From: Punica granatum
Lineage: Eukaryota > Streptophyta > Magnoliopsida > Myrtales > Lythraceae
Length of the DNA stretch: 64,000 nucleotides
NCBI RefSeq assembly: GCF_007655135.1
Contig: NC_045130.1
Span: 13,020,001 to 13,084,000 of the forward strand
Direction of reading: 5' to 3'
A model generated the notes under the pieces. The model did not search any database and was not told where the DNA came from. It saw nothing but the letters and a program-made list of their open reading frames with translations. The position numbers were made by a program, and so were the translations under genes. How positions within the stretch are numbered: position 1 is the first letter of the stretch; each line of letters begins with the position of its first letter. Shown piece after piece: positions 1 through 64,000 of the stretch.

Positions 1-3000
1 ATAATTTATGAGCTAGAATACGGGGATAAATATGATCTTTTTTATGCAATAAAGCACATGTCAATAACATATAATTTCGAGTAACAGATATATTAGATTA
101 TTTTTAACAATATTGAGCCAAAGGCCCAAAGAAGTAGAAAGAAAAAAAGAAAGATATTACTATAAATTTTTAATTTTTTTTAAGGAGCTTGGTAGAATAT
201 TTAATGCATTTGTTGGGTGTATTAATTGAAGGCATAGTTTGTTTAACTATTTAGATATAGATAGATGTGCCATTTTAGTATTTAGCTCATATATAATTAT
301 GTAAAGATATTCCTGGGAATCTTTTTCGCATCAGTATACAAATAAATGCCAAGAATCTTCACTATTATTTGCATTATTACGTGAACGTATAAATTCTATA
401 TCTAATAATTAAAAACGTGCATTTTTTCATCAAAATATTCTCAAAGTTGTTTGAACGCTACATAGTTATTTGACTAAATTTATATAAAAGCTACAGTGGA
501 GAATATGGAGATGCTATCTTATTTAAAAAAAAATAATGTGATAGAATGTGAGTTTGGGAGGACGAGAGGAAATAACAAAATAAGAAGAGGTTGACAGATG
601 AGAGAAAAGAGAGAGGGACTGAGGGAGAATAATATTAATTGAACAATATTGTTCTCCAACTCCTCCGCTTTATTTTAAATTGTATCATATTTAAATTAAG
701 AATAAGGTGTACTTTCGATTTTTTAACCAATTCCTATAGATAAATTAGTAGTTACAAATCAATTTTTTAATTAAATAATAATGTAAGATATATAGATATA
801 CTAGGTCTTTTGGGCCGTGCATTACACGGGATTTTTACTACAAATATAATTATATTTACCTATTCAAACTTTAATTATTTTCTGTTAAATATCCAAAATT
901 TTCATAAAGAATTTTTATTTTTCTATAATATATATTATCTAATAATAATATCCAAATATTTTAAGAGAGAAGGAGTAGTGATATAACTTTTTAAAAATGA
1001 TCATTTCATTAATTCAGTAAAAAATTAGTATGCCATCAGTTTTGATGATAATTTTATAATTATCATAAATTTTAAGGATATATTAAAATTAAAATATTTC
1101 ACATCTAAATATATTCATACTTATATACTAAAATTATTATTAATTTTATTGATAAACTCTTAATTTACATACATTTATTAATTTAAATATATTTATTATA
1201 TTGTATTCAACTTTATATAATATGTAGATAGATATATGTATATATTAAAATTTTCTTGAATTGAAAAATTAAATGAATAGTTTTTCACTCCACTCCAATT
1301 TCACTAGTGTTCTTACCCCTCGGTCTCTATATCTCTCTGCATATGCGTGTGACCAAGGATGGATTTAGGGGAGTGTACTGGCCGCTCGTCCTTGGATTGA
1401 GAAAAATTATAAAATTTATAGGATATTTTGTTGTGTCATATCATTTTTTTTCACGAAACTATCGAAATTTGCCCCTTGACTTTTTATAATTTTTCTTTTT
1501 TTTTATGCGTACCCTGATATTTGAAAGTTGAACGACTTTAATTGATTCAGTTCGAGTGAGGCCGAACCATAGAGAGTAAAACTATCATAGTATGGATTTT
1601 ATTCATTTACAAGACTCGGATCTAAGACATTCTTTTATGAATAATTTTGGATTTAAGGTCTTATTTAAGGAGAATAAGCGTCAAATCGTTTAGATCATCC
1701 CATATTGATAAATTTACTTTTTTTTTTTGTATTATCTTGCGTTTTGCCCCCTTAGACCAAATTCTTTGATCCTTCCGTGCGTGCGTCTATGTACAACATT
1801 ATAAGAATATCATGTATGTATAGGGCATAAGTTTTACTCAGAGAAAGTTGGCGTTTCTTTCACTATTGCAACTTTCTTCTCCTTAGTGTATTACACAAAA
1901 ATTTCCCTTATATTAAAAATATATTGTATTACACCTTTTTCTGTGACCACCTTTTTTTTGGTGCATTATTGATTACTATAATTATTTTCGACATTTATTT
2001 TTGTACTCGTTATCGAGACAATTTTTAATTATTTTCATCATTTAGTTTCAAATACATGCTCAAAGCATGGACTATAAACTAGCTAGTAGTTATAAATTTT
2101 TGGTGTACTTTTGCGTATCGGGACAATTTGTACCATTTATCTAATAAATTACTATATAGAAAAAGAGTATAGTGGTGTAACTAACTAGCCTAAAAGTAAT
2201 CTTTCCGCCTCATATATGACAACCAATAAATAAGGGATATAATTATAAATGTATATAATTAATTGCCATATTTTCTCTCCAATACTTTCCCACCTTCTAT
2301 TTCTTTCTTTTATCTCCCTCTTTCCTGCCCTTCATATTTAGTCGCACACATCTCTTTTTTTTTCCATTTTTCTTCCATCAATATGTATCTTTTAATTAAT
2401 TTTCAAAATATTAATATTTGTTGATAATCTACTATAGATCTTTTCAATGTTTTTTTCTTTTTAAACCTATTTTGTAAAATTAAATTCATTCATTGGTAAT
2501 TTTTTTCTAAAACGATAGCTAGTCTCAGTCTATTGACTGAACCTGTGTAGACTTTAGCTTGAATTTAACCACGAGGTCATTGATTAGTAATCTTCTGTCA
2601 TACATAGTAATCCTATGCGTGGCGCCGACACACGTCTAAGTGTATTTAGACTAACTTTAATTCCACCTCCACCTATATATAAATTGATGATTAGCATATA
2701 TATGTATCTATATATATATATAAACATAACTTTTAATGTTTTATTTATTACAAAGAAGTTAATTTGTCAGTGACGAAAGAATTTCCAAATATAAATGTAC
2801 TTTACACTTATAATTACAAACATATCTTTTTAATGGATCACTCAATTTCCTTTTCAACATTCATCTTTTATTTTCTATACCAAGGTTCCTTCGAAGTTTA
2901 ATTAGAGAAAATAAATTTGCTAACCCTTAGGCATGCTTGCTCGGTGCCTGTCAAAACACCCTTTTTTTGTTAGATCTATATCATTACATTTGTTCGAATA

Positions 3001-3555
3001 TTGAATTTGCTCCGTCTGTTTTATATATGTTGTTTCAAGATTTAATCTTTGAACTAAGGATAAACTAACTGATGAAACACTGGAATCTTTACGAAAGGAT
3101 TGGTTTAAAACACATGCAACTAGAGGTATATGAATTATGCATTCAAATCTCAATCATTTTGAATCTTAACTTTTGAAATTTCAATATTAAATCTCAGCCA
3201 TTGAATAATGTACGATACATACATTTAAAACAAGTGTATCATTGAATTTTCCTGAAACAAAATGGTGTAAAGGATATATCATTGTTTAGACTACAAGGAA
3301 CTCGACTTATAGATGATTTTTGAGTTTTTGTATTTCGTGTATTGTATACTTTACTTAATGTGTATTATAACCGATGAATTTTATGTGTATTATAACTGTA
3401 TTATAACTAACATTATCTTTACGGTCGATATACGTAATTATATCACTGGTAAACATTAAGTACTTTTGAGATAGAAGTAGATGAACTATAGTATATGCAG
3501 TTGACTAAGCTGTGGAATTTAGTTAGGGGTGTATAGTCGTCCATAAGAAACTTAC
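1..3555. other. AT-rich intergenic DNA, no gene seen
   Basis: Very AT-rich sequence on both strands with only short, compositionally random open frames. A short TA dinucleotide run lies near 2702-2722. I searched the minus strand here for the missing downstream exons of the transporter fragment at 3556-3919 and found no continuation of its coding sequence. No RNA gene or recognisable transposon end was seen. Confidence 0.6.
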
Positions 3556-3919
3556 CCAACAATAGCACTGAAAAATAGGGAACACAATATGCGAAATGTC
3601 AGCTTCGGCCTGCTACTCCTGCAAACCAAAGTACGAAAAGAAATCCCGAATTAGATGGTTTAGTATGCAAAATATAACATGAGCAGAATCATCAGAAGAC
3701 CATGCATGACCAATATATATACCTTTCCCATAAGTAGCCTATTGGAGCCAAAAAGACCGCGGAAATCAAGAGTCGGTAAGTGATAAGGACCAAATGGTTT
3801 ATGCCGTCTTCCAGAACGGTCTTGAGCAGGATGTTCACTACCGCAAAGGCGGAGTCGATTGCAAGCATCATGATGAAGGGTTTCCACTCATCGCAGCCCT
3901 GCTTGATCTCTCCATCCAT
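3556..3919 (-). pseudogene. WAT1-related (EamA/nodulin MtN21-type) transporter, 5' fragment of two exons
   Basis: Exon 1 is 3919-3723 and exon 2 is 3618-3556. Exon 1 starts MDGEIKQGCDEWKPF and continues through a first membrane helix to L-W-E-R at a GT donor. After an AG acceptor, exon 2 supplies RPKLTFRILCSLFFSAIVG and then a GTAAG donor. The exon phases match. The F-A/N-I-L-L-K-T first helix and the E-R..RPKLT loop are typical of plant WAT1/UMAMIT membrane transporters, which are usually about 350-400 aa with ten helices. Here only about two helices are encoded. No exon 3 is visible downstream in about 3.5 kb, so this is probably a truncated copy, although a very long intron running off the window cannot be excluded. 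A TATA-like box lies upstream. Confidence 0.65.
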
Positions 3920-4003
3920 ATTAATTAGGACGACTCAAGACTATGTATGATCTCGGAGAAAAGCCCTCAGCTCCTCTCGCACTCCAGCTTCCACATGCGC
4001 AGT

Positions 4004-4011
4004 CTTTTATA
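4004..4011 (-). promoter_or_regulatory. TATA box of the WAT1-like fragment
   Basis: The minus strand reads TATAAAAG, about 85 bases upstream of the ATG at 3919. That spacing fits a plant core promoter with a short leader. Whether it is still active is unknown, since the gene body appears truncated. Confidence 0.4.
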
Positions 4012-4261
4012 GATTATAAACCGATCGAGTGGGAACAGGAAGGACCTGCAGAATAAGTGGGAACAAAGCAAGATTAAAATTCCGAGCACCACACTAGGTG
4101 CTTTAAGCTACCATCTTCGAGATTAGTTTAATATATTTATTGTTATTCTGTTACCCATTTTCAAAACCCAATTTGTTAGTTTTTGCTTTCTTTAATTTGA
4201 CTGTCAAATACTCTATTTATCATGAGATCTCATATGTCTGATGTAAAAAAAATCCCCCCAA

Positions 4262-4462
4262 TCAATAAGGACTAGTTCAAGCGGTTCGGCACTTGCTCCG
4301 TTTAAGTAAGGTCTCATGTTCGAATCATTGTGAATATAGAAAATTCACGTTGAGAAAGTTTTACCCTTTAGTGGGCCAACTCGGTTATACTGGATTAGTC
4401 AAAACTCAATTGGGCTTTTGGATATCAGTGTTCACGCCAAAAAAAGCAAAAACAAAAACAAA
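4262..4462 (+). mobile_element. SINE-like, tRNA-derived short retroelement
   Basis: An A-box-like motif (TAGTTCAAGCGG, about 4272) is followed about 45 bases later by a B-box-like GTTCGAATC (about 4319). The segment ends in an A-rich tail of A runs broken by C and G (about 4438-4462). Similar imperfect flanks (AAATCCC...) occur on both sides and may be a target-site duplication. This is the architecture of a Pol III-derived SINE. The boundaries are approximate. Confidence 0.4.
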
Positions 4463-6360
4463 TCCCTCAGACACTGACCAATTGTATGTCTTCTTTTAAG
4501 GTTACTTTAGAGCATATATTTACTATATATATATATATGTCTACGATATATATAATAGAGTGCGGGCATATATTGCTTGGCATCTTGATCTATGAGTGGG
4601 AGTGTACTATAGTTGGATCCTCCTTTCGATCTTTTACAGTTATGGCATCTAATGCTCTCCATTTGAACAGGCAAATCCCGGATTCCATAATATTATCCTG
4701 GGGAGGGCTGAGCAAGAACAGTATGTCAAATCTCATACTTTTGTGCATGCGCGTAATAGCGGAGTCGACAAAACTATAGCTTACCATAAAGATATGAATA
4801 AAAAAATAACACCGTGCGATCTGATTCTTTTATTCAAATTTGCACAATAAAACTCCATAACCCACAATCCAAGCAAGCAGCTAGGTTCAGTTTTTACACA
4901 TTGTTTGTCCATGAATATGATCTAATTGATTGGTAAAAGAAACCCGTCTGTGCACACACCTAGACTGGCAGAGATATAACCAATCGAACCAGACCTGGAT
5001 TCGACTAGCTTAGCTATCATTTTTGAAGGAGAGATTGAAACAGAAGGGTCAGTAGCATTGAAGAAATTTTGACCAATGCATGGATACATGTACATTAATT
5101 TGGGTCCCCATGTAAGTAATGAATCAAGATCGTGTCATATAAATCATGGATGATACTTATATATACGTGTGACAAACATGAAGAGATATTTTCAGCTGAA
5201 AAATTCTGAGATAAACTATCCCCATCTTAAGCTTTTTCCTTAAAGTCTCCAAGCGAAAACGAAAGTCACACATAAGCTAAAAGGAACCGTCAGGGAAAAA
5301 GCAATCCAAACGAGCTTTAAAGCTGAACTCAGCTCTTTCATTTATCTACAGTTGTTTCAACTGTTTAATTAGCAGAAAATTGAGAAAGGCCGGGGGAGAC
5401 ATCGAATCAGAAAAAGGATTTGATGCTCCCTTCATAAAGAGATATATAGTAGGGCAAAAGTTGTGAGATACTAAATTCACAATCAACTTGACATCCACAT
5501 GGAATATTCAGCAGGCCTCCAGTCCAATAATTAGATAGCTAGCTATACCTCTTTTGCTGCTGATCTTACAGAGTGAATCTAGCTGTAATGTGTTGCTTGA
5601 CATGACTTGACTATTGCATTTCTTCACTCAAAAGACGGTTCCTTATGCATGATATACCCGAGGTTTGTTCTTCGCCAATTTGATCGATGCTCTTGACTCT
5701 TGAGGATGACGAATGAGATATATAGAATGACAGTGCTCAAACTTTCCTGATATGGATTTTTATAGTTCCTGTTGTCGATTAAACTTGGAGAGATAGATCA
5801 GAGATAAAGCTGGAACCAAATTTGAAGACAGGGTCGGTGAAGAACTTCGAACAACTCAGAGTGGGTGATGGAAGAGACAAACTCGGACTTCAAAACTTAG
5901 TTGTGGAAGAAGAACTTCGAAGTTGATTGGAGAAGAAGTCGGTGATGATAATCCTCTACGAATGATGAAGCCTCAAGGCGCGCGTCACTCTTTCTAAAGA
6001 CAGTCATTTACCCTACACAAAAGTTGCTAGAGGGTTGAATAACAAGTCTCTCTATGGACACCACAAGCTTATGAATTCTTTAACTAGCAAACTCGAATAA
6101 TTCCCTAATACTGTCTCTTGGTTTTTCTATCATTCTTTCAAATTATTCGACAAGAATTATTGCACCAAAACATGCCCTTAATTATTTGTAATCAATGGGC
6201 ACAAACTAAAGAGATGTTTATCTTCGTAACCTATTCTTTTGTTAGGGACATGTCCCATGAACCAAAACTTTTCATAATCAACATTTTCGAACATAATTCA
6301 AGAATTATGCCTCATGGAACTCTCTAAGTCATGATTTCATTAAAGCTCCCATAAATTTTT
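4463..6360. other. Intergenic DNA, nothing recognised
   Basis: No open frame here has a recognisable protein family. There is a short TA-rich stretch near 4525-4560, and otherwise no clear repeat ends or RNA genes. The right part, from about 6060, may already belong to the degraded LINE that becomes recognisable at 6361, because a LINE-length stretch upstream of its reverse transcriptase would be expected. Confidence 0.4.
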
Positions 6361-6726
6361 TCATCAGCGGCAAGTTGCTTAAACATGTCAATAACACATG
6401 TATCCCTTTGGTTCCTAAAGTCCCAAATCCCTCTAAGATGGTTGAGTTTAGACCTATCTCTTGCTGTGGTCTATAAATGCATTTATAAGGCCCCGTTTGA
6501 ATTGTTAAACTAATTTTAGAAAAGGGATATAAGAGAGGATATTACTCCCAGATGTGCTATTAAGGCTGATGTTATGAAAGCCTTTGATTCAGTGAGTTGG
6601 GAGTTCATTCTCAATGTTCTTACAGCAGTTGAGGTACCTGATCAGTTTGTTAGTTGGGTTAACATCAGTGGACCTAGTTTCTCTATAAATGTAAATGGAG
6701 GTACAGAGGGGTACTTTAGAGGATCT
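6361..6726 (+). pseudogene. LINE (non-LTR retrotransposon) reverse transcriptase fragment, left part
   Basis: The reading at about 6370-6470 contains the RT N-terminal motif VPKVPNPSKMVEFRPISCC. After an internal deletion, 6540-6726 contains TPRCAIKADVMKAFDSVSW, which is RT motif A with the catalytic-type D. These are hallmarks of plant L1-like ORF2 proteins. The same family occurs at 36956-39020 on the other strand, where the matching motif is TPRCAIKIDLMKAFDSLSW. The frame is interrupted at 6726 by a MITE and resumes at 8457. A degenerate, non-functional copy. Confidence 0.8.
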
Positions 6727-6728
6727 AA

Positions 6729-8455
6729 CGTGGCGTTTGGTTTGTGGGATAAGAATTGAAGGAGTTTAGAATAAGAAGGGAATTGGAATTAGATGGGATT
6801 AGAATTGAAATTGAGGTTTTTTTTTTTTTGGTTGGACCTCAGAATAGATAAGGGATGGGATAAAGTTATAAATCAAAAGACTAAATTGCCGCCTTTTAAT
6901 ATAAATTTTAAATTAATCTTTTTTTAATTATTTTTCTGAAGACACTTGTCTTCGACACACAGTACAGTAGCAACCTACACATTATGGTAGCCAACATTTT
7001 TTGCCGTCGCCGCCAGCCAACCACCACCCCCAAGCCTCTGAGAGACCTCTCCCAATAGGTCTTGACACAGGGAGGGCAGATTTGGCCTTGCCGTGGTCAG
7101 ATTTCCCGTCAAACATGGGATTCCAGCGTCGGGTGGGTCAACACATTCCCTAGACCTATGAGCTTTACTTACACGAAACTCACTTTGATCTCGGAGACCT
7201 CACAATAGCCTTGGGACCACCTCACAAATCCCGTCGATGTTGAGCCTACTGGGCTCGGGGAGCTGTGGCTCCCTGATGGATTTTAGGTCACGAATTCCTA
7301 CACCCATTTCTTACCGACGATGGGAGATATGGCCGATAAAAGGTCAGAGTTGGCCTCTCCACGCTGGGTTGCCTGAAAGATGTTGGTCAGAGGATCTGAG
7401 GTGGATCGACCGGCGATGACGGCAAGGAATACAACTATGAAGGAGGAGGACCACAGCGAGTGGAGACAAGGGATAAGGGCAATCATTTGAAAATTTGAAG
7501 ATAAATGAAGTATGGATGGCAATGGGTTTATGTAAACGGGTATTTCAGCCGTCCAAAAACCCTAATGGGTGCTTAATGGATTTTACCCATTAAGTCATAG
7601 GAATGGTATAGGGATAGGATTTGAGAAGGGTGATTTTACCTCAAAACCTGTTTCAAACCATTAAACATAAATTTATTAAATTACCCTCTATATTACTCAT
7701 ATTTACAAAACAACATTTATTATTCTCTTTTGTTTCCCTTTATTATAATTCAAATTTCTAGTATTTATAATACTTGTTTAGTGTTATGAACTTGAAAGTA
7801 TTGTAGTTTATTATTTTTGAACATATTATGAACTTATAAATGTTGTAGTTTGTTTTTCTCGAACATGTTATGAACTTATAAGTGTTGTAGCTTACTTTCT
7901 TTCGTATAATTATTTGTCTGGAATTTATATTCTGTATTTTTTCTTTCGTATAATTATTTGTCTGGAATTTATATTTTGTATTTGAATACTTTTTGTTATA
8001 TCAAACCATTTTCTATAAATCAGATGTTATATAAATTCATACAAACTTTTCTCGCAAATTTATTAACGGGCGAAAAATGGGTTCCCGGTAGGTTTTCGTT
8101 AAATTAGTTAGATGTGTTTGGGAATTTTCTTTTAAAATTTTAATGGGTTTGGAAATGGATTAAGATTAATTTTTCTTAATTGGTATGGGTATGGGATGAA
8201 TAGCCATCTCAAATCCTTCCCAATGCCATCCCTAAAGTGAAGGGCATTTTCGATAATTCGCAGAAGGACCCCAAATAGAATTCATAATCCGAGCTGGGAG
8301 CCCGGATTTTCAAATCAGCATGGGGTCGGATTTTGGCCTGAATCGGACTTGCCATTCCGAGCCCAAAAATACAGAAAAACATGGGAATTGCAAATCTGAC
8401 CGAATTGGGCGGGATGTGGGATTTGCAATTCTCATCCGTCCAACCAAACGGGTTG
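6729..8455. mobile_element. PIF/Harbinger (Tourist)-type non-autonomous element nested in a LINE
   Basis: The ends are imperfect inverted repeats of about 30 bp. The left end contains GCGTTTGGTTTGTGGGATAA and the reverse complement of the right end contains CCGTTTGGTTGGACGGATGA, both followed by GAATTG. The flanks are TAA on both sides (6726-6728 and 8456-8458), the usual Tourist/Harbinger target-site duplication. Removing the element plus one TAA rejoins the LINE reading frame exactly. No transposase is visible in the 1.73 kb. The interior carries a GC-rich segment (about 6950-7500) and a minisatellite (about 7800-7985). Confidence 0.75.
7800..7985. repeat. Short tandem duplications (about 42-44 bp units)
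   Basis: A unit with TTGAACATATTATGAACTTA is repeated with small changes at about 7818-7890. Next to it, a 44-base unit containing CTTTCGTATAATTATTTGTC occurs twice almost perfectly (starting about 7899 and 7943). Both lie inside the MITE. Confidence 0.7.
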
Positions 8456-9268
8456 TAAGGGGTTGAGACAGGGAATCCCCTTTCTCCATATCTTTTTATA
8501 ATGGCAGTTTCGCTTCTGTCTATGCTCCTGAACAAGGCTGCTGAAGAAGGCAAAATTGCTTATCACCCTATAATTGTAGGAAGATAAAGCTCACTCATCT
8601 CGGGTTTGCTGATGATCTCTTAATATTTCTAAAAGGAGAGACTGATTCTTTCAAGAATACTATGGAGATTTTTGACAGGTTCTACAAGATGTCAGGGCTC
8701 AAATTTAATCCAGCCAGAACATAGATTTTCTGTGGTGGCATTGGAAGGGAGATGGTTCATGAAATGCTGCAGATCAGTAAGTTTAAAAGGGCTCTTTACC
8801 TGTACGATATTTGGGAGTACTACTGATTCCTGGAAGGCTTACTGACAAAGATTGTAGGCTACTCATTGAGAAGATAACGTAAATAATTGATAGTTGGTTA
8901 TCAAAGAAGCTGTCATATGCTGGGAGACTTCAATTGATCCAGTCCGTTATCCATGCCCTTGTCAATTTTCAGAGCAATGCTTTTGTTTTGCCCAAGAAGG
9001 TGATTAGGGCTGGGGAGCGAAGGTGCAAGACTTTTCTGTGGAAAGGGAAGGTAGGTGATGCTAAGGGGGCCAGTGTGAAATGGGACTTTGTTTGATTACC
9101 AAGGAAGGAGGGAGGGCTGGGTGTTAAAGAGCTCAGCTCTTGGAACTAAGCTTGCAATTTAAAGTTGATTTGGCTTCTAATTAGTTGGGCTGGCTCCATT
9201 TGGATTGCTTAGATAAATGAGTACATAATCAAAGGTAAGAGTTTATGGAGTCTAAAAACCCCTTCTTA
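8456..9268 (+). pseudogene. LINE reverse transcriptase, right part of the copy split by the MITE
   Basis: The reading resumes with G-L-R-Q-G-I-P-F-S-P-Y-L-F and then, after a small frameshift near 8580, HLGFADDLLIF. These are RT motif B and the F/Y-A-D-D motif C. It goes on to the thumb region and the W-S-L-K-T-P segment near 9255, with several stops and frameshifts (for example near 8723 and 8823). The order and motifs match the LINE at 36956-39020. Interrupted at about 9269 by another LINE fragment in reverse orientation. Confidence 0.8.
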
Positions 9269-9990
9269 TTTTTTTTAATTGTGGGGTCGAGGCCCAATTG
9301 CATTAAAATAAATTATGAAATACAAAGTCCGAGCATGGTGACCCCTATAACATCGCTAAACAATAGGAAATCAAGCCTTGCGATAGTGTATAATTAGCAA
9401 GCCAGTCCATACATGCGTTGCTCTCCCGTTACGTGTGTCAAACCAATACTGTCCACGGTCGATTAATAAGAGCTCTGATGTCTCGGCAAAGGCCTTCATT
9501 CCAGCCGTGCATCACTTGAGATGAAGAGAGTCAGTTAGCAATTACCTCGGAGTCTACTTCGGGGACAATCCTTCTAGCTCCTGACTCCCAAGCCAAAGCT
9601 AATCATGTCCTTACTCCCCACATATCTGCTGCGATTGCAGAAGCAATTCCAATATTCTGGACAAAGCCTCCAATCCACCTCCCCCGGTCATCTCTTAGCA
9701 ATCCACCTGCACTTGCCATGCCTGGAGAGCCCTTCGCAGCTCCATCGGTGTTGAGTTTCAGCCACCCTGAGTCCGGCGGGATCCAACCAATATTCCTCAT
9801 AGTTCTATTGCTCGACGAATAAGAATGACTATTGTTCGAACAAATGTGAGCAAATTCAGATGCCTTCCTTAATATCAAACCTGCTCCCTCAGCTGGACGA
9901 TGAGATAGAGGATGGACAACTAACTAATTTGCTTTGATAATCGACACTCCAACTGCCCCCTCATTAAGAGCATGAATGGTAAGAGGTTGG
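9269..9990 (-). pseudogene. Reverse-oriented LINE 3' end with RNase H domain
   Basis: On the minus strand 9878-9603 reads an RVT_3-type RNase H domain: GWIPPDSGWLKLNTDGAAKG followed by LLRDDRGRWIGGF. This holds the first catalytic D in the N-T-D-G-A motif. After a stop/frameshift it continues with E-V-D-S-E, H-G-W-N-E and a degraded R-E-S-N-A-C-M-D-W-L-A segment. The element ends in an A run (T8 on the plus strand at about 9270). Similar short sequences at the two borders (CCCTTCTTAT and CCCTTTATA) look like a target-site duplication. It is a 5'-truncated insertion in the plus-strand LINE. Confidence 0.7.
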
Positions 9991-10117
9991 GCATCCCTTT
10001 ATACTCTACTGTAGCTGAAGTTCTAAATTGAAAAAGATGGTTGCAGAGGAATTGCAAGGATGTGCGCAGACTGGAGATCCAAACCATAATCACTGGTACT
10101 CATTTGTTAAATATGTA
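9991..10117 (+). pseudogene. Tail of the plus-strand LINE after the nested insertion
   Basis: The sequence resembles the continuation of the same LINE family (the C-S-W-N-W-R-K-L segment of the copy at 36956-39020), now heavily mutated. It ends where the fold-back element at about 10118 begins. Weak by itself; supported by its position. Confidence 0.35.
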
Positions 10118-10955
10118 ACGATGTTATACAAACCATCAATTTTGAGCTAACAATGTCAATAATTGCTGATCTCTTACGGCTATTGACATGTTGTTTACAT
10201 GGCTCATGCATGGCGTTGAGATGTCATTTTTAAATTAAAAATAAATAACATAAAATACAAAACGAAATGAAATCACAATAAATACAAATAATAAAAATAA
10301 AATAAGTACAAAACTTAAAAATAAAAATGAAAAATATTGTAAACATTAAAAAAAAACTATAAATATAAAAAAATATAATTGAAATTAAAAATAAAATAAA
10401 ACAAATAAAAACAAAGTAACTAAACTTAAAATACAAAATATAATAAAATGAATATAAAAAATTAAATTAATTCTAAAAATTAAAATCAAATAAAAAAGTC
10501 TGAAATTATTTATCTCACTTTTAATTTTATATTTTATATTTTACTTTAATTTTTAAATTTTGTATTTTTGTATTTATTTATTTTTATTATAATATAATTA
10601 AAATTATTTATTTTTAATATTCTAATTTTATTTATTTCTTTTTATGTTTTTAAAATTAAATTTATTTTTAGTATTTACCTTTAATTTCATTATTACTATT
10701 ATTGTTTGTTGATTTAAAATTTTAAAATATTCTTCTCTTTTTTTTAAGTTTTGTATTTATTTTATTATTATTATTATTATTTGTTTTGATATCACTTCAT
10801 TTTTTTATTATATTTATTTATTGTTTAATTTAAAGATGGCATGTCACCGTCACGCAAGAGTCACGTAAACAATTCTTAACACTTCAGCAGCTACGAAGGA
10901 GCCATGACACAAATACTAATACTGTTAGCCCAAAATTGACTTTTTTTTATAGCAT
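10118..10955. mobile_element. Large AT-rich fold-back (long inverted repeat) element
   Basis: The two halves are inverted copies. The left end, with TCAATTTTGAGCTAACAA, pairs with the right end GTTAGCCCAAAATTGAC. Further in, GTTTACATGGCTCATGCATG pairs with a diverged copy around 10840-10870. The middle is A-rich in the left half and T-rich in the right half, so the whole of roughly 0.8 kb could form a long hairpin. No coding sequence is present. Similar to fold-back MITEs; the superfamily is not assigned because the target duplication is not clear. Confidence 0.6.
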
Positions 10956-11186
10956 TGATATAGCTTTAAAAAGAAATTTGTATTTTATTATTACTATTCT
11001 TAGTTTTTGTTCCAAAAAGTTACATTTGTAAAAAGTTTTGCGCCAATTATTTAATTTATGTGTAAATTACACTTTCCTTTCTTGAGATTTTCTCAATATC
11101 ACTTGGTCTCATTTTAGGAAAACTTGACACTCTCCCCTATTTGACTATGTTGACTAATACCTCTAGCAAATTCCGTGGGACTTTTT

Positions 11187-11845
11187 GTTAACTTTTATAA
11201 TCATTTTAGGTTTTCAAAAAAGAAAATTAATAATAATTATAATAATAATAGCAGCAGCAACAACAACAATAACAACAACAATAATAATAATATAACCAAA
11301 ATATTCTAATAGTATTTTAGGTTTCGATCAAAGAAGGTGTTGGGAGCCTTGTCAGTGACAACCATCTCCTCATGATTGGCATGCCTTCTTTCTCTTTCTT
11401 TTATTTATTATTTTCACTTATTAAAATTCTAAAAAAATTAAAACTGAAAAATAAAAATTTATCATAATATTCACCAAAATATTCTAACTCTGGTTGGTGG
11501 CTATGTTTGTCAGTGGCCACCACCACCCTCATCGAGGCCCACAACTTCTTTGTCTCATTAGCGACAACCATTCCCTCATGACTATCGTGCCTTCTCTATC
11601 TTGTATATGTTATGTTTATTATTTTTATAACTGTTATTTTTTAAAACTTTGAAGTTAAAAAAATAATGAGAATATTCACCAAAATATTCTAACTTTGGTC
11701 GGTGACCTCCACTCCCCTTGGCAAGGTCCATAGTTTCTTTGTCTTTTTTTGCTGTTGATTGTTGTTGTTGTTGTTGTTGTTGCTGCTGCTGTTATTTTTG
11801 TTGTTATTGTATTTAAAAAAGTTCAATTAACAAAATATTTTATAC
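11187..11845. repeat. Trinucleotide-bounded repeat with a ~206-bp internal tandem duplication
   Basis: The left side holds AAT/AGC/AAC trinucleotide runs (about 11231-11291). The right side holds the mirror-image GTT/GCT runs (about 11757-11810), suggesting inverted arms. Between them a unit of about 206 bp is repeated: GACAACCAT...CTCATGA occurs at about 11357 and 11563, and TTCACCAAAATATTCTAACT at about 11470 and 11675. Non-coding; possibly a degenerate fold-back MITE. Confidence 0.5.
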
Positions 11846-12305
11846 AGTATGTGATCTTGTGTACCATGATATTATACTTTTTTTTTTGTATTTTTGAATA
11901 TGAGAAATTTATTTTTAGCCACAAATATTTCAATCACGTCATGAATTTATTAGGCCGAAAGCTTGACCGGTTCAATTAACCGGTCCTGCTAGTTGAACCG
12001 GACAGCAAATTTATTAAAAAAAAAAGAGTGTCTGTCAGAAGAAGAAGTTGGAGGAGGAGAAGGGGGTTGCTAGCTCAGATGTCGGCCTCCACTACTGCTA
12101 GAATTTGAGGGTTTTTCGACTGGACATTCCATCTTAATACTATTAGTACGGACGGGGTACCAACAAATTTTCAAAGGACAAATGCCTGTCAATGGGTTTG
12201 CGATGGATTTCCGTCGCAAAAGCCGAAAATTTAAAAACAAAATTATTGGCCAGGGGCCTATTAGTGCACGACGCTTCGTCGTCGTCCATGAGGCACACAT
12301 GCACC

Positions 12306-13809
12306 TAGGGGTGTTCGGTCTGGGTATTCTGTATTTTTCACGATATCCGGACCCTACCCAGTAAGAAACATATTTCAAGATTTTAAAATCAGACCATACC
12401 ATGTTGAGTCATGAAACCGGAACCTACCCGGAATCTGTATTATATTCATAGTTTTCAGAATCATGATTCGAATCGTAGAGTCGTACAATTCTACGATTCA
12501 AGGGAGTCATCCGATTCCGATTCGGGTAGGTGAGTCGGAAAATGCATAATCGGAATTGAATCGGGCTTTGAATCACGGAATCGCGGAATCGGGCCGATTC
12601 TGCGATTCCAGATCCAGCCCAGACTGGGGCAAAGCCCAGGCCTCATTCGGGCTGTCTGTGGGAGTCGGACTGAAGCCCAGCCCATTTCCCCTGAGCCCAG
12701 CAGTTTCTCCGCCCCCCCTCTCTTCCTTTCCCGTATATTTGTCTTGATCCGATCTGCAGCTAGTGCATGTTCTGAAAAGTTGTTCGCTCTTTCTTCTGAT
12801 TTGAACAGAATATTCCATAATTTGCTTTTAGAAGTATATATATTTAATGAGATATAATCCACAAAAGGGTGTGGGTTAGATCCAATTGTCATGAAATATT
12901 ACATTTACCAACCTAAGAAGTTGTTCTAACAACAAATCCATGGGTCCATATCTATGAGATGCAGCAGCGTACACGTCCATTAAAAAAAAAGTACATTATT
13001 ATAGAAATTTCGAAGTAATTTACATAAATTTTAAAGAAATTTAAACTTTTCAATCCTTGTTTATTTGAATGAACAAGGATTGATTTTTTTTACTCAGAAA
13101 GTATGCTACATATATATATGCTATTTTTTTAATTTTTTTTAATTACAAGTAGAATCTTACGATTCACGATTCGAATCGCGATTCACGATTCTACGACCCT
13201 CGACCGATTCTACCTAGAATCGCGATTCTGAAAACCTTGATTATATTACAGGTTTCGAGTATCATGTTGGAATCTGTAAATTTTTTTGTCTCGCTAAATA
13301 AAACCGAAAATGTCTCTTCTATAATCAGTAATTACGCAAAATAGAAAGTTGACATAAATTTAGATTAATCCACTATAAATCTACAACAAAGAGTAATATG
13401 TCTTATCAATCCATCCACAAAACTAAACATTCGTAATACAATCAGGCCTCATCGAGGACACACCTATCGTCGTCGAACCAAAGCTGTCGACGATAAGAAA
13501 TGCAACGATTCCACTGAGAGAGAGAGAGAGAGAGACAAAGAGGCGAAGATGATAAAGTAAAAATGAGAAATATATATGAATATAACTAGGAAAAATTATT
13601 ACCCGTTCCGAGGTACCGGTTCTGGTTCTGGTTTCGATTCTGTGTACCCTACATGCAGGAACCGAAACCGGAACCGGAACCTGTTTTTAATGGTTCCTAA
13701 TTTTAATACCATGATCCTATCATATTTTCAATACGAGTTACATGGACCCTACACTAATGAATAGGTTTCGATCGATTCTGGGTATACTCAATATCCGTGC
13801 ACACCCCTA
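12306..13809. mobile_element. hAT-type non-autonomous element (outer)
   Basis: The termini are TAGGGGTG at the left and CACCCCTA at the right, inverted repeats typical of hAT elements. They continue inward imperfectly (GTCTGGGTATTC versus the complement of GGGTATACTCAATATCC). A perfect 8-bp target-site duplication CATGCACC flanks the element (12298-12305 and 13810-13817). No transposase is encoded. Without the nested element it would be about 0.7 kb. Contains a GA microsatellite at about 13519-13538. Confidence 0.85.
12447..13239. mobile_element. hAT-type MITE nested in the outer hAT element
   Basis: The left end CATAGTTTTCAGAATCATGA mirrors the right end, whose complement begins CAAGGTTTTCAGAATCGCGA. 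A perfect 8-bp duplication ATTATATT lies on both sides (12439-12446 and 13240-13247). The subterminal regions are full of ATTCTACGATT-like repeats, which are probably transposase-binding motifs. The middle is GC-richer and has only chance open frames. A second copy of this family lies at 51772-52524. Confidence 0.85.
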
Positions 13810-14340
13810 CATGCACCAGCGTATTTATTTTGGGTGTCGGGGGACTTTGAACACCCGACCCCTCGCTCAGATTCTGAGCCTCCAATTTTCTTAAATATTG
13901 TGCTATCACCGTCAAGTCCTGTCATCTTCTCACACTTAATTGCATATATTATATTTGTATATTGTTTATATATAGTTTAGGAAAGCACCAACTTTTGTAT
14001 ATATTTAGTTATTTTTCTTTTATCCCTAACCCATTATATAACACCATTAACTATTCTTATATTATTTATTATAATTTTAACATTCTATTATAAATTATAA
14101 ATTAATTTAGCAAACTCAGTAAATTGGAAACATGCTTAAAGAACAATCTATAACACATTATATAGAGAAAACTATCACCGTCATCCATCTGCTTTCACAT
14201 TGCCATCAATTTAGTCCATCTACTAATTTTGCCACCATTTTAATACAAACTTTTGCCTTCCGCTTATTAATATGGTCCTCGACGTTAGTGGACATAACAG
14301 AAGTTTGACGTGGGTGCATTGTTGGACCAAACGGGGTCAG

Positions 14341-14640
14341 TGGATGGACTCCTCCAACTCCTCTTCCTCCTCTTCCGCCGCTGCTGCCGCTGCCCCGCAG
14401 CCATATCTCCTCCTCCATGCCCAGCTCTCCCCGATTGCCTCCTCCTGCCACAACCACCCCGAACTCCTCCATCAGTACATGAACTACACCCCTTCTCCCT
14501 CGGCCCCTACGACCCCGACCTCTCTGAGACACTCATCCTCAGCAGTTCTCCTCGATCGCCTCCTCCTGCCACAACCACCCCGACTAGAGGAACAACAGTA
14601 TCCGCAACAATCAACGTCTTAGAACACAAGAACTGATCCG
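14341..14640 (+). other. Pack-MULE cargo: Ser/Pro-rich coding-like fragment of unknown source
   Basis: GC-rich, CTCC/CCGC-rich sequence with overlapping open frames in several phases, giving Ser/Ala-rich or Pro-rich translations. One frame includes the segment FSLGPYDPDLSETLIL. It could be the N-terminal low-complexity part of the methyltransferase captured further right, but I cannot establish this from sequence alone. No intact start-to-stop gene is supported. Confidence 0.4.
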
Positions 14641-15059
14641 GCCCTTTCTCAGGCCACAGGAATGCAAATTGATCCAAGCAGCAGCATAGCAGGTGGAGAT
14701 AACTCGATCAACATCGCATCCACGTCCGCCTCTTCTAGCACGATTATAGTTCTTTTGCACCAAAATTCTATGAACTCCAGGCAGCAAAGTTCGATGGGTA
14801 ACACAAGCAGTCCATATGGAGCAGTTAGTGGTGTTCAGATTGCATTCAGATTGCATCTCCGGGTACCTCTACTACAACCATCCTAAACACCCAACCCAAC
14901 GCATCTCCATTTCAGTCACCGACACCATCCTCATCTAATAATCGGAGTTTTGTGGACATTTTGAATTCTGTGAATTCACCTGCAAATGCATCCCCTCAAC
15001 AGCAGGGAATCTTGAGCGAAGCAAATCAGAGCTTGGTCCAGAAAATATTGTAAGAAATG
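14641..15059 (+). pseudogene. Pack-MULE cargo: C-terminal fragment of a SEUSS-like transcriptional corepressor
   Basis: The readings include LHQNSMNSRQQSSMGNTSSP and, after a frame change, TQPNASPFQSPTPSSSNN and S-E-A-N-Q-S-L-V-Q-K-I-L. This order (QNSMNSR, SPYG, QPNxSPFQSPTPSSSNN, then an SVQKIxxEMM-like end) is what I know from the C-terminus of plant SEUSS/SEUSS-LIKE proteins, LIM-binding-domain adaptors that work with LEUNIG in repressing floral genes. Stops and frameshifts make it non-functional as protein. The parent gene is not in this window. Confidence 0.65.
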
Positions 15060-15063
15060 ATGT

Positions 15064-15470
15064 CTACCCCACTCAGGCTCGGCATCGACATCAGCGGCGA
15101 CACCGACTCCTTTGCCGCTGCGATGAAGTCCCACAACGTCACCGTCCTCACCGCTACCATGAACCTCAACACCCCTTACAGTGAGGCCGCTGCACTCCGC
15201 GGCCTCGTCCTCCTTCGCTAAAATGATGGCTTTTGAAGGTCAAGAACTTCTCCTGCCTCAAACAGTACAACCCTTCCCTCGGCTTCAACCCCTCCGCCAC
15301 GACTCCTCCCGCTTCTCCTCCTACTCCTCCTAGCTCGACCTCCTCATCCCCCAGCTCCTCCAAATCGCCAAATCCTCCGGCTCAGCCCTCAGGCTCGGCA
15401 TTGACATCGGCATCGGCGGTGGCACCGGCTCCTTCGCCGCCAAGATGAAGTCCCACAACGTCATTGTTTG
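15064..15470 (+). pseudogene. Pack-MULE cargo: two overlapping pieces of an S-adenosylmethionine methyltransferase-like gene
   Basis: Piece one (15070-15221) reads LRLGIDISGDTDSFAAAMKS, then HNVTVLTATMNLNTPYSEAA, ending in a stop. Piece two (about 15237-15470) reads the upstream part (L-D-L-L-I-P-Q-L-L-Q-I-A-K-S-S-G-S-A) and again LRLGIDIGIGGGTGSFAAKM. The D-I-G-G-G-T-G-S/T-F-A-A motif is the SAM-binding motif I of a plant family of putative methyltransferases. The downstream piece lies before the upstream piece and they overlap, so this is a scrambled capture, not an old tandem gene. Both are broken. Confidence 0.6.
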
Positions 15471-15735
15471 GTCTACAATCAAGCTCCGGTTTGCTTAGAA
15501 ACGGTGTCGTTTTGAGCTTGGCACATGTTTCTGATTAAAAAACCAATTCATTGATGCCGTTTGGTCCAGCAATGCACCCACGTCAAACTTTCGTTATGTC
15601 CACTGACGTCGATGACCATATTGATAGGCTGAAGGCAAACGGTTCTGTTAAAATTGTGGCAAAATTAGTAGAGGGACTAAATTTGTGGCAGTGTGAAAGC
15701 AGACGGACGACAGTGATAGTTTTCTCCATTATATA

Positions 15736-16618
15736 ACACCTACAGCATAAGAACATTGTAATTAAGCAATTTCAAATGTGTACATACATATATATTTATA
15801 TTAATAACATTCTAATTTCTTCAAATAAACTTATTATTTTTCATCAAATTAATTTATAATTAATTTAGCAATTTAATTATTTCTTATTTTAATAATAAAT
15901 TATTTATTATTTTCATCATACATATTTCTTAATTATAATTTTATTTGTTGTGAAATTAAATTATAATATGCTAAATTTTCATCGAATTATAAATTACATT
16001 CTAATTTTCACAAAACTCAACTCAATAATTTTCATCAAATAAATTATAAAATTAAATAACCTAAATTTGTATCACACATTTACATTTGTTTTGTAATTAA
16101 TTAATTAACTTTGCTGCGGATCTTTTAATTGTAAGTGTTAATTAATTAATTATATCCTAAATTTTTAGTTAATTTTAATTAATTAAAATTTTTCTAATTG
16201 ATCAAATAATTTTTTAAGCAATTAATTTTCATTTGCAAAAATAATATAATAATCAGATATAAAAAATTTGAAAGTGAATGTAGGACTCGACTCCATTCTC
16301 TTCGCAAAATTATTAGCCGTTGGGCTCCATCGGCATTGGGCTATTATATGACCAAACGGTCTTTGCGCGATTGATGGCTCCATTTATATGTTCAGCTCAA
16401 AAGAAAAACGTCTCTTCTATACCAAAATTTCATAAATATACTGTTATAAGAAAAACAATTTCCATAAAAATTTAATTATCGATGTACAAAAGTAAACTCT
16501 TAATTAAATAATAGTTTATAAGGGACTTTTACTTTTAATATTTTCAAAATATTTTTGAGTAGCAAAGCAGTTTTCTCCATCGAAAACATACTTTTGTTTA
16601 CATCCAAGTTATGTAGGG
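15736..16618. other. AT-rich intergenic DNA, nothing recognised
   Basis: Highly AT-rich sequence with no coding capacity, no clear inverted repeats and no RNA gene. Confidence 0.5.
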
Positions 16619-16907
16619 TGTTTGGTATTCAAATTTTTTTTAACTCTACTCTACTAAATTCCACTTATTTTCAATTTAACAACATATTTATTACTTTTTT
16701 TTCAATTTTTTTAACCATTCAATTTAATTTTTAATACTAAATTCTCTCAATTATTCATTACTTTTTTTCCAAAATTCAATAATAAATCATTACTTTCTCT
16801 CAACTATTCATTATCATTTTTACACTTTTTCTTATAATTTAACAACACAATCATTACAAACAATTAAAACCAAAATTCAACTCAACTCAACTCTAAAACC
16901 AAATACA
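16619..16907 (-). mobile_element. MITE, 'TTTGGTTTTAGAGTTGA' family, copy 1
   Basis: Imperfect inverted ends: TGTTTGGTATTCAAA at the left and, on the complement of the right end, TGTATTTGGTTTTAGAGTTG. The interior shares the order of motifs seen in copies at 40245-40511, 42995-43277 and 51708-52690 (ATTCAATTTTTAATACTAAATTCT, then AATTATTCATTAC, on this strand). About 290 bp, non-coding. Confidence 0.65.
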
Positions 16908-19329
16908 ATAAGCATTTGGAGTCCTCCCTTCCAATGAAAACATGCGCATATATATAAGATACCTCTTTGGGGTATGATTTTATTCTCTTCCATTTCTCGT
17001 CCAACCATATGATATTATATAGTTGGCGAGGCAAAGCCAATGTTTATGACTGGAATAGACTAAGCCCCTCTAAAATTTTCACGTTTTAATGAATTTACAT
17101 ATAGGTTTTCGAATTTTGACGGAATATTTCATATTCATCCATCAAATTAGGAAAAACTATTTTAGAATTTGCCCGTCCCTGGTTCATAACAAATTATAAA
17201 CTCTAATCGGGGCATCTTTGCATGGAATACAAGTTCATTAATGCTTATTGACTGTGCACCAATTTTTTTCTTTTTTTTGATAAGTTGAGAAAATCTGTGC
17301 ACTGTCAATAAGTCGAGCGGATTTTCTTTGACCTGGTCATGTGTGATATAATGAGACACAATGCAAAAGAGTCGTACCAAACGATCCAATATCATACAGC
17401 AATTTCATTTTGAACTGTTGGCTTTCTTTTTGACCAAATGTGACAGGTCTTATACATGTATATCGTAATATTTATTGTCCTCTTAAATCTAATTTTATAT
17501 AATAGTATATCATCTACATTTTTAGTTATCCATGGATACCTAGTCCAACAGTTCATTACATGAGAAGTTATTGGGTGAGGAAGCCAATTGAATTGCATAA
17601 AATAGAGGAATTTATGCTAATCATCCAGATAATTATCATAATTATTTTTCATTAAATGATTATTATTGATTGTTTCTTGCTATATCAGTATGAAGTAGAG
17701 TCATTTAAAATTTTATGTCATTATAGGGGGAAAAAGAATTTACAAAAGAGATATTCACTAAAACAGCAATATATCTGTTAGATATTTTCCCTTTTAATAA
17801 TTTGCCCTTCTCAAACTGAATCCTGATTGCATCCCTTCTGGATTGGATAAACCTCCATCATTTGGAGTAATTTCCCAAATTAGGATATTAGCTTTGAGAT
17901 ATAATCTATATATATATATTTGTGTCCACTTTAGTATCTGCAAATCCAATGGTCTTAACTAATCATCTGTCCACTATGAGATAAATCTCTCATAATGATT
18001 TTCTACATCCGCCAGAGTCGAATTTGAGATTTTACTTAAGGAAATTCAACGTCGAACTACTTGAATTAAAATAATATGCTACTTGTTTTTTCTTTTTCTT
18101 CCGAAGCAAGTAAGCAAAAGCCATGATCTCTCCACACGAATAAAAGAGGTGGTCAGAGGAATATTGATGAGGTTTGTTCACTGTCATTGTCAGTTTGGGA
18201 ATCAGATCATGATGGGAATGGAATTATTCAACTCCCCCAAACCTCCCTTTTTCAATTTCACATTCATTCGTTTCTCCCAACAGTCATGCCCAAGCAATTG
18301 GGAGATATGCCAAGTCACAACAATATTCACCTCATGGAAACAGGCTGAAATTGGACCTAGAATTGAAGTTTCACGATCGACGTTGTGAAATTGGAAGATG
18401 AATTTTACAGGATGAAATTGAGACAGCCTCACCATAAGAAAATTTCAGTTTGATTCAATTTAATTCAATTTAACTGTAAGTGAATTATGTTGTTTGAAAA
18501 ACTAAGCAATTTAATTAAAATGAAATGAATAATCTCGTTTAAATTGCATTTTTAAATAGAGTAAAATTTAAAATTAAGATTACCGTTCAAATGAATTGAA
18601 TTCGGGATAAATCTTGGTAGTTTTGTCGCTTGCATTCTAAATATCAGAATTTAACAGTGTAAAAAAAAAATTAAATTCTCGCATTTTGGAGGATCCCAAA
18701 TAGTCTGTTAATAATTTGGGGGACGAGGGCTTCGCCATCACTACCACTGAATCTCCCTCCCACGAAGATGGGCGGAACCTGACATGATCCGGATGACAAA
18801 GAAAACACGAGAAGCATAGAAATACCAGTCTTGTAGCCACTGTTGGATCATTGGATGAGTACACGAAAATAACCTTTAAGTGTTGATCCAACGATCGCGG
18901 GGTGCAACGAATACTTCCGTCCTAGTAAGTACTGATACTTTCCCACGAGGAGCACGAGAAAGAGCAAGGGGAATGGAGGGTCCCAACTCCATCTGCAACT
19001 GCAACCGGCAAACAGGTGCTCCGAGCGATGATTGTGTACGCCCGGTGCATTCACCTCCCCTCTACAGCTTCGCGCTCTTATTTCCCGGGAGGAGCATACG
19101 CCCGGTGTACCCAATAAATCCTATGTTTAGAGGGGGCAGTGGCGCAATAAATATTGGGGGCATGTCACCAACCAAAAATTGAAAAATCTGAAAATTGAAT
19201 TTTTATTTATTTATTTCCCGGAAATGAAAAAGGCAAAAGAATGAAAATGAGTTCTGCGTTGGGCAGAGAATTGATGGATGAACGCATTCATGGAAATTAA
19301 GTTAATTTTGCAAAAATAATTTCCGCGAA
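16908..19329. other. Intergenic DNA, nothing recognised
   Basis: No open frame with a recognisable family on either strand. The last few hundred bases before 19330 become GC-richer and probably approach the promoter of the RING-CH gene. No repeat ends with target duplications were found. Confidence 0.4.
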
Positions 19330-19382
19330 AATTCCTTCTTTCCATTCCATTTCTCCTCCACCTCCATCGCCAAAACCAACCC

Positions 19383-19411
19383 ACCCTCTCTCTCTCTCTC
19401 TCTCTCTCTCG
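19383..19411 (+). repeat. CT microsatellite in the RING-CH 5' leader/promoter
   Basis: An uninterrupted CT run sits about 50 bases before the 5'UTR splice donor at 19463. Pyrimidine-rich CT tracts are common in plant core promoters and 5' leaders. Confidence 0.7.
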
Positions 19412-19462
19412 CTGTCATATCCCCTCAGCAGCAGCAGCTGTGCAATTCTACGGTCGGCTCAG

Positions 19463-19777
19463 GTGCGTCACTTACTTGATTCTGTAATTTTCTTTGAGCT
19501 CGGTCAGCAGTTAGGTGGCCGCGTTTGAGCTGCGGATGCTGTTGATGGCGATCAATCTGTGGACGGATTGCGTATTGAGTGTGGAGTGGTGGAATTGGCG
19601 TTGAATTTCGTGGTTTTTGTGCCGTGGGAGTCTTCTTCTTTTTTTTTCTTTTTTTGGGGGGGGGGGGGGGGGGGGGGGGAGAGGACGGGCGGTGGTTTGG
19701 TTTTGGGGCTGTGAGTTCGGGGCTGTTGAAATAGAAGGTTGGGGGTTATTGTTTTTGATTGCCGGAATCTCCTGCAG
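19463..19777 (+). other. 5'UTR intron of the RING-CH gene, with a 24-G homopolymer
   Basis: The donor is CTCAG|GTGCGT and the acceptor is TCCTGCAG|AGGTG, only 11 bases before the initiator ATG at 19789. Inside, a T-rich stretch leads into 24 consecutive G residues (19656-19679). The intron placement is an inference from the splice sites and from the lack of an upstream in-frame coding exon. Confidence 0.6.
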
Positions 19778-19788
19778 AGGTGTTTTTG

Positions 19789-22507
19789 ATGCGGGGAGAT
19801 GGATCAAGGAGTGGTGATGCTGCAGTTGACGATCACTGCGGAGACGTAGCTGACTTGGAGAAGCAGGGCGGTGCTCCAGTGTCCGATCGTCCAGGCGGTA
19901 TCGACCGCGTGCCTATGGCACCGCCGCAGCCCCCATCACTACCACCAATGCCTTCGCCGCCGATGCCGCCGCTGCTCCCACCATTGCATCTGCCAACGGC
20001 GCCACAGCTGTTGCCACCTGTCACGATTGTGGTGTCAACGGGGGAGCCGCTTGCGCCACCTGAGGGCACAACAAAGGCTTTGGAATCTCTTGAGGAGCTG
20101 GCTGTGGTGGCTTCTCCTAAAAAGGGTTACTTATCGAGAAATGGGAGCTCTCATGAGCAATGCAGGTGTAGTTCTTTTCTGTGGAACTCCTTTTTTGTGA
20201 TCGTTATGCTGTTTCGTGTTCTTCTAAAGCAGATCATTTTTAGATTAATGTCTCATTAGTTCGTATTATTGGTGGCTTGACTTAGCTACTGGATCATCCA
20301 TCAACATAGATAATTTGAATAATCTGATAATTTCAACAATCTTTGTACTTTTGGTTTTATGTTGGATGTTTATGTTATGTTCAGTAGCTTAATTAATGAG
20401 CCAGTGGGAAGCAGAACAAAAAATGACCACCTTGGCTTAAGAAGTCACTGCAAAACGAAGCTCTCTGGGAAGACCTGGCTTACTTTTTCATCACATTTGA
20501 TTTTTAAGATGATAGATACAAATCTATGTTTAGGACTTGAAATGGCCTCTATGCTTCTGTAGAGTTTCTCTTGAACTAACAAAGATGTAATACTCCTGTA
20601 CTATATCTGGTTGCACCTTTCAATGACTAAAGTGAGTGCAGTATGACTTATTTTTCCTTTTCTGCACTCTTTGCTGTGCCTGGTGCTAGATGGATTTACG
20701 ACTGCCAGTTGGGGGACCTTGTTAGTTCTTTCAATTTGCCCTTGCAGTGGAAGAGTGAAGCCAGACTTTTTTATGCATCTTACGGTTGTAAGGCTAAAAT
20801 ATGTTTCATGCTGTTTTTAGAGTTTGTCAGCAGGACAAAGATGAGGCATTAATAGACCTTGGATGCCAATGTCGAGGTGGGCTTGCAAAAGCTCATCGGT
20901 CATGCATAGACACATGGTTTCGGTCGAAGGGATCAAACAAATGTGAGATATGCCAGTAAGCAATCGAAAAAGATCATTTTCTTAATTTTGCCTTCATTTT
21001 TATAGGGTTCCATTTGCTTATCAATTCAAGCTAACTCTAAGTGACTAAATCCATTTCTTAATTTTTGGTTAAACGGTGACACCATCCTATTGGCCTTTTA
21101 ATGCAGACAAGCAGCTACAAATGTGTCACCTCCAGAGCCCCTTCCGACTGTAAGTATCCTGTTTCTTCTGTAATAAGTGGATGGAACCCTATCTCTACAT
21201 TTATTGGTTTAGTTTAATCGATTTATTAACCAGTAGCAGGCATGCTGATCTTTCTTTTAGACCTTCAGCCTAATTCAAGACATGTCATATGCTAACTTTT
21301 GCTGAACTTAAATCTGTTGTTTCTTGCAAATTGCCAGAAAGTAATTATGGATAACTAATCCATGAGCAAGAGTGCTTGCATTCTTAAATGATGAAAACCA
21401 AATCAGATGTTTATATGCAAAATCAATTAGAGGGTATTACTTAAATCAATTAGAGGTGCATATGCATTTAGATGTTAGTAGTAAAAACAAGTCTCATAAA
21501 TTGTTGGGTAAATATGCTTTGTTCTCATCAGCTTTGGGGTGGTGTCCCTCGCTTTCTTGCATATTAACAAAGCAAATTTTCTGAATGCAAACAATTTGTT
21601 GATTGCTTTGAGGCCTACATCTAGACCTGGCATCTTATTGTTGTTTCTGATTGTCTCTTCTCTCATGAAATAGGGAAACTCTTGGATTTGGAGGGTCGAT
21701 CCAGCCTTAAGAGGTTCTGTTATTACAGAGGAGCGCAGGGTAAGGAACCACTCTATGAAACTTATTAATGGATGCTTTTTTTAAGAAATGCAAGGCTAAT
21801 TCTCAGTTTTTCTGCTTAAATTTTGACTGAGCAGACTTGTTTTAGTCCTCTTTGGGTTGCATTCTCAATCCTCATTGGTGGTCTCCTGTTAGACGTGCTC
21901 ATATCTGTCACTCTCGGTGTCTCGGCCCTCCCTGTGAACATCATTATCGGTAATTTAGTTATATGAGTTTTGTACAATTATCAGTAGGTTGTGAGCAAAG
22001 TCATCAGTATTGAATCTGGTTGATCGGCTTGACTGGGGACTTAAAATGTCTGGTCCGCTTGTTTGCGACACACTAAAATGCAACTAAACCGGCGAGCCAG
22101 GTGATTTCCTCAGAAAATGGTTACCAGTTGGCTGCTTTGTCTGCCCAAGGCAAAGAGCTTATTATGAATTGCCTTGACAAAATTAATTAGCCAGATAATT
22201 GTCAATATTCTATTATTTCTACTAGTTGTACTTCCAGCCAAAGATAAACTAAATAGTTAGCTGTTGGACCTGTTTAACTTCTGCTTTAACCCTTGAATCA
22301 TGCCTAGCCTTGATCAGTTTGACAACCGATTCAGTTTTAATGACTATGCTTGTTAATTTTCTTCAACGACTTTCAGGAGTCATCGTTGTGCTCGGATTAG
22401 GAACTGCGCTTCGGCTCACGCTTGAATTCTGCCATGAATGGAGCTTAAGGAGAGTCGTGCAGAGGGTGGAAACAAATGTAAATCTCGGGTACCATCCTGC
22501 ACTATGA
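19789..22507 (+). CDS. RING-CH (MARCH-type) membrane E3 ubiquitin ligase, six coding exons
   Basis: Coding exons: 19789-20165, 20821-20955, 21107-21149, 21674-21739, 21835-21949, 22377-22507, giving 288 aa with all phases matching. The first 120 residues are acidic then Pro-rich. Residues about 124-170 form the C4HC3 RING-CH finger: C-R-V-C, G-C-Q-C, A-H-R-S-C, then CEIC. Next is the family-typical I-W-R-V-D-P segment and two hydrophobic helices (SPLWVAFSILIGGLLLDVLI and VIVVLGLGTALRLTLEFC), ending R-V-E-T-N-V-N-L-G-Y-H-P-A-L. RING-CH proteins pass ubiquitin from an E2 enzyme to substrates at membranes; the substrate here is unknown. The ATG is chosen because it is the first in frame after the 5'UTR intron acceptor. 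The gene looks intact and stands alone. Confidence 0.92.
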
Positions 22508-25500
22508 GTTATTACTGTAAATAAGAAAGAGAGGTGGTGGAACATGATGGTTAATCCGGAACGGCTCTACAGTTGTCTATAAGTTTTAAGGTGGCTGGTT
22601 TAGTCTGCGCAGGCCTGATAGGAGTATAGGAGACGCTGTCTGTTATTGTGTTGTGTTACTCTGATTGATTGGTTTATATATATATCGCTTTGGATTTGGA
22701 AGTACCTCAAGGAGCTCGATATTTCGCTCTAAATGGGACGTCAATTGGGGTCTCGTCTAGTTATCGAGTTCTAGTTGAAAATCGCGAGGATCTCGCAATG
22801 GACCGAAATCCAACCGTGGCTGGTGCAGAGAGTGTGTGGAAGTATTACAATTCCAAGGGAAATGGCAAGATAGAAAGTAAGGGGAATATGTTGGGTTTCG
22901 AATTGGGTGCTTTTTGCCCGACAAGAATCAATTTACCAGCGACGGGTAACCTTTTTCCTTAATGTGGTTATGTCGTATTTGGGTTGGGAGGCACCATTGG
23001 TCTTTTACTTTTCTTCTCTTTTTCCATTGTATTCGATCGATGCCACGGCCATATTAAAGTCCGTGAAACGTTTCATTGTTCTTTACAGCGATATAAAAGG
23101 GGACAAAAGTAAAAGAGTGAATGACACGATTCTTTTATCTTAAACTGCACAACATAAGATGAGTAATCGACAATCATGGTGTTACAGAGCAATTGTGGGT
23201 CCATGAAACACGTAAAATTGTAGGCGGGTTTCGTGCTAGCCATCGTATACTCAAATGCTCGAGCTCCCGGAAATAATGGACCAAATAAAACTGTTGAGTG
23301 ACCCATTGATCTTATGTTACTAGAGGCTCTCAGGGGCAGAACGGTAATTCTGCGTTTGAAAAAAGAAGAAGGCAAGGCAAAGGCAGCAGCCCCCATACGT
23401 ACCCCGCGGTAGCATCCCTTGTAGGACGACGGCTCTCTCTTCGTTTAGACGCCTCTTTCTTAGTCCACAGAGCCCTCAAAGATAGAACATTGTTTTCCTA
23501 CGACATTTTTCTTTTGACTAAACTAATCAATTTGGTTCTTATACCCATCAAAACCTTTCGTTGTCATTAAATACACTCGCACGCCATACTTCCGTCCATT
23601 AGTTTAATCATTGCAATTTACTCGCCGTTAACTAACCACTGAAGGTGTTAATTAAATACTAAAAATTAAAAATTAAAAATTAAAAGGCCAAAAGGAAAAA
23701 GAAAAACTGCTTTTTTAATTCACTACCTTTGGATGCTTTTCTATTTTAATTCACTTTCTATTTTTTTTGTTCATTTTCATTTTCGTCCAATAGCTTTACT
23801 TACATTTCTATTTGAGCCCATTTCATTATCTTTATTTGTTTTTATCCTGTACCTTTATTTACTTTTTTATTTTCATCATTTTATTCAATTTTCTATTAGA
23901 GAAAAATCAACTTTTGATCCTCAACTTTAATTATTTTTTCGATTTCTTCGTAATTCTCTTTTTCCTTCAATAACATTACATGTTATATTTTCTTAGTCTT
24001 CTCCTTTGATTTTCGGTTATAAATGCTAAAATCATATTAAATTAAAAATCATTTTCGAAAAAATCGAACTAATTTTTAAAAAAACATATAATGAAACCAG
24101 AAAATGGAGAGAAGGGCGTGGGCCTAATCGGGCATAGCATCACATAGACGATGTCACTGGTAACATTCCATGTTGCCCTCTCTTCGTGAAGATGGAAAAT
24201 TGAAATTAAAAATTTAAAAATTAAAACAAATATATCAGAGCTAGAGTGAAAGGGTTGTGGGGGCTCAACTCCTGCGGCAACCGTGTTGTGCGAGGTTGTC
24301 AGGAGCTTACCTCGATTAATGTTGGTCACTGGCTCTACCCAAAGAGATAGAGCAGTAGATCTCAAAACAATCGTTCCACCGGAAAAAAAACAACTGTGAC
24401 CCCGAGAATGTTGCATCCGCCACTTCACCGAGGTCGTCGACGACATCATCTGACCGATGGCCGCCTATTTTAGCCTCTACCACTTTGATCTCTCTTCACT
24501 ATCTTTTTCTTTGCAAAGAGAGAAAGGGGACATAACAGAAAGTCTTTGACCACCGCGTTAATATCTGACATTTGCCCTCCTTCGTCCACTTTTTCTCTCC
24601 GCAATCTCCCTCCTCTGTTATTGATATTTTAATTTTAATATTTTGCAATATTTTTTATTGTAAAAAGTTTGCATTGCATTTTTGCAGGAGACTTAAACCC
24701 AAAACATAAAAGGACTAAATAACAAAATGTTTATTCCCGAATAAATGATTGCAAAGAAAAAGAGAGGGAATTAGGATATAATTAAAAAAATTACAGAAGT
24801 TGGGGACCAAAACATAACATTTTCCTAATTGAAAATTTAATTAGACGACGAAAACAGAAGAGCAACTAAATGTATATGACAAAAACGAAACAAATAAAAA
24901 GAAAAAGCCCTAGAACAAAAAGTAAACAAAACTATTGGATTAAAACAAACAAAAAAAAATAAAAAACGAATTAAAATAGAAAAGCATCTCAAGATAGTAA
25001 GCTAAAAGTGTAGTTTTATACATAACGCGGGAGAGATCGTCTCGAGCCTCTTCGGGCAGCTCGTTGCCGGAGGCTTCGGATACCTCTAGTGACCTCTCTG
25101 GTGGGGGAGCTCACTGGATGACCTCCTCAGTGCCAGTGACAGCCGAGAGGGGGAGTGTCGGTGGTCAAATAATGGTAGGTGGATGGCGATGACTAAATTG
25201 AAGGTGGAAGGGTAAAGTTGGGAGCGTGCTTGATAGCAATGAAAAATTGAAAATGATGTCGGTTTCAAACATCAAGGATCAACACATTACGCTCCCGACA
25301 TTACACTTACACCTTCAATTTAGTCATAACCATACCATTAATTGACCACCAACACCCCATAACGTTAATGATTTTTTCGATTAGTTGAGAAATTTATTAG
25401 TGAGGATTGAATCCACGACATCTCGCGGTCACTTCATGAATTTCTCGTTATGGTGTTGATTGGCGAGCAAAAATTCAGTGGGATCGAAACTCGGTGCAGC

Positions 25501-25640
25501 CGGATAAGACCAATGCAATTTACACGTGTGCGTGTGTCAGTGGACAGAAAACAGCAGTCGCAACGAGCCGACAAGCAGCGCATGAGATGGTCCGCACGTG
25601 CGTTCCGGAAATCTCAGCAAGCTACGACAAATTAAAAAAA
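22508..25640. other. 3'UTR of the RING-CH gene, then intergenic DNA
   Basis: The first few hundred bases are probably the RING-CH 3'UTR; no polyadenylation signal stands out. The rest is AT-rich or mixed sequence with chance open frames only. A pyrimidine-rich T/C stretch spans 23700-23900. No transposon ends with target duplications were recognised. Confidence 0.4.
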
Positions 25641-25945
25641 AAAAGAAAAATAAGGAAAAAGGAAGAAAAAGAAAAATAAAGGGGAAAGAAGAAAAATAAA
25701 GAAAATCCAAAAAAGTTTAAACCACCAGCAGGCAAGGCAGCAGCAGAGCTGTGGGCTGAGCTGAGGAAGAAAGCTGCTTGTCCTGTCAGTGTGAAAGCAA
25801 AATACCGACCAAACCTCAATCAATCAGCCTCGGAATCCGGAAAGCGAAAGCAATTTGCTTGGTCGATCTGTTGTCAAATTAGGGTTTCTGTCTCGCTTCT
25901 GTATAGAAGAAGGTAGTCGTGGTGGTGAAGTGATCTCGCTGCGAG

Positions 25946-28900
25946 ATGGGAGTGATTTCAGTGAACTCCCTTCCCCTAGGGTTCCGGTTCCGTCCCACCG
26001 ATGAGGAGCTGATAAGCCACTACCTGAGGCTGAAGATAAACGGGCGCCACTCCGAGGTCGAGGTGGTCCCGGAGATTGACGTCTGCAAGTTCGAGCCCTG
26101 GGATTTGCCCGGTAACCTCACCGGGTTTCTCATTCTTTTTATAGTTCAATTGTTTGGAATAAATTACTGCTTGCCGTGACATGAGCGGCCGAAATTCTGA
26201 ATACCTGATTCGTTAATTGACAGTTGGGGTTCCCTTTATTCCCCCCCAATAAATCAGATTCCTCTTTGAAATTTCGCTTAAATAAAAGAGGGAAAAGACT
26301 CTGATTCAGGAATTTCGCCTCGTGCTGGTCAGGTTCTGCTTCCAGAATTGGAACTGGTGTCATTTGGTTGTGTTCTTCGCTAAAGTTGTGTTTTTTTTTT
26401 TTTTTTTTTTGTTTTGCCCCCCTTGTTTGATTCTTATCCATTTTATGATCAATAGGGCTGTCAGTGATAAAGACGGATGATCCTGAGTGGTTCTTCTTCT
26501 GCCCACGGGACCGGAAGTACCCAAATGGTCACAGATCGAACCGGGCAACGGATGCTGGTTACTGGAAGGCCACTGGGAAGGATCGGACCATCAAGTCCCG
26601 CAAGTCGGGCTCGAATACCACCCTGATTGGGATGAAGAAGACCTTGGTTTTCTACAGGGGGCGTGCTCCTAAAGGTGAGCGGACGCACTGGATCATGCAC
26701 GAATATCGTGCTACGGAGAAGGACCTTGATGGCACTGGTCCTGGCCAGGTACTACTATTTCCATTTCCTCATGCGTGGCTTAAGTTCTTTCGATGTTTGC
26801 TATTTCTTTATTGGGCTTAATAAGCTATTCTCTGTTATTTTTTTAACTGGTGAATATTACTTCAACATTGAGTGCATATTCTGACATATTGATGCTAAAC
26901 TTTGTGACATGTCTTCCTACGACATGGTTGGCTGAGACTGGTGAGTTTAGAATAAAATACAGAAGGGCTTTGTCCGCCATCTAACCTTATATGCTTCTGC
27001 TTGCTCTTACCTTGATGGCGCAGGGTGCTTATGTTCTCTGCCGCCTGTTCAGAAAGTCAGAGGAGAAGCCCGAAGCCCTGAAATATGGAGATGTCCAACC
27101 GAATGGTTTTTCGCCAATAGCCAAGTCCTCTCCTGAGCAGACCTCCTCGGATCTTGTACAAGGAACACCAGCATCAGACGCCGGAGTGAATAGGCAATCA
27201 GAAGGTATTAAGCGGTGGCTAACTGATAAGCTGGACGATATGACAGAGGGAACAACCTTCAAGGTCTGTCCGTTCTCTTCTTGTATGTTTTCACCATAAA
27301 ATTTACAGTTATTCCTTAGGACTGACCAGAAGTGTCTTTTCCACCAGGGGCATCCACTCCTAGGAGACGATCCAAATTCGTCTAATGTTCCATATGATCA
27401 AGTGGATTGCAAAATTTTCTCTCCTGATCAATCTCACCATCAAGAAGAGCTGGTGCCTTATGTGGGTTCACCTTTCGCCAATGACTTTGGCAATGATCAT
27501 GATGGGCTACTTTTCCAGGATGGGACTAGTGAGCAGGACATCTCTCTTACTGAATTGTTAGATGAGGTCTTCAACAACCATGATGACTCCTGCGAGGAAT
27601 CGACTAGTCAGAAGAACTCTGTGGTTGGAGGTGAGATCCATGTCAATCTTGCAGGGCCCTCATTTTTTAAAGACAGTGGACTCTTCAGTGATACTGACAC
27701 TCAGATGGCCCAAATTCAGGTAAAATATAGTTTGATTTAGTTCTTACAGTTCTCTATAATTCAAATAATGAATATTTGTATATGTGTTGCATGGTGTTGT
27801 GAATTATTCAGAACCAAGTTGTTTAATCAAGTGTCTTATTGGAGATGGATGGGAATATGTAGTCATACCATCTGCGTCCCCATTTTCCAATAGTGTCAGT
27901 AACTTATCTTTCGAAAAATAGAAGTTAGTGCTAAAAGGTGTTTATATAATGTTACAAAAAGAAACAAAAATCACAAAGGAATTTTCTTTTGAATCTAAAT
28001 TAAAATATTCAGGGGATGCTCAACGCATGACTCTCCAGCCTCCAGTAGCTGCTGCTGGTGTGTATAACGTCTAGTTTCTCTTTGTATTTTTCACTCTTGG
28101 TGTTACTCTAAACTGGATATATTTATTCACAATCGAATCCTGACCAGAAGTTTCCCTTTGTTTTGCCGTTTCTCCAATAACAGCACAATGCAAACTTGGG
28201 AGTCTTTCCGCAGCTTAATCAGAATTTTGTACGAGGGGAACACAATTATTTTGGGGCTCTACAAGATGTCTTCTTTGGTGGTTCGGCTTCAGGTCTATTT
28301 AATCATGAGATCAGCAATGTCGAAGAATCAACTGGTCAATCTCTCAACAATTTTGCTGGTGGAGCTGGAATCAAGATTAGGACACGTCAACGTGAACTGC
28401 CTCCGAACATGCATTCTCCCATTTCCCAGGGCACTGCCTGGAGGAGACTCTGTTTACAAATGGAGCATGAGGAAGTGCAGTCGGCTGCTACTGAGGAGGC
28501 AAGAGTTTTCTTCTTATTTAAAATCTTAGTTTGTATAAATATAGAAAGGCGATGTGCTGATTCGAGGGTTCAATTGACTGTCTTGTGCAGGTTGGAGATA
28601 CTGCAGAGAACACCTGCCCTTCGAGTGTTGCAGCATCTAATATTTCTGAAGGATCGATAAATGAAAAGAATCCTGATAATCATAATGGAACGGGTATCAA
28701 GATCAAGAGCCGCCAGCCTCGACAGCAGCAGAAATCAGAAAATGTGGCTGCCCAGGGAACTGCTGCGAGAAGAATTCACCTACAAGTAAATCTGAAACCT
28801 GGTTCAGTACATGATGACGAAGAAGTCACATCTGCTCTCACCGAGGTAACAGTCGTTAGCTGCAAATCATAAGGTACTCTCTCCCAAGGTATGGCCCTCT

Positions 28901-29225
28901 CCACCAGTTATTGACACATGGGTAATCTTCTATGCAGGATAATAAAGGAGAGCCGGAGCATCTTCCTGCCACTGATGAGCCAAAGATGGAGAACACAAAG
29001 CTTGATAATGGGGAAGATATTGCTAAAGAGCGCTCCGCAAATCTGAGATTGAGGTCAATACAAGGCGGCAAATCATCAGGTGTTCAAACAGGAAGTTGCT
29101 CCGACAAGAGTTTGGCTCTCCGAGGTTCTAGTCCCATGTCTCACTATTTGAGAGGCGCCTCTGTGATTATTATGGTCCTAGTAGTCGCTCTCCCTGTAGG
29201 GATGCTGCTGTGCCTCAGATCGTGA
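25946..29225 (+). CDS. Membrane-tethered NAC transcription factor (NTL type), seven coding exons
   Basis: Exons: 25946-26111, 26456-26748, 27024-27263, 27348-27719, 28184-28498, 28591-28845, 28938-29225; 642 aa, phases matching. The N-terminal NAC domain (residues about 8-160) has [47 protein letters not shown] and [20 protein letters not shown]. It binds DNA as a dimer. The middle is acidic, with two related basic blocks (G-I-K-I-R-T-R-Q-R and G-I-K-I-K-S-R-Q-P, each followed by Q-G-T-A...R-R). The last 30 residues form one hydrophobic helix ([20 protein letters not shown]), so the factor is expected to be anchored in a membrane and released by proteolysis under stress, as for known NTLs. 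The intron after exon 5 has a GC donor instead of GT. The gene looks intact; a 5'UTR of about 200-300 bases precedes it. Confidence 0.94.
28499..28590 (+). other. GC-AG intron in the NAC gene
   Basis: The only way to keep the conserved frame between exons 5 and 6 is a splice at GAG|GCAAGAG ... TTGTGCAG|GTTGG. GC donors with a strong AG|GCAAG context are a known minor class of U2-type introns. Reading through instead leaves the conserved frame. Confidence 0.75.
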
Positions 29226-29749
29226 TTACCCTTGGGTCACATCTTTCTAAGTTCGTCATGGCAGCTCGTGTGTGCATATTACTTGTTTATGGGTAGATTG
29301 ATGAGGCAGGCACCGTCTACTTCTTCACTTGCATGCCCCTTCTGTCTTGGGTTAGCCGATCAACTGAGAACTTCCTGGTAGATAGTGTTGTTTGGTAGTG
29401 GCATTAGATGGTCTTAAGGGTTAGTTTATGTATCTGAGACGAGCTCAGCGTTATGTATCGGGGCTCGACTTCTCTGCAGTAGCTTGTGGAGACCAGTGTC
29501 CACCCTTTGATGCTGAATGTAGAGTTAGCTTCTTATTGCAAGTGTATTCGCATTGTCGATTGACGGAGACGTGCCTGTGTGTAAATGATTCCGAGTTAAG
29601 GTTTTGCATATCCTTATATGATAATGAAAAAGTCACAAAAAAGGAAAAAAAAAAGAAATGAAAAGAAAAACACTGATTCCGGCAGGAAGCTCAGAGCCGC
29701 AAGTTCTATGGGCCGGCTAAGCGTCAATCTCCTCGTAATCAGGGGTAAG

Positions 29750-29959
29750 AAGACAATTTGTAGCCTTTTCATTCTTTAAGCAGCATGCGTCCAATCCCGG
29801 GTTCGAAATTCCTTGGAGTTCGGATTGGATTCGAAATTCCTTGGAGTCACCGGAGCGCGTTTGGCGTGATTATTTGCTTTATGTGTCGTCGGGGGTTCAC
29901 GGAGTTCTAAGGATTAGTCGGGCGAAGCCCGGACACTTCGGGTTAGCGAAAAAAAAAAA
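29750..29959 (+). mobile_element. SINE-like element with A tail
   Basis: A B-box-like GGGTTCGAAATTCC lies near 29800. The 3' part ends in GGATTAGTCGGGCGAAGCC, CGGACACTTCGGGTTA and then an A run at 29949-29959. That 3' end resembles the conserved 3' domain of widespread angiosperm SINEs. An 18-base unit (TTCGAAATTCCTTGGAGT) is duplicated at about 29803 and 29832. The 5' boundary is uncertain. Confidence 0.5.
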
Positions 29960-32110
29960 GCAGCTTGCGCTTGAAGTTTCGGTCTGATCTTTTTGTACTT
30001 TTATCGTCGACACTATGGCAGGTGGTGATCGGGTTGGGCGAGGTCCAAGTGCTCAAGCCCAAAACAAGGGGATCTGGCCTAGCTCGACCCACCAGGATGG
30101 GGCGCTGGACAAGCTCAAGCTGCTTGGGATGGGCTTGGTGAGGTGAAGAGTCTCGTGGAGGAGCTTGACGAGCCTGAGCCTGAGCCCATGGGGAGTTGGA
30201 AGAGGCTCCACGAGTCCTAGCCCAACCCCCCAGCTTTCCCCGGGCCACACTGGAATTGCTTAAGGAGCCCTAGACCCTGGGGATGCCGATGATGCGTCCA
30301 CCCTTTGCAACATTTCCCTCTTCTGTAGGAGCCTTAATTGGATCCAGATTGGAAAAGCTGAACTGGGTCGGGCTTGGCTGGGGCCTCGCGGCCCAGCACG
30401 ACTCGAGATAGAGGCGCTGCTGTCCATAAGTACCAAATGGTTTTTTCACAAATTAGAAAATCGTTCAGTTCATTCCACAAGGATTTCCTCAGATTTGACG
30501 GGAGTGTGGAAAGAATTTGAGGGTTGGAAGGAGGTTTTCAAAGATGCACTTCTGAGTCCCCGAGACCTCGATAAAGTTTTCTCAGTTAATTGAAGTAGAT
30601 CGTCGTCTCAAAACACTATAAAATACGTTATGTGTAATGGATATATCACGTGATACTGTGTCATTACGCTCATTAAAAAAAAAAAATCTATTGGCTTGGG
30701 ACTTCATGTGGTACAATAACCTTTATATAAAACCCGAGGGAACTATTAAGTGAATTCTGGAAAAAAAAAAAGAAGAAGAATTGTAGGATCACCAATAATT
30801 GAAAATAATCATATGATGGCAAGAGAAACCATATGGTTTTCAAGAAAGGGTGTGGATGATATCACAATCGAGAAGCAATCTGATAGCTTTCGAAACGAGC
30901 GAACAAGACCCCGAACAGTAAACCAAACGAATCAAAATCCGATTTGCCCTAGGCGAGGTGGCCAACCCACACTGGCCTCGAGAGCAAGAGTATAAAAATG
31001 TTCAAAGACGTATGATCAGACTGACCTGACCTGCTCTATAGATTTATCGAATATTCACGTGAACGGTAGGGATTATTCGGAAGAAACCGAAATATCCTCT
31101 TCATATAATCATTAAAAAAGAAAAAGTAAAAAAGGATCAATTGACAGGGGAGCGGAGCGATAGAAAGGTGATGGATAAGGATGGAATGGATAAGAACGAA
31201 CGAACAAATTGTTGTTCAACATTAATGAATCCAATAATTAATACGGAAACAAAAAACGACAGACAAATGGATCAACTCAACTCAGCTTTGAGTGAAGCTT
31301 TCCCATCCTACCTAGAAAATAAATAAAATAAAATAAGACATAACATTCGGCAAAATAGGCTGGGGCCCCACACGCCATCCTCAGACTTCTCGATTCATCC
31401 CTCCCACGTGGCGATACTGAACCCACCCCCAGCCAGCCCACCGGATGGATGGCAAGGTAGAACTAGGGTGACGGTTTGTATGGTGTCGTGTATATACGTG
31501 TTGTGTCTAAATGGATTCGTGTCATCGAAGTCATAATCTGTACACGACACGATTATTAAACGGATCAGGTTTTGAAAACCCATCTACGATACGTTTATAT
31601 CCGTGTCAATTCGTTTAGACACGTTTAAACCCGTTTATCGAAACGTGTCATAATATGTACACGTATACATGACACGATTATAAATGTTATCCGGATACAT
31701 TAATACAACTTGTTTATCCGATCAACTCAATTATCCGGATACATTAACACAACATGATTATCCGATTAACTCGTTTTCCCGAACACATGTACATGTTTAC
31801 ACGTTAACACGACATGTGTTGGATTGGATGAAAGAAAGGAAAAAAATTAGGTTAGAGACTTCGAAAGTTAGGATTATATAAGGATATTTTGGTAAATTCA
31901 AATAGATAAACGGGTTAACGGGTTATATGATTATAATAACACTATTAAACATGTCTAAATAAACAAGTTTAATTATGTATAATCGGTTTACACGGATTCA
32001 ACCCGATAGAACACGCTTATTAACCGTGTTTAAACGGGTTGGATCCATTTAGATCGATTATAAAAAATATTCAATCCAAATCTATTTAATTTCGTATCTT
32101 ATCTGTATTA
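29960..32110. other. Intergenic DNA with a GC-rich block and a CGTGT-rich repeat
   Basis: 30010-30420 is GC-rich, with repeated AAGCTCAAGCC/CTCGACC-like words and only chance frames. About 31450-32110 is a non-coding repeat full of ACACGT, CCCGTTTA and GACACGA words in both orientations, like non-autonomous plant transposon interiors. I could not find clean ends or a target duplication. No gene is supported. Confidence 0.4.
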
Positions 32111-32242
32111 TATTATCATGTCGTGTGAAATATCATCGGCCGTACGTGGAACCGAGGCTGCCGCGTCCCCCTCACCCTTTCCATTCCTTTCCTTTCCTTT
32201 CTCTGCCCTTCCCTCTGCCCGGGGCCGCCGTTGTTTTGCTTT

Positions 32243-32245
32243 TCT

Positions 32246-32277
<32 letters not shown>
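32243..32277 (+). repeat. ATT trinucleotide microsatellite
   Basis: About ten ATT repeats, some 35 bases upstream of a TATA box. It may affect promoter spacing of the small gene at 32490. Confidence 0.8.
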
Positions 32278-32312
32278 CTCTCGTCTCAACTCAAGCCGCC
32301 GCCGAGTTTCTC

Positions 32313-32319
32313 GTATAAA
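32313..32319 (+). promoter_or_regulatory. TATA box for the small gene at 32490
   Basis: CTCGTATAAATCAG, about 170 bases upstream of the ATG. It is followed by a CACAG-repeat leader and a GA-rich tract ending immediately at the start codon. Confidence 0.45.
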
Positions 32320-32489
32320 TCAGAATTAAGATTCGTCTTTTACTCGTCAACAGCACAGCACAGCACAGCACAAGAGCAGCAGATTTCTTTTATCGGGTGA
32401 ATCGGAGTTGATTTCGGGTCAATTTGTTGGGTCCATACCTCACCATTTCAATATCCCCTGTTGGAGAGAATTTGGAGAGAGAGAGAGAG

Positions 32490-32684
32490 ATGATACTGGT
32501 GGCGGAACTGGCGGAGCTGATGGAGGAGTACACGGCGGTGCTGGCGAGGTTGCTGGAGCACGTCTTCCGCGACTTCCCTTTCCCCAGGCGGGTCCGCTTC
32601 CTCATCCTCAGCAGCCTCCCCTTTGCCTCCTCTACCCCTCCCCCTCCCTACCTCATCCCTTCACCTTCACCCCGTGTCCATTAG
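32490..32684 (+). CDS. Small 64-aa protein of unknown function
   Basis: Reads MILVAELAELMEEYTAVLAR, then L-L-E-H-V-F-R-D-F-P-F-P-R-R-V-R-F-L-I-L, ending in a Ser/Pro-rich tail. The first 45 residues look like an amphipathic helix plus a basic P-F-P-R-R-V-R-F motif, unlike random translation. I believe similar short plant proteins exist but cannot name the family or a function. Support for a real gene: an upstream TATA box, a GA-rich leader directly before the ATG, a local rise in GC, and an AATAAA signal at 32876-32881. The ATG at 32490 is preferred over upstream in-frame ATGs because the region before it looks like leader sequence. No neighbours in common orientation. Confidence 0.5.
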   Translation: MILVAELAELMEEYTAVLARLLEHVFRDFPFPRRVRFLILSSLPFASSTPPPPYLIPSPSPRVH

Positions 32685-32875
32685 AAAAGTTTCCTCTCCC
32701 TCCCACGTATGTATATATTCTGCGGATGAGCTCTGTTTTCCCACTAATGAATTTTTCTTCGTTTCGGTTCTTTCTTGTTAATTCTCTCAGTTTCTTTTCT
32801 TTTTTTTTAAAAGGTTGGTGAGAGTTTCTTGTAATTCCCAGGATAAGCATTTTTGTACATTGTCGTTCTTCCATG

Positions 32876-32881
32876 AATAAA
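32876..32881 (+). terminator. Possible polyadenylation signal
   Basis: AATAAA about 190 bases after the stop codon of the small gene at 32490-32684, followed by an A-rich stretch. Confidence 0.4.
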
Positions 32882-33302
32882 AGGGAAAAAGAGGGGAAAA
32901 AAAGAAGAAAAACTCCTTTGTTCTGCATTCTCCTCTCATTATGGTCATTAATCATAGCTAGTTAGTGTGTCGAATGTTCACTAGTTATTTGTACTAGTAT
33001 CTCGACGAGGATGCCGCAAAATGCTCGATGGATGGGGCATTAGGCCCTTTGAGTTCGCTCACCATCAGATCCTAACTTCGGGATCGAATTCAGAGGTTGA
33101 TAACTCGGCGCTTCCTCAATGTTTGCTTGCTCTAAGGGGCAGAATGCGGAGGGCATTGGACCTCAGCTGAACCGAAGGTTTCGTCTAACTAAATAGAATT
33201 TTGTGAAACTGTGAACCGTAGTACTAACCCTTTACGTAAGATCTCGATTCAATCCTTGCAAATTGAGAAATTCGAGGACTTTACTTCTTTAGTGGGTCAA
33301 CC

Positions 33303-33370
33303 TTTTACTCTCTTTACTCGACTTGAACCCACTGAATTTTACTCTCTTTACTCGACTTGAACCCACTGAA
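33303..33370. repeat. Perfect 34-bp tandem duplication
   Basis: The unit TTTTACTCTCTTTACTCGAC plus 14 further bases occurs twice head to tail without a mismatch, so the duplication is recent. Non-coding. Confidence 0.85.
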
Positions 33371-35199
33371 TTAATCCGGTCGATGGACACATCGAAAAAG
33401 TAAAGAAGAAGAAGAACAATATGGAAGTCAGTGTCTTATTGGGTCCGATTCTATATTTTAGCGGGTAGCCTCTGGCTCTGCACTTCCACCCAGCTCCAAT
33501 GTGTCAATGTCGATGGGCTCGGTCCAAGTCCGATAACTTCCCGGGTTATCTTCTTCCCCAGCCTCACGGTAAGGGGAAGTGAAAGGGTACGGTGAGTTCA
33601 GACCTAATTAGAAGGTAATACAACTTCACTAGAGCCCCAACAGTCAACGTTTTTAGATGGTACCATACCGATTACCGTGTGTCGTATGAGATGAGGTCAA
33701 CCAAGCAGTGTCTTTTCCGGTTGTCTCCCGTACTATGAGATATATGAGCATCTTTGGTTTATTCAATCCCATAACTTTATTTCGGATAAAATCCCATAAT
33801 TTTATTTTGGATAAAATGTAATGGCCTCCCTTGAGATCTTGAGAAATAGCACTCAGTTCTATTTGTTGAAGAAAATATACATTTAGCCTGATTGACTTAT
33901 TTGACTGCATTGTCATTTTTCTGAAAAAATGCCAGTTGAGACCATAATTTCTGAATTTTTTTTTCCTTTTTAAAGAACATACGTTTATTTTTATCGAATA
34001 AGGCCCATATTACATAAAATGTTTATAAGCCTAACTTATTTTTTTAAATACTTTAAATTTGTAAAATTTTAAAAATTAAAAAAATAAGTTGAAAGCTTCA
34101 AACAATGAGAGAAATAAAGAAAGGAGTGGGTGGTGGCGCGCCACCAACTATCACCATTCAAGAGATATTTCGAAAGATGTTGAAGACTTCGCTTGGGGCG
34201 ATAGTAACCAGATGTGGACCACCTAGGAGGGTGACAGTACAATGGAATATTCATAGATAATACTTTCATCTTTTTGAATCGCATAACCTCATTAGATAGT
34301 TATGGAGCGGTGATAACCTGTCATCATTAATATCACTCCAAGTATATATGTGGTCTTAAGAAAAAAATTTAAAAGTTATGGACTAAATTAGTATTTTCTA
34401 TAAGAATAATTATTTGGTCAAAGATATCAAATGAAGTTAAGTGCAATATATTTTTTAATAAATGAAGTTGAGTCCTATTTCCCTAAATCTGAAGGGAGTT
34501 CAGTGCAATCTACCCTTTTATTTTTTTGTTTGTTCGTTCTTTTCATTTTCTTTTTCATTTAGTTTCTTTTTTTTTCACTCGGAGAAAATGGATGGAACAC
34601 GAGGTCACGTGCTGTCGCCACAAACTAGAGATTCAAGACTCGATTTTCACAGTTTGGACTTCTTTTTGCATCTCTTTATTTTCCTCTCTCTTTATTAGTC
34701 TAAAAAAATTAATTCAAATATTTTGGTTGTATAAATCCGAATCGAACATCTAGAATGAAATTCGATGGCTTCAAGGACCGAGTCACCTCCGGAGATTGGA
34801 AAAGAATCCAATTTTATGTGCATTTAAAAGAAATGGATGGGTATGCAGTAAAATTGAGTTGAGATGCAGTAAATCTAAAGCAAACTTGACAGTTGATGCA
34901 TCCTCCATTCAACTTTCAAATACAAATTAACCGATATAAAAATGATGGGTAAATTGATAGGTATATCACGTAAAACTGTGTTATTTACCTTTTTTTTTAA
35001 TATCATATCGCAATTTCGTAATTAACTTTATTGATATGTTTGACATTCGTGAATTTGCGATACCGCCGCGTGATATATCCCCATCCATGCAAGACTCTCT
35101 CCTCCACACACGCACACATTGAATTGATCAAAGGATGTTCGTAATTTGCGCTGGAAAAGCGGGTTCAACTTCAACGTCCACACCGTTACTACACTCCCG
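33371..35199. other. Intergenic DNA, nothing recognised
   Basis: Mixed to AT-rich sequence. A GC-richer patch at about 34120-34230 contains GGCGCGCC. Neither strand has a coherent protein-like frame, and no transposon ends were recognised. Confidence 0.4.
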
Positions 35200-35244
35200 G
35201 AGAGCAAGCAAAAGCATCACTCACCTACCCATCAATTAAACAGG

Positions 35245-35935
35245 CCAGCATCAGTCCCTCCTAATAAAAAAGCATAGCAGCCCACAACAACGGCGCAACC
35301 CTGGCCCTGCCAGAGGGACGGAGAGACGTCCAAGACGGGGCTCACCACCAATGACACCTTGAAGTTCAATGCCCAGATCCTCGAGTTCTTCCCCAGGGCA
35401 TCCGAGGCCCCCTGCCCGATCTCTCCACTTACTACTACCCCTGCTTCCTGTTCGAGGAATGTCCACATCAATGATCTCCAGCAGGAGATAGGTAAACAGG
35501 TTCCCTTCGTTCCCAGTAATTGCTGAAATGCGGTTTCCCGGTCACCCTCGCTGTTGTTGTAGACATTTCTTATTAAATGTATCTGCTGTTATATTTGGAG
35601 TGGTCATGATAATCTCACTTAACAAGAACAGAATTTGTTCTCCAAGTTAGATCTATTTAATTATTATTACGAGACAAGCTGTTAGTCATTAACTTGCGTT
35701 GGAAGATGATTGATTTTATTCGGAAAACAACATTAGAAGAACCAATGTTATGTCACATTGGACCAAATTTTGTGATCTCGTTTTATGTTTTATACATATA
35801 TATATATATATATATATCCTTGGATTCGTAGACTGAGATGTAATGATTTGGAATGGTTTCTTTCCTCTTAACAGGCAGGTTAAACCTCCCTGACGATGCA
35901 TCGATCTTTGCTGCTCCTACACCACGGCCTTGCGC
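35245..35935 (+). pseudogene. Degenerate coding-like remnant, family not recognised
   Basis: A GC-rich island in AT-rich DNA. On the plus strand one frame reads LTTNDTLKFNAQILEFFPRA and continues to about 35520. A second island after an AG acceptor-like site at about 35875 reads LNLPDDASIFAAPTPRPC. The codon-like composition and possible splice signals suggest an old two-exon gene remnant, but there is no intact frame and I cannot name the family. The minus strand is also open here, which weakens the claim. Confidence 0.3.
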
Positions 35936-36937
35936 TGCTTCCTTCTGTCCCACCGTGACAGCCCACTAGCCGCATTCTTTCCCTCTACACGCATGACCAG
36001 CTGGTTACGTCAATTTCACAGGAAACACTGGATTGGGGTTTCTGCTCAATTTGGGTACTTCTCTTGCTCCTTGCTTGGCCTGCTCGGGTTTGTGTGCCAA
36101 TTTTGTGTGGAAGGTGGGGTTTTTTCTTTGAGAAATCATTTTCCAAAATAAAATTACTAATATAACTTCTCCTTCAACAAATCAAATAAATCATCGTATA
36201 TGACTTAGTAAGACGACTAATGATTTACAGTTGAATTTCATATCAGAGTACAATCTGGTAGAACCAAATAGTCCTGAAAGGAATAAATACAAAGATAAAA
36301 AAAATAGATATAAATTATTCATTAATCAGTTGTGAATAAACTTATCTCATCAATATATTTATATATATATAAGTCGGGGCGCGAGAAAGCGCCACAACTC
36401 AAATTTATAGCGATAACCCTGCCATATTCTTCTTTAGAAAATTTATTATGTTCCTATTACCAGGAACTCCATTTATGTTGCTATGAACATTAATTTTCAA
36501 ATGACTCAATCTTTTCTATATATGGTTTTGAACGTAACTCTTTTTCTATGTACTAGTATATAAATATTTCTCCTACATTTTAAAAAATGCAACTTATGTT
36601 GATTGAATACGATGGACCTCAAAATAGAATTTTCTCTAAAATGATAGTTTCTCAGGATAAATTTGTCCATTTAAACTAAAGTTAAATTATTGCATACATT
36701 GTAGTTTTCATCAAGTTTGGATGTAATGAGTAGTCCTCAAAAGCAAAATTTAGAATTATATGACAGCGAACAATTCTCATAATAACCATACCATAGCTTA
36801 TAGTGAAGTATTTTTACCAATGTTATGGTTGCTGTAAACTTTAAAGTCCCCCGAATCCCTAATATATCGTCTAGGGCCTCTGAAACAATCATCTAATTGG
36901 CTAGCAAAGAATATAGACATATATTTTTTTCAGTAGA
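35936..36937. other. AT-rich intergenic DNA, nothing recognised
   Basis: No coherent coding frame beyond the remnant ending near 35935. Short TA runs lie at about 36357-36370. No repeat ends were recognised. Confidence 0.4.
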
Positions 36938-36955
36938 TATGCTAAGTAGTACATT

Positions 36956-39020
36956 TTTTTGGATGAATGGCAAATTTCATTAATCAAAAGTAATTACATC
37001 AGAGGCCATTAACCTAGTACAACATGAGAGACTAAGCCCCAAACTCTACCCCAAAAGGGAGCTAATTAGTTGTGAACAAAATCAGAAGAGTTAAACATGT
37101 GACCGACTAAAGTAGCATTTATAATTTTCTGTGAGAGGCTGGGGTAAACACTCAGCTTCGCTTTCACATCTGCAAAAACCTTCTGAATTATTGCTGCTGG
37201 AGGAGAGATATGCTTTTGGTAAATTCTGACATTCCTCTCTCGCCATATACAGTATATGTAGTGAGTCCAAAGAAGCTTGAGGCATATGACATCAAGCTTC
37301 TTCCCTCAAAGGGAAGTAATCCAGTTGATTTCCGTATTCCAACTCACCATAGTTCGGTGCAAACCGATTCGAGCTAGCAGACTTTTCCAAATTCCTTGGG
37401 TAACAAGACATTCAAAAAAGAGGTGGTCACGAGTCTCCCTCTGCATACTGCAAAATTCGCACTCAGTAGACGCAAGCTGAATCCCCCATTTTGATAGCCG
37501 GTCCTTAATAGCTAGTTTATTATGAACACTGAGCCAGCTAATAAAAGAAGAGCGAGGAAAATGTCCTTCAAACCATATTGCATTCCCCCATTCCACTTTA
37601 GGGCCTCTCGATCTAAGACACTGCCAGGCATTTGCAATAGAGAATTGCCCAGACTTCTGAGGGGTCGATAAGACTCTGTCCTGGTTAGAAGATTCGAGAG
37701 CTGTGGCCAAATCCCGAATACAAGTAGCTTGTGGGTCCGAACTCCTCGGCCAGTGCCATTGCCCTTCCACCAGAACTGCACTAACTGTTGCATGCTCCCT
37801 GAGTGAGGGGAAACACTGAAATCCTCTGTAACAATATTTGATCAACGGGCCAACAGGTAGCCAGGCATCGTACCAAAAGGACACAGTTTTGCCTGAACCA
37901 ACCTTGTATCTAATATAAGGGAATATGAGAGCTCTGATCTGCATTAGTTTCCTCCAATTCCATGAGCAGTCTCCAGGCATCCGTAAAGACCAAAGACTAC
38001 GACCTTTTGTTAAGTATTTGTTTGCCCAAGCCACCCAGAGAGAGCCCGAATTTATAAGGAGAGACCATAAGTTCTTCAATACGCACACCTTGTTCCACAG
38101 AGTTAAGTCCTTGATACCAAGACCTCCCTCAGCTTTTGGGAGGCAAATGGTTTCCCAACTGATCTTGCCCCCACCTGCATATTGCTCGAGACCTTTCCAG
38201 AGGAAGGATCGACACTTCTGCTGCACAAGTTTGATGACTTTTTTTGGAAGGATAAAGTGATAACACCAGTAGCTGGCCATACTAAAGAGCACAGAGTTGA
38301 TCAACTACACCCTTCCTGCATAAGATAAATACTGCACAGTCCAACTCTTGATTCTTTCCACAATTCTCTCGGTAAGAGCTTCACAATTCTTCGAAGAGAG
38401 TTTCTCGGAAACAAGAGGAAGGCCTAGGTACCTCACAGGTAGTAAGCCTCTTTTAAAACCAGAGCAAGTCACCAAGTCAGAAATAGAATCCTCAGAAATG
38501 CCTCCCATAAAAATCTCAGATTTTTCAAGGTTCAACTTCAGACCAGACCAATGATAGAAGGTATTCAATACATCAAGGATAGCGACGAGGGAGTCCTTGG
38601 AAGCATTAGTGAATAAGAGCAAGTCATCCGCAAAACAGAGATGGGTTAGACGGAGTGACTTACATCTTGGATGATAGCCGACTTTACCCTCAGCTGCAGC
38701 CAAATCCATGATGAGGGAGAACACCTCCATGGCAATGACAAATAGATATGGGGATAACGGATCACCTTGTCTCACTCCACGCTTACCAGGGAAGTAACCA
38801 GCTAGAGTCCCGTTGATAGCCACAGAGAAATAAGGGGAAGTGATACATCCCTTAATCCACCAGAGAAAACAGGGCGGGAAATCCAAGGCTTCCAAACTAT
38901 TGAGAATGAACTCCCAGCTTAAAGAGTCGAAAGCCTTCATAAGATCAATCTTTATGGCACAACGTGGGGTTATTCCTTGTCTGTGATAATTCCTCACAAG
39001 CTCGTGAGCAAGTAATACAT
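36956..39020 (-). mobile_element. 5'-truncated LINE insertion with 18-bp target-site duplication
   Basis: Identical flanks TATGCTAAGTAGTACATT occur at 36938-36955 and 39021-39038. Reading on the minus strand, the element ends in a short A run (T5 on the plus strand) next to the left flank. This is the signature of target-primed reverse transcription with 5' truncation. It encodes the C-terminal two thirds of a LINE ORF2. Confidence 0.92.
37070..38997 (-). pseudogene. LINE ORF2: reverse transcriptase and zinc-finger (zf-RVT) region, near-intact
   Basis: From 38997 downward: TPRCAIKIDLMKAFDSLSW (RT motif A), G-V-R-Q-G-D-P-L-S-P-Y-L-F (motif B), H-L-C-F-A-D-D-L-L-L-F (motif C with both catalytic Asp), then the thumb. 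A single in-frame TAG at 38305-38307, after Y-A-G-R-V, separates this 230-aa part from a further 332 aa in the same frame. That part contains GKISWETICLPKAEGGLGIK and the C-terminal C-x2-C...H-x-F-x4-C zinc-binding domain (C-E-F-C...H-L-F-F-E-C). A later frameshift near 37300 precedes the C-terminal tail that ends around 37080. The endonuclease and the start of RT are missing through 5' truncation, so the copy is dead. Confidence 0.9.
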
Positions 39021-39038
39021 TATGCTAAGTAGTACATT

Positions 39039-40244
39039 ATTCCCATCAGTAAGTCTATTTCTAAATTTTCCATGTCCTCCTTCAAATGAAGAAGCAAAAA
39101 AAGAAGCAGAGAAAGAAGATAAAATGACTTGCGTAAATTGCTCACTCATTTGAATTATAGGCTGCTTTTTCTTTTACATACTTTAAGGCCTCCAAAATGC
39201 AGTGCTTGGAGTAAAAATCTATTCTTAGTTGGTTCATCCATGTATACAAGTTAGCGACAAAATTGAATTTCCAAAACATTTTCAACTGTAACTATTTAGG
39301 TATGTATCCTCTAGTAGGTTTCTTCATTTATTTTCCTACTTAGCAAACGTCAAATTCCGCCGTTATAGAGATGCATAAGCAACTACAGAAAGTTATACCT
39401 AGGGGTTCCCAATGAGAGAGTGTGCCACACTTAGTCTCCTCTCCTTTATCTTGCTATCGGCTATTTGTCTTGAATTAAACCCAACCTCTTCAAATTCTCG
39501 CTAGTCCTAGGGAATAATAAATTAGCTTCGGAGAAGAACAATGAAAAGGTAAACAAGCTATAAAAGATTTGGTATAACTGACCTTAAATTTTGTTTGAGT
39601 TGGCCATGTGTTCTTTAACCTTCTATAAAATTCGTTTTTAATTAGTTCTTCGCATAACATGCTAAGACACCACAATGAGAAAACATTAAATTCTTTTTTG
39701 AACTGTGAAAAAGAAAAATAACAGGAAACAATAACATAATTTAAAATTTGTGGAATCGGGAATTTACTCATTTTGCATAAACGCGCCCATATTCGCATGC
39801 ATATTGCCGATGTATAAACGAAGTCGTGGGCAATATGAATTCCAACATGGGCGTGTGTCCACAAAACGGGAAAAGTTTTTTCAATTTTGCGAGTTTTTAA
39901 TTATCTTTTTATTTCCTGTCATTTTTCTAACAATTCCAGAAAAGAATTCGGTGTTCATCTGATTGTGAAGTTTTAACATATTATGTGAAGAAGTGACTAG
40001 AATGGATAATTTTTAATTTTATAGAAGGTTATTACACATATGCCCAACTCAAACAGAATTCCAGGTCATTTATCACAGTCCTTTTATCTAGCTTATTTTA
40101 CCTCTCAATTGTTTTTTTGTAAAGGTAATTTATTATGCCGTCGGACGAACAAGAAACTTTAAAGAGGTTTGAATTTAATTGAATGAAGGCAAGTTGACCA
40201 ATAAGAAAGTGAGGACATACAACTGAGTTGTGACGAGAAGATGG
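39039..40244. other. AT-rich intergenic DNA, nothing recognised
   Basis: No recognisable coding frame, RNA gene or repeat end between the LINE and the next MITE. Confidence 0.4.
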
Positions 40245-40511
40245 TGCATTTGGTTTTAGAGTTGAATTGAGTTGAGTTTTAATTTTAATTGGGTTGTAAT
40301 GATTGTTTTGTTGAATTATGAGAAAAAGTGTAAAAAAGTAATGAATAGTTGAGAGAATTTAGTATTAAAAATTGAATTGAGTATAATGAAGGTGTATGTG
40401 GATTTATGTATAGGTCCTACCTTTTTTACTTTGAAAAGTTAATTTTTGTTATATAGTGAGTAAAATTAAAGTTAAAATTAAAATTTTAAAATTCGATTGC
40501 AAAACCAAATG
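40245..40511 (+). mobile_element. MITE, 'TTTGGTTTTAGAGTTGA' family, copy 2
   Basis: The left end GCATTTGGTTTTAGAGTTGA and the right end GCAAAACCAAATGG are inverted. The interior holds AATTATGAGAAAAAGTGTAA, then AGTAATGAATAGTTGAGAGA and ATTTAGTATTAAAAATTGAA, shared with the other copies. About 267 bp, non-coding. Confidence 0.7.
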
Positions 40512-41943
40512 GAGTAGTGTGACAATCTCGCTTATTGTAATTCCAAAGTTTATGTAGTTGCTTATGTTTCTGCAGAGTGGCGAAATTTGATGTCTAGCTA
40601 CTATAAGATATATACCTAAACAATAACGGTTGAAACTACTATAGAAATTCAATTTATGGCTAGATTGTCTACCGGGTAAATTTTGACTCTAAGAACTGTA
40701 ATTTGGAGGTCATAAAGTACGTAATTGGTAAGCAGACTATTGTTGTAACTAGTCAGCAATCTACTCATTTCATCGTATCTTCGTCATCTCTGCTTCTTTT
40801 TTGCTTATTATTCATTTAAAGTAGGACAAAGAAAATATGGAAATAGACTTATGGGTGAGAATAATGCACAATTTAGCATGTCTCTTGATAGAGATATTCG
40901 TCTGTACTTTTTTCTTAACCAACTCGATGGAAGTGGTAGAACCATTAGGCAAGATTAGGGATTTTGGTGGATGGGACTTTGAAGATCTACGATAACCATA
41001 ATATATGTGATAATACCTCACTATATGTAGTTTTATGCTCATCTTGAGAATTGTTGGCTGATGTATGATTTTCAATTTTGATTTTATGAACTACTCGTAT
41101 CCAAACTACCAGCACTGTGTCCAGGCATGCCCGAAGCTTCCCCCTGAGATCGATTTCATCGTCGATTTCGTGGTCGATTTTGAGGTTGAGATCGACATCC
41201 CGGGCTCCCCCCTCACTGGGTCAACACCTCAGTGACGTCCTCAACGTTTTCGCCCTCTGTTTTGCGGTGGGGATGGTGTTCAATGGTGTCCTGAAGGTTG
41301 CACTGGCCGTCTCCCCTTCCTTCCCGTCATCAGTAATGTGTGTGTGGTGGCGGTTCCCCCTCCCCTTTGGTGATTTTGCAGCGACCCTCTCCCTGAGTAG
41401 CGGCTCACATGTTGGCGTGAGATGGTGTCGGCATTGGCGCTCTCACCGATTGACCACAATTGGCCTTGACCAGGAGCTTTGATTTGCTCTGTCCCTCCTC
41501 GTTCTGGTGGTGGCAGTATCGGCACAGGGGCTGTGCACTCTTCCGACTTGACCCAGACCGTTCGGCTTCTCCACCTTTCCGACCGGTGATGGATTCTTCT
41601 CTCAGCCTCCCAATCTTCTTCCCGTGATAGTATCCTCACCTACCTTGACACATGATCGCGTTATCAGGCTGTTAGTCCTACCTCCCGCTTGCAAAGATTG
41701 ACCTTTTGTGGCTCACTTCCCTTTTTTTTTTTGGTTGGGTTTTGCAGGTCTCGGCTCCAATGGTGGTCGCTGGTTTGAACTGGTCAAGGAGGCTTTGGCT
41801 CCCTTGATTTGATTACTTAGGACCTTATTGTGATATATGGTATGAACCGATCAAGGATGCGTTGAGCTTCCTTGGTTTGATTACTTAGTGCTTGAGCTGT
41901 TAAGGGTTAGGTTGACTGATTATGTCTGTTGGTAGTGATTGTT
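40512..41943. other. Intergenic DNA with a GC-rich patch at 41110-41640
   Basis: The GC-rich patch has several overlapping open frames on both strands (for example 121 aa on plus, 119 aa on minus) but none resembles a protein family. It may be a captured or degraded fragment. About 41772-41893 contains a diverged tandem duplication of some 70 bp (GGTTTGAACTGGTCAAGGA and TATGAACCGATCAAGGATG). Confidence 0.4.
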
Positions 41944-43617
41944 GGTACGATCTTGCGCTCGGATATCGGCTCGAGATACCCTTACTATGCTACTTCATTA
42001 TGGAGTAGAATTTCATAGTGGAATTAGGGTCCTCCTTTCCGATTACTATTGGGGTCAACGATGAAATATTATTAGCAGGTAGTGATTGAATCTAACGGTT
42101 TCAAGATAGCAAACTATAATTGTATATGTTATTCTTTGATGTTTTCTCCTTTTATCCTTTGAAGTTTGCCCGATGAATGAACCATTAATTTCCCTTCTTG
42201 TAATTTCTGAACGAGCATTTTACTTGTATCCTTTTTTGCCGTGGATTAATAAATGGATCCACTTGACAGCCTTAGCAAAAAAAAAAAAAAAACAAAACAA
42301 AAAATGGTTTACCGTTTTGGATACGAATTCATAGATGCATGAGAAGCCTCTCTTCCCCATTTATGTTGAGCATAAAACTCATAGATGAGGAACCTATTAT
42401 CTTTTATGCTTTGGGCTTCTTTTGTAATCAGAGGGTGTAATCTAGCCAAGTTGAGCTCTAGTATAGGCAAGCTCAACTTGACTCGAATCGGGAGTGTTGA
42501 GCTCAAGCTTGGTTGAACTTTGAAATCCCAGCTTGAGCCCGACTCGAAATGCAACCAAGCAATTTGAGCGCGGCTCGGTTAAGTTCGCTCTAGAATTCCA
42601 GTCCAATTTCCCATAAAAGATATAAAATATGGGCTTCAACCATTCATAAGAAGATTCATATGTAATTTTTACATGAGAACCTGGTTAAGCTCGTGAGCTA
42701 GACAAGTCAAGCACTACTAAGCTTGACCTTAGCTCACTCAAATAAAAAAGCTTGATTTGAGCTTGGCCTTGAGCTCGACAAGGCCGAGTCAGGTTTGAGT
42801 ATCATCAAATTGATCCCGAGTAGCTCACAAGTAGCTTGTCCTACTTACAACCCTACTCTTAGGCTTTGTTTGTTTCGGGAAAGATAATTTATAGGAAAGT
42901 GAATTACTCATTCTCCTACATTTGGTAACACAAAATCCTTTGGTCAACGGGAAAGCGTTTTCGGTCAAACTACAAAGTAAAGGTAACGGTACCCCTTTGT
43001 TTGGTTTTATAATTTATTTTTAATTCTACTCCACTTAACTTCATTTATCTTCAATTCAACAACACAATTATTACTTTTTCCTTTTTCTTCAATTTTTTAA
43101 CCATTAAATTTAATTTTTAATACTAAATTCTATCAATTATTCATTACTTTTTTTATATATTTTTTTATAATTCAATAACATAATCATTACAATTCAATTA
43201 ATTTATATATATATATATATATATATATTCAAAGTTAAAATAGAGTTGAGTTAACTCAACTCAAATGCTAAACAAAGAAATTCTCAAAATTCATTTTTTG
43301 GGCTACACTACTCTTTCTCTCTCTTACCTGGGGCCACCCGACGCATCTCTCCAAACACATACATATGATTTCCTTGATATCCTCCCAAACATAGAAAAAT
43401 AAATTATTTTCTCAAAAATTGCTTTTCATGTAAATAATTTTTCCTTGGAAAACAATTTACGTGAAATAAACAGAACCTAAGAGTGGTTGCTATCTATCAC
43501 AATATTGTTAGTGAAAATAATTTATTTGTTAATTATTTTTTCTTAATTATGTTAATATTTCAAATGCTTTTTCTTAAATGAAAGAGATCACGTTTATTTT
43601 TTTTTTATTTTTAATTT
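41944..43617. repeat. Tandem segmental duplication, copy A
   Basis: This segment and 43688-45203 share the same order of sequence throughout, including TTCATTATGGAGTAGAATTT, TCAAGATA-CAAACTA, GATGTTTTCTCCTT, the CTCGAGCTTGG-type inner repeat and CCTTGATATCCTCCCAAACA. The copies have diverged noticeably. Copy A alone contains a MITE at 42995-43277. The inner repeat (about 42431-42853) begins GGGTGTAATCTAGCC and ends ACTTACAACCC, like a hAT-type MITE. No genes. Confidence 0.85.
42995..43277 (-). mobile_element. MITE, 'TTTGGTTTTAGAGTTGA' family, copy 3 (absent from the sister duplicate)
   Basis: Ends CTTTGTTTGGTTTTATAA and GCTAAACAAAG are inverted. The interior matches copies 1, 2 and 4 and includes an AT microsatellite (about 43205-43230). 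In copy B of the tandem duplication the corresponding site (about 44838-44870) has no such insert, so it entered after the duplication or was lost from B. Confidence 0.75.
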
Positions 43618-43687
43618 GCTTATCGATACAACGTATGGCAGTGGACATCTTTAACTAAATACCTAGGTCAATTTTCATAGATGTATG

Positions 43688-45203
43688 GTAGGATCTTGCG
43701 CTTGGATACCGGGTTGAAATACCCTGACTACCCTACTTCATTATGGAGTAGAATTTCATAGTGGATTTAGGATGTCCTCCTTCCCAATTACTGTTGGGGT
43801 CCACGATGAAATATCGTTAGCATGTAGTGATCTGAGTTAACGGTTTCAAGATAACAAACTACAATTGTATCTATTATTCTTTGATGTTTTCTCCTTCTAT
43901 CCTTTGTAGTTTGCCCGATAGATAAACTGTTTATTTCAATTCTTGTAATTTCTGATCGGCATTTTACTTATATCCATTTTTTCCGTGGATTAATGAATGG
44001 ATCCACTTGACTACTGGAGCAAAAAAAGAAAAAGAAAAAGAGTATGCCTTTGGGATTTGGATATGAATTCATAGATGCATGAGAAGTCTCTCGTTCCCAT
44101 TTGTGTTGGGCATAAAACTCATAGATGAGGAACCTATTATCTTTTGGGTTTTTGTTTTTGTTTTGTTTTTTATTTTTTGTTTTTTTTTTCTGTAATCAAG
44201 GGGGTGTAATCTAGCCAAGTTGAGCTCGAGTATAGGCAAGCTCAACTTGACTTGAATAGAGAGTGTTGAGCTCGAGCTTGGTCGAGCTTTGAAATCCCAG
44301 CTTAAGCCTGACTCGAAATGCAATCGAGCAATTTGAGCATGGCTCGGTTAAGCTCGCTCTAGAATTCCATCCCAAATTTGCATAAAAGATATAAGTATGG
44401 GCTTCGGCCATTCATCAGAGGATTCATATATAATTTTTACATGAGAACTTGGTTAAGCTTGTGAGCTAGACGAGTCGAGCACTACTAAGCTTGAGCTCAG
44501 CTTGCTCAAATAAAAAGCTTGATTCGAGCTCGACAAGGCCGAGTCGGGTTTGAGTATCATCAATTCAATCCTGAATAGCTCACAAGTAGTTTGTCTTACT
44601 TACAAACTTGATTCGAGCTTGGTCTCGAGCTCGACAAGGCCAAGTCGGGTTTGAGTATCATCAATTCGATCCTGAATAGCTCACAAGTAGTTTGTCCTAC
44701 TTACAACCCAACTCTTAGGCTTCGTTTTTTTTGGGAAAGATAAGTTACAGGAAAGTGAATTACTCATTTTCCTACATTTGGTAACACAAAATCTTTTGGT
44801 CAACGGAAAAGCATTTTCGCCCAAACTACAAACTAAAGGCAAAAATGACGAAAATGAATTATGTAAAAATTTTCAAAATTCATTTTCTGGGCTGCACTGC
44901 TCTTTCTCTCTCTTACATGGGGCCACCCGACACATCTCTTCAAACATGCAGAGATAATTTCCTTGATATCCTCCCAAACATAGAAAAATGAATTATTTTT
45001 TCGAAAATTGCTTTTCATGTAAATCATTTTTTCTTGGAAAATAATTTACAGGAAATAAATAGAGCCTAAGAGTGGTTACTATCTATCACGATACTGTTAG
45101 TGAAAATAATTTATTTGTTAATTATTTTTTTCTTCATTATGTTAATATTTCAAATGCGTTTTCTTAAATGAAAAATATCACATTTAGTTTTTTATTTTTA
45201 AGA
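43688..45203. repeat. Tandem segmental duplication, copy B
   Basis: Sister of 41944-43617 without the MITE. Within it a unit of about 90-100 bp containing CTCGACAAGGCC-AGTCGGGT and TAGCTCACAAGTAGTTTGTC is itself duplicated (about 44517-44606 and 44607-44708), which copy A does not show. Non-coding. Confidence 0.85.
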
Positions 45204-48200
45204 ATTTTATCTCGAGGTAGTTTACTAAAATGAAGAATTATTTAAAAAAATCAATCAAAATTTATTTCTAAAAAATAAATTATTTTTTGAAAACCGTATA
45301 CTTTGGTTGCCATATTCTTTTATTATTTTTAATAATACTTTTATATATTAACAATCTATACTCTATATAAAAAATATGAATGATATATCCATTGGCTTAA
45401 AATTCTTTTAACTGCAAACAATCCAAAAAGATGTTTCCTTTTACTATCGCAACAGCTCCTGCATTTCTATTCCATTCCATGCCGTTTCCTTTCCTTTGGT
45501 TGCCCCTCGCCTCCCAGCATTTGTTGCATTCCTTTGAGGCTCTCGCTTAAGCTGCCTGCCCAGTGAGTGCCTTCTTCTCCCCCAGCTTGTCCTTTGCAGG
45601 TATCCCCCTCTCTCCCTGTTCTTTGTCCTCATTCAAGATTCTGTTCAAACTCCATTTTCTTTTACCTTTTCCCAAGTCTTCTTTGCGTTCCAATCCCACC
45701 TGACTTCTATTCTTTAGAAGACTAGTTGATTGCCTGCCGTCGAATGCACGACTTGTATGGAATCATTATTCATGCTCTGTTCGGCCTTGAACTATTCGAT
45801 TGATCGATTATCCTTCTTTCGTTATCTGTACGCTTGCCACTTGTTTGACAAAATGCCCAAATGGTTTTTATATGCATAATATGTAGGGTCCTGCTAAAGT
45901 CCCTTTTCTTTTTCTCTCTTTTTTTTTTTTTTAATTAACTTGGTTTTGAAATGAAAGCTCTCAGCTATAATGCTTGTCTTTTGATAGTCCTTTGTTAACA
46001 CTCTCAACATTATTCAGAGATTGCTAAAATTAAAAGAACTAGTATATTATATATTTGGTTGCAATATGTCATCATCTCTTTGTTCCTCCATTAGCAGCTT
46101 CCACATTAATCAAGTGGAAAAAGTGATGGACGTTTTACTGATAAGAGGTTATGGAAATTTCTTATGGAATGATTGCTATTCCGTAATAACAAACACTTAA
46201 ACAGAAAGGGAAATTGCAGTTCCTGTTTTGGAGGATAAGGCTCCGACCTCCTCACTGACTTAAAAATGCCTTGGATATTCAATATAATTATCAAAATGCC
46301 ACATGAGTCTCAGTCAAAATGGGGGAACTCTAAACTAATATTTGAAATTGTCATAATTAACAAATTGAAGAAACTGCAAAAGTTTGCGCATAAGTTTGTC
46401 CATTGCTTAAATGATTAATGCAGAATCTTTGGAAGAAAATAATGGAGCACTTCTCTCTGACTTCATGGATTATAAGTTACCTCTATAATATGATATTAAT
46501 TGAAATTTTGTTCTAGATTAATTCTTCTTGCATTGAGTCACAATGGCATGAAAATCAAGCTGACAGACACCACGTGCAACGTGCGTGGCATTTCGACTAA
46601 TATTATAAATAACAAATGAGATTTGATTTTTCAAGTGCTATTTTACACTTTTTTTGTTTACCATCTGAATGAAGAAGGTAATAAGAGGTTCGTCCTTCCT
46701 CCCCCCTCCCTACCATTTCAAAATATGCGATCTGCACGACCATTAGATTCTTGTTGCAATATCGAACTCATTGGAAATCATAGTTATGCTTACCACGTGC
46801 AATGCATGTGGCCTTCCAACTAGTTTTATTAAATATTTACATTTTATTGAAAATATTTTTGAAGTTCTTATTATTTATAAATATATCATTAGCGTATTTT
46901 TAAATTCGTGATTTTTGAGGCTTAAAAAAGAAGAGGAAATAGACTATCATTTAAAGCCAAAGCATGCGTAAATCTACTAGTTGTAAGATGATGGACCTTC
47001 ATCTAGCCATCTTGATCTTGCCAATTTTGAATTAGAACCCACAACGGCCCCAGGGCCCTAACAATAGTAACGAGGCAAAACGGCCTTGCCTTAGGCCCCA
47101 ATTTTAGACCATATAATTTAGGTCCCCATTTTAGAATTTTTTCTTAATTGAGGAAAAGTTTATTAAATATATATTATATAGAGTACTTACCATTGACAGA
47201 TTAAGGCCCCTCATAGTAATTTATCTAATTTAATTTCTAATAACTTACTGGCCAAAATAATTCCAAATAAGTCTCATTTTTCCTCATTTGTATAAATTAG
47301 CTTACTATAACATAAATCATTTTCATGTAATTCCTATCTTTCCTCTCTAACAATCTTCCCAATTTATTACTTATTTTTCCCTATCCCTAATTCTTCTACC
47401 CATCAACAGTTCATTGACTCAATTGAATCAATTATTCTCATGCTCTTTATTTTGATCAAATTTGTTCATCCTTTATTATATGTACCTATCAAAAAAATAA
47501 ATTTTATTTTGTTCTCCTAGTCATCATCCCTTTTTATCCAATAACTTGACAAACTTTCTTTTAATTTCTCTTTTTAGCATTTAATTTTTTTCAAGTTATT
47601 TTTAAAAACTTTTTACTCTTATCCTGATGTCGGCAACAGAGAAATAGAAGTTTGTTTAAAATAATCGAAATAAAATATTAGAAAAAATTATTATAAAAGA
47701 TCAGTTATTAATTTGCCTCTCAAAAAAGTTACAAAATTAAATGTAAATTAAAGGCCTCATATTAACTTTTCCCGCTTTAACCCCGACTCTCTTGGGCCGC
47801 CCCTGAAGGGCCTCAAGGTTTAAGTATGAAATGACCGTGTCATTTTTTGATGAGTAAAAAGGTGGTAGTCGAGGAGACTTTAACGCTTTCCGCTACGCAA
47901 TATTCGGACTCTCGTGTTCAATCGCGAATATGTCGGGCGAACTGAGCAACTGGCTTAAGTATTGGTCCCTCGGCGCAGTACCACTAAAGACCCAGTATAA
48001 TTCACAGAAGCCGATGTCCCCCAAATTCAGGACCAAAGAGCACATTTCTAATAATTGTTTGCCACAAATGTGTAGAGAGGATTTGAATATGAAATATTGG
48101 GGTTACCGAATCATTTGGAAATAAGCTTAAAACTAATTCACTAACATTTGACTGTGTCTGATGGTAAGAAATTAAGAGCTGGACACCTTAGAGGAAATTG

Positions 48201-48362
48201 TAAAAATTGAGATTTCTCGCAGTTGCAAAAGAAGAACAATAAAATTTCTCAAATCTCTTGGACTTATTGCATGGATAGACTGATACAGTGCAAGAGAGTC
48301 GCTTGTCATCAATAATTTCCAATTGATCAAAATTGTCTGAGCAAATCGTAAAAGTTATTCAT
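45204..48362. other. Intergenic DNA with a possible hAT-like element
   Basis: About 47049-47806 begins CAGGGCCC and ends GCCGCCCCTG, like hAT ends (CAGGGGCGG...), with AT-rich non-coding sequence between; no clear 8-bp duplication was found. A pyrimidine-rich patch at 45430-45680 resembles a gene leader but has no downstream coding frame. Nothing else recognised. Confidence 0.35.
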
Positions 48363-48614
48363 AATCAGTATCAATATATATGTCACAACAAAACTTTCCA
48401 TGACAATCTTAGCTCCATATAAACTTATAAATCATTTCATCGAGATGACTAGAATATCCGCTCATCGAATTTTTTACTGGCTTTAGGATCAATTGATCAT
48501 GAACACTGGATTAGGTCCTGCAACCGCAAATAGTATGTTGTCGATCAGTACATAATCAACTAGTAAAGCAACAATCTTTGTTTTGATCGGGCAAAATTTC
48601 TAGCTAACGCCTAA

Positions 48615-49531
48615 TTAGGAAAAGAGAGTACCCGGACGCCCATCTCTATGGTAAGGACTTCCACCCACACCTCCTAGATCTACAATAACAATATAATTTG
48701 ACAATTTCAAATTTAGATAGTAATCCCAATCGAAAAAATATCATCAGTTAAGATGCATGGGCTAATCTGGAGAACAAAGCTTGAATACGTTCTAATGAAC
48801 TAACCAATATTCACGTACAAGACAAAACACTCGAACTTGATAGAATATAGATTGACATATCCATTATGTTTCTTGCCTTCCCGGATGAACAAAACCTACT
48901 TAAAAAAGAAAAATTTTGGGTCTACATATACGTGTGTGCCGTTTTGATCCAAATGTATTATTTATTTATGAATAACAATAGAGGAGTTTGATGGATGTAC
49001 GTTGAGACTGTTGAAAATCATTTGGGAGGAAACATCTATGTGACAAAAAATGGACCATAACATGTCTATTCAGCAACCTATATCATCTATATAAGATATA
49101 TAATTTGCAAGTATAAATTTATTGGAAAGAGGAAAAATAGTATACGTAACTGCGTTCGACTGCTTGGCCAGCTAAGGACGGAAAAGTTCCTTGTAGGTGC
49201 ACATCTTCTGCATGACATCGGTAGTACCCATTAAACGATAAATATTTAGTAGACATTAATGAAATTGAAAAGAATACTTAGGAGACTCCCATATGGCTTA
49301 TAATATCAAAATTATAACATATGTGCAAGAGAGAAGTCGAACAAAAATATATAATTCATCATTCAACCCAAAGAGGGTATATATATATATATCCATCACA
49401 AACAACCATGTTATATATAGTTCAAAGGTCGATACGATCTCCAAATGAGCACTGTCAATGATAACTGTTTATGGCCAAAAAGAGGGAGAAAAAGGAAAAA
49501 AAAAAAAAAAAACTGATCTGAAAATCTTAAG

Positions 49532-49572
<41 letters not shown>

Positions 49573-49723
49573 AGAGGGAGAGGGAAGCAGACTAACCGCC
49601 AGAGAGAAGACGGCTGGCGAAGGCCAGGGGAATGAGGCAGAGGAGAATGATTGTGAGAACGACGCCGATCCGAATAGGGATAAACGATGGAGTTGAAGTC
49701 GTAAATGCTGCAGCTTTCTTCAT
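48615..49723 (-). CDS. Putative secreted small peptide precursor, unit A (three exons, 82 aa)
   Basis: Exons 49723-49597, 49207-49151 and 48679-48615, joined in matching phases at GT-AG sites. Exon 1 encodes M-K-K-A-A-A-F-T and a hydrophobic helix (IGVVLTIILLCLIPLAFA) ending in a signal-peptidase-like A-F-A|S-R site. Exon 2 encodes GTFPSLAGQAVER, and exon 3 NLGGVGGSPYHRDGRPG and a stop. The same exon structure recurs in units B, C and D, so the model rests on comparison, not on one open frame. The tail after DG differs from B and C because of a small length change that shifts the frame. I do not recognise the family (it does not look like CLE, CEP, PSK, PSY, RGF, IDA, CIF or Pep). Probably enters the secretory pathway; role unknown. 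Confidence 0.58.
49534..49569. repeat. GA microsatellite in intron 1 of peptide gene A
   Basis: An uninterrupted AG/GA run only about 28 bases past the exon 1 donor (CT run on the coding strand). The sister copy B has a much shorter run at about 55278-55291. Confidence 0.9.
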
Positions 49724-49819
49724 TTTTATCCCTCTTCCGCAATACTCTCTCAGAGAGAGTCTCTCTGTGTGGACTAGCAGCCGATCTATTTGGCCTGTAC
49801 TTCACTTCAGTGCGGGTTA

Positions 49820-49841
49820 ATATATATATATATATATATTG
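49820..49841 (-). promoter_or_regulatory. AT-repeat TATA-like region upstream of peptide gene A
   Basis: A run of alternating TA about 100 bases upstream of the ATG at 49723, at the position expected for a TATA region. The equivalent run in unit B is at about 55556-55580. The length differs between copies, as usual for microsatellites. Confidence 0.4.
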
Positions 49842-50002
49842 TAAGCTAACTGTGATTTTGGTCAATGGTCTTAGATGGGGGAAAGCAGCATCATATCATG
49901 CTTGATACCGATGATTCAATGAATTTGGTTGTATGAAATTAATTAATTCAATATGTTTGAAAGCGGTTCACTTAGTTTGCGGCAAAAAAAAGTAGTGAGA
50001 AA

Positions 50003-50234
50003 GAGTTGTTTGATTTGCCAATCACGTTTAAAATCACAACTTTAACCTAATTTTACCAACAAAAAAATAAAATAACTCATTCAAAGTCAAATAGTGGGTT
50101 CCATTTATATTATTTTTTTTCACAACAAAATAAAATAACTTATATGAAGTCAAATGGTGAGTTCCATTTATACCACTTTTTTTTAAAATCAAAATCTAAT
50201 TTTAAAATTCTATTATAAAACTAAACGCAACATT
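50003..50234. mobile_element. MITE-like insertion upstream of peptide gene A
   Basis: Compared with the sister segment (B, around 55735-55760), which reads straight through from AGTAGTGAGA to TTCTTCACCAAGG, copy A has about 230 extra bases. The insert ends are weakly inverted (GTTGTTTGATTTGCC versus the complement GTTGCGTTTAGTTTT). It contains a 66-base internal tandem repeat (CAAAGTCAAATAGTGGGTTC and GAAGTCAAATGGTGAGTTC). Confidence 0.65.
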
Positions 50235-50629
50235 AAATTTCTTCACCAAGGCATCAATTTTCTTCGTGGAATAATCAGGAACGAGAGAAGTTGAGCCTTT
50301 TTCTGATTTTTAATTTGCATAGTCGTACAAGGAACGATTACCAGATCGAATTTCAGAACACCTTATAGATTGACCGCGTCAATGTTTGAAGACCGGAGAG
50401 GTGAGGCGGGAATTTGGTTTGGTCATCTATTAACTTAAATCGTATTTGACAAAGAAATATCCGTCGTAAACACAAGATTGAGGAGAAATGTTTTAAAAAA
50501 TTTACACGGGCAATATCCGATCACGTACATTTGATACATGAGAACGGAATAAAATAATTATATCTCATTATTTCACTTCATATAAATATAACTTTTATAT
50601 GAGTTTAAAAAAATATCTCATTATCTGAT

Positions 50630-51324
50630 CTACTAGGACTGTACTTTACTTCAACGCGTTTATATATGTACGTATATAGACACACAAGCTAGCTGTGATT
50701 TTGGTCAATGGTCAGAGCTGGAGGAAGACAACCTTATCATCAGGCTTAATTAATTAATACCAATGAGTCGATGGGTTGGTAAAATGCCTATGAGGTCTAT
50801 AAGCAGTTTGGATGGTAAATCCAATCCTCTTATGCATTCATGATTTTCTTTCAACATTTTGACGTGTAATACCAGCTTTCAATGCCATTTTGTGTTCGAG
50901 TCGCAATATTTGAAGAAAATATTAGATGTTATTAACAATTATACTCTGGTGTGTAACTCTCCGCAGCGCTCAGTGGCCAAGCGCATTGTCTTGTGGAATC
51001 TATAATACTTATTTCTTTTGTATTTCTTAATTTTTTATTTATTGGAACTAGCACATGCACCTTTACGTATTTGTATCACCTAATATGTTCTCATTCGATG
51101 GAGGTTTAAGTGACGGCTAAAATCTAAATAGTAATGAGAATGCTTATAATTCTTCACCATGGTTGCAATTCAATCTTCTTCTTGGAATCATCACGAAGGA
51201 GAAAAGTGAGGCTTCGTGCGATTTCCAATTTGCTTAAAGTACTAAGAGAATGGTATGACCATTGGAGCATAAATGAACAGAAATGAGTCGACCGTGCTAC
51301 AAATGAAACCATACCCAAGGGTGG

Positions 51325-51370
<46 letters not shown>

Positions 51371-51680
51371 GATCCATTCCTTGATATAACTTCTGATATT
51401 TCGGATATGGCTAAAAAGAAATCAAGGAAACAAAAGCATTATGGATGGATTGACAAATAACATAGTAAGATAGATCATAACAAACTAACAAGTATTCTTA
51501 ACTAAATGATTTTAAGCTCTAACATATCAGTTAAAGAAATCTCAAAATTAATAAATAAAAGAGATTTTAGCGCATGTAATCAAAAGGTTTCGGATTGTAT
51601 ATCAGTGAGACTTGTACCCTTTTATTAATTATTAAGATTTTTATTTCTAGAGAAATAGGAAGAGGCGTCAAACTGAAATT
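50630..51680. repeat. Second duplicated flank (sister of 63025-64000)
   Basis: Collinear with the DNA upstream of unit D: GGACTGTACTT, AGCTAGCTGTGATTTTGGT, AGGAAGACAACCTTAT, GAGTCGATGGGTTGGTAAAA, then a CT microsatellite (51328-51368) and GGGATCCATTCCTTGATATA. Here it follows directly on the A-type upstream region, with no exon 1 attached to it, so a unit appears to have been deleted at about 50605-50630. Confidence 0.8.
51328..51368. repeat. CT microsatellite
   Basis: About 20 CT repeats, shared with a shorter run at 63717-63747 in the sister segment. Confidence 0.9.
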
Positions 51681-51707
51681 TGTCGAATTGAAAAAATTAA
51701 GATTTTG

Positions 51708-52392
51708 TTTGGTTTTAGAGTTGAATTTTGATTTTAATTGATTTGTAATGATTTTGTTATTAAATTATGAGCATAATTGTTAGAATCATAATTCGAATCG
51801 TAGAATCATACAATTCTACGATTCTACATATGTCAAGCGATTCCAATTCAAGGGGATGAATCCAAATGCTGGAATTGGACTTGAATCGCGAGTTGAATCG
51901 CCGAATCGTAGAATCGGTACGATTCTACTATCAATGCCGGACTCGAGCCCGTTCATCACGTCCTGGAGGGCCCTGAGATCGCCGGCATTGCAGCCGAAGC
52001 TCTGCGAGTACAGAACCCTGAACTGGAAGCAGAGAGCTGCAACAACGATTATGAAGCACAAATTTTGAACACCTTTGTGAAGCAGAGCAGCTCGGAATCA
52101 AGAAACAGAGGGTCGACGGATGATGACACAGACAGTGTTAGAAGAACAAAACAAAAAACAAAAGAAAGAATCAAGTTTTGGGGAAGCCCATGTTGGGGAA
52201 GGGAGCTCCAGGGCTGGGCTTCAATGGCGGCTGGTTGCTGCCAACAAAGAGAGCAATAAAGCAGAGGATGCGGAGGGAAAAGAGAGAGAGAGAGAGAGAG
52301 GTGGGCTTTGGACTTCAGCACGTGCTTACGGCTATCTTTTATATATGTATAAGGTCTGAATATATTGAATTAATGAGAGATAGTCATGCGGC

Positions 52393-52432
<40 letters not shown>

Positions 52433-52690
52433 GTAGAATTTTACGATTTACGATCCGATTCTACGATTCACGATTTCACGGCTCTCGATTGATTTTAGGT
52501 AGAATCACAATTCTAACAACCTTGATTACGAGAAAAAAGTATGCAAAAATAATAAGTAGTTGAGAGAAAGTAATAATTATGTTGTTGAATTGTGGAAAAA
52601 AGTAATAAATAGTTGAGAGAATTTAGTATGAAAGATTGAATTAAATGATTAAAACTTTTTTAAAAAAATAATAATTATATTATTGAATTG
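51708..52690 (+). mobile_element. MITE, 'TTTGGTTTTAGAGTTGA' family, copy 4, split by a hAT element
   Basis: The left part (51708-51771) reads GTTTGGTTTTAGAGTTGAAT and ATTGATTTGTAATGATTTTG. The right part resumes at 52525 with a duplicated octamer and continues GTAATAAATAGTTGAGAGAA and TTTAGTATGAAAGATTGAAT, as in copy 2. The right end is not clear. Confidence 0.6.
51772..52524. mobile_element. hAT-type MITE, second copy of the ATTCTACGATT family
   Basis: Left end CATAATTGTTAGAATCATAA; the complement of the right end is CAAGGTTGTTAGAATTGTGA. Flanked by near-identical octamers ATTATGAG (51764-51771) and ATTACGAG (52525-52532). Subterminal TACGATTC-type motifs are shared with the copy at 12447-13239. 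The GC-richer interior (51930-52300) contains only chance frames, and an AT microsatellite lies at about 52395-52427. Confidence 0.82.
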
Positions 52691-54060
52691 ATGACATCTA
52701 TATTATTACATTCCTCGTAGCAATTTCTACGTAACTAGGGAAGATATTGAAAGGCGAATGATTACCTTCGGCGAACTGTTTCTCCTGATTTTGTGGAGCT
52801 CTATATATATTTTCTTTTTGTTCATTAGAATAAGATTTCGAGGATGTTAGATTTTGTTGGCGGTTACATCATCGACAATTCGCTTACCATTAGAAGAGTT
52901 AGAAGATATTACCCGATTTTCTCAATCCCTCCGCCATATCCTCACCCTACCCCCCGTCAGCCCTTAGCCATTCTCTTCCCTGACCGGTCAATCAACAAAG
53001 CATTGCCGGATTGATCGATTCTCCTCCTCCTCTGGTTACTGGTGGGGGCCGTTGGAGCCTGATTTCCATTTTTTCTCCTTCGATCAATCGTTCTTTGGTA
53101 TAGTTTCGTAATCAGGATAATTTGGTATGGATTTGTTCTTTCGATATAATTGACTAATTAATTACTCGAGTTTATCTTTTTCTTGGCACTATTTTCATAG
53201 GAGCTTTACATAGATGGCGATGTTCATGCGTAAGTTAATCTCACTCGGCACGATCACCAAAATCATGAACGGGACCCCATTCACCATGTCGTTCACTTTG
53301 ACGAGGATCAAATTGTGGCGGGATGGCAGCTTCAAGTCCACCGAGAGGATATATAATGAAGACATTCCTAGTGGCGGGATCATGCATGCTTGTCGTCATC
53401 ATATGCTGGCAGAACGTGAAGTTTCATTAGATCGTTTTTATTCTTCCGTGCTTTGTAAAGATTAGGGCTAAATCTCTAGATTTGAAATTGGCCTGTTCCC
53501 TAAGCTTGAGCTGTACAGATATATATTTGAATGTTGGCTAAAGTTGAGTGAGTGATGGTTCCCTTAATTTGAAGTGATGACTTCGATAAGACAATCTGGA
53601 ATAGGCTGAACTAAGAACAAATAGACTCACGAGCAATTACGTACGAGGCTTATCCTACGAAGCATCACTGTGACCTAGCGTCATTCGCTCCCTCTTCTCT
53701 GGTTACGATTAAACTGTATGGTTGAGAGAGTGAAAAACCGGTTTATTAAACCGTTTGATTGAGCTTCTCGTAAATCGATTTGCTTAACCGGTTTGGTTTA
53801 ATATTACACCTAGCGCAATAATAGGAATCTACGTTATCAATCTGGATTTGTGATGAGAGTGAAGACCGACGGAAAGAATTGTGGACAAAAATCACATTTA
53901 TATAACTAAGGGATCAAATTGTGATTTTTCAGGAGTATTTTTGAAATTTTAAAACCTATAAAAATAAACGGTCCAGATTAGATTGAGGGAAATTTAAAGG
54001 TCTAAATTAGTTATGTATGGTGTAAATAAATAAATAAAAATAAGCACTGAAAAAGCAGCC
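52691..54060. other. Intergenic DNA, uncertain coding-like patch at 53200-53465
   Basis: The plus strand is open from 53214 to 53465 (83 aa, MAMFMRKLISLGTITKIMNG at its start). Another frame across the same bases also looks protein-like but has a stop. Neither matches a family I know. A GC-richer stretch at 52910-53050 precedes it. I do not call a gene. Confidence 0.3.
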
Positions 54061-54285
54061 TCAGTATCAATATATATATGTCACAACCAAACTTTCCATG
54101 ACAATCTTAGCTCCATAAAAACTTATAAATCATTCATCGAGAATATCCGCTCATTGAATTTTTTACTGGCTCTAGGATCAATTGATCATGAACACTGGAT
54201 TAGTTCCTGCAACCGCAAGTTATATGTTGTCGATCAGTACATAATTAGCTATCAAAGCTAAAATCTTTGCTTTGATCAGGCATAA

Positions 54286-55437
54286 TTAACTATCAAAGCT
54301 AAAATATTTGTTTTGATCAGGCAAAATTTCTAGCAAACGCCTAATTAGGAAAAGAGAGTACCCGTGATGCGAGCCATCTCCACGGAAAGGACTTCCACCC
54401 ACGCCTCCTAGATCTACAATAACAATATAATTTGACAATTTCAAATTTATATAGTAATCCCCATAAAAAAAATCATTAATTAAAATTCATGGGCTAATCT
54501 GGAGAACAAAGCATGAATACGTTCTAATGAACTAACTAATATTCACGTACAAGACAAAAAACTCGAACTTGATAGAAAATAGATTGACATATCCATTATG
54601 TATCATGCCTTCCCGGATGAACAAAAACGACTTATAAAAGAAAATTTTTGGTACAGATATGTCCCCAAAATTTTGGTATACATATACATGTGTGCCGTTT
54701 TGATCCAAATGTATTATTTATTTATGAATAACAGTAGAGTTTGATGGATATACGTTGAGACTGTTGAAAATCATTTGGGAGGAAACATCTATGTGACAAA
54801 AAATGGACCATAACATGTCTATTCAGCAACCTATATCGTCTATATAAGATATATAATTTGCAAGTATAGATTTATTAGAAAGGGGAAGACTAGGAAGACT
54901 ATTATACGTAACTGCGTGCGACTGCTTGGCCAGCTAAGGACAGAAAAGTTCCTTGCAGGTGCACATCTTCTGCATGACATCGTTAGTACCCATCAAACGA
55001 TAAATACTCAGTAGACATTAATGAAATTGAAAAGAATAATTAGGAGACACCCACATGGCTTATAATATCAAAATTATAACATATGTGCAAGAGAGAAGTC
55101 AAACTAAACTATATAATCCATCATTCCACCCAAAGAATATATATATATATATATATATCCATCGCAAACAACCATGTCAATATATAGTTCAAGGTCGATA
55201 TGATCTCCAAATGAGCATTGTCAATCTTACCTGTTCATGGCCAAAAAGAAAAAAAGAAGAAGAAGAAGAAAATGATTGAGAGAGAGAGAGAGGGGGGAAA
55301 GCAGACTAACTGCCGGAGAGAAGACGGCTGGCAAAGGCCAGGGGAATGAGGTAGAGGAGAATGATTGTGAGAACTATGCCGATCCGAATAGGGATAAACG
55401 ATGGAGTTGATGCCGAAAATGCCGCAGCTTTCTTCAT
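54286..55437 (-). CDS. Putative secreted small peptide precursor, unit B (three exons, 103 aa)
   Basis: Exons 55437-55311, 54969-54913 and 54413-54286. Exon 1 encodes M-K-K-A-A-A-F-S, a hydrophobic helix (IGIVLTIILLYLIPLAFA) and SRLLSG. Exon 2 encodes K-D-V-H-L-Q-G-T-F-L-S-L-A-G-Q-A-V-A-R. Exon 3 encodes NLGGVGGSPFRGDGSHHGYS, then L-F and a further 20-odd residues to the stop. All splice sites are GT-AG and in the same positions as in unit A; phases 1 and 1. H-G-Y-S-L-F is shared with unit C, so B probably keeps the ancestral frame that A has lost. The extra C-terminal tail runs into the local tandem duplication and may be new. Function and family unknown. Confidence 0.6.
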
Positions 55438-55542
55438 TGTTATCCCTCTTCCGCAGTACTCTCTCTAATTCCTGTGTTATGACCGTAAGTGGACCAGCAG
55501 CCGATCTATTTGGCCTGTACTTCACTTCTGTGTGGTTAATAC

Positions 55543-55555
<13 letters not shown>

Positions 55556-55580
<25 letters not shown>
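55556..55580 (-). promoter_or_regulatory. AT-repeat TATA-like region upstream of peptide gene B
   Basis: Alternating TA run about 120 bases upstream of the ATG at 55437, next to an ATAC repeat. Equivalent in position to 49820-49841 of unit A. Confidence 0.35.
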
Positions 55581-55585
<5 letters not shown>

Positions 55586-56155
55586 GCTAGCTGTGGTTTT
55601 GGTCAATGGTCTTAGATGGGGGAAAGCAACATCATATCATGCTTGATACCAATGATTCAACGAGTTTAGCAGGATGAAATTAATTAATTAAATATGTTTG
55701 AAAGTGGTTCACTTAGTTGTGGCTAAAAAAAGTAGTGAGAATGCTTGGAATTCTTCACCAAGGCATCAATTTTCTTCGTGGAATAATCAGGAACGAGAAA
55801 AGTTGAGCCTTTTTCTGATTTTTAATTTGCATAGTCGTATGAGGAACGATTACCAGATCGAATTTCAGAATACCTTATAGATTGACAGAGTCAATGCTCG
55901 AAGACAGGAGAGGTAAGGTGGGAATTTGGTTTTTTGTTACTATTAACTTAAATCATATTTGACAAAGAAATATCCGTCGTAAACTCGAGTTGAGGAGAAA
56001 TGTTACCTACTCCACATTCATGAAAAACTTGGCTTGCATGTTTCAAAAATTTTACATGGGCAATATCCGATCATGTACATTTGGTACATGAGAATGGAAT
56101 AAAATAATTATATCCCATCATTTCACTTCATATAAATATCACTTTTATACGAGTT

Positions 56156-56997
56156 AAAAAAAAATTCCATTAGAATGACATTTTTTTAATTTGATTGAAT
56201 TTTAGTTTCCTTTAGAAAACATTTCTGATCATAGAGATTAGATTATCTTCAATTGGGATCTTAGAAAAGTTCACTTTTCCTTTGAATTTGCGGTAAGGAA
56301 ACTAACGCGCTTAATATTCAATTAACAAGACAATATTAGTTTGTAAGGCACCTTATCTTATACGAGATAACGAGACATGTATGAAAAAGTAAACTCGCTA
56401 TATTATTAACAAACTACATACGTTTGCATTAAGTTAATCTTAAGGGTTGAACATGCATATATGGCACATGCAAGTAAATTAATTTGTGCTTTCCCAAGTA
56501 AATTAGTTGACTTTATATTACCCACACCAACCCACCGGGGAAATTACTTACTTTTTACATGTAATTTACTTGAGTCATAAGTAAAATACTTAAAGTCTTT
56601 CAACATGTATGCACCATTCACCCAATTTAAGTATATCATAAAATACATTCGGCATTGATTTCACGGATCCCAAAATTCTAAAAACTAAGAGAAATTGGAA
56701 ACCCTTATTGACTTATGTTATTACCACATGATATACCCGTTATATATATGAGTTGCTCAAATGAAATGATCTTGGAAGAGTAGCTTAGTTACAACTCTTT
56801 TCCAATTTGCGACAAATTAAATCAAATTGTAAAGGAGAGTTATAGATCAATCTACTGAGCTGACTAGAAATTTGATCTTCGCAATCCGTTCATAACACAA
56901 TTCCTAACACAATTAATCAGTGCCTGCAAGCCAAAATCATATTGTTGTCTCAGTAAGTAGTTGATTCTTATCCCATAGCTAAAACCTATCAAATTTC
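56156..56997. other. Intergenic DNA between peptide units B and C
   Basis: AT-rich, with no coding frame recognised. From about 56740 it becomes similar, at lower identity, to the 3' flank of units A and B. Confidence 0.4.
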
Positions 56998-57900
56998 TTA
57001 CGTAAAGGCAAAGTTATTATAGCAAACGCCTTGAAAGGGAAAGAGAGAATACCCGTGATCTTGCCCAGCTTTCCCATCTTGATGGTACGGACTTCCGCCC
57101 ACACCTCCTAGATCTTCATGTAAATAATTGAATGCAGGTTAACATTTAGATATAAATCGAAATCAAGAAATTAAAAAAGGAAATTTCTGCACACATATTG
57201 CTTGGGCTAATTGATTTTTTGGAGGACAAAGATATTGAGATCTAATGAACTAATTAATCAACCTTCACCAAGACTAAAAACTGAACATGATTGACGCAAA
57301 TGTTACTGATGCTTGTTACTTATGCTTCAGCATTCGCGTAATATCGATCGTATACGTAGATACACCAAAATATCTATATAATTTATGCAACAAAAAGTGG
57401 AAAAGATAATGTAAAACAAAAAATGGACCATGACCAAGTCTATATATATATATATATATATATATGTACAACGTTTTTCATCTACGGAATATAATTGATG
57501 CATGGGTTATAAGAGAGGGGATTTAGTGTACTTAACTGCGTGCCACTGCTTGGCCAGCTAGAGACGGAAGAGTTCCATGCACATTCGCATCATCTGCAAA
57601 TTAAAACATCATTAATCTATGTCGATTTATAAATATTTTCTGCCAACAGAAACTGAAAAAGAGTACATGACATTGTAATTGATCATGAGCCTTCTAGCAA
57701 AACCTGCTGGATCCCAATTAACAACCCAGCCCGCATAGTTAATTCAAAGTACAATCTGATCCAAAGTTATATTTCTCCTCCCTATCGGCGAAATTTGATT
57801 TGACAGTTCAGACACAGAGAGATTGGGGAGGCAGACTAACCGCCGGAGAGAAAATGGACCAGCAAAGGCTGGTGGGAGGAGGCGCAGGCACAGGTAGAAC
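56998..57900 (-). pseudogene. Peptide gene unit C: exons 2 and 3 intact, exon 1 truncated
   Basis: Exon 3 is 57113-56998, reading NLGGVGGSPYHQDGKAGQDH, then G-Y-S-L-F and 15 more residues. Exon 2 is 57593-57537, with VHGTLPSLAGQAVAR. The exon 1 remnant (about 57895-57841) keeps only the region before the donor (P-A-F-A-G) and the same GTTAGT donor; its start codon and most of the signal helix are missing. At about 57895 the sequence switches to what is, in unit A, intron 1 DNA (AACGATAAATAT...). So C is a recombination product whose exons 2-3 could be used only if spliced to the exon 1 of unit D far upstream. Confidence 0.6.
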
Positions 57901-58010
57901 GATAAATATATAGAAGATATTCACGAAATCGAACAATGAGGAGGAGATAGATATCCGTAAAGCTTATGACAACTATAACATATGTGTATGAAAAAAGTCA
58001 AGCAAATTAA

Positions 58011-58661
58011 TGTTGGGTATCCTCTAATTTTGGAGGAAGTTGGGTTCAAATTGTATTATCGGACTTTAATAGGCCCAAGGACCCACTTTAGTTAGGGTTA
58101 ATTTTCAGCTAAATTAGATGGGTAAGAGGCAGCAGAATTTAGCAGCAAATCAGCACAGAATAACAGAGAAGAGCAGAGCAGAATTCGGATCAACAGGGGG
58201 CAGCGCGCAGCTGGAGATCAAACCTCGATCGGGACGTCAAACGAACTCCGATTGGGACGAAATTTTGACAGCAGCTTCACAACACGTGGGGCTAAATTCT
58301 GAACGGTCAAAATTTCTATTCGAGCTCTGTAAATGCTGTTTCAGCTGACTTTGTGAACCACCCGGTGTGAGTGACGAATTTAGTGTTTGGGTGATCCAAG
58401 AGAGTGTTTCTTTTGAGTTTTGTGATTCAAGGGTTTGCCCTTGATGAAAGACATTGTATAACCTTCATTCATAGTGGATTGTTGATTCGGAGTTGGTCTC
58501 GTGGTTTTTCCCCGCATCGGGATTTTCCACGTAAAATTCTTGGTGTTCTTTTACTTTACTGCTTGTTAGTTGATTTGATTAGTTCCTATCTCGATTACAC
58601 TAGTAGGAGAGGAAGATTAATTACTGCGTTATTATTTGGTTAAGTACATCCCTTCCCAACA
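58011..58661 (+). repeat. 5' LTR of the Copia element (651 bp)
   Basis: Starts TGTTGGGTATCC and ends CTTCCCAACA, i.e. TG...CA. It is directly followed by the primer-binding site after two bases. Confidence 0.85.
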
Positions 58662-58663
58662 AG

Positions 58664-58675
58664 TGGTATCAAAGC
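58664..58675 (+). promoter_or_regulatory. Copia primer-binding site (initiator tRNA-Met type)
   Basis: TGGTATCAAAGC differs at one base from the usual plant Copia TGGTATCAGAGC complementary to the initiator methionine tRNA. Confidence 0.85.
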
Positions 58676-58716
58676 CTCGGGTTAGAGAAGTTTGAGTTTT
58701 TTTCGGTGTTTTCGAG

Positions 58717-59961
58717 ATGGAGGAGTCTACAGGATCTATGTTTAAGTTGAATGCAACCAACTACTCTATATGGAAGTCTCGGATGGAGGATCTTCTATTT
58801 TGCAGGGATTTGTATGATCCCATTGAAGGGGATTCCGCAAAACCCAAAGATAAGGATGACAAGGCTTGGGAACGCACAAATCGAAAGACTATTGGTTTGA
58901 TTCGGCAGTGGATAGACAATAGTATTTATCATCATGTTGCTCAGGAGACAAATGCGAAAGCTTTGTGGGATAAATTGACAAATCTCTACGCGAGGAAGAC
59001 TCCGCAAAATAAGGCATTCCTCGTGAAGAAGCTGGTTCATTTTCGTTACCATGATGGAGGTGATATGGCTGTGCACATGAGTAATTTCCAGGATATTATT
59101 AACCAGTTGATGAACCCGGAGATAATATTACCCGATGAGTTGCAGGCTTGTCTACTTTTAGGGACTCTACCAGATAATTGGGACACACTTGTGGTTGCAT
59201 TAAGCAATTCTGCGCCAAACGGGAAGCTATCGTTGGCTACGGTGACAGACAGTTTATTTAATGAGGAGACTAGAAGAAAAGGCTCGGGGATTTCCATTCA
59301 GTCTGAAGCTTTGGTTACTGAACAACGGGGGAGAAGTCAAAGCAGAAATTTCTCTTCCAAGCATAGTAACTCACGTGGCAAATCGAGGGGTAGATCAAAG
59401 TCGAAGACGAGGAAAGTGGTCACTTGCTATCACTGTGGAAAAGAGGGACATTACAAAAGGGAGTGTAGAGCTTTGAAGAAAAATCAGAATGGCAACGGTG
59501 AGAGCAAGAAGGAAGAAGGCATTACAGCAGTGGCATCTGATGGAGAGACCTACATCGTTTGTGATGAAGTCTATGTGAATTTCACGTGTCAGGACTCTAC
59601 CTGGATTGCAGATACAGATGCCTCGTTTCATGTCACTCCTCATTGGGATTTCTTCTCATCTTACACTACCGGGGACTATGGTTATGTGAGAATGGGGAAT
59701 GGACAATCATGCAAAATTGTCGGTATTGGTGATGTCTGTCTACAGACCGAGCTTGGCTGCAAGTTGCTTCTAAAAAAGGTGAGGCATGTTCCAGAAATTC
59801 GCCTTAACCTAATCTCGACGGGTCAGCTTGATGATGAAGGCTACAGTAATGAATTTAGTAATGGGAGATGGAAGCTCTCCAAGGGTTCGTTGATTGTGGC
59901 ACGGGGTCAGAAGACCGACACTCTCTACAGGCTGCGTGCCAGGCACAATTCCGATTGCTGA
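58717..59961 (+). pseudogene. Copia Gag and protease region (414-aa open frame)
   Basis: The N-terminal half is a UBN2/DUF4219-type Gag (L-N-A-T-N-Y-S-I-W-K, A-L-W-D-K-L-T-N-L-Y). A basic Ser/Arg-rich stretch leads to a CCHC zinc knuckle CYHCGKEGHYKREC (about residue 237). The protease motif follows as W-I-A-D-T-D-A-S-F-H, with D-T-D in place of the usual D-T/S-G, which would be expected to damage the active site. The frame then ends at 59961 inside the integrase leader, where the continuing coding sequence is in another frame. A structural and processing module of a plant retroelement. Confidence 0.9.
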
Positions 59962-61100
59962 GGATTATCCTATCGAGCTATGGCACAGGAGACTTGGGCA
60001 TATCAGCGAGAAAGGTATTCAATTTCTTACTAGAAAGCAGTCTTTGCCCGTTAAAGGTATGACTTGAGCACTTGTGATCACTGTTTAGCTGGTAAGCAGA
60101 GGAGAGTTTCTTTTGTTAGAAGTCGTCCCTCTAGATGCGATCATATACTTGATCTTGTGCATACTGATGTTTATTTCATGTCGGATAGATCTCTTGGTGG
60201 CGCTCTCTAGTTTGTGACTTTATAGATGATCATTCCAAGAAGGTTTGGGCTTACCCTATGAGAACTAAAGATCAAGTGACTGAGATTTTCAAGAACTTCC
60301 ATGTAGCAGTGGAAAGAGAAACGGGCATGAAGCTGAAATGTGTCAGAGCTGATAATGGTGGTGAGTATAGGGGTCTTTTCGAGAACTATTGCAGGACTCA
60401 CGGTATCAAACTTGAGAAGATGGTACCGAAGACACCACAGCAGAACGGGCTTGCAGAGAGGATGAATCGCACAATTGTTGAGAGAGTTCGTTGTATGCTT
60501 TCTCAGGCGAAACTGTCTAAGTCTTTCTGGGGCGAGGCAATGAGGTCAGCGGTTGATCTTATTAATCTTACACCGTCAGTTACACTTGATGGCGATGTAC
60601 CCCAGCAGGTGTGGACCGGCAAGAAAATATCGTACAAGCATCTCAGAGTCTTCGGGTGCAGGGCATCTGTTCATATTCCTCGAGATGAAAGATCAAAACT
60701 CGATGCCAAGGCAAAACAGTGCATCTTCTTGGGTTATGCATATGAAGAGATCGAGTACAGGTTTTGGGACCCTGATAGCAAGAAGATCATAAGGAGCATG
60801 GATGTTGTGTTCTTTGAGGACCAAACAATCGAGGATTTGCAAAAGTTAGAGAAGGCCAAAGTAGGCAATCCTCACGAGATCTCTATTCCTGTATAGGTTG
60901 ATGTAGAGCATCCAATGGAAGAGTTACCTAGTGAGTATGAAGAAACCACGACTAGGGGTGAGATTCCTCAGGTAGATGATGATGTGACTACGGATGATAC
61001 AAGCTCGCAGTTATAGTTAGAGTCTGCAGATCTACCTAGACGATCTGATAGAATAAGACGACCATCTACAAAATATCCGCCTCATGAGTATGTGCTATTA
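59940..61100 (+). pseudogene. Copia integrase region, interrupted
   Basis: The N-terminal H-x4-H zinc-binding part (L-W-H-R-R-L-G-H) and its C-x2-C partner lie in different frames near 59978-60090. The catalytic core includes the second Asp in R-A-D-N-G-G-E-Y and the Glu in Q-Q-N-G-L-A-E-R. The main open part is 60258-60896; in-frame stops at 60894-60896 and 61014-61016 and shifts near 60065 and 60210 break it. Non-functional. Confidence 0.88.
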
Positions 61101-62670
61101 ACTGACGGGGGAGAACCTGAGTGCTATGGTGAAGTTGTGGCACATTATCACAAGGAGCACTGGTTGAAGGCGATGAATGAGGAGATGAACTCATTGTCTG
61201 AAAATCACACGTATGACTTAGTGAAGCTACTGCAAGGTAAGAGAGCATTGAAGAACAAATGGGTCTACAGGTTGAAGACAGAGAACTCGCGACCTCGATA
61301 CAAGGCTCGACTGGTAGTGAAAGGTTTCAACCAGAAGAAAGGAGTTGACTTCGAGGAGATCTTCTCGCCCGTTGTCAAGATTCATCGATCCGAGTTGTTC
61401 TCGCACTGGCAGCTAGTTTGAATTTGGAGATCGAGCAGCTCGATGTAAAAACAGCTTTCCTGCATGGTAACTTGGAGGAAGAAATATATATGAAGCAGCC
61501 TAAAGGATTCCAAGTTAAAGGTAAGGAGCATTTGGTGTGCAAGCTGAGGAAGAGCTTGTATGGACTTAAGCAAGCACCTCGGCAGTGGTACAAAAAGTTT
61601 GACTCTTTCATGTTGAGCCATGGCTACACACGGACAACTACAGATCATTGTGTGTTCGTGAAACAATTCTCGGATGGTGATTTTATCGTTTTACTTTTAT
61701 ATTGGATGATATGTTACTTGTTGGTCATGATATGAGCAAGATTGTAGAGTTGAAGAAAGAGCTCAGTAAGTCCTTTGCCATGAAGGATTTGGGACCTGCA
61801 AAGCAGATCCTTGGGATGCATATTTCTCGTAACAGATCAAGTGAAAAATTTTGGCTTTCTCAAGAGAAGTACATTGAGAAGATTTTGGATCGGTTCAACA
61901 TGGGTAATGCTAAACCAGTTTCATCACCACTTGCTTCTCATTTCAAACTTAGCTCGAAGCAATGTCCTACAAGTGAGAAGGAGAAAGAAGAGATGATGAA
62001 AGTCCCTTACTTATCAGCTGTAGGGAATTTGATGTATGCCATGGTCTGTACAAGACCAGATATCGCTCATTCTATTGGTGTGGTTAGTCGTTTTCTCTCT
62101 AATCCGGGGAAAGAGCATTGGAATGCAGTTAAGTGGATTCTGAGGTATCTCAGAGGAACATCCAAGGTGTGTTTACACTTTGGCACTGGTAAGCCGGAGT
62201 TAGTGGGCTACACGGATGCGAATATGGCAGGAGATATCGATTCCCGGAAATCCACTTCGGAATACTTGATGACTTTTGCAGGGGGAGCTATCTCATGGCA
62301 ATCAACGCTTCAAAAGTGCATCGCTTTGTCTACAATGGAAGCCGAATACATTGTGGTGATCGAAGGTTGCAAGGAGATGTTGTGGTTGCAAAAGTTTTTG
62401 CAGAAGTTGAGCTTGAAGCAAGAAAGGTATGTTCTACACTGTGATAGTCAAAGCGCCATTCATCTTTGCAAGAATCCCACTTTCCATTCGAGATCGAAGC
62501 ATATCAATATCAAGTTTCATTGGATTAGAGATGTGTTGGAGTCCAAGCTGGTGAAACTAGACAAAGTGCACACTGATGAGAATGGAGCTGATATGATGAC
62601 AAAACCTCTCGCTAGGGAGAAACTTCATGTTTGCCGAAGTATAACCGGTATGCTCGAAACCTCCAAATAG
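61101..62670 (+). pseudogene. Copia reverse transcriptase and RNase H region, interrupted
   Basis: RT begins W-L-K-A-M-N-E-E-M and has K-A-R-L-V-V-K-G-F and Q-L-D-V-K-T-A-F-L-H-G. The frame shifts near 61390 and again near 61705, where the Y-V-D-D catalytic box is spoiled by a lost base (one frame reads Y-W-M, the other L-D-D-M). The rest is one 322-aa frame with L-G-M-H-I-S, T-R-P-D-I-A, G-Y-T-D-A-N and the Copia RNase H tail (C-D-S-Q-S-A-I-H-L, S-K-H-I-N-I-K-F-H). It ends just before the polypurine tract. Confidence 0.9.
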
Positions 62671-62671
62671 T

Positions 62672-62685
62672 CGGGAGGGGGAGTT
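62672..62685 (+). promoter_or_regulatory. Copia polypurine tract
   Basis: CGGGAGGGGGAGTT immediately precedes the TGTTGGG start of the 3' LTR remnant, the normal plus-strand primer position. Confidence 0.8.
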
Positions 62686-62723
62686 TGTTGGGTATCCCTC
62701 CAATTTTGGAGGGATACCCAACA
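62686..62723. repeat. 3' LTR reduced to a 38-bp perfect hairpin
   Basis: TGTTGGGTATCCCTCCAA, then TT, then the exact reverse complement of the first 18 bases. Its first 28 bases correspond to the start of the 5' LTR and its last 7 to the LTR end (CCCAACA); about 610 bases in between are absent, although the target duplication is intact. Confidence 0.85.
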
Positions 62724-62839
62724 ATTAAGACACTACAGCAACCCAACAACCCCTTTTTATAGTTAAACGGTCGATCTGATCTCCCCCTTCCCAATTTGCA
62801 AATTTCAAGCTTAGAGAAAAAGAGAAGTGGATGACTAAC

Positions 62840-62972
62840 CACTGGAGGAGAGAAAACGGCCGGCGAAGGCCAGTGGTAGGAGGTAGAGGAGAATGACTAT
62901 GAGAGCCACAGAGATTCGAATAGCCATAAACGATGGACTTGAAGATACCGTAAATGCTGCAGCTTTCTTCAA
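62840..62972 (-). pseudogene. Peptide gene unit D: exon 1 with altered start codon
   Basis: The aligned exon reads (TTG) K-K-A-A-A-F-T-V-S-S-S-P-S-F-M-A-I-R, a hydrophobic helix (VALIVILLYLLPLAFA) and G-R-F-L-S-S-S, ending at the same GTTAGT donor as A-C. The position of the initiator ATG in A and B is TTG here (62970-62972). A later in-frame ATG at 62925-62927 could still start a protein with the signal helix. Downstream, in intron 1, sits the Copia element at 58011-62723. The next usable exons would be those of unit C at 57593 and 57113, about 5.2 kb away. Confidence 0.6.
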
Positions 62973-63024
62973 TGTACTTCTCCCTCTTTTCTCACTCTCC
63001 GTGTTTTATGACTGTAGACTAGCG

Positions 63025-63712
63025 CAGCTGATCTACTTGGACTGTACTTAAACGTGGTTATATTTATATATATGCATATATAGATATATGTTCATACACA
63101 CACAAGCTAGCTGTGATTTTGGTTAATGGTCAGAGTTGGAGGAAGACAACCTTATTATCAGGCTTAATTAATTAATAACAATGAGTCGATGGGTTGGTAA
63201 AATGCCTATTAGGTCTATAATGGATGGTAAATCCAATCCTATGATTTTGTTTCAACTTTTCGACATGTAATACCAGCTTTCAATGCCATTTTGTGTTCAA
63301 TTTGCAATATTTGAAGAAAATATTAGATGATATCAACACATATACTGTGGTGTGCAACTCTCCACAACGCTTAGTGTCCAGAATACATTATCTTGTGAAG
63401 TTTACAGCACTTATTTCTTTTATATTTTTTTTGATTTTTTATTGGAATAGGCACATACACCTTTACATGTTTATATCACTTAATATTTTCTCATTCGAAG
63501 GAGGTTCAAGTGATGGCTAAAATATAAAAAGTAATGAGAATGCTTATAATTCTTCACCATGGTTGCAAGTCAATTTTCTTCGTGGAATCATCACGAAGGA
63601 GAAAAGTGAGGCTTCCTGCGATTTCCAATTTGCATAAAGCACTGAGAGAATGGTATGACCATTGGAGCATAAATGAACAGAAATGAGTCGACCGTACTGT
63701 AACCCAAGGGGG

Positions 63713-63749
<37 letters not shown>

Positions 63750-64000
63750 GATCCATTCCTTGATATAACTTCTGATACATCGGATCTGGCTAAAAAGAAA
63801 TCAAGGAAACGAAAGCATTATGGATGCATTGACAAATAACATAGTAAGATAGGTCATAACAAACTAACAAGTATTCTAAACTAAATGATTAAAGAAATCT
63901 CAAAATGAATAAATAAAAGAGAGTGTAGCGGGCAGTGCACGCTTTTATTAGTAATCAAGAGATTTTAGGTTAGATATTAGTGAAACTTGTACCTCTTTTT
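63025..64000. repeat. Upstream flank of unit D (sister of 50630-51680), continuing past the window
   Basis: Collinear with 50630-51680, including the CT microsatellite (63717-63747) and GGGATCCATTCCTTGATATA. A TATATA stretch at about 63061-63090 sits where a promoter for unit D would be. No other gene is visible up to the window edge. Confidence 0.8.
63717..63747. repeat. CT microsatellite
   Basis: About 15 CT repeats; the sister run at 51328-51368 is longer. Confidence 0.9.

What the first reader, a model, noticed from the sequence alone, without database searches (positions are those of the whole stretch)
48615..62972. Tandem array of an unrecognised three-exon secreted-peptide gene family
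Four units on the minus strand share an exon plan: a signal-helix exon with M-K-K-A-A-A-F, a short SLAGQAV exon, and a last exon with NLGGVGGSP followed by Y/F-x-x-D-G and H-G-Y-S-L-F. Exon lengths (127 and 57 nt) and phases are kept in A and B; exon 2 length is also kept in C. I cannot match the mature segment to a named plant peptide hormone or phytocytokine family. Each exon is too short to be found as a single-frame gene, so such genes are easily missed.
Basis: partly seen in the sequence, partly recalled or inferred. Interest (0 to 1): 0.82.

Follow-up and report, generated by a model that had tools for sequence, protein, structure and literature searches.

The report
Pomegranate array of secreted-peptide genes
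A stretch of one pomegranate chromosome carries a row of duplicated small genes that appear to encode a family of secreted peptides, with a relative so far found in water chestnut; their function is untested.

Summary
The finding is largely right. The window is pomegranate (matching proteins are named Punica granatum; place in a held 320-Mb genome). The genes are spliced: unit B equals, letter for letter, the public 'hypothetical protein' CDL15_Pgr028795.

Corrections: (1) Three units, not four: C and D are one gene split by a Copia element in intron 1. (2) H-G-Y-S-L-F is intron-3 read-through; 10 of 14 family copies stop before it. (3) The array is larger: 16 signal-exon copies in about 217 kb; the only other match in the genome was weak (E 0.13). 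Fourteen units have recognisable exons 1-3; 12 give open spliced frames.

Products are 66-86 aa: signal-type N-terminus, variable spacer, conserved end (LGxVGxxPxxxDG in 11 of 12). Pooled dN/dS over 11 units is about 0.5, 1.1 and 0.4 for these parts. The only relatives found outside pomegranate are a Trapa protein and one unnamed-source frame; no Pfam family matched.

Best reading: a family of secreted, signalling-type peptides evolving by tandem birth and death. Coding and secretion are well supported; signalling is inferred; no expression data were available.

The parts
49597..49723 (-). Unit A exon 1 (127 nt): signal-type N-terminus MKKAAAF...LAFASRLLSG
   Evidence: donor GGCG|GTTAGT
49151..49207 (-). 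Unit A exon 2 (57 nt): spacer + SLAGQAVER
   Evidence: acceptor ATGCAG, donor CGCA|GTTACG
48632..48679 (-). Unit A exon 3 (48 nt): NLGGVGGSPYHRDGRP; net 4-nt gap against B
48489..48517 (-). Unit A exon 4, coding part up to TGA, giving the tail GPNPVFMIN
   Evidence: TTGCAG acceptor also in B and C
55311..55437 (-). Unit B exon 1 (127 nt)
   Evidence: spliced product identical to P0001 = CDL15_Pgr028795
54913..54969 (-). Unit B exon 2 (57 nt)
54362..54413 (-). Unit B exon 3 (52 nt), ends CATCACGG|GTACTC
   Evidence: public protein ends HHGN by splicing here
54200..54206 (-). Unit B exon 4, coding part (G AAC TAA)
62840..62972 (-). Unit D/C exon 1 (133 nt); first codon TTG instead of ATG, in-frame ATG at 62927 just before the hydrophobic core
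   Evidence: the public product of paralogue U4 (P0002) starts at the equivalent ATG
58011..62723 (+). Copia LTR retrotransposon in intron 1 of D/C; flanking duplication ATTAA at 58006-58010 and 62724-62728
   Evidence: ends, duplication, primer-binding site; copia gag and Pol domains; element-free paralogue U4
57841..57893 (-). Relic of an exon-1 tail inside intron 1 of D/C, also present in U4 (approximate limits)
57537..57593 (-). Unit D/C exon 2 (57 nt)
57053..57113 (-). Unit D/C exon 3 (61 nt): NLGGVGGSPYHQDGKAGQDHG
56917..56923 (-). Unit D/C exon 4, coding part (G CAC TGA); predicted only
50661..51511 (-). 5'-flank of a D/C-type unit (87% identical to 63079-63890, upstream of D) with no gene body

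Best explanation
A family of short secreted-peptide precursors, found so far in Punica and Trapa (both Lythraceae; family placement recalled). Each gene has three coding exons; a further intron lies at the very end of the frame (A, B, D/C) or, by the same GTACTC site, after the stop codon. Exon 1 gives a signal-type N-terminus. Exon 2 gives a fast-changing spacer and SLAGQAVAR. Exon 3 gives the conserved Cys-free end NLGxVGxxPxxxDG, usually with one or more His after it. Most likely the propeptide is secreted, cut near AVAR|N, and the end acts in the apoplast as a ligand or phytocytokine-like signal. Shown by computation: gene structure, coding constraint, signal-type N-terminus, conserved end, tandem turnover with recombination. 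Inferred: cleavage sites, modification, receptor and signalling role.
For: Letter-for-letter match of three models to public proteins: B = P0001, U6 = P0003, U4 from Met16 = P0002. Fourteen units with recognisable exons 1-3, 12 with open spliced frames. In seven distant pairs of five units compared, exons stay 69-88% identical with gaps totalling multiples of 3, while intron 2 is near shuffled level. dN/dS pooled over 55 pairs of 11 units: 0.52 signal, 1.10 spacer, 0.40 end; five-unit subset end 0.34, bootstrap 0.15-0.67, 0 of 500 at or above 1. One hydrophobic 15-mer (mean 2.76-3.05) at the N-terminus and at most 0.91 afterwards, in 6 of 6 products tested, Trapa included. No Cys after the signal in 11 of 11. 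Trapa relative with SLTGQAVARSLGxxGGS, E 4.2e-8 with a query that did not contain it.
Against: No transcript, peptide or receptor evidence; the public entries are named hypothetical. The end motif is loose for a ligand: U7 reads NLVQVGGGYRQDGGGHAG, A has a shifted tail, Trapa diverges. Several copies are dead or partial; D/C and U4 have TTG in place of the first ATG; U10 has AA in place of the usual AG before exon 2, with an in-frame AG 3 nt on. U12 and U16 read AFTS at the expected cut, less typical than AFA or ASA. No dedicated signal-peptide predictor was run. In one subfamily synonymous exon divergence exceeds intron divergence, so dN/dS is not a clean measure.
Confidence: 0.55

Rival explanations
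1. Directly acting secreted defence peptides (antimicrobial, His/Gly-rich or metal-binding) rather than receptor ligands.
For: Tandem array with turnover; Gly-rich and in part His-rich ends (DGHHHP, DGGHHPHH); divergence of exons 1 and 3 between lineages would suit an arms race.
Against: Net charge without His is -1 to +2 and there is no Cys after the signal in 11 of 11, unlike most plant antimicrobial peptides (recalled). The most constrained mature part is a short terminal motif, as in ligand precursors.
Confidence: 0.2
2. Mostly a decaying, unexpressed repeat family whose frames are left over from duplication.
For: Broken or partial copies (U5, U9, fragments), TTG start in D/C and U4, lost acceptor AG in U10; a Copia insertion in D/C and retrotransposon-like frames by eye between units. 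No expression evidence.
Against: 12 of 14 three-exon units open; distant subfamilies keep frames and motif while intron 2 randomises; dN/dS below 1 with bootstrap support; relative in Trapa.
Confidence: 0.12
3. Small membrane microproteins: the N-terminal helix is a signal anchor, not a cleaved signal peptide.
For: About 18 residues precede the hydrophobic core in A/B-type products, long for a signal peptide.
Against: D/C and U4 can start at an internal Met right before the core, and the public U4 product does; small residues at -3/-1 in most units (AFA, ASA, FGA), less so in U12/U16. No predictor was run.
Confidence: 0.12
4. Strongly diverged members of the IDA/PIP/CEP ligand families.
For: Same precursor plan, Arg after the signal in most units, Gly/Pro/His-containing end (compare PMC4526919, passages).
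Against: S[GAV]PS 0 of 11, GxGH at the C-end 0 of 11 (internal in U12 and U16), SPG[IV]GH 0 of 11. [quoted passage not shown] these have coding introns.
Confidence: 0.08

Closest known systems
Punica granatum hypothetical proteins CDL15_Pgr028795, 028796, 028798
   Same: They equal units B, U4 (from Met16) and U6 of this array, letter for letter
   Different: Listed singly, without family, function or array context
Trapa incisa hypothetical protein SAY87_000408 (P0005)
   Same: MKKA start, RFLS, SLTGQAVARSLG, GGS; E 4.2e-8. Lower E-values are circular, as the queries contained it
   Different: Shorter, lacks part of the signal exon and spacer; end diverged (RRDDGNDGGGDRG)
[quoted passage not shown]
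   Same: Small precursor, signal peptide, Arg after it, variable region, conserved short C-terminal motif
   Different: SGPS and C-terminal GxGH absent; coding introns present
CEP peptides (PMC4526919, passages seen)
   Same: Gly/Pro/His-containing C-terminal end
   Different: SPG(I/V)GH absent in 11 of 11

Membership tests
[quoted passage not shown]
   0 of 11 products; definition from PMC4526919 passages
PIP/PIPL and CEP | GxGH at the extreme C-terminus | tested here: not met
   0 of 11 at the end; internal GxGH in 2 of 11, U12 and U16
[quoted passage not shown]
   Introns inside the frame; the spliced product of B equals P0001
Small secreted, Cys-poor peptide precursors, as a broad class | N-terminal signal peptide | tested here: inconclusive
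   Hydropathy fits in 6 of 6 products tested and -3/-1 residues fit in most units by eye; no dedicated predictor was available
Small secreted, Cys-poor peptide precursors, as a broad class | Variable middle and conserved short C-terminal motif, few or no Cys | tested here: met
   dN/dS 1.10 spacer against 0.40 end; LGxVGxxPxxxDG and no Cys after the signal in 11 of 11; U7, found later, lacks the motif
Small secreted, Cys-poor peptide precursors, as a broad class | Processed, modified peptide perceived by a receptor | not testable with these tools
   No transcript, peptide or receptor data
Sulfated-peptide families (RGF, PSY, CIF; features recalled) | Asp-Tyr sulfation motif | tested here: not met
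   DY in 0 of 11
Any Pfam-A family | Match to a curated model | tested here: not met
   None of 3 rows scanned (A, B, D/C) had an acceptable match; one row at E 0.081 to Glam1. The other units were not scanned

The most novel reading that the evidence does not exclude
A lineage-specific peptide-hormone family under diversification: gene conversion or crossing-over keeps introns, exon 2 and near flanks of neighbouring copies alike, while the signal exon and the mature-peptide exon are kept different, giving one plant a set of distinct ligands from one array. Between the lineages U6/U10, U12/U16 and U5, exons 1+3 differ by 13.1-20.6% while non-coding DNA differs by 5.5-6.6% (six pairs).
Probability: 0.25. 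Interest if true: 0.68.

Novelty: new member of a known kind. Interest (0 to 1): 0.47.

Why it matters
Plant peptide ligands are commonly found by similarity to known motifs (recalled), so families confined to one plant lineage, with tiny exons, can stay as scattered hypothetical proteins. This array offers complete gene models, a conserved end to synthesise, a variable spacer, many paralogues and a relative in Trapa. If the exon-against-intron pattern holds up, it is also a natural test of how a tandem array keeps several peptide variants apart while the rest of the repeat is homogenised.

Tried and rejected
Four separate units: rejected (Copia element with flanking duplication, element-free paralogue U4). 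HGYSLF as mature motif: rejected. IDA/PIP/CEP membership: tested by motif, not met. Resemblance of A's tail GRPGPNP to CLE or Pep endings: noticed from memory, not tested, not used. A receptor gene duplicated along with the peptides: none recognised by eye in the first 70 residues of 44 long ORFs. The nine ORFs sent to Pfam all lie in the window, two inside the Copia element and seven left of the array; five of the nine had no family; long ORFs elsewhere in the array were not sent. Structure prediction was not run. Solved structures (two weak matches, best E 0.22) and plasmids (none) gave nothing useful. Literature: searches listed no paper on this family; others listed one unrelated paper each; this covers only the held open-access library. 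Searches were for background.

Counts dropped: the dN/dS pool has 11 units; U5 and U9 were left out as broken and U7 was recognised only later. The five-unit subset was my choice. U9 is out of frame with its usual donor but open with another GT. The exon/intron test uses six pairs from three lineages, so its p-values (6.3e-4 to 1.5e-9 for exons 1+3) are not independent, and U5 is a broken unit; at G/C sites alone the excess is weaker (p 0.0047 to 0.56, below 0.05 in 3 of 6 pairs). The pattern does not hold everywhere: within the lineage pair U12/U16 exons differ less than introns, and A-B are mixed (exon 1 7.9% against intron 1 12.8%; exon 3 16.7% against intron 3 9.6%).
Full report
What the window is. 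The window lies at G000:C4:13020001-13084000 of a held genome of 320,430,517 bases in 474 contigs. Three database proteins from this array are named Punica granatum. The size fits the 'Tunisia' pomegranate assembly (320.31 Mb, 473 scaffolds; PMC7061868, passages seen). The database proteins carry CDL15 tags, which I recall as the 'Dabenzi' cultivar; if so, the same genes are present in two cultivars.

The observation. The motifs are on the minus strand at the stated places. Units A and B share exons of 127 and 57 nt in the same phase; C shares the 57-nt exon. In B it ends CATCACGG|GTACTC and is spliced to a fourth exon whose first codons end the protein (...DGSHHGN), giving 80 residues identical to P0001, CDL15_Pgr028795. 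Of 14 copies with an exon 3, 10 (U4, U5, U6, U7, U10, U11, U12, U13, U16, U17) have a stop codon before the GTACTC site and 4 (A, B, D/C, U9) do not. H-G-Y-S-L-F is therefore the translated start of intron 3. Unit A has a net 4-nt gap against B in exon 3; spliced, it would end GRPGPNPVFMIN.

Three units, not four. D has exon 1 only; C has an exon-1 relic and exons 2-4. Between them, 58011-62723, is a Copia element on the plus strand, with a primer-binding site and the 5-bp duplication ATTAA on both sides. Two of its frames carry copia gag, Pol_BBD and retroviral SH3-like domains above cut-off; the integrase core scores just below its cut-off (30.5 against 32.6). Paralogue U4 carries the same intron, exon-1 relic included, without the element: 628 of 669 aligned bases identical, 112 gap columns. 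D and C are thus one gene with a 5.2-kb intron. Its first codon is TTG, as in U4; the public product of U4 (P0002) starts at Met16, just before the hydrophobic core, and D/C has that ATG too (62927).

The array. A 268-bp probe found 16 places and an exon-1 probe 17, of which 16 lie on C4 between 13.069 and 13.286 Mb on one strand and one, weak (E 0.13), on C1. A second exon-1 probe found the same 16 places and no other. The tool scores only best candidates, and a genome-wide exon-3 search did not complete. I fetched 13.084-13.284 Mb and two small pieces beyond. Fourteen units have recognisable exons 1, 2 and 3. Twelve give an open spliced frame: A, B, D/C, U4, U6, U7, U10, U11, U12, U13, U16, U17. 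Of these, D/C and U4 have TTG in place of the first ATG, and U10 has lost the usual AG before exon 2, with an in-frame AG 3 nt on. Two are broken or doubtful: U5 (truncated exon 2, exon-3 acceptor lost) and U9 (1-nt deletion in exon 1; open only with another donor). The rest are partial: exon 1 with a decayed exon 2 (13240462); a partial exon 1 with no further exon matched in the 4 kb held (13286204); exon 2 without exon 1 (13152326, 13231495); an exon-2 relic (13317924). U17 joins B-like exons 1-2 to a U13-like exon 3, the switch lying inside intron 2; U7 has the same make-up. A 5'-flank of a D/C-type unit without gene body lies at 50661-51511.

The product. Precursors are 66-86 residues (D/C and U4 counted from the internal Met). 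In 6 of 6 tested (five array products and the Trapa protein) one strongly hydrophobic stretch (15-residue mean 2.76-3.05) lies at the N-terminus and nothing above 0.91 follows. The likely cut has small residues at -3 and -1 in most units (AFA, ASA, FGA) but reads AFTS in U12 and U16. In 11 of 11 products tested the part after the signal has no Cys and carries both G-x-A-V-x-[RH]-N and LGxVGxxPxxxDG. U7, found later, keeps AVARN but not the second motif.

Selection. A-B dN/dS is 0.44, A-D/C 0.55, B-D/C 0.59, with dN>=dS in 88, 70 and 117 of 2000 codon bootstraps. Pooled over 55 pairs of 11 units the ratio is 0.52 for the signal, 1.10 for the spacer and 0.40 for SLAGQ...DG; for five units the last is 0.34 (bootstrap 0.15-0.67, 0 of 500 at or above 1). 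Among five units compared for exon and intron identity (10 pairs), the seven distant pairs keep exons at 69-88%; their intron 2 is near shuffled level (0.46-0.51 against 0.45-0.47) and intron 1 somewhat above it (0.43-0.66 against 0.44-0.51). The other three pairs are closer: intron 2 at 83-85% in U4-U6 and U4-U12, both introns at 92-96% in U6-U12. This is what a secreted precursor with a functional end and a free spacer would show.

An unexpected pattern. Among U5, U6, U10, U12 and U16, exons 1 and 3 differ more between lineages than the DNA around them: 13.1-20.6% against 5.5-6.6% in six pairs from three lineages (Fisher p 6.3e-4 to 1.5e-9), while exon 2 does not differ significantly from non-coding DNA in any of the six. 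In the four pairs without U5, dS of exons 1+3 is 0.24-0.33 and dN 0.10-0.13; intron divergence, computed for U10-U12, is 0.072. That points to homogenisation of introns and exon 2 by conversion or crossing-over while exons 1 and 3 stayed apart. Against it: the pairs are not independent; U5 is a broken unit; at G/C sites alone p is 0.0047 to 0.56 (below 0.05 in 3 of 6); within U12/U16 the exons differ less than the introns; and A-B are mixed. I treat it as a lead.

Relatives. Three profile searches of about 5.8 billion proteins, the second and third scoring only the roughly 8,000 candidates sharing most words, found the three pomegranate proteins, Trapa incisa SAY87_000408 and a 52-residue frame from an unnamed assembly (P0004); one further row at E 9.8 is noise. 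The independent E-value for Trapa is 4.2e-8; the lower ones come from queries that contained it. P0004 scored 3.4e-9 and 1.1e-10 with queries that did not contain it. Pfam gave nothing acceptable for the three rows scanned. Because such short spliced genes are often unannotated, absence elsewhere is weak evidence.

Reading. Coding and entry into the secretory pathway are well supported by computation; a ligand-type role is the most likely but inferred reading, with direct defence peptides the main rival. The family fails the defining motifs of IDA, PIP and CEP peptides tested here. It is a new family of a known kind, met in the databases searched only as scattered hypothetical proteins.

Noticed in passing
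C4:13101569-13266239 (L010-L027), units U5, U6, U10, U12, U16: Exons 1 and 3 differ about two to five times more than the surrounding non-coding DNA between lineages of one subfamily, at synonymous sites too; not so within U12/U16.
   Followed up: partly
C4:13276836-13275255 (L028) and 13146023-13143837 (L014/L015): Two units (U17, U7) look like recombinants: A/B-type exons 1-2 with a U13-type exon 3.
   Followed up: partly
window 41940-45198: A tandem duplication of about 1.5 kb, pieces 85-90% identical, outside the peptide genes.
   Followed up: no
window 39470-40183: A 0.7-kb sequence that aligns to its own reverse complement at 70%, beside reverse-transcriptase frames at 37306-39024.
   Followed up: no
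window 14159-14334 and 15557-15733: A 177-bp inverted repeat, 88% identical.
   Followed up: no
window 62686-62723: The 3' LTR of the Copia element seems reduced to 38 bp while the 5' LTR is about 650 bp, read by eye.
   Followed up: no
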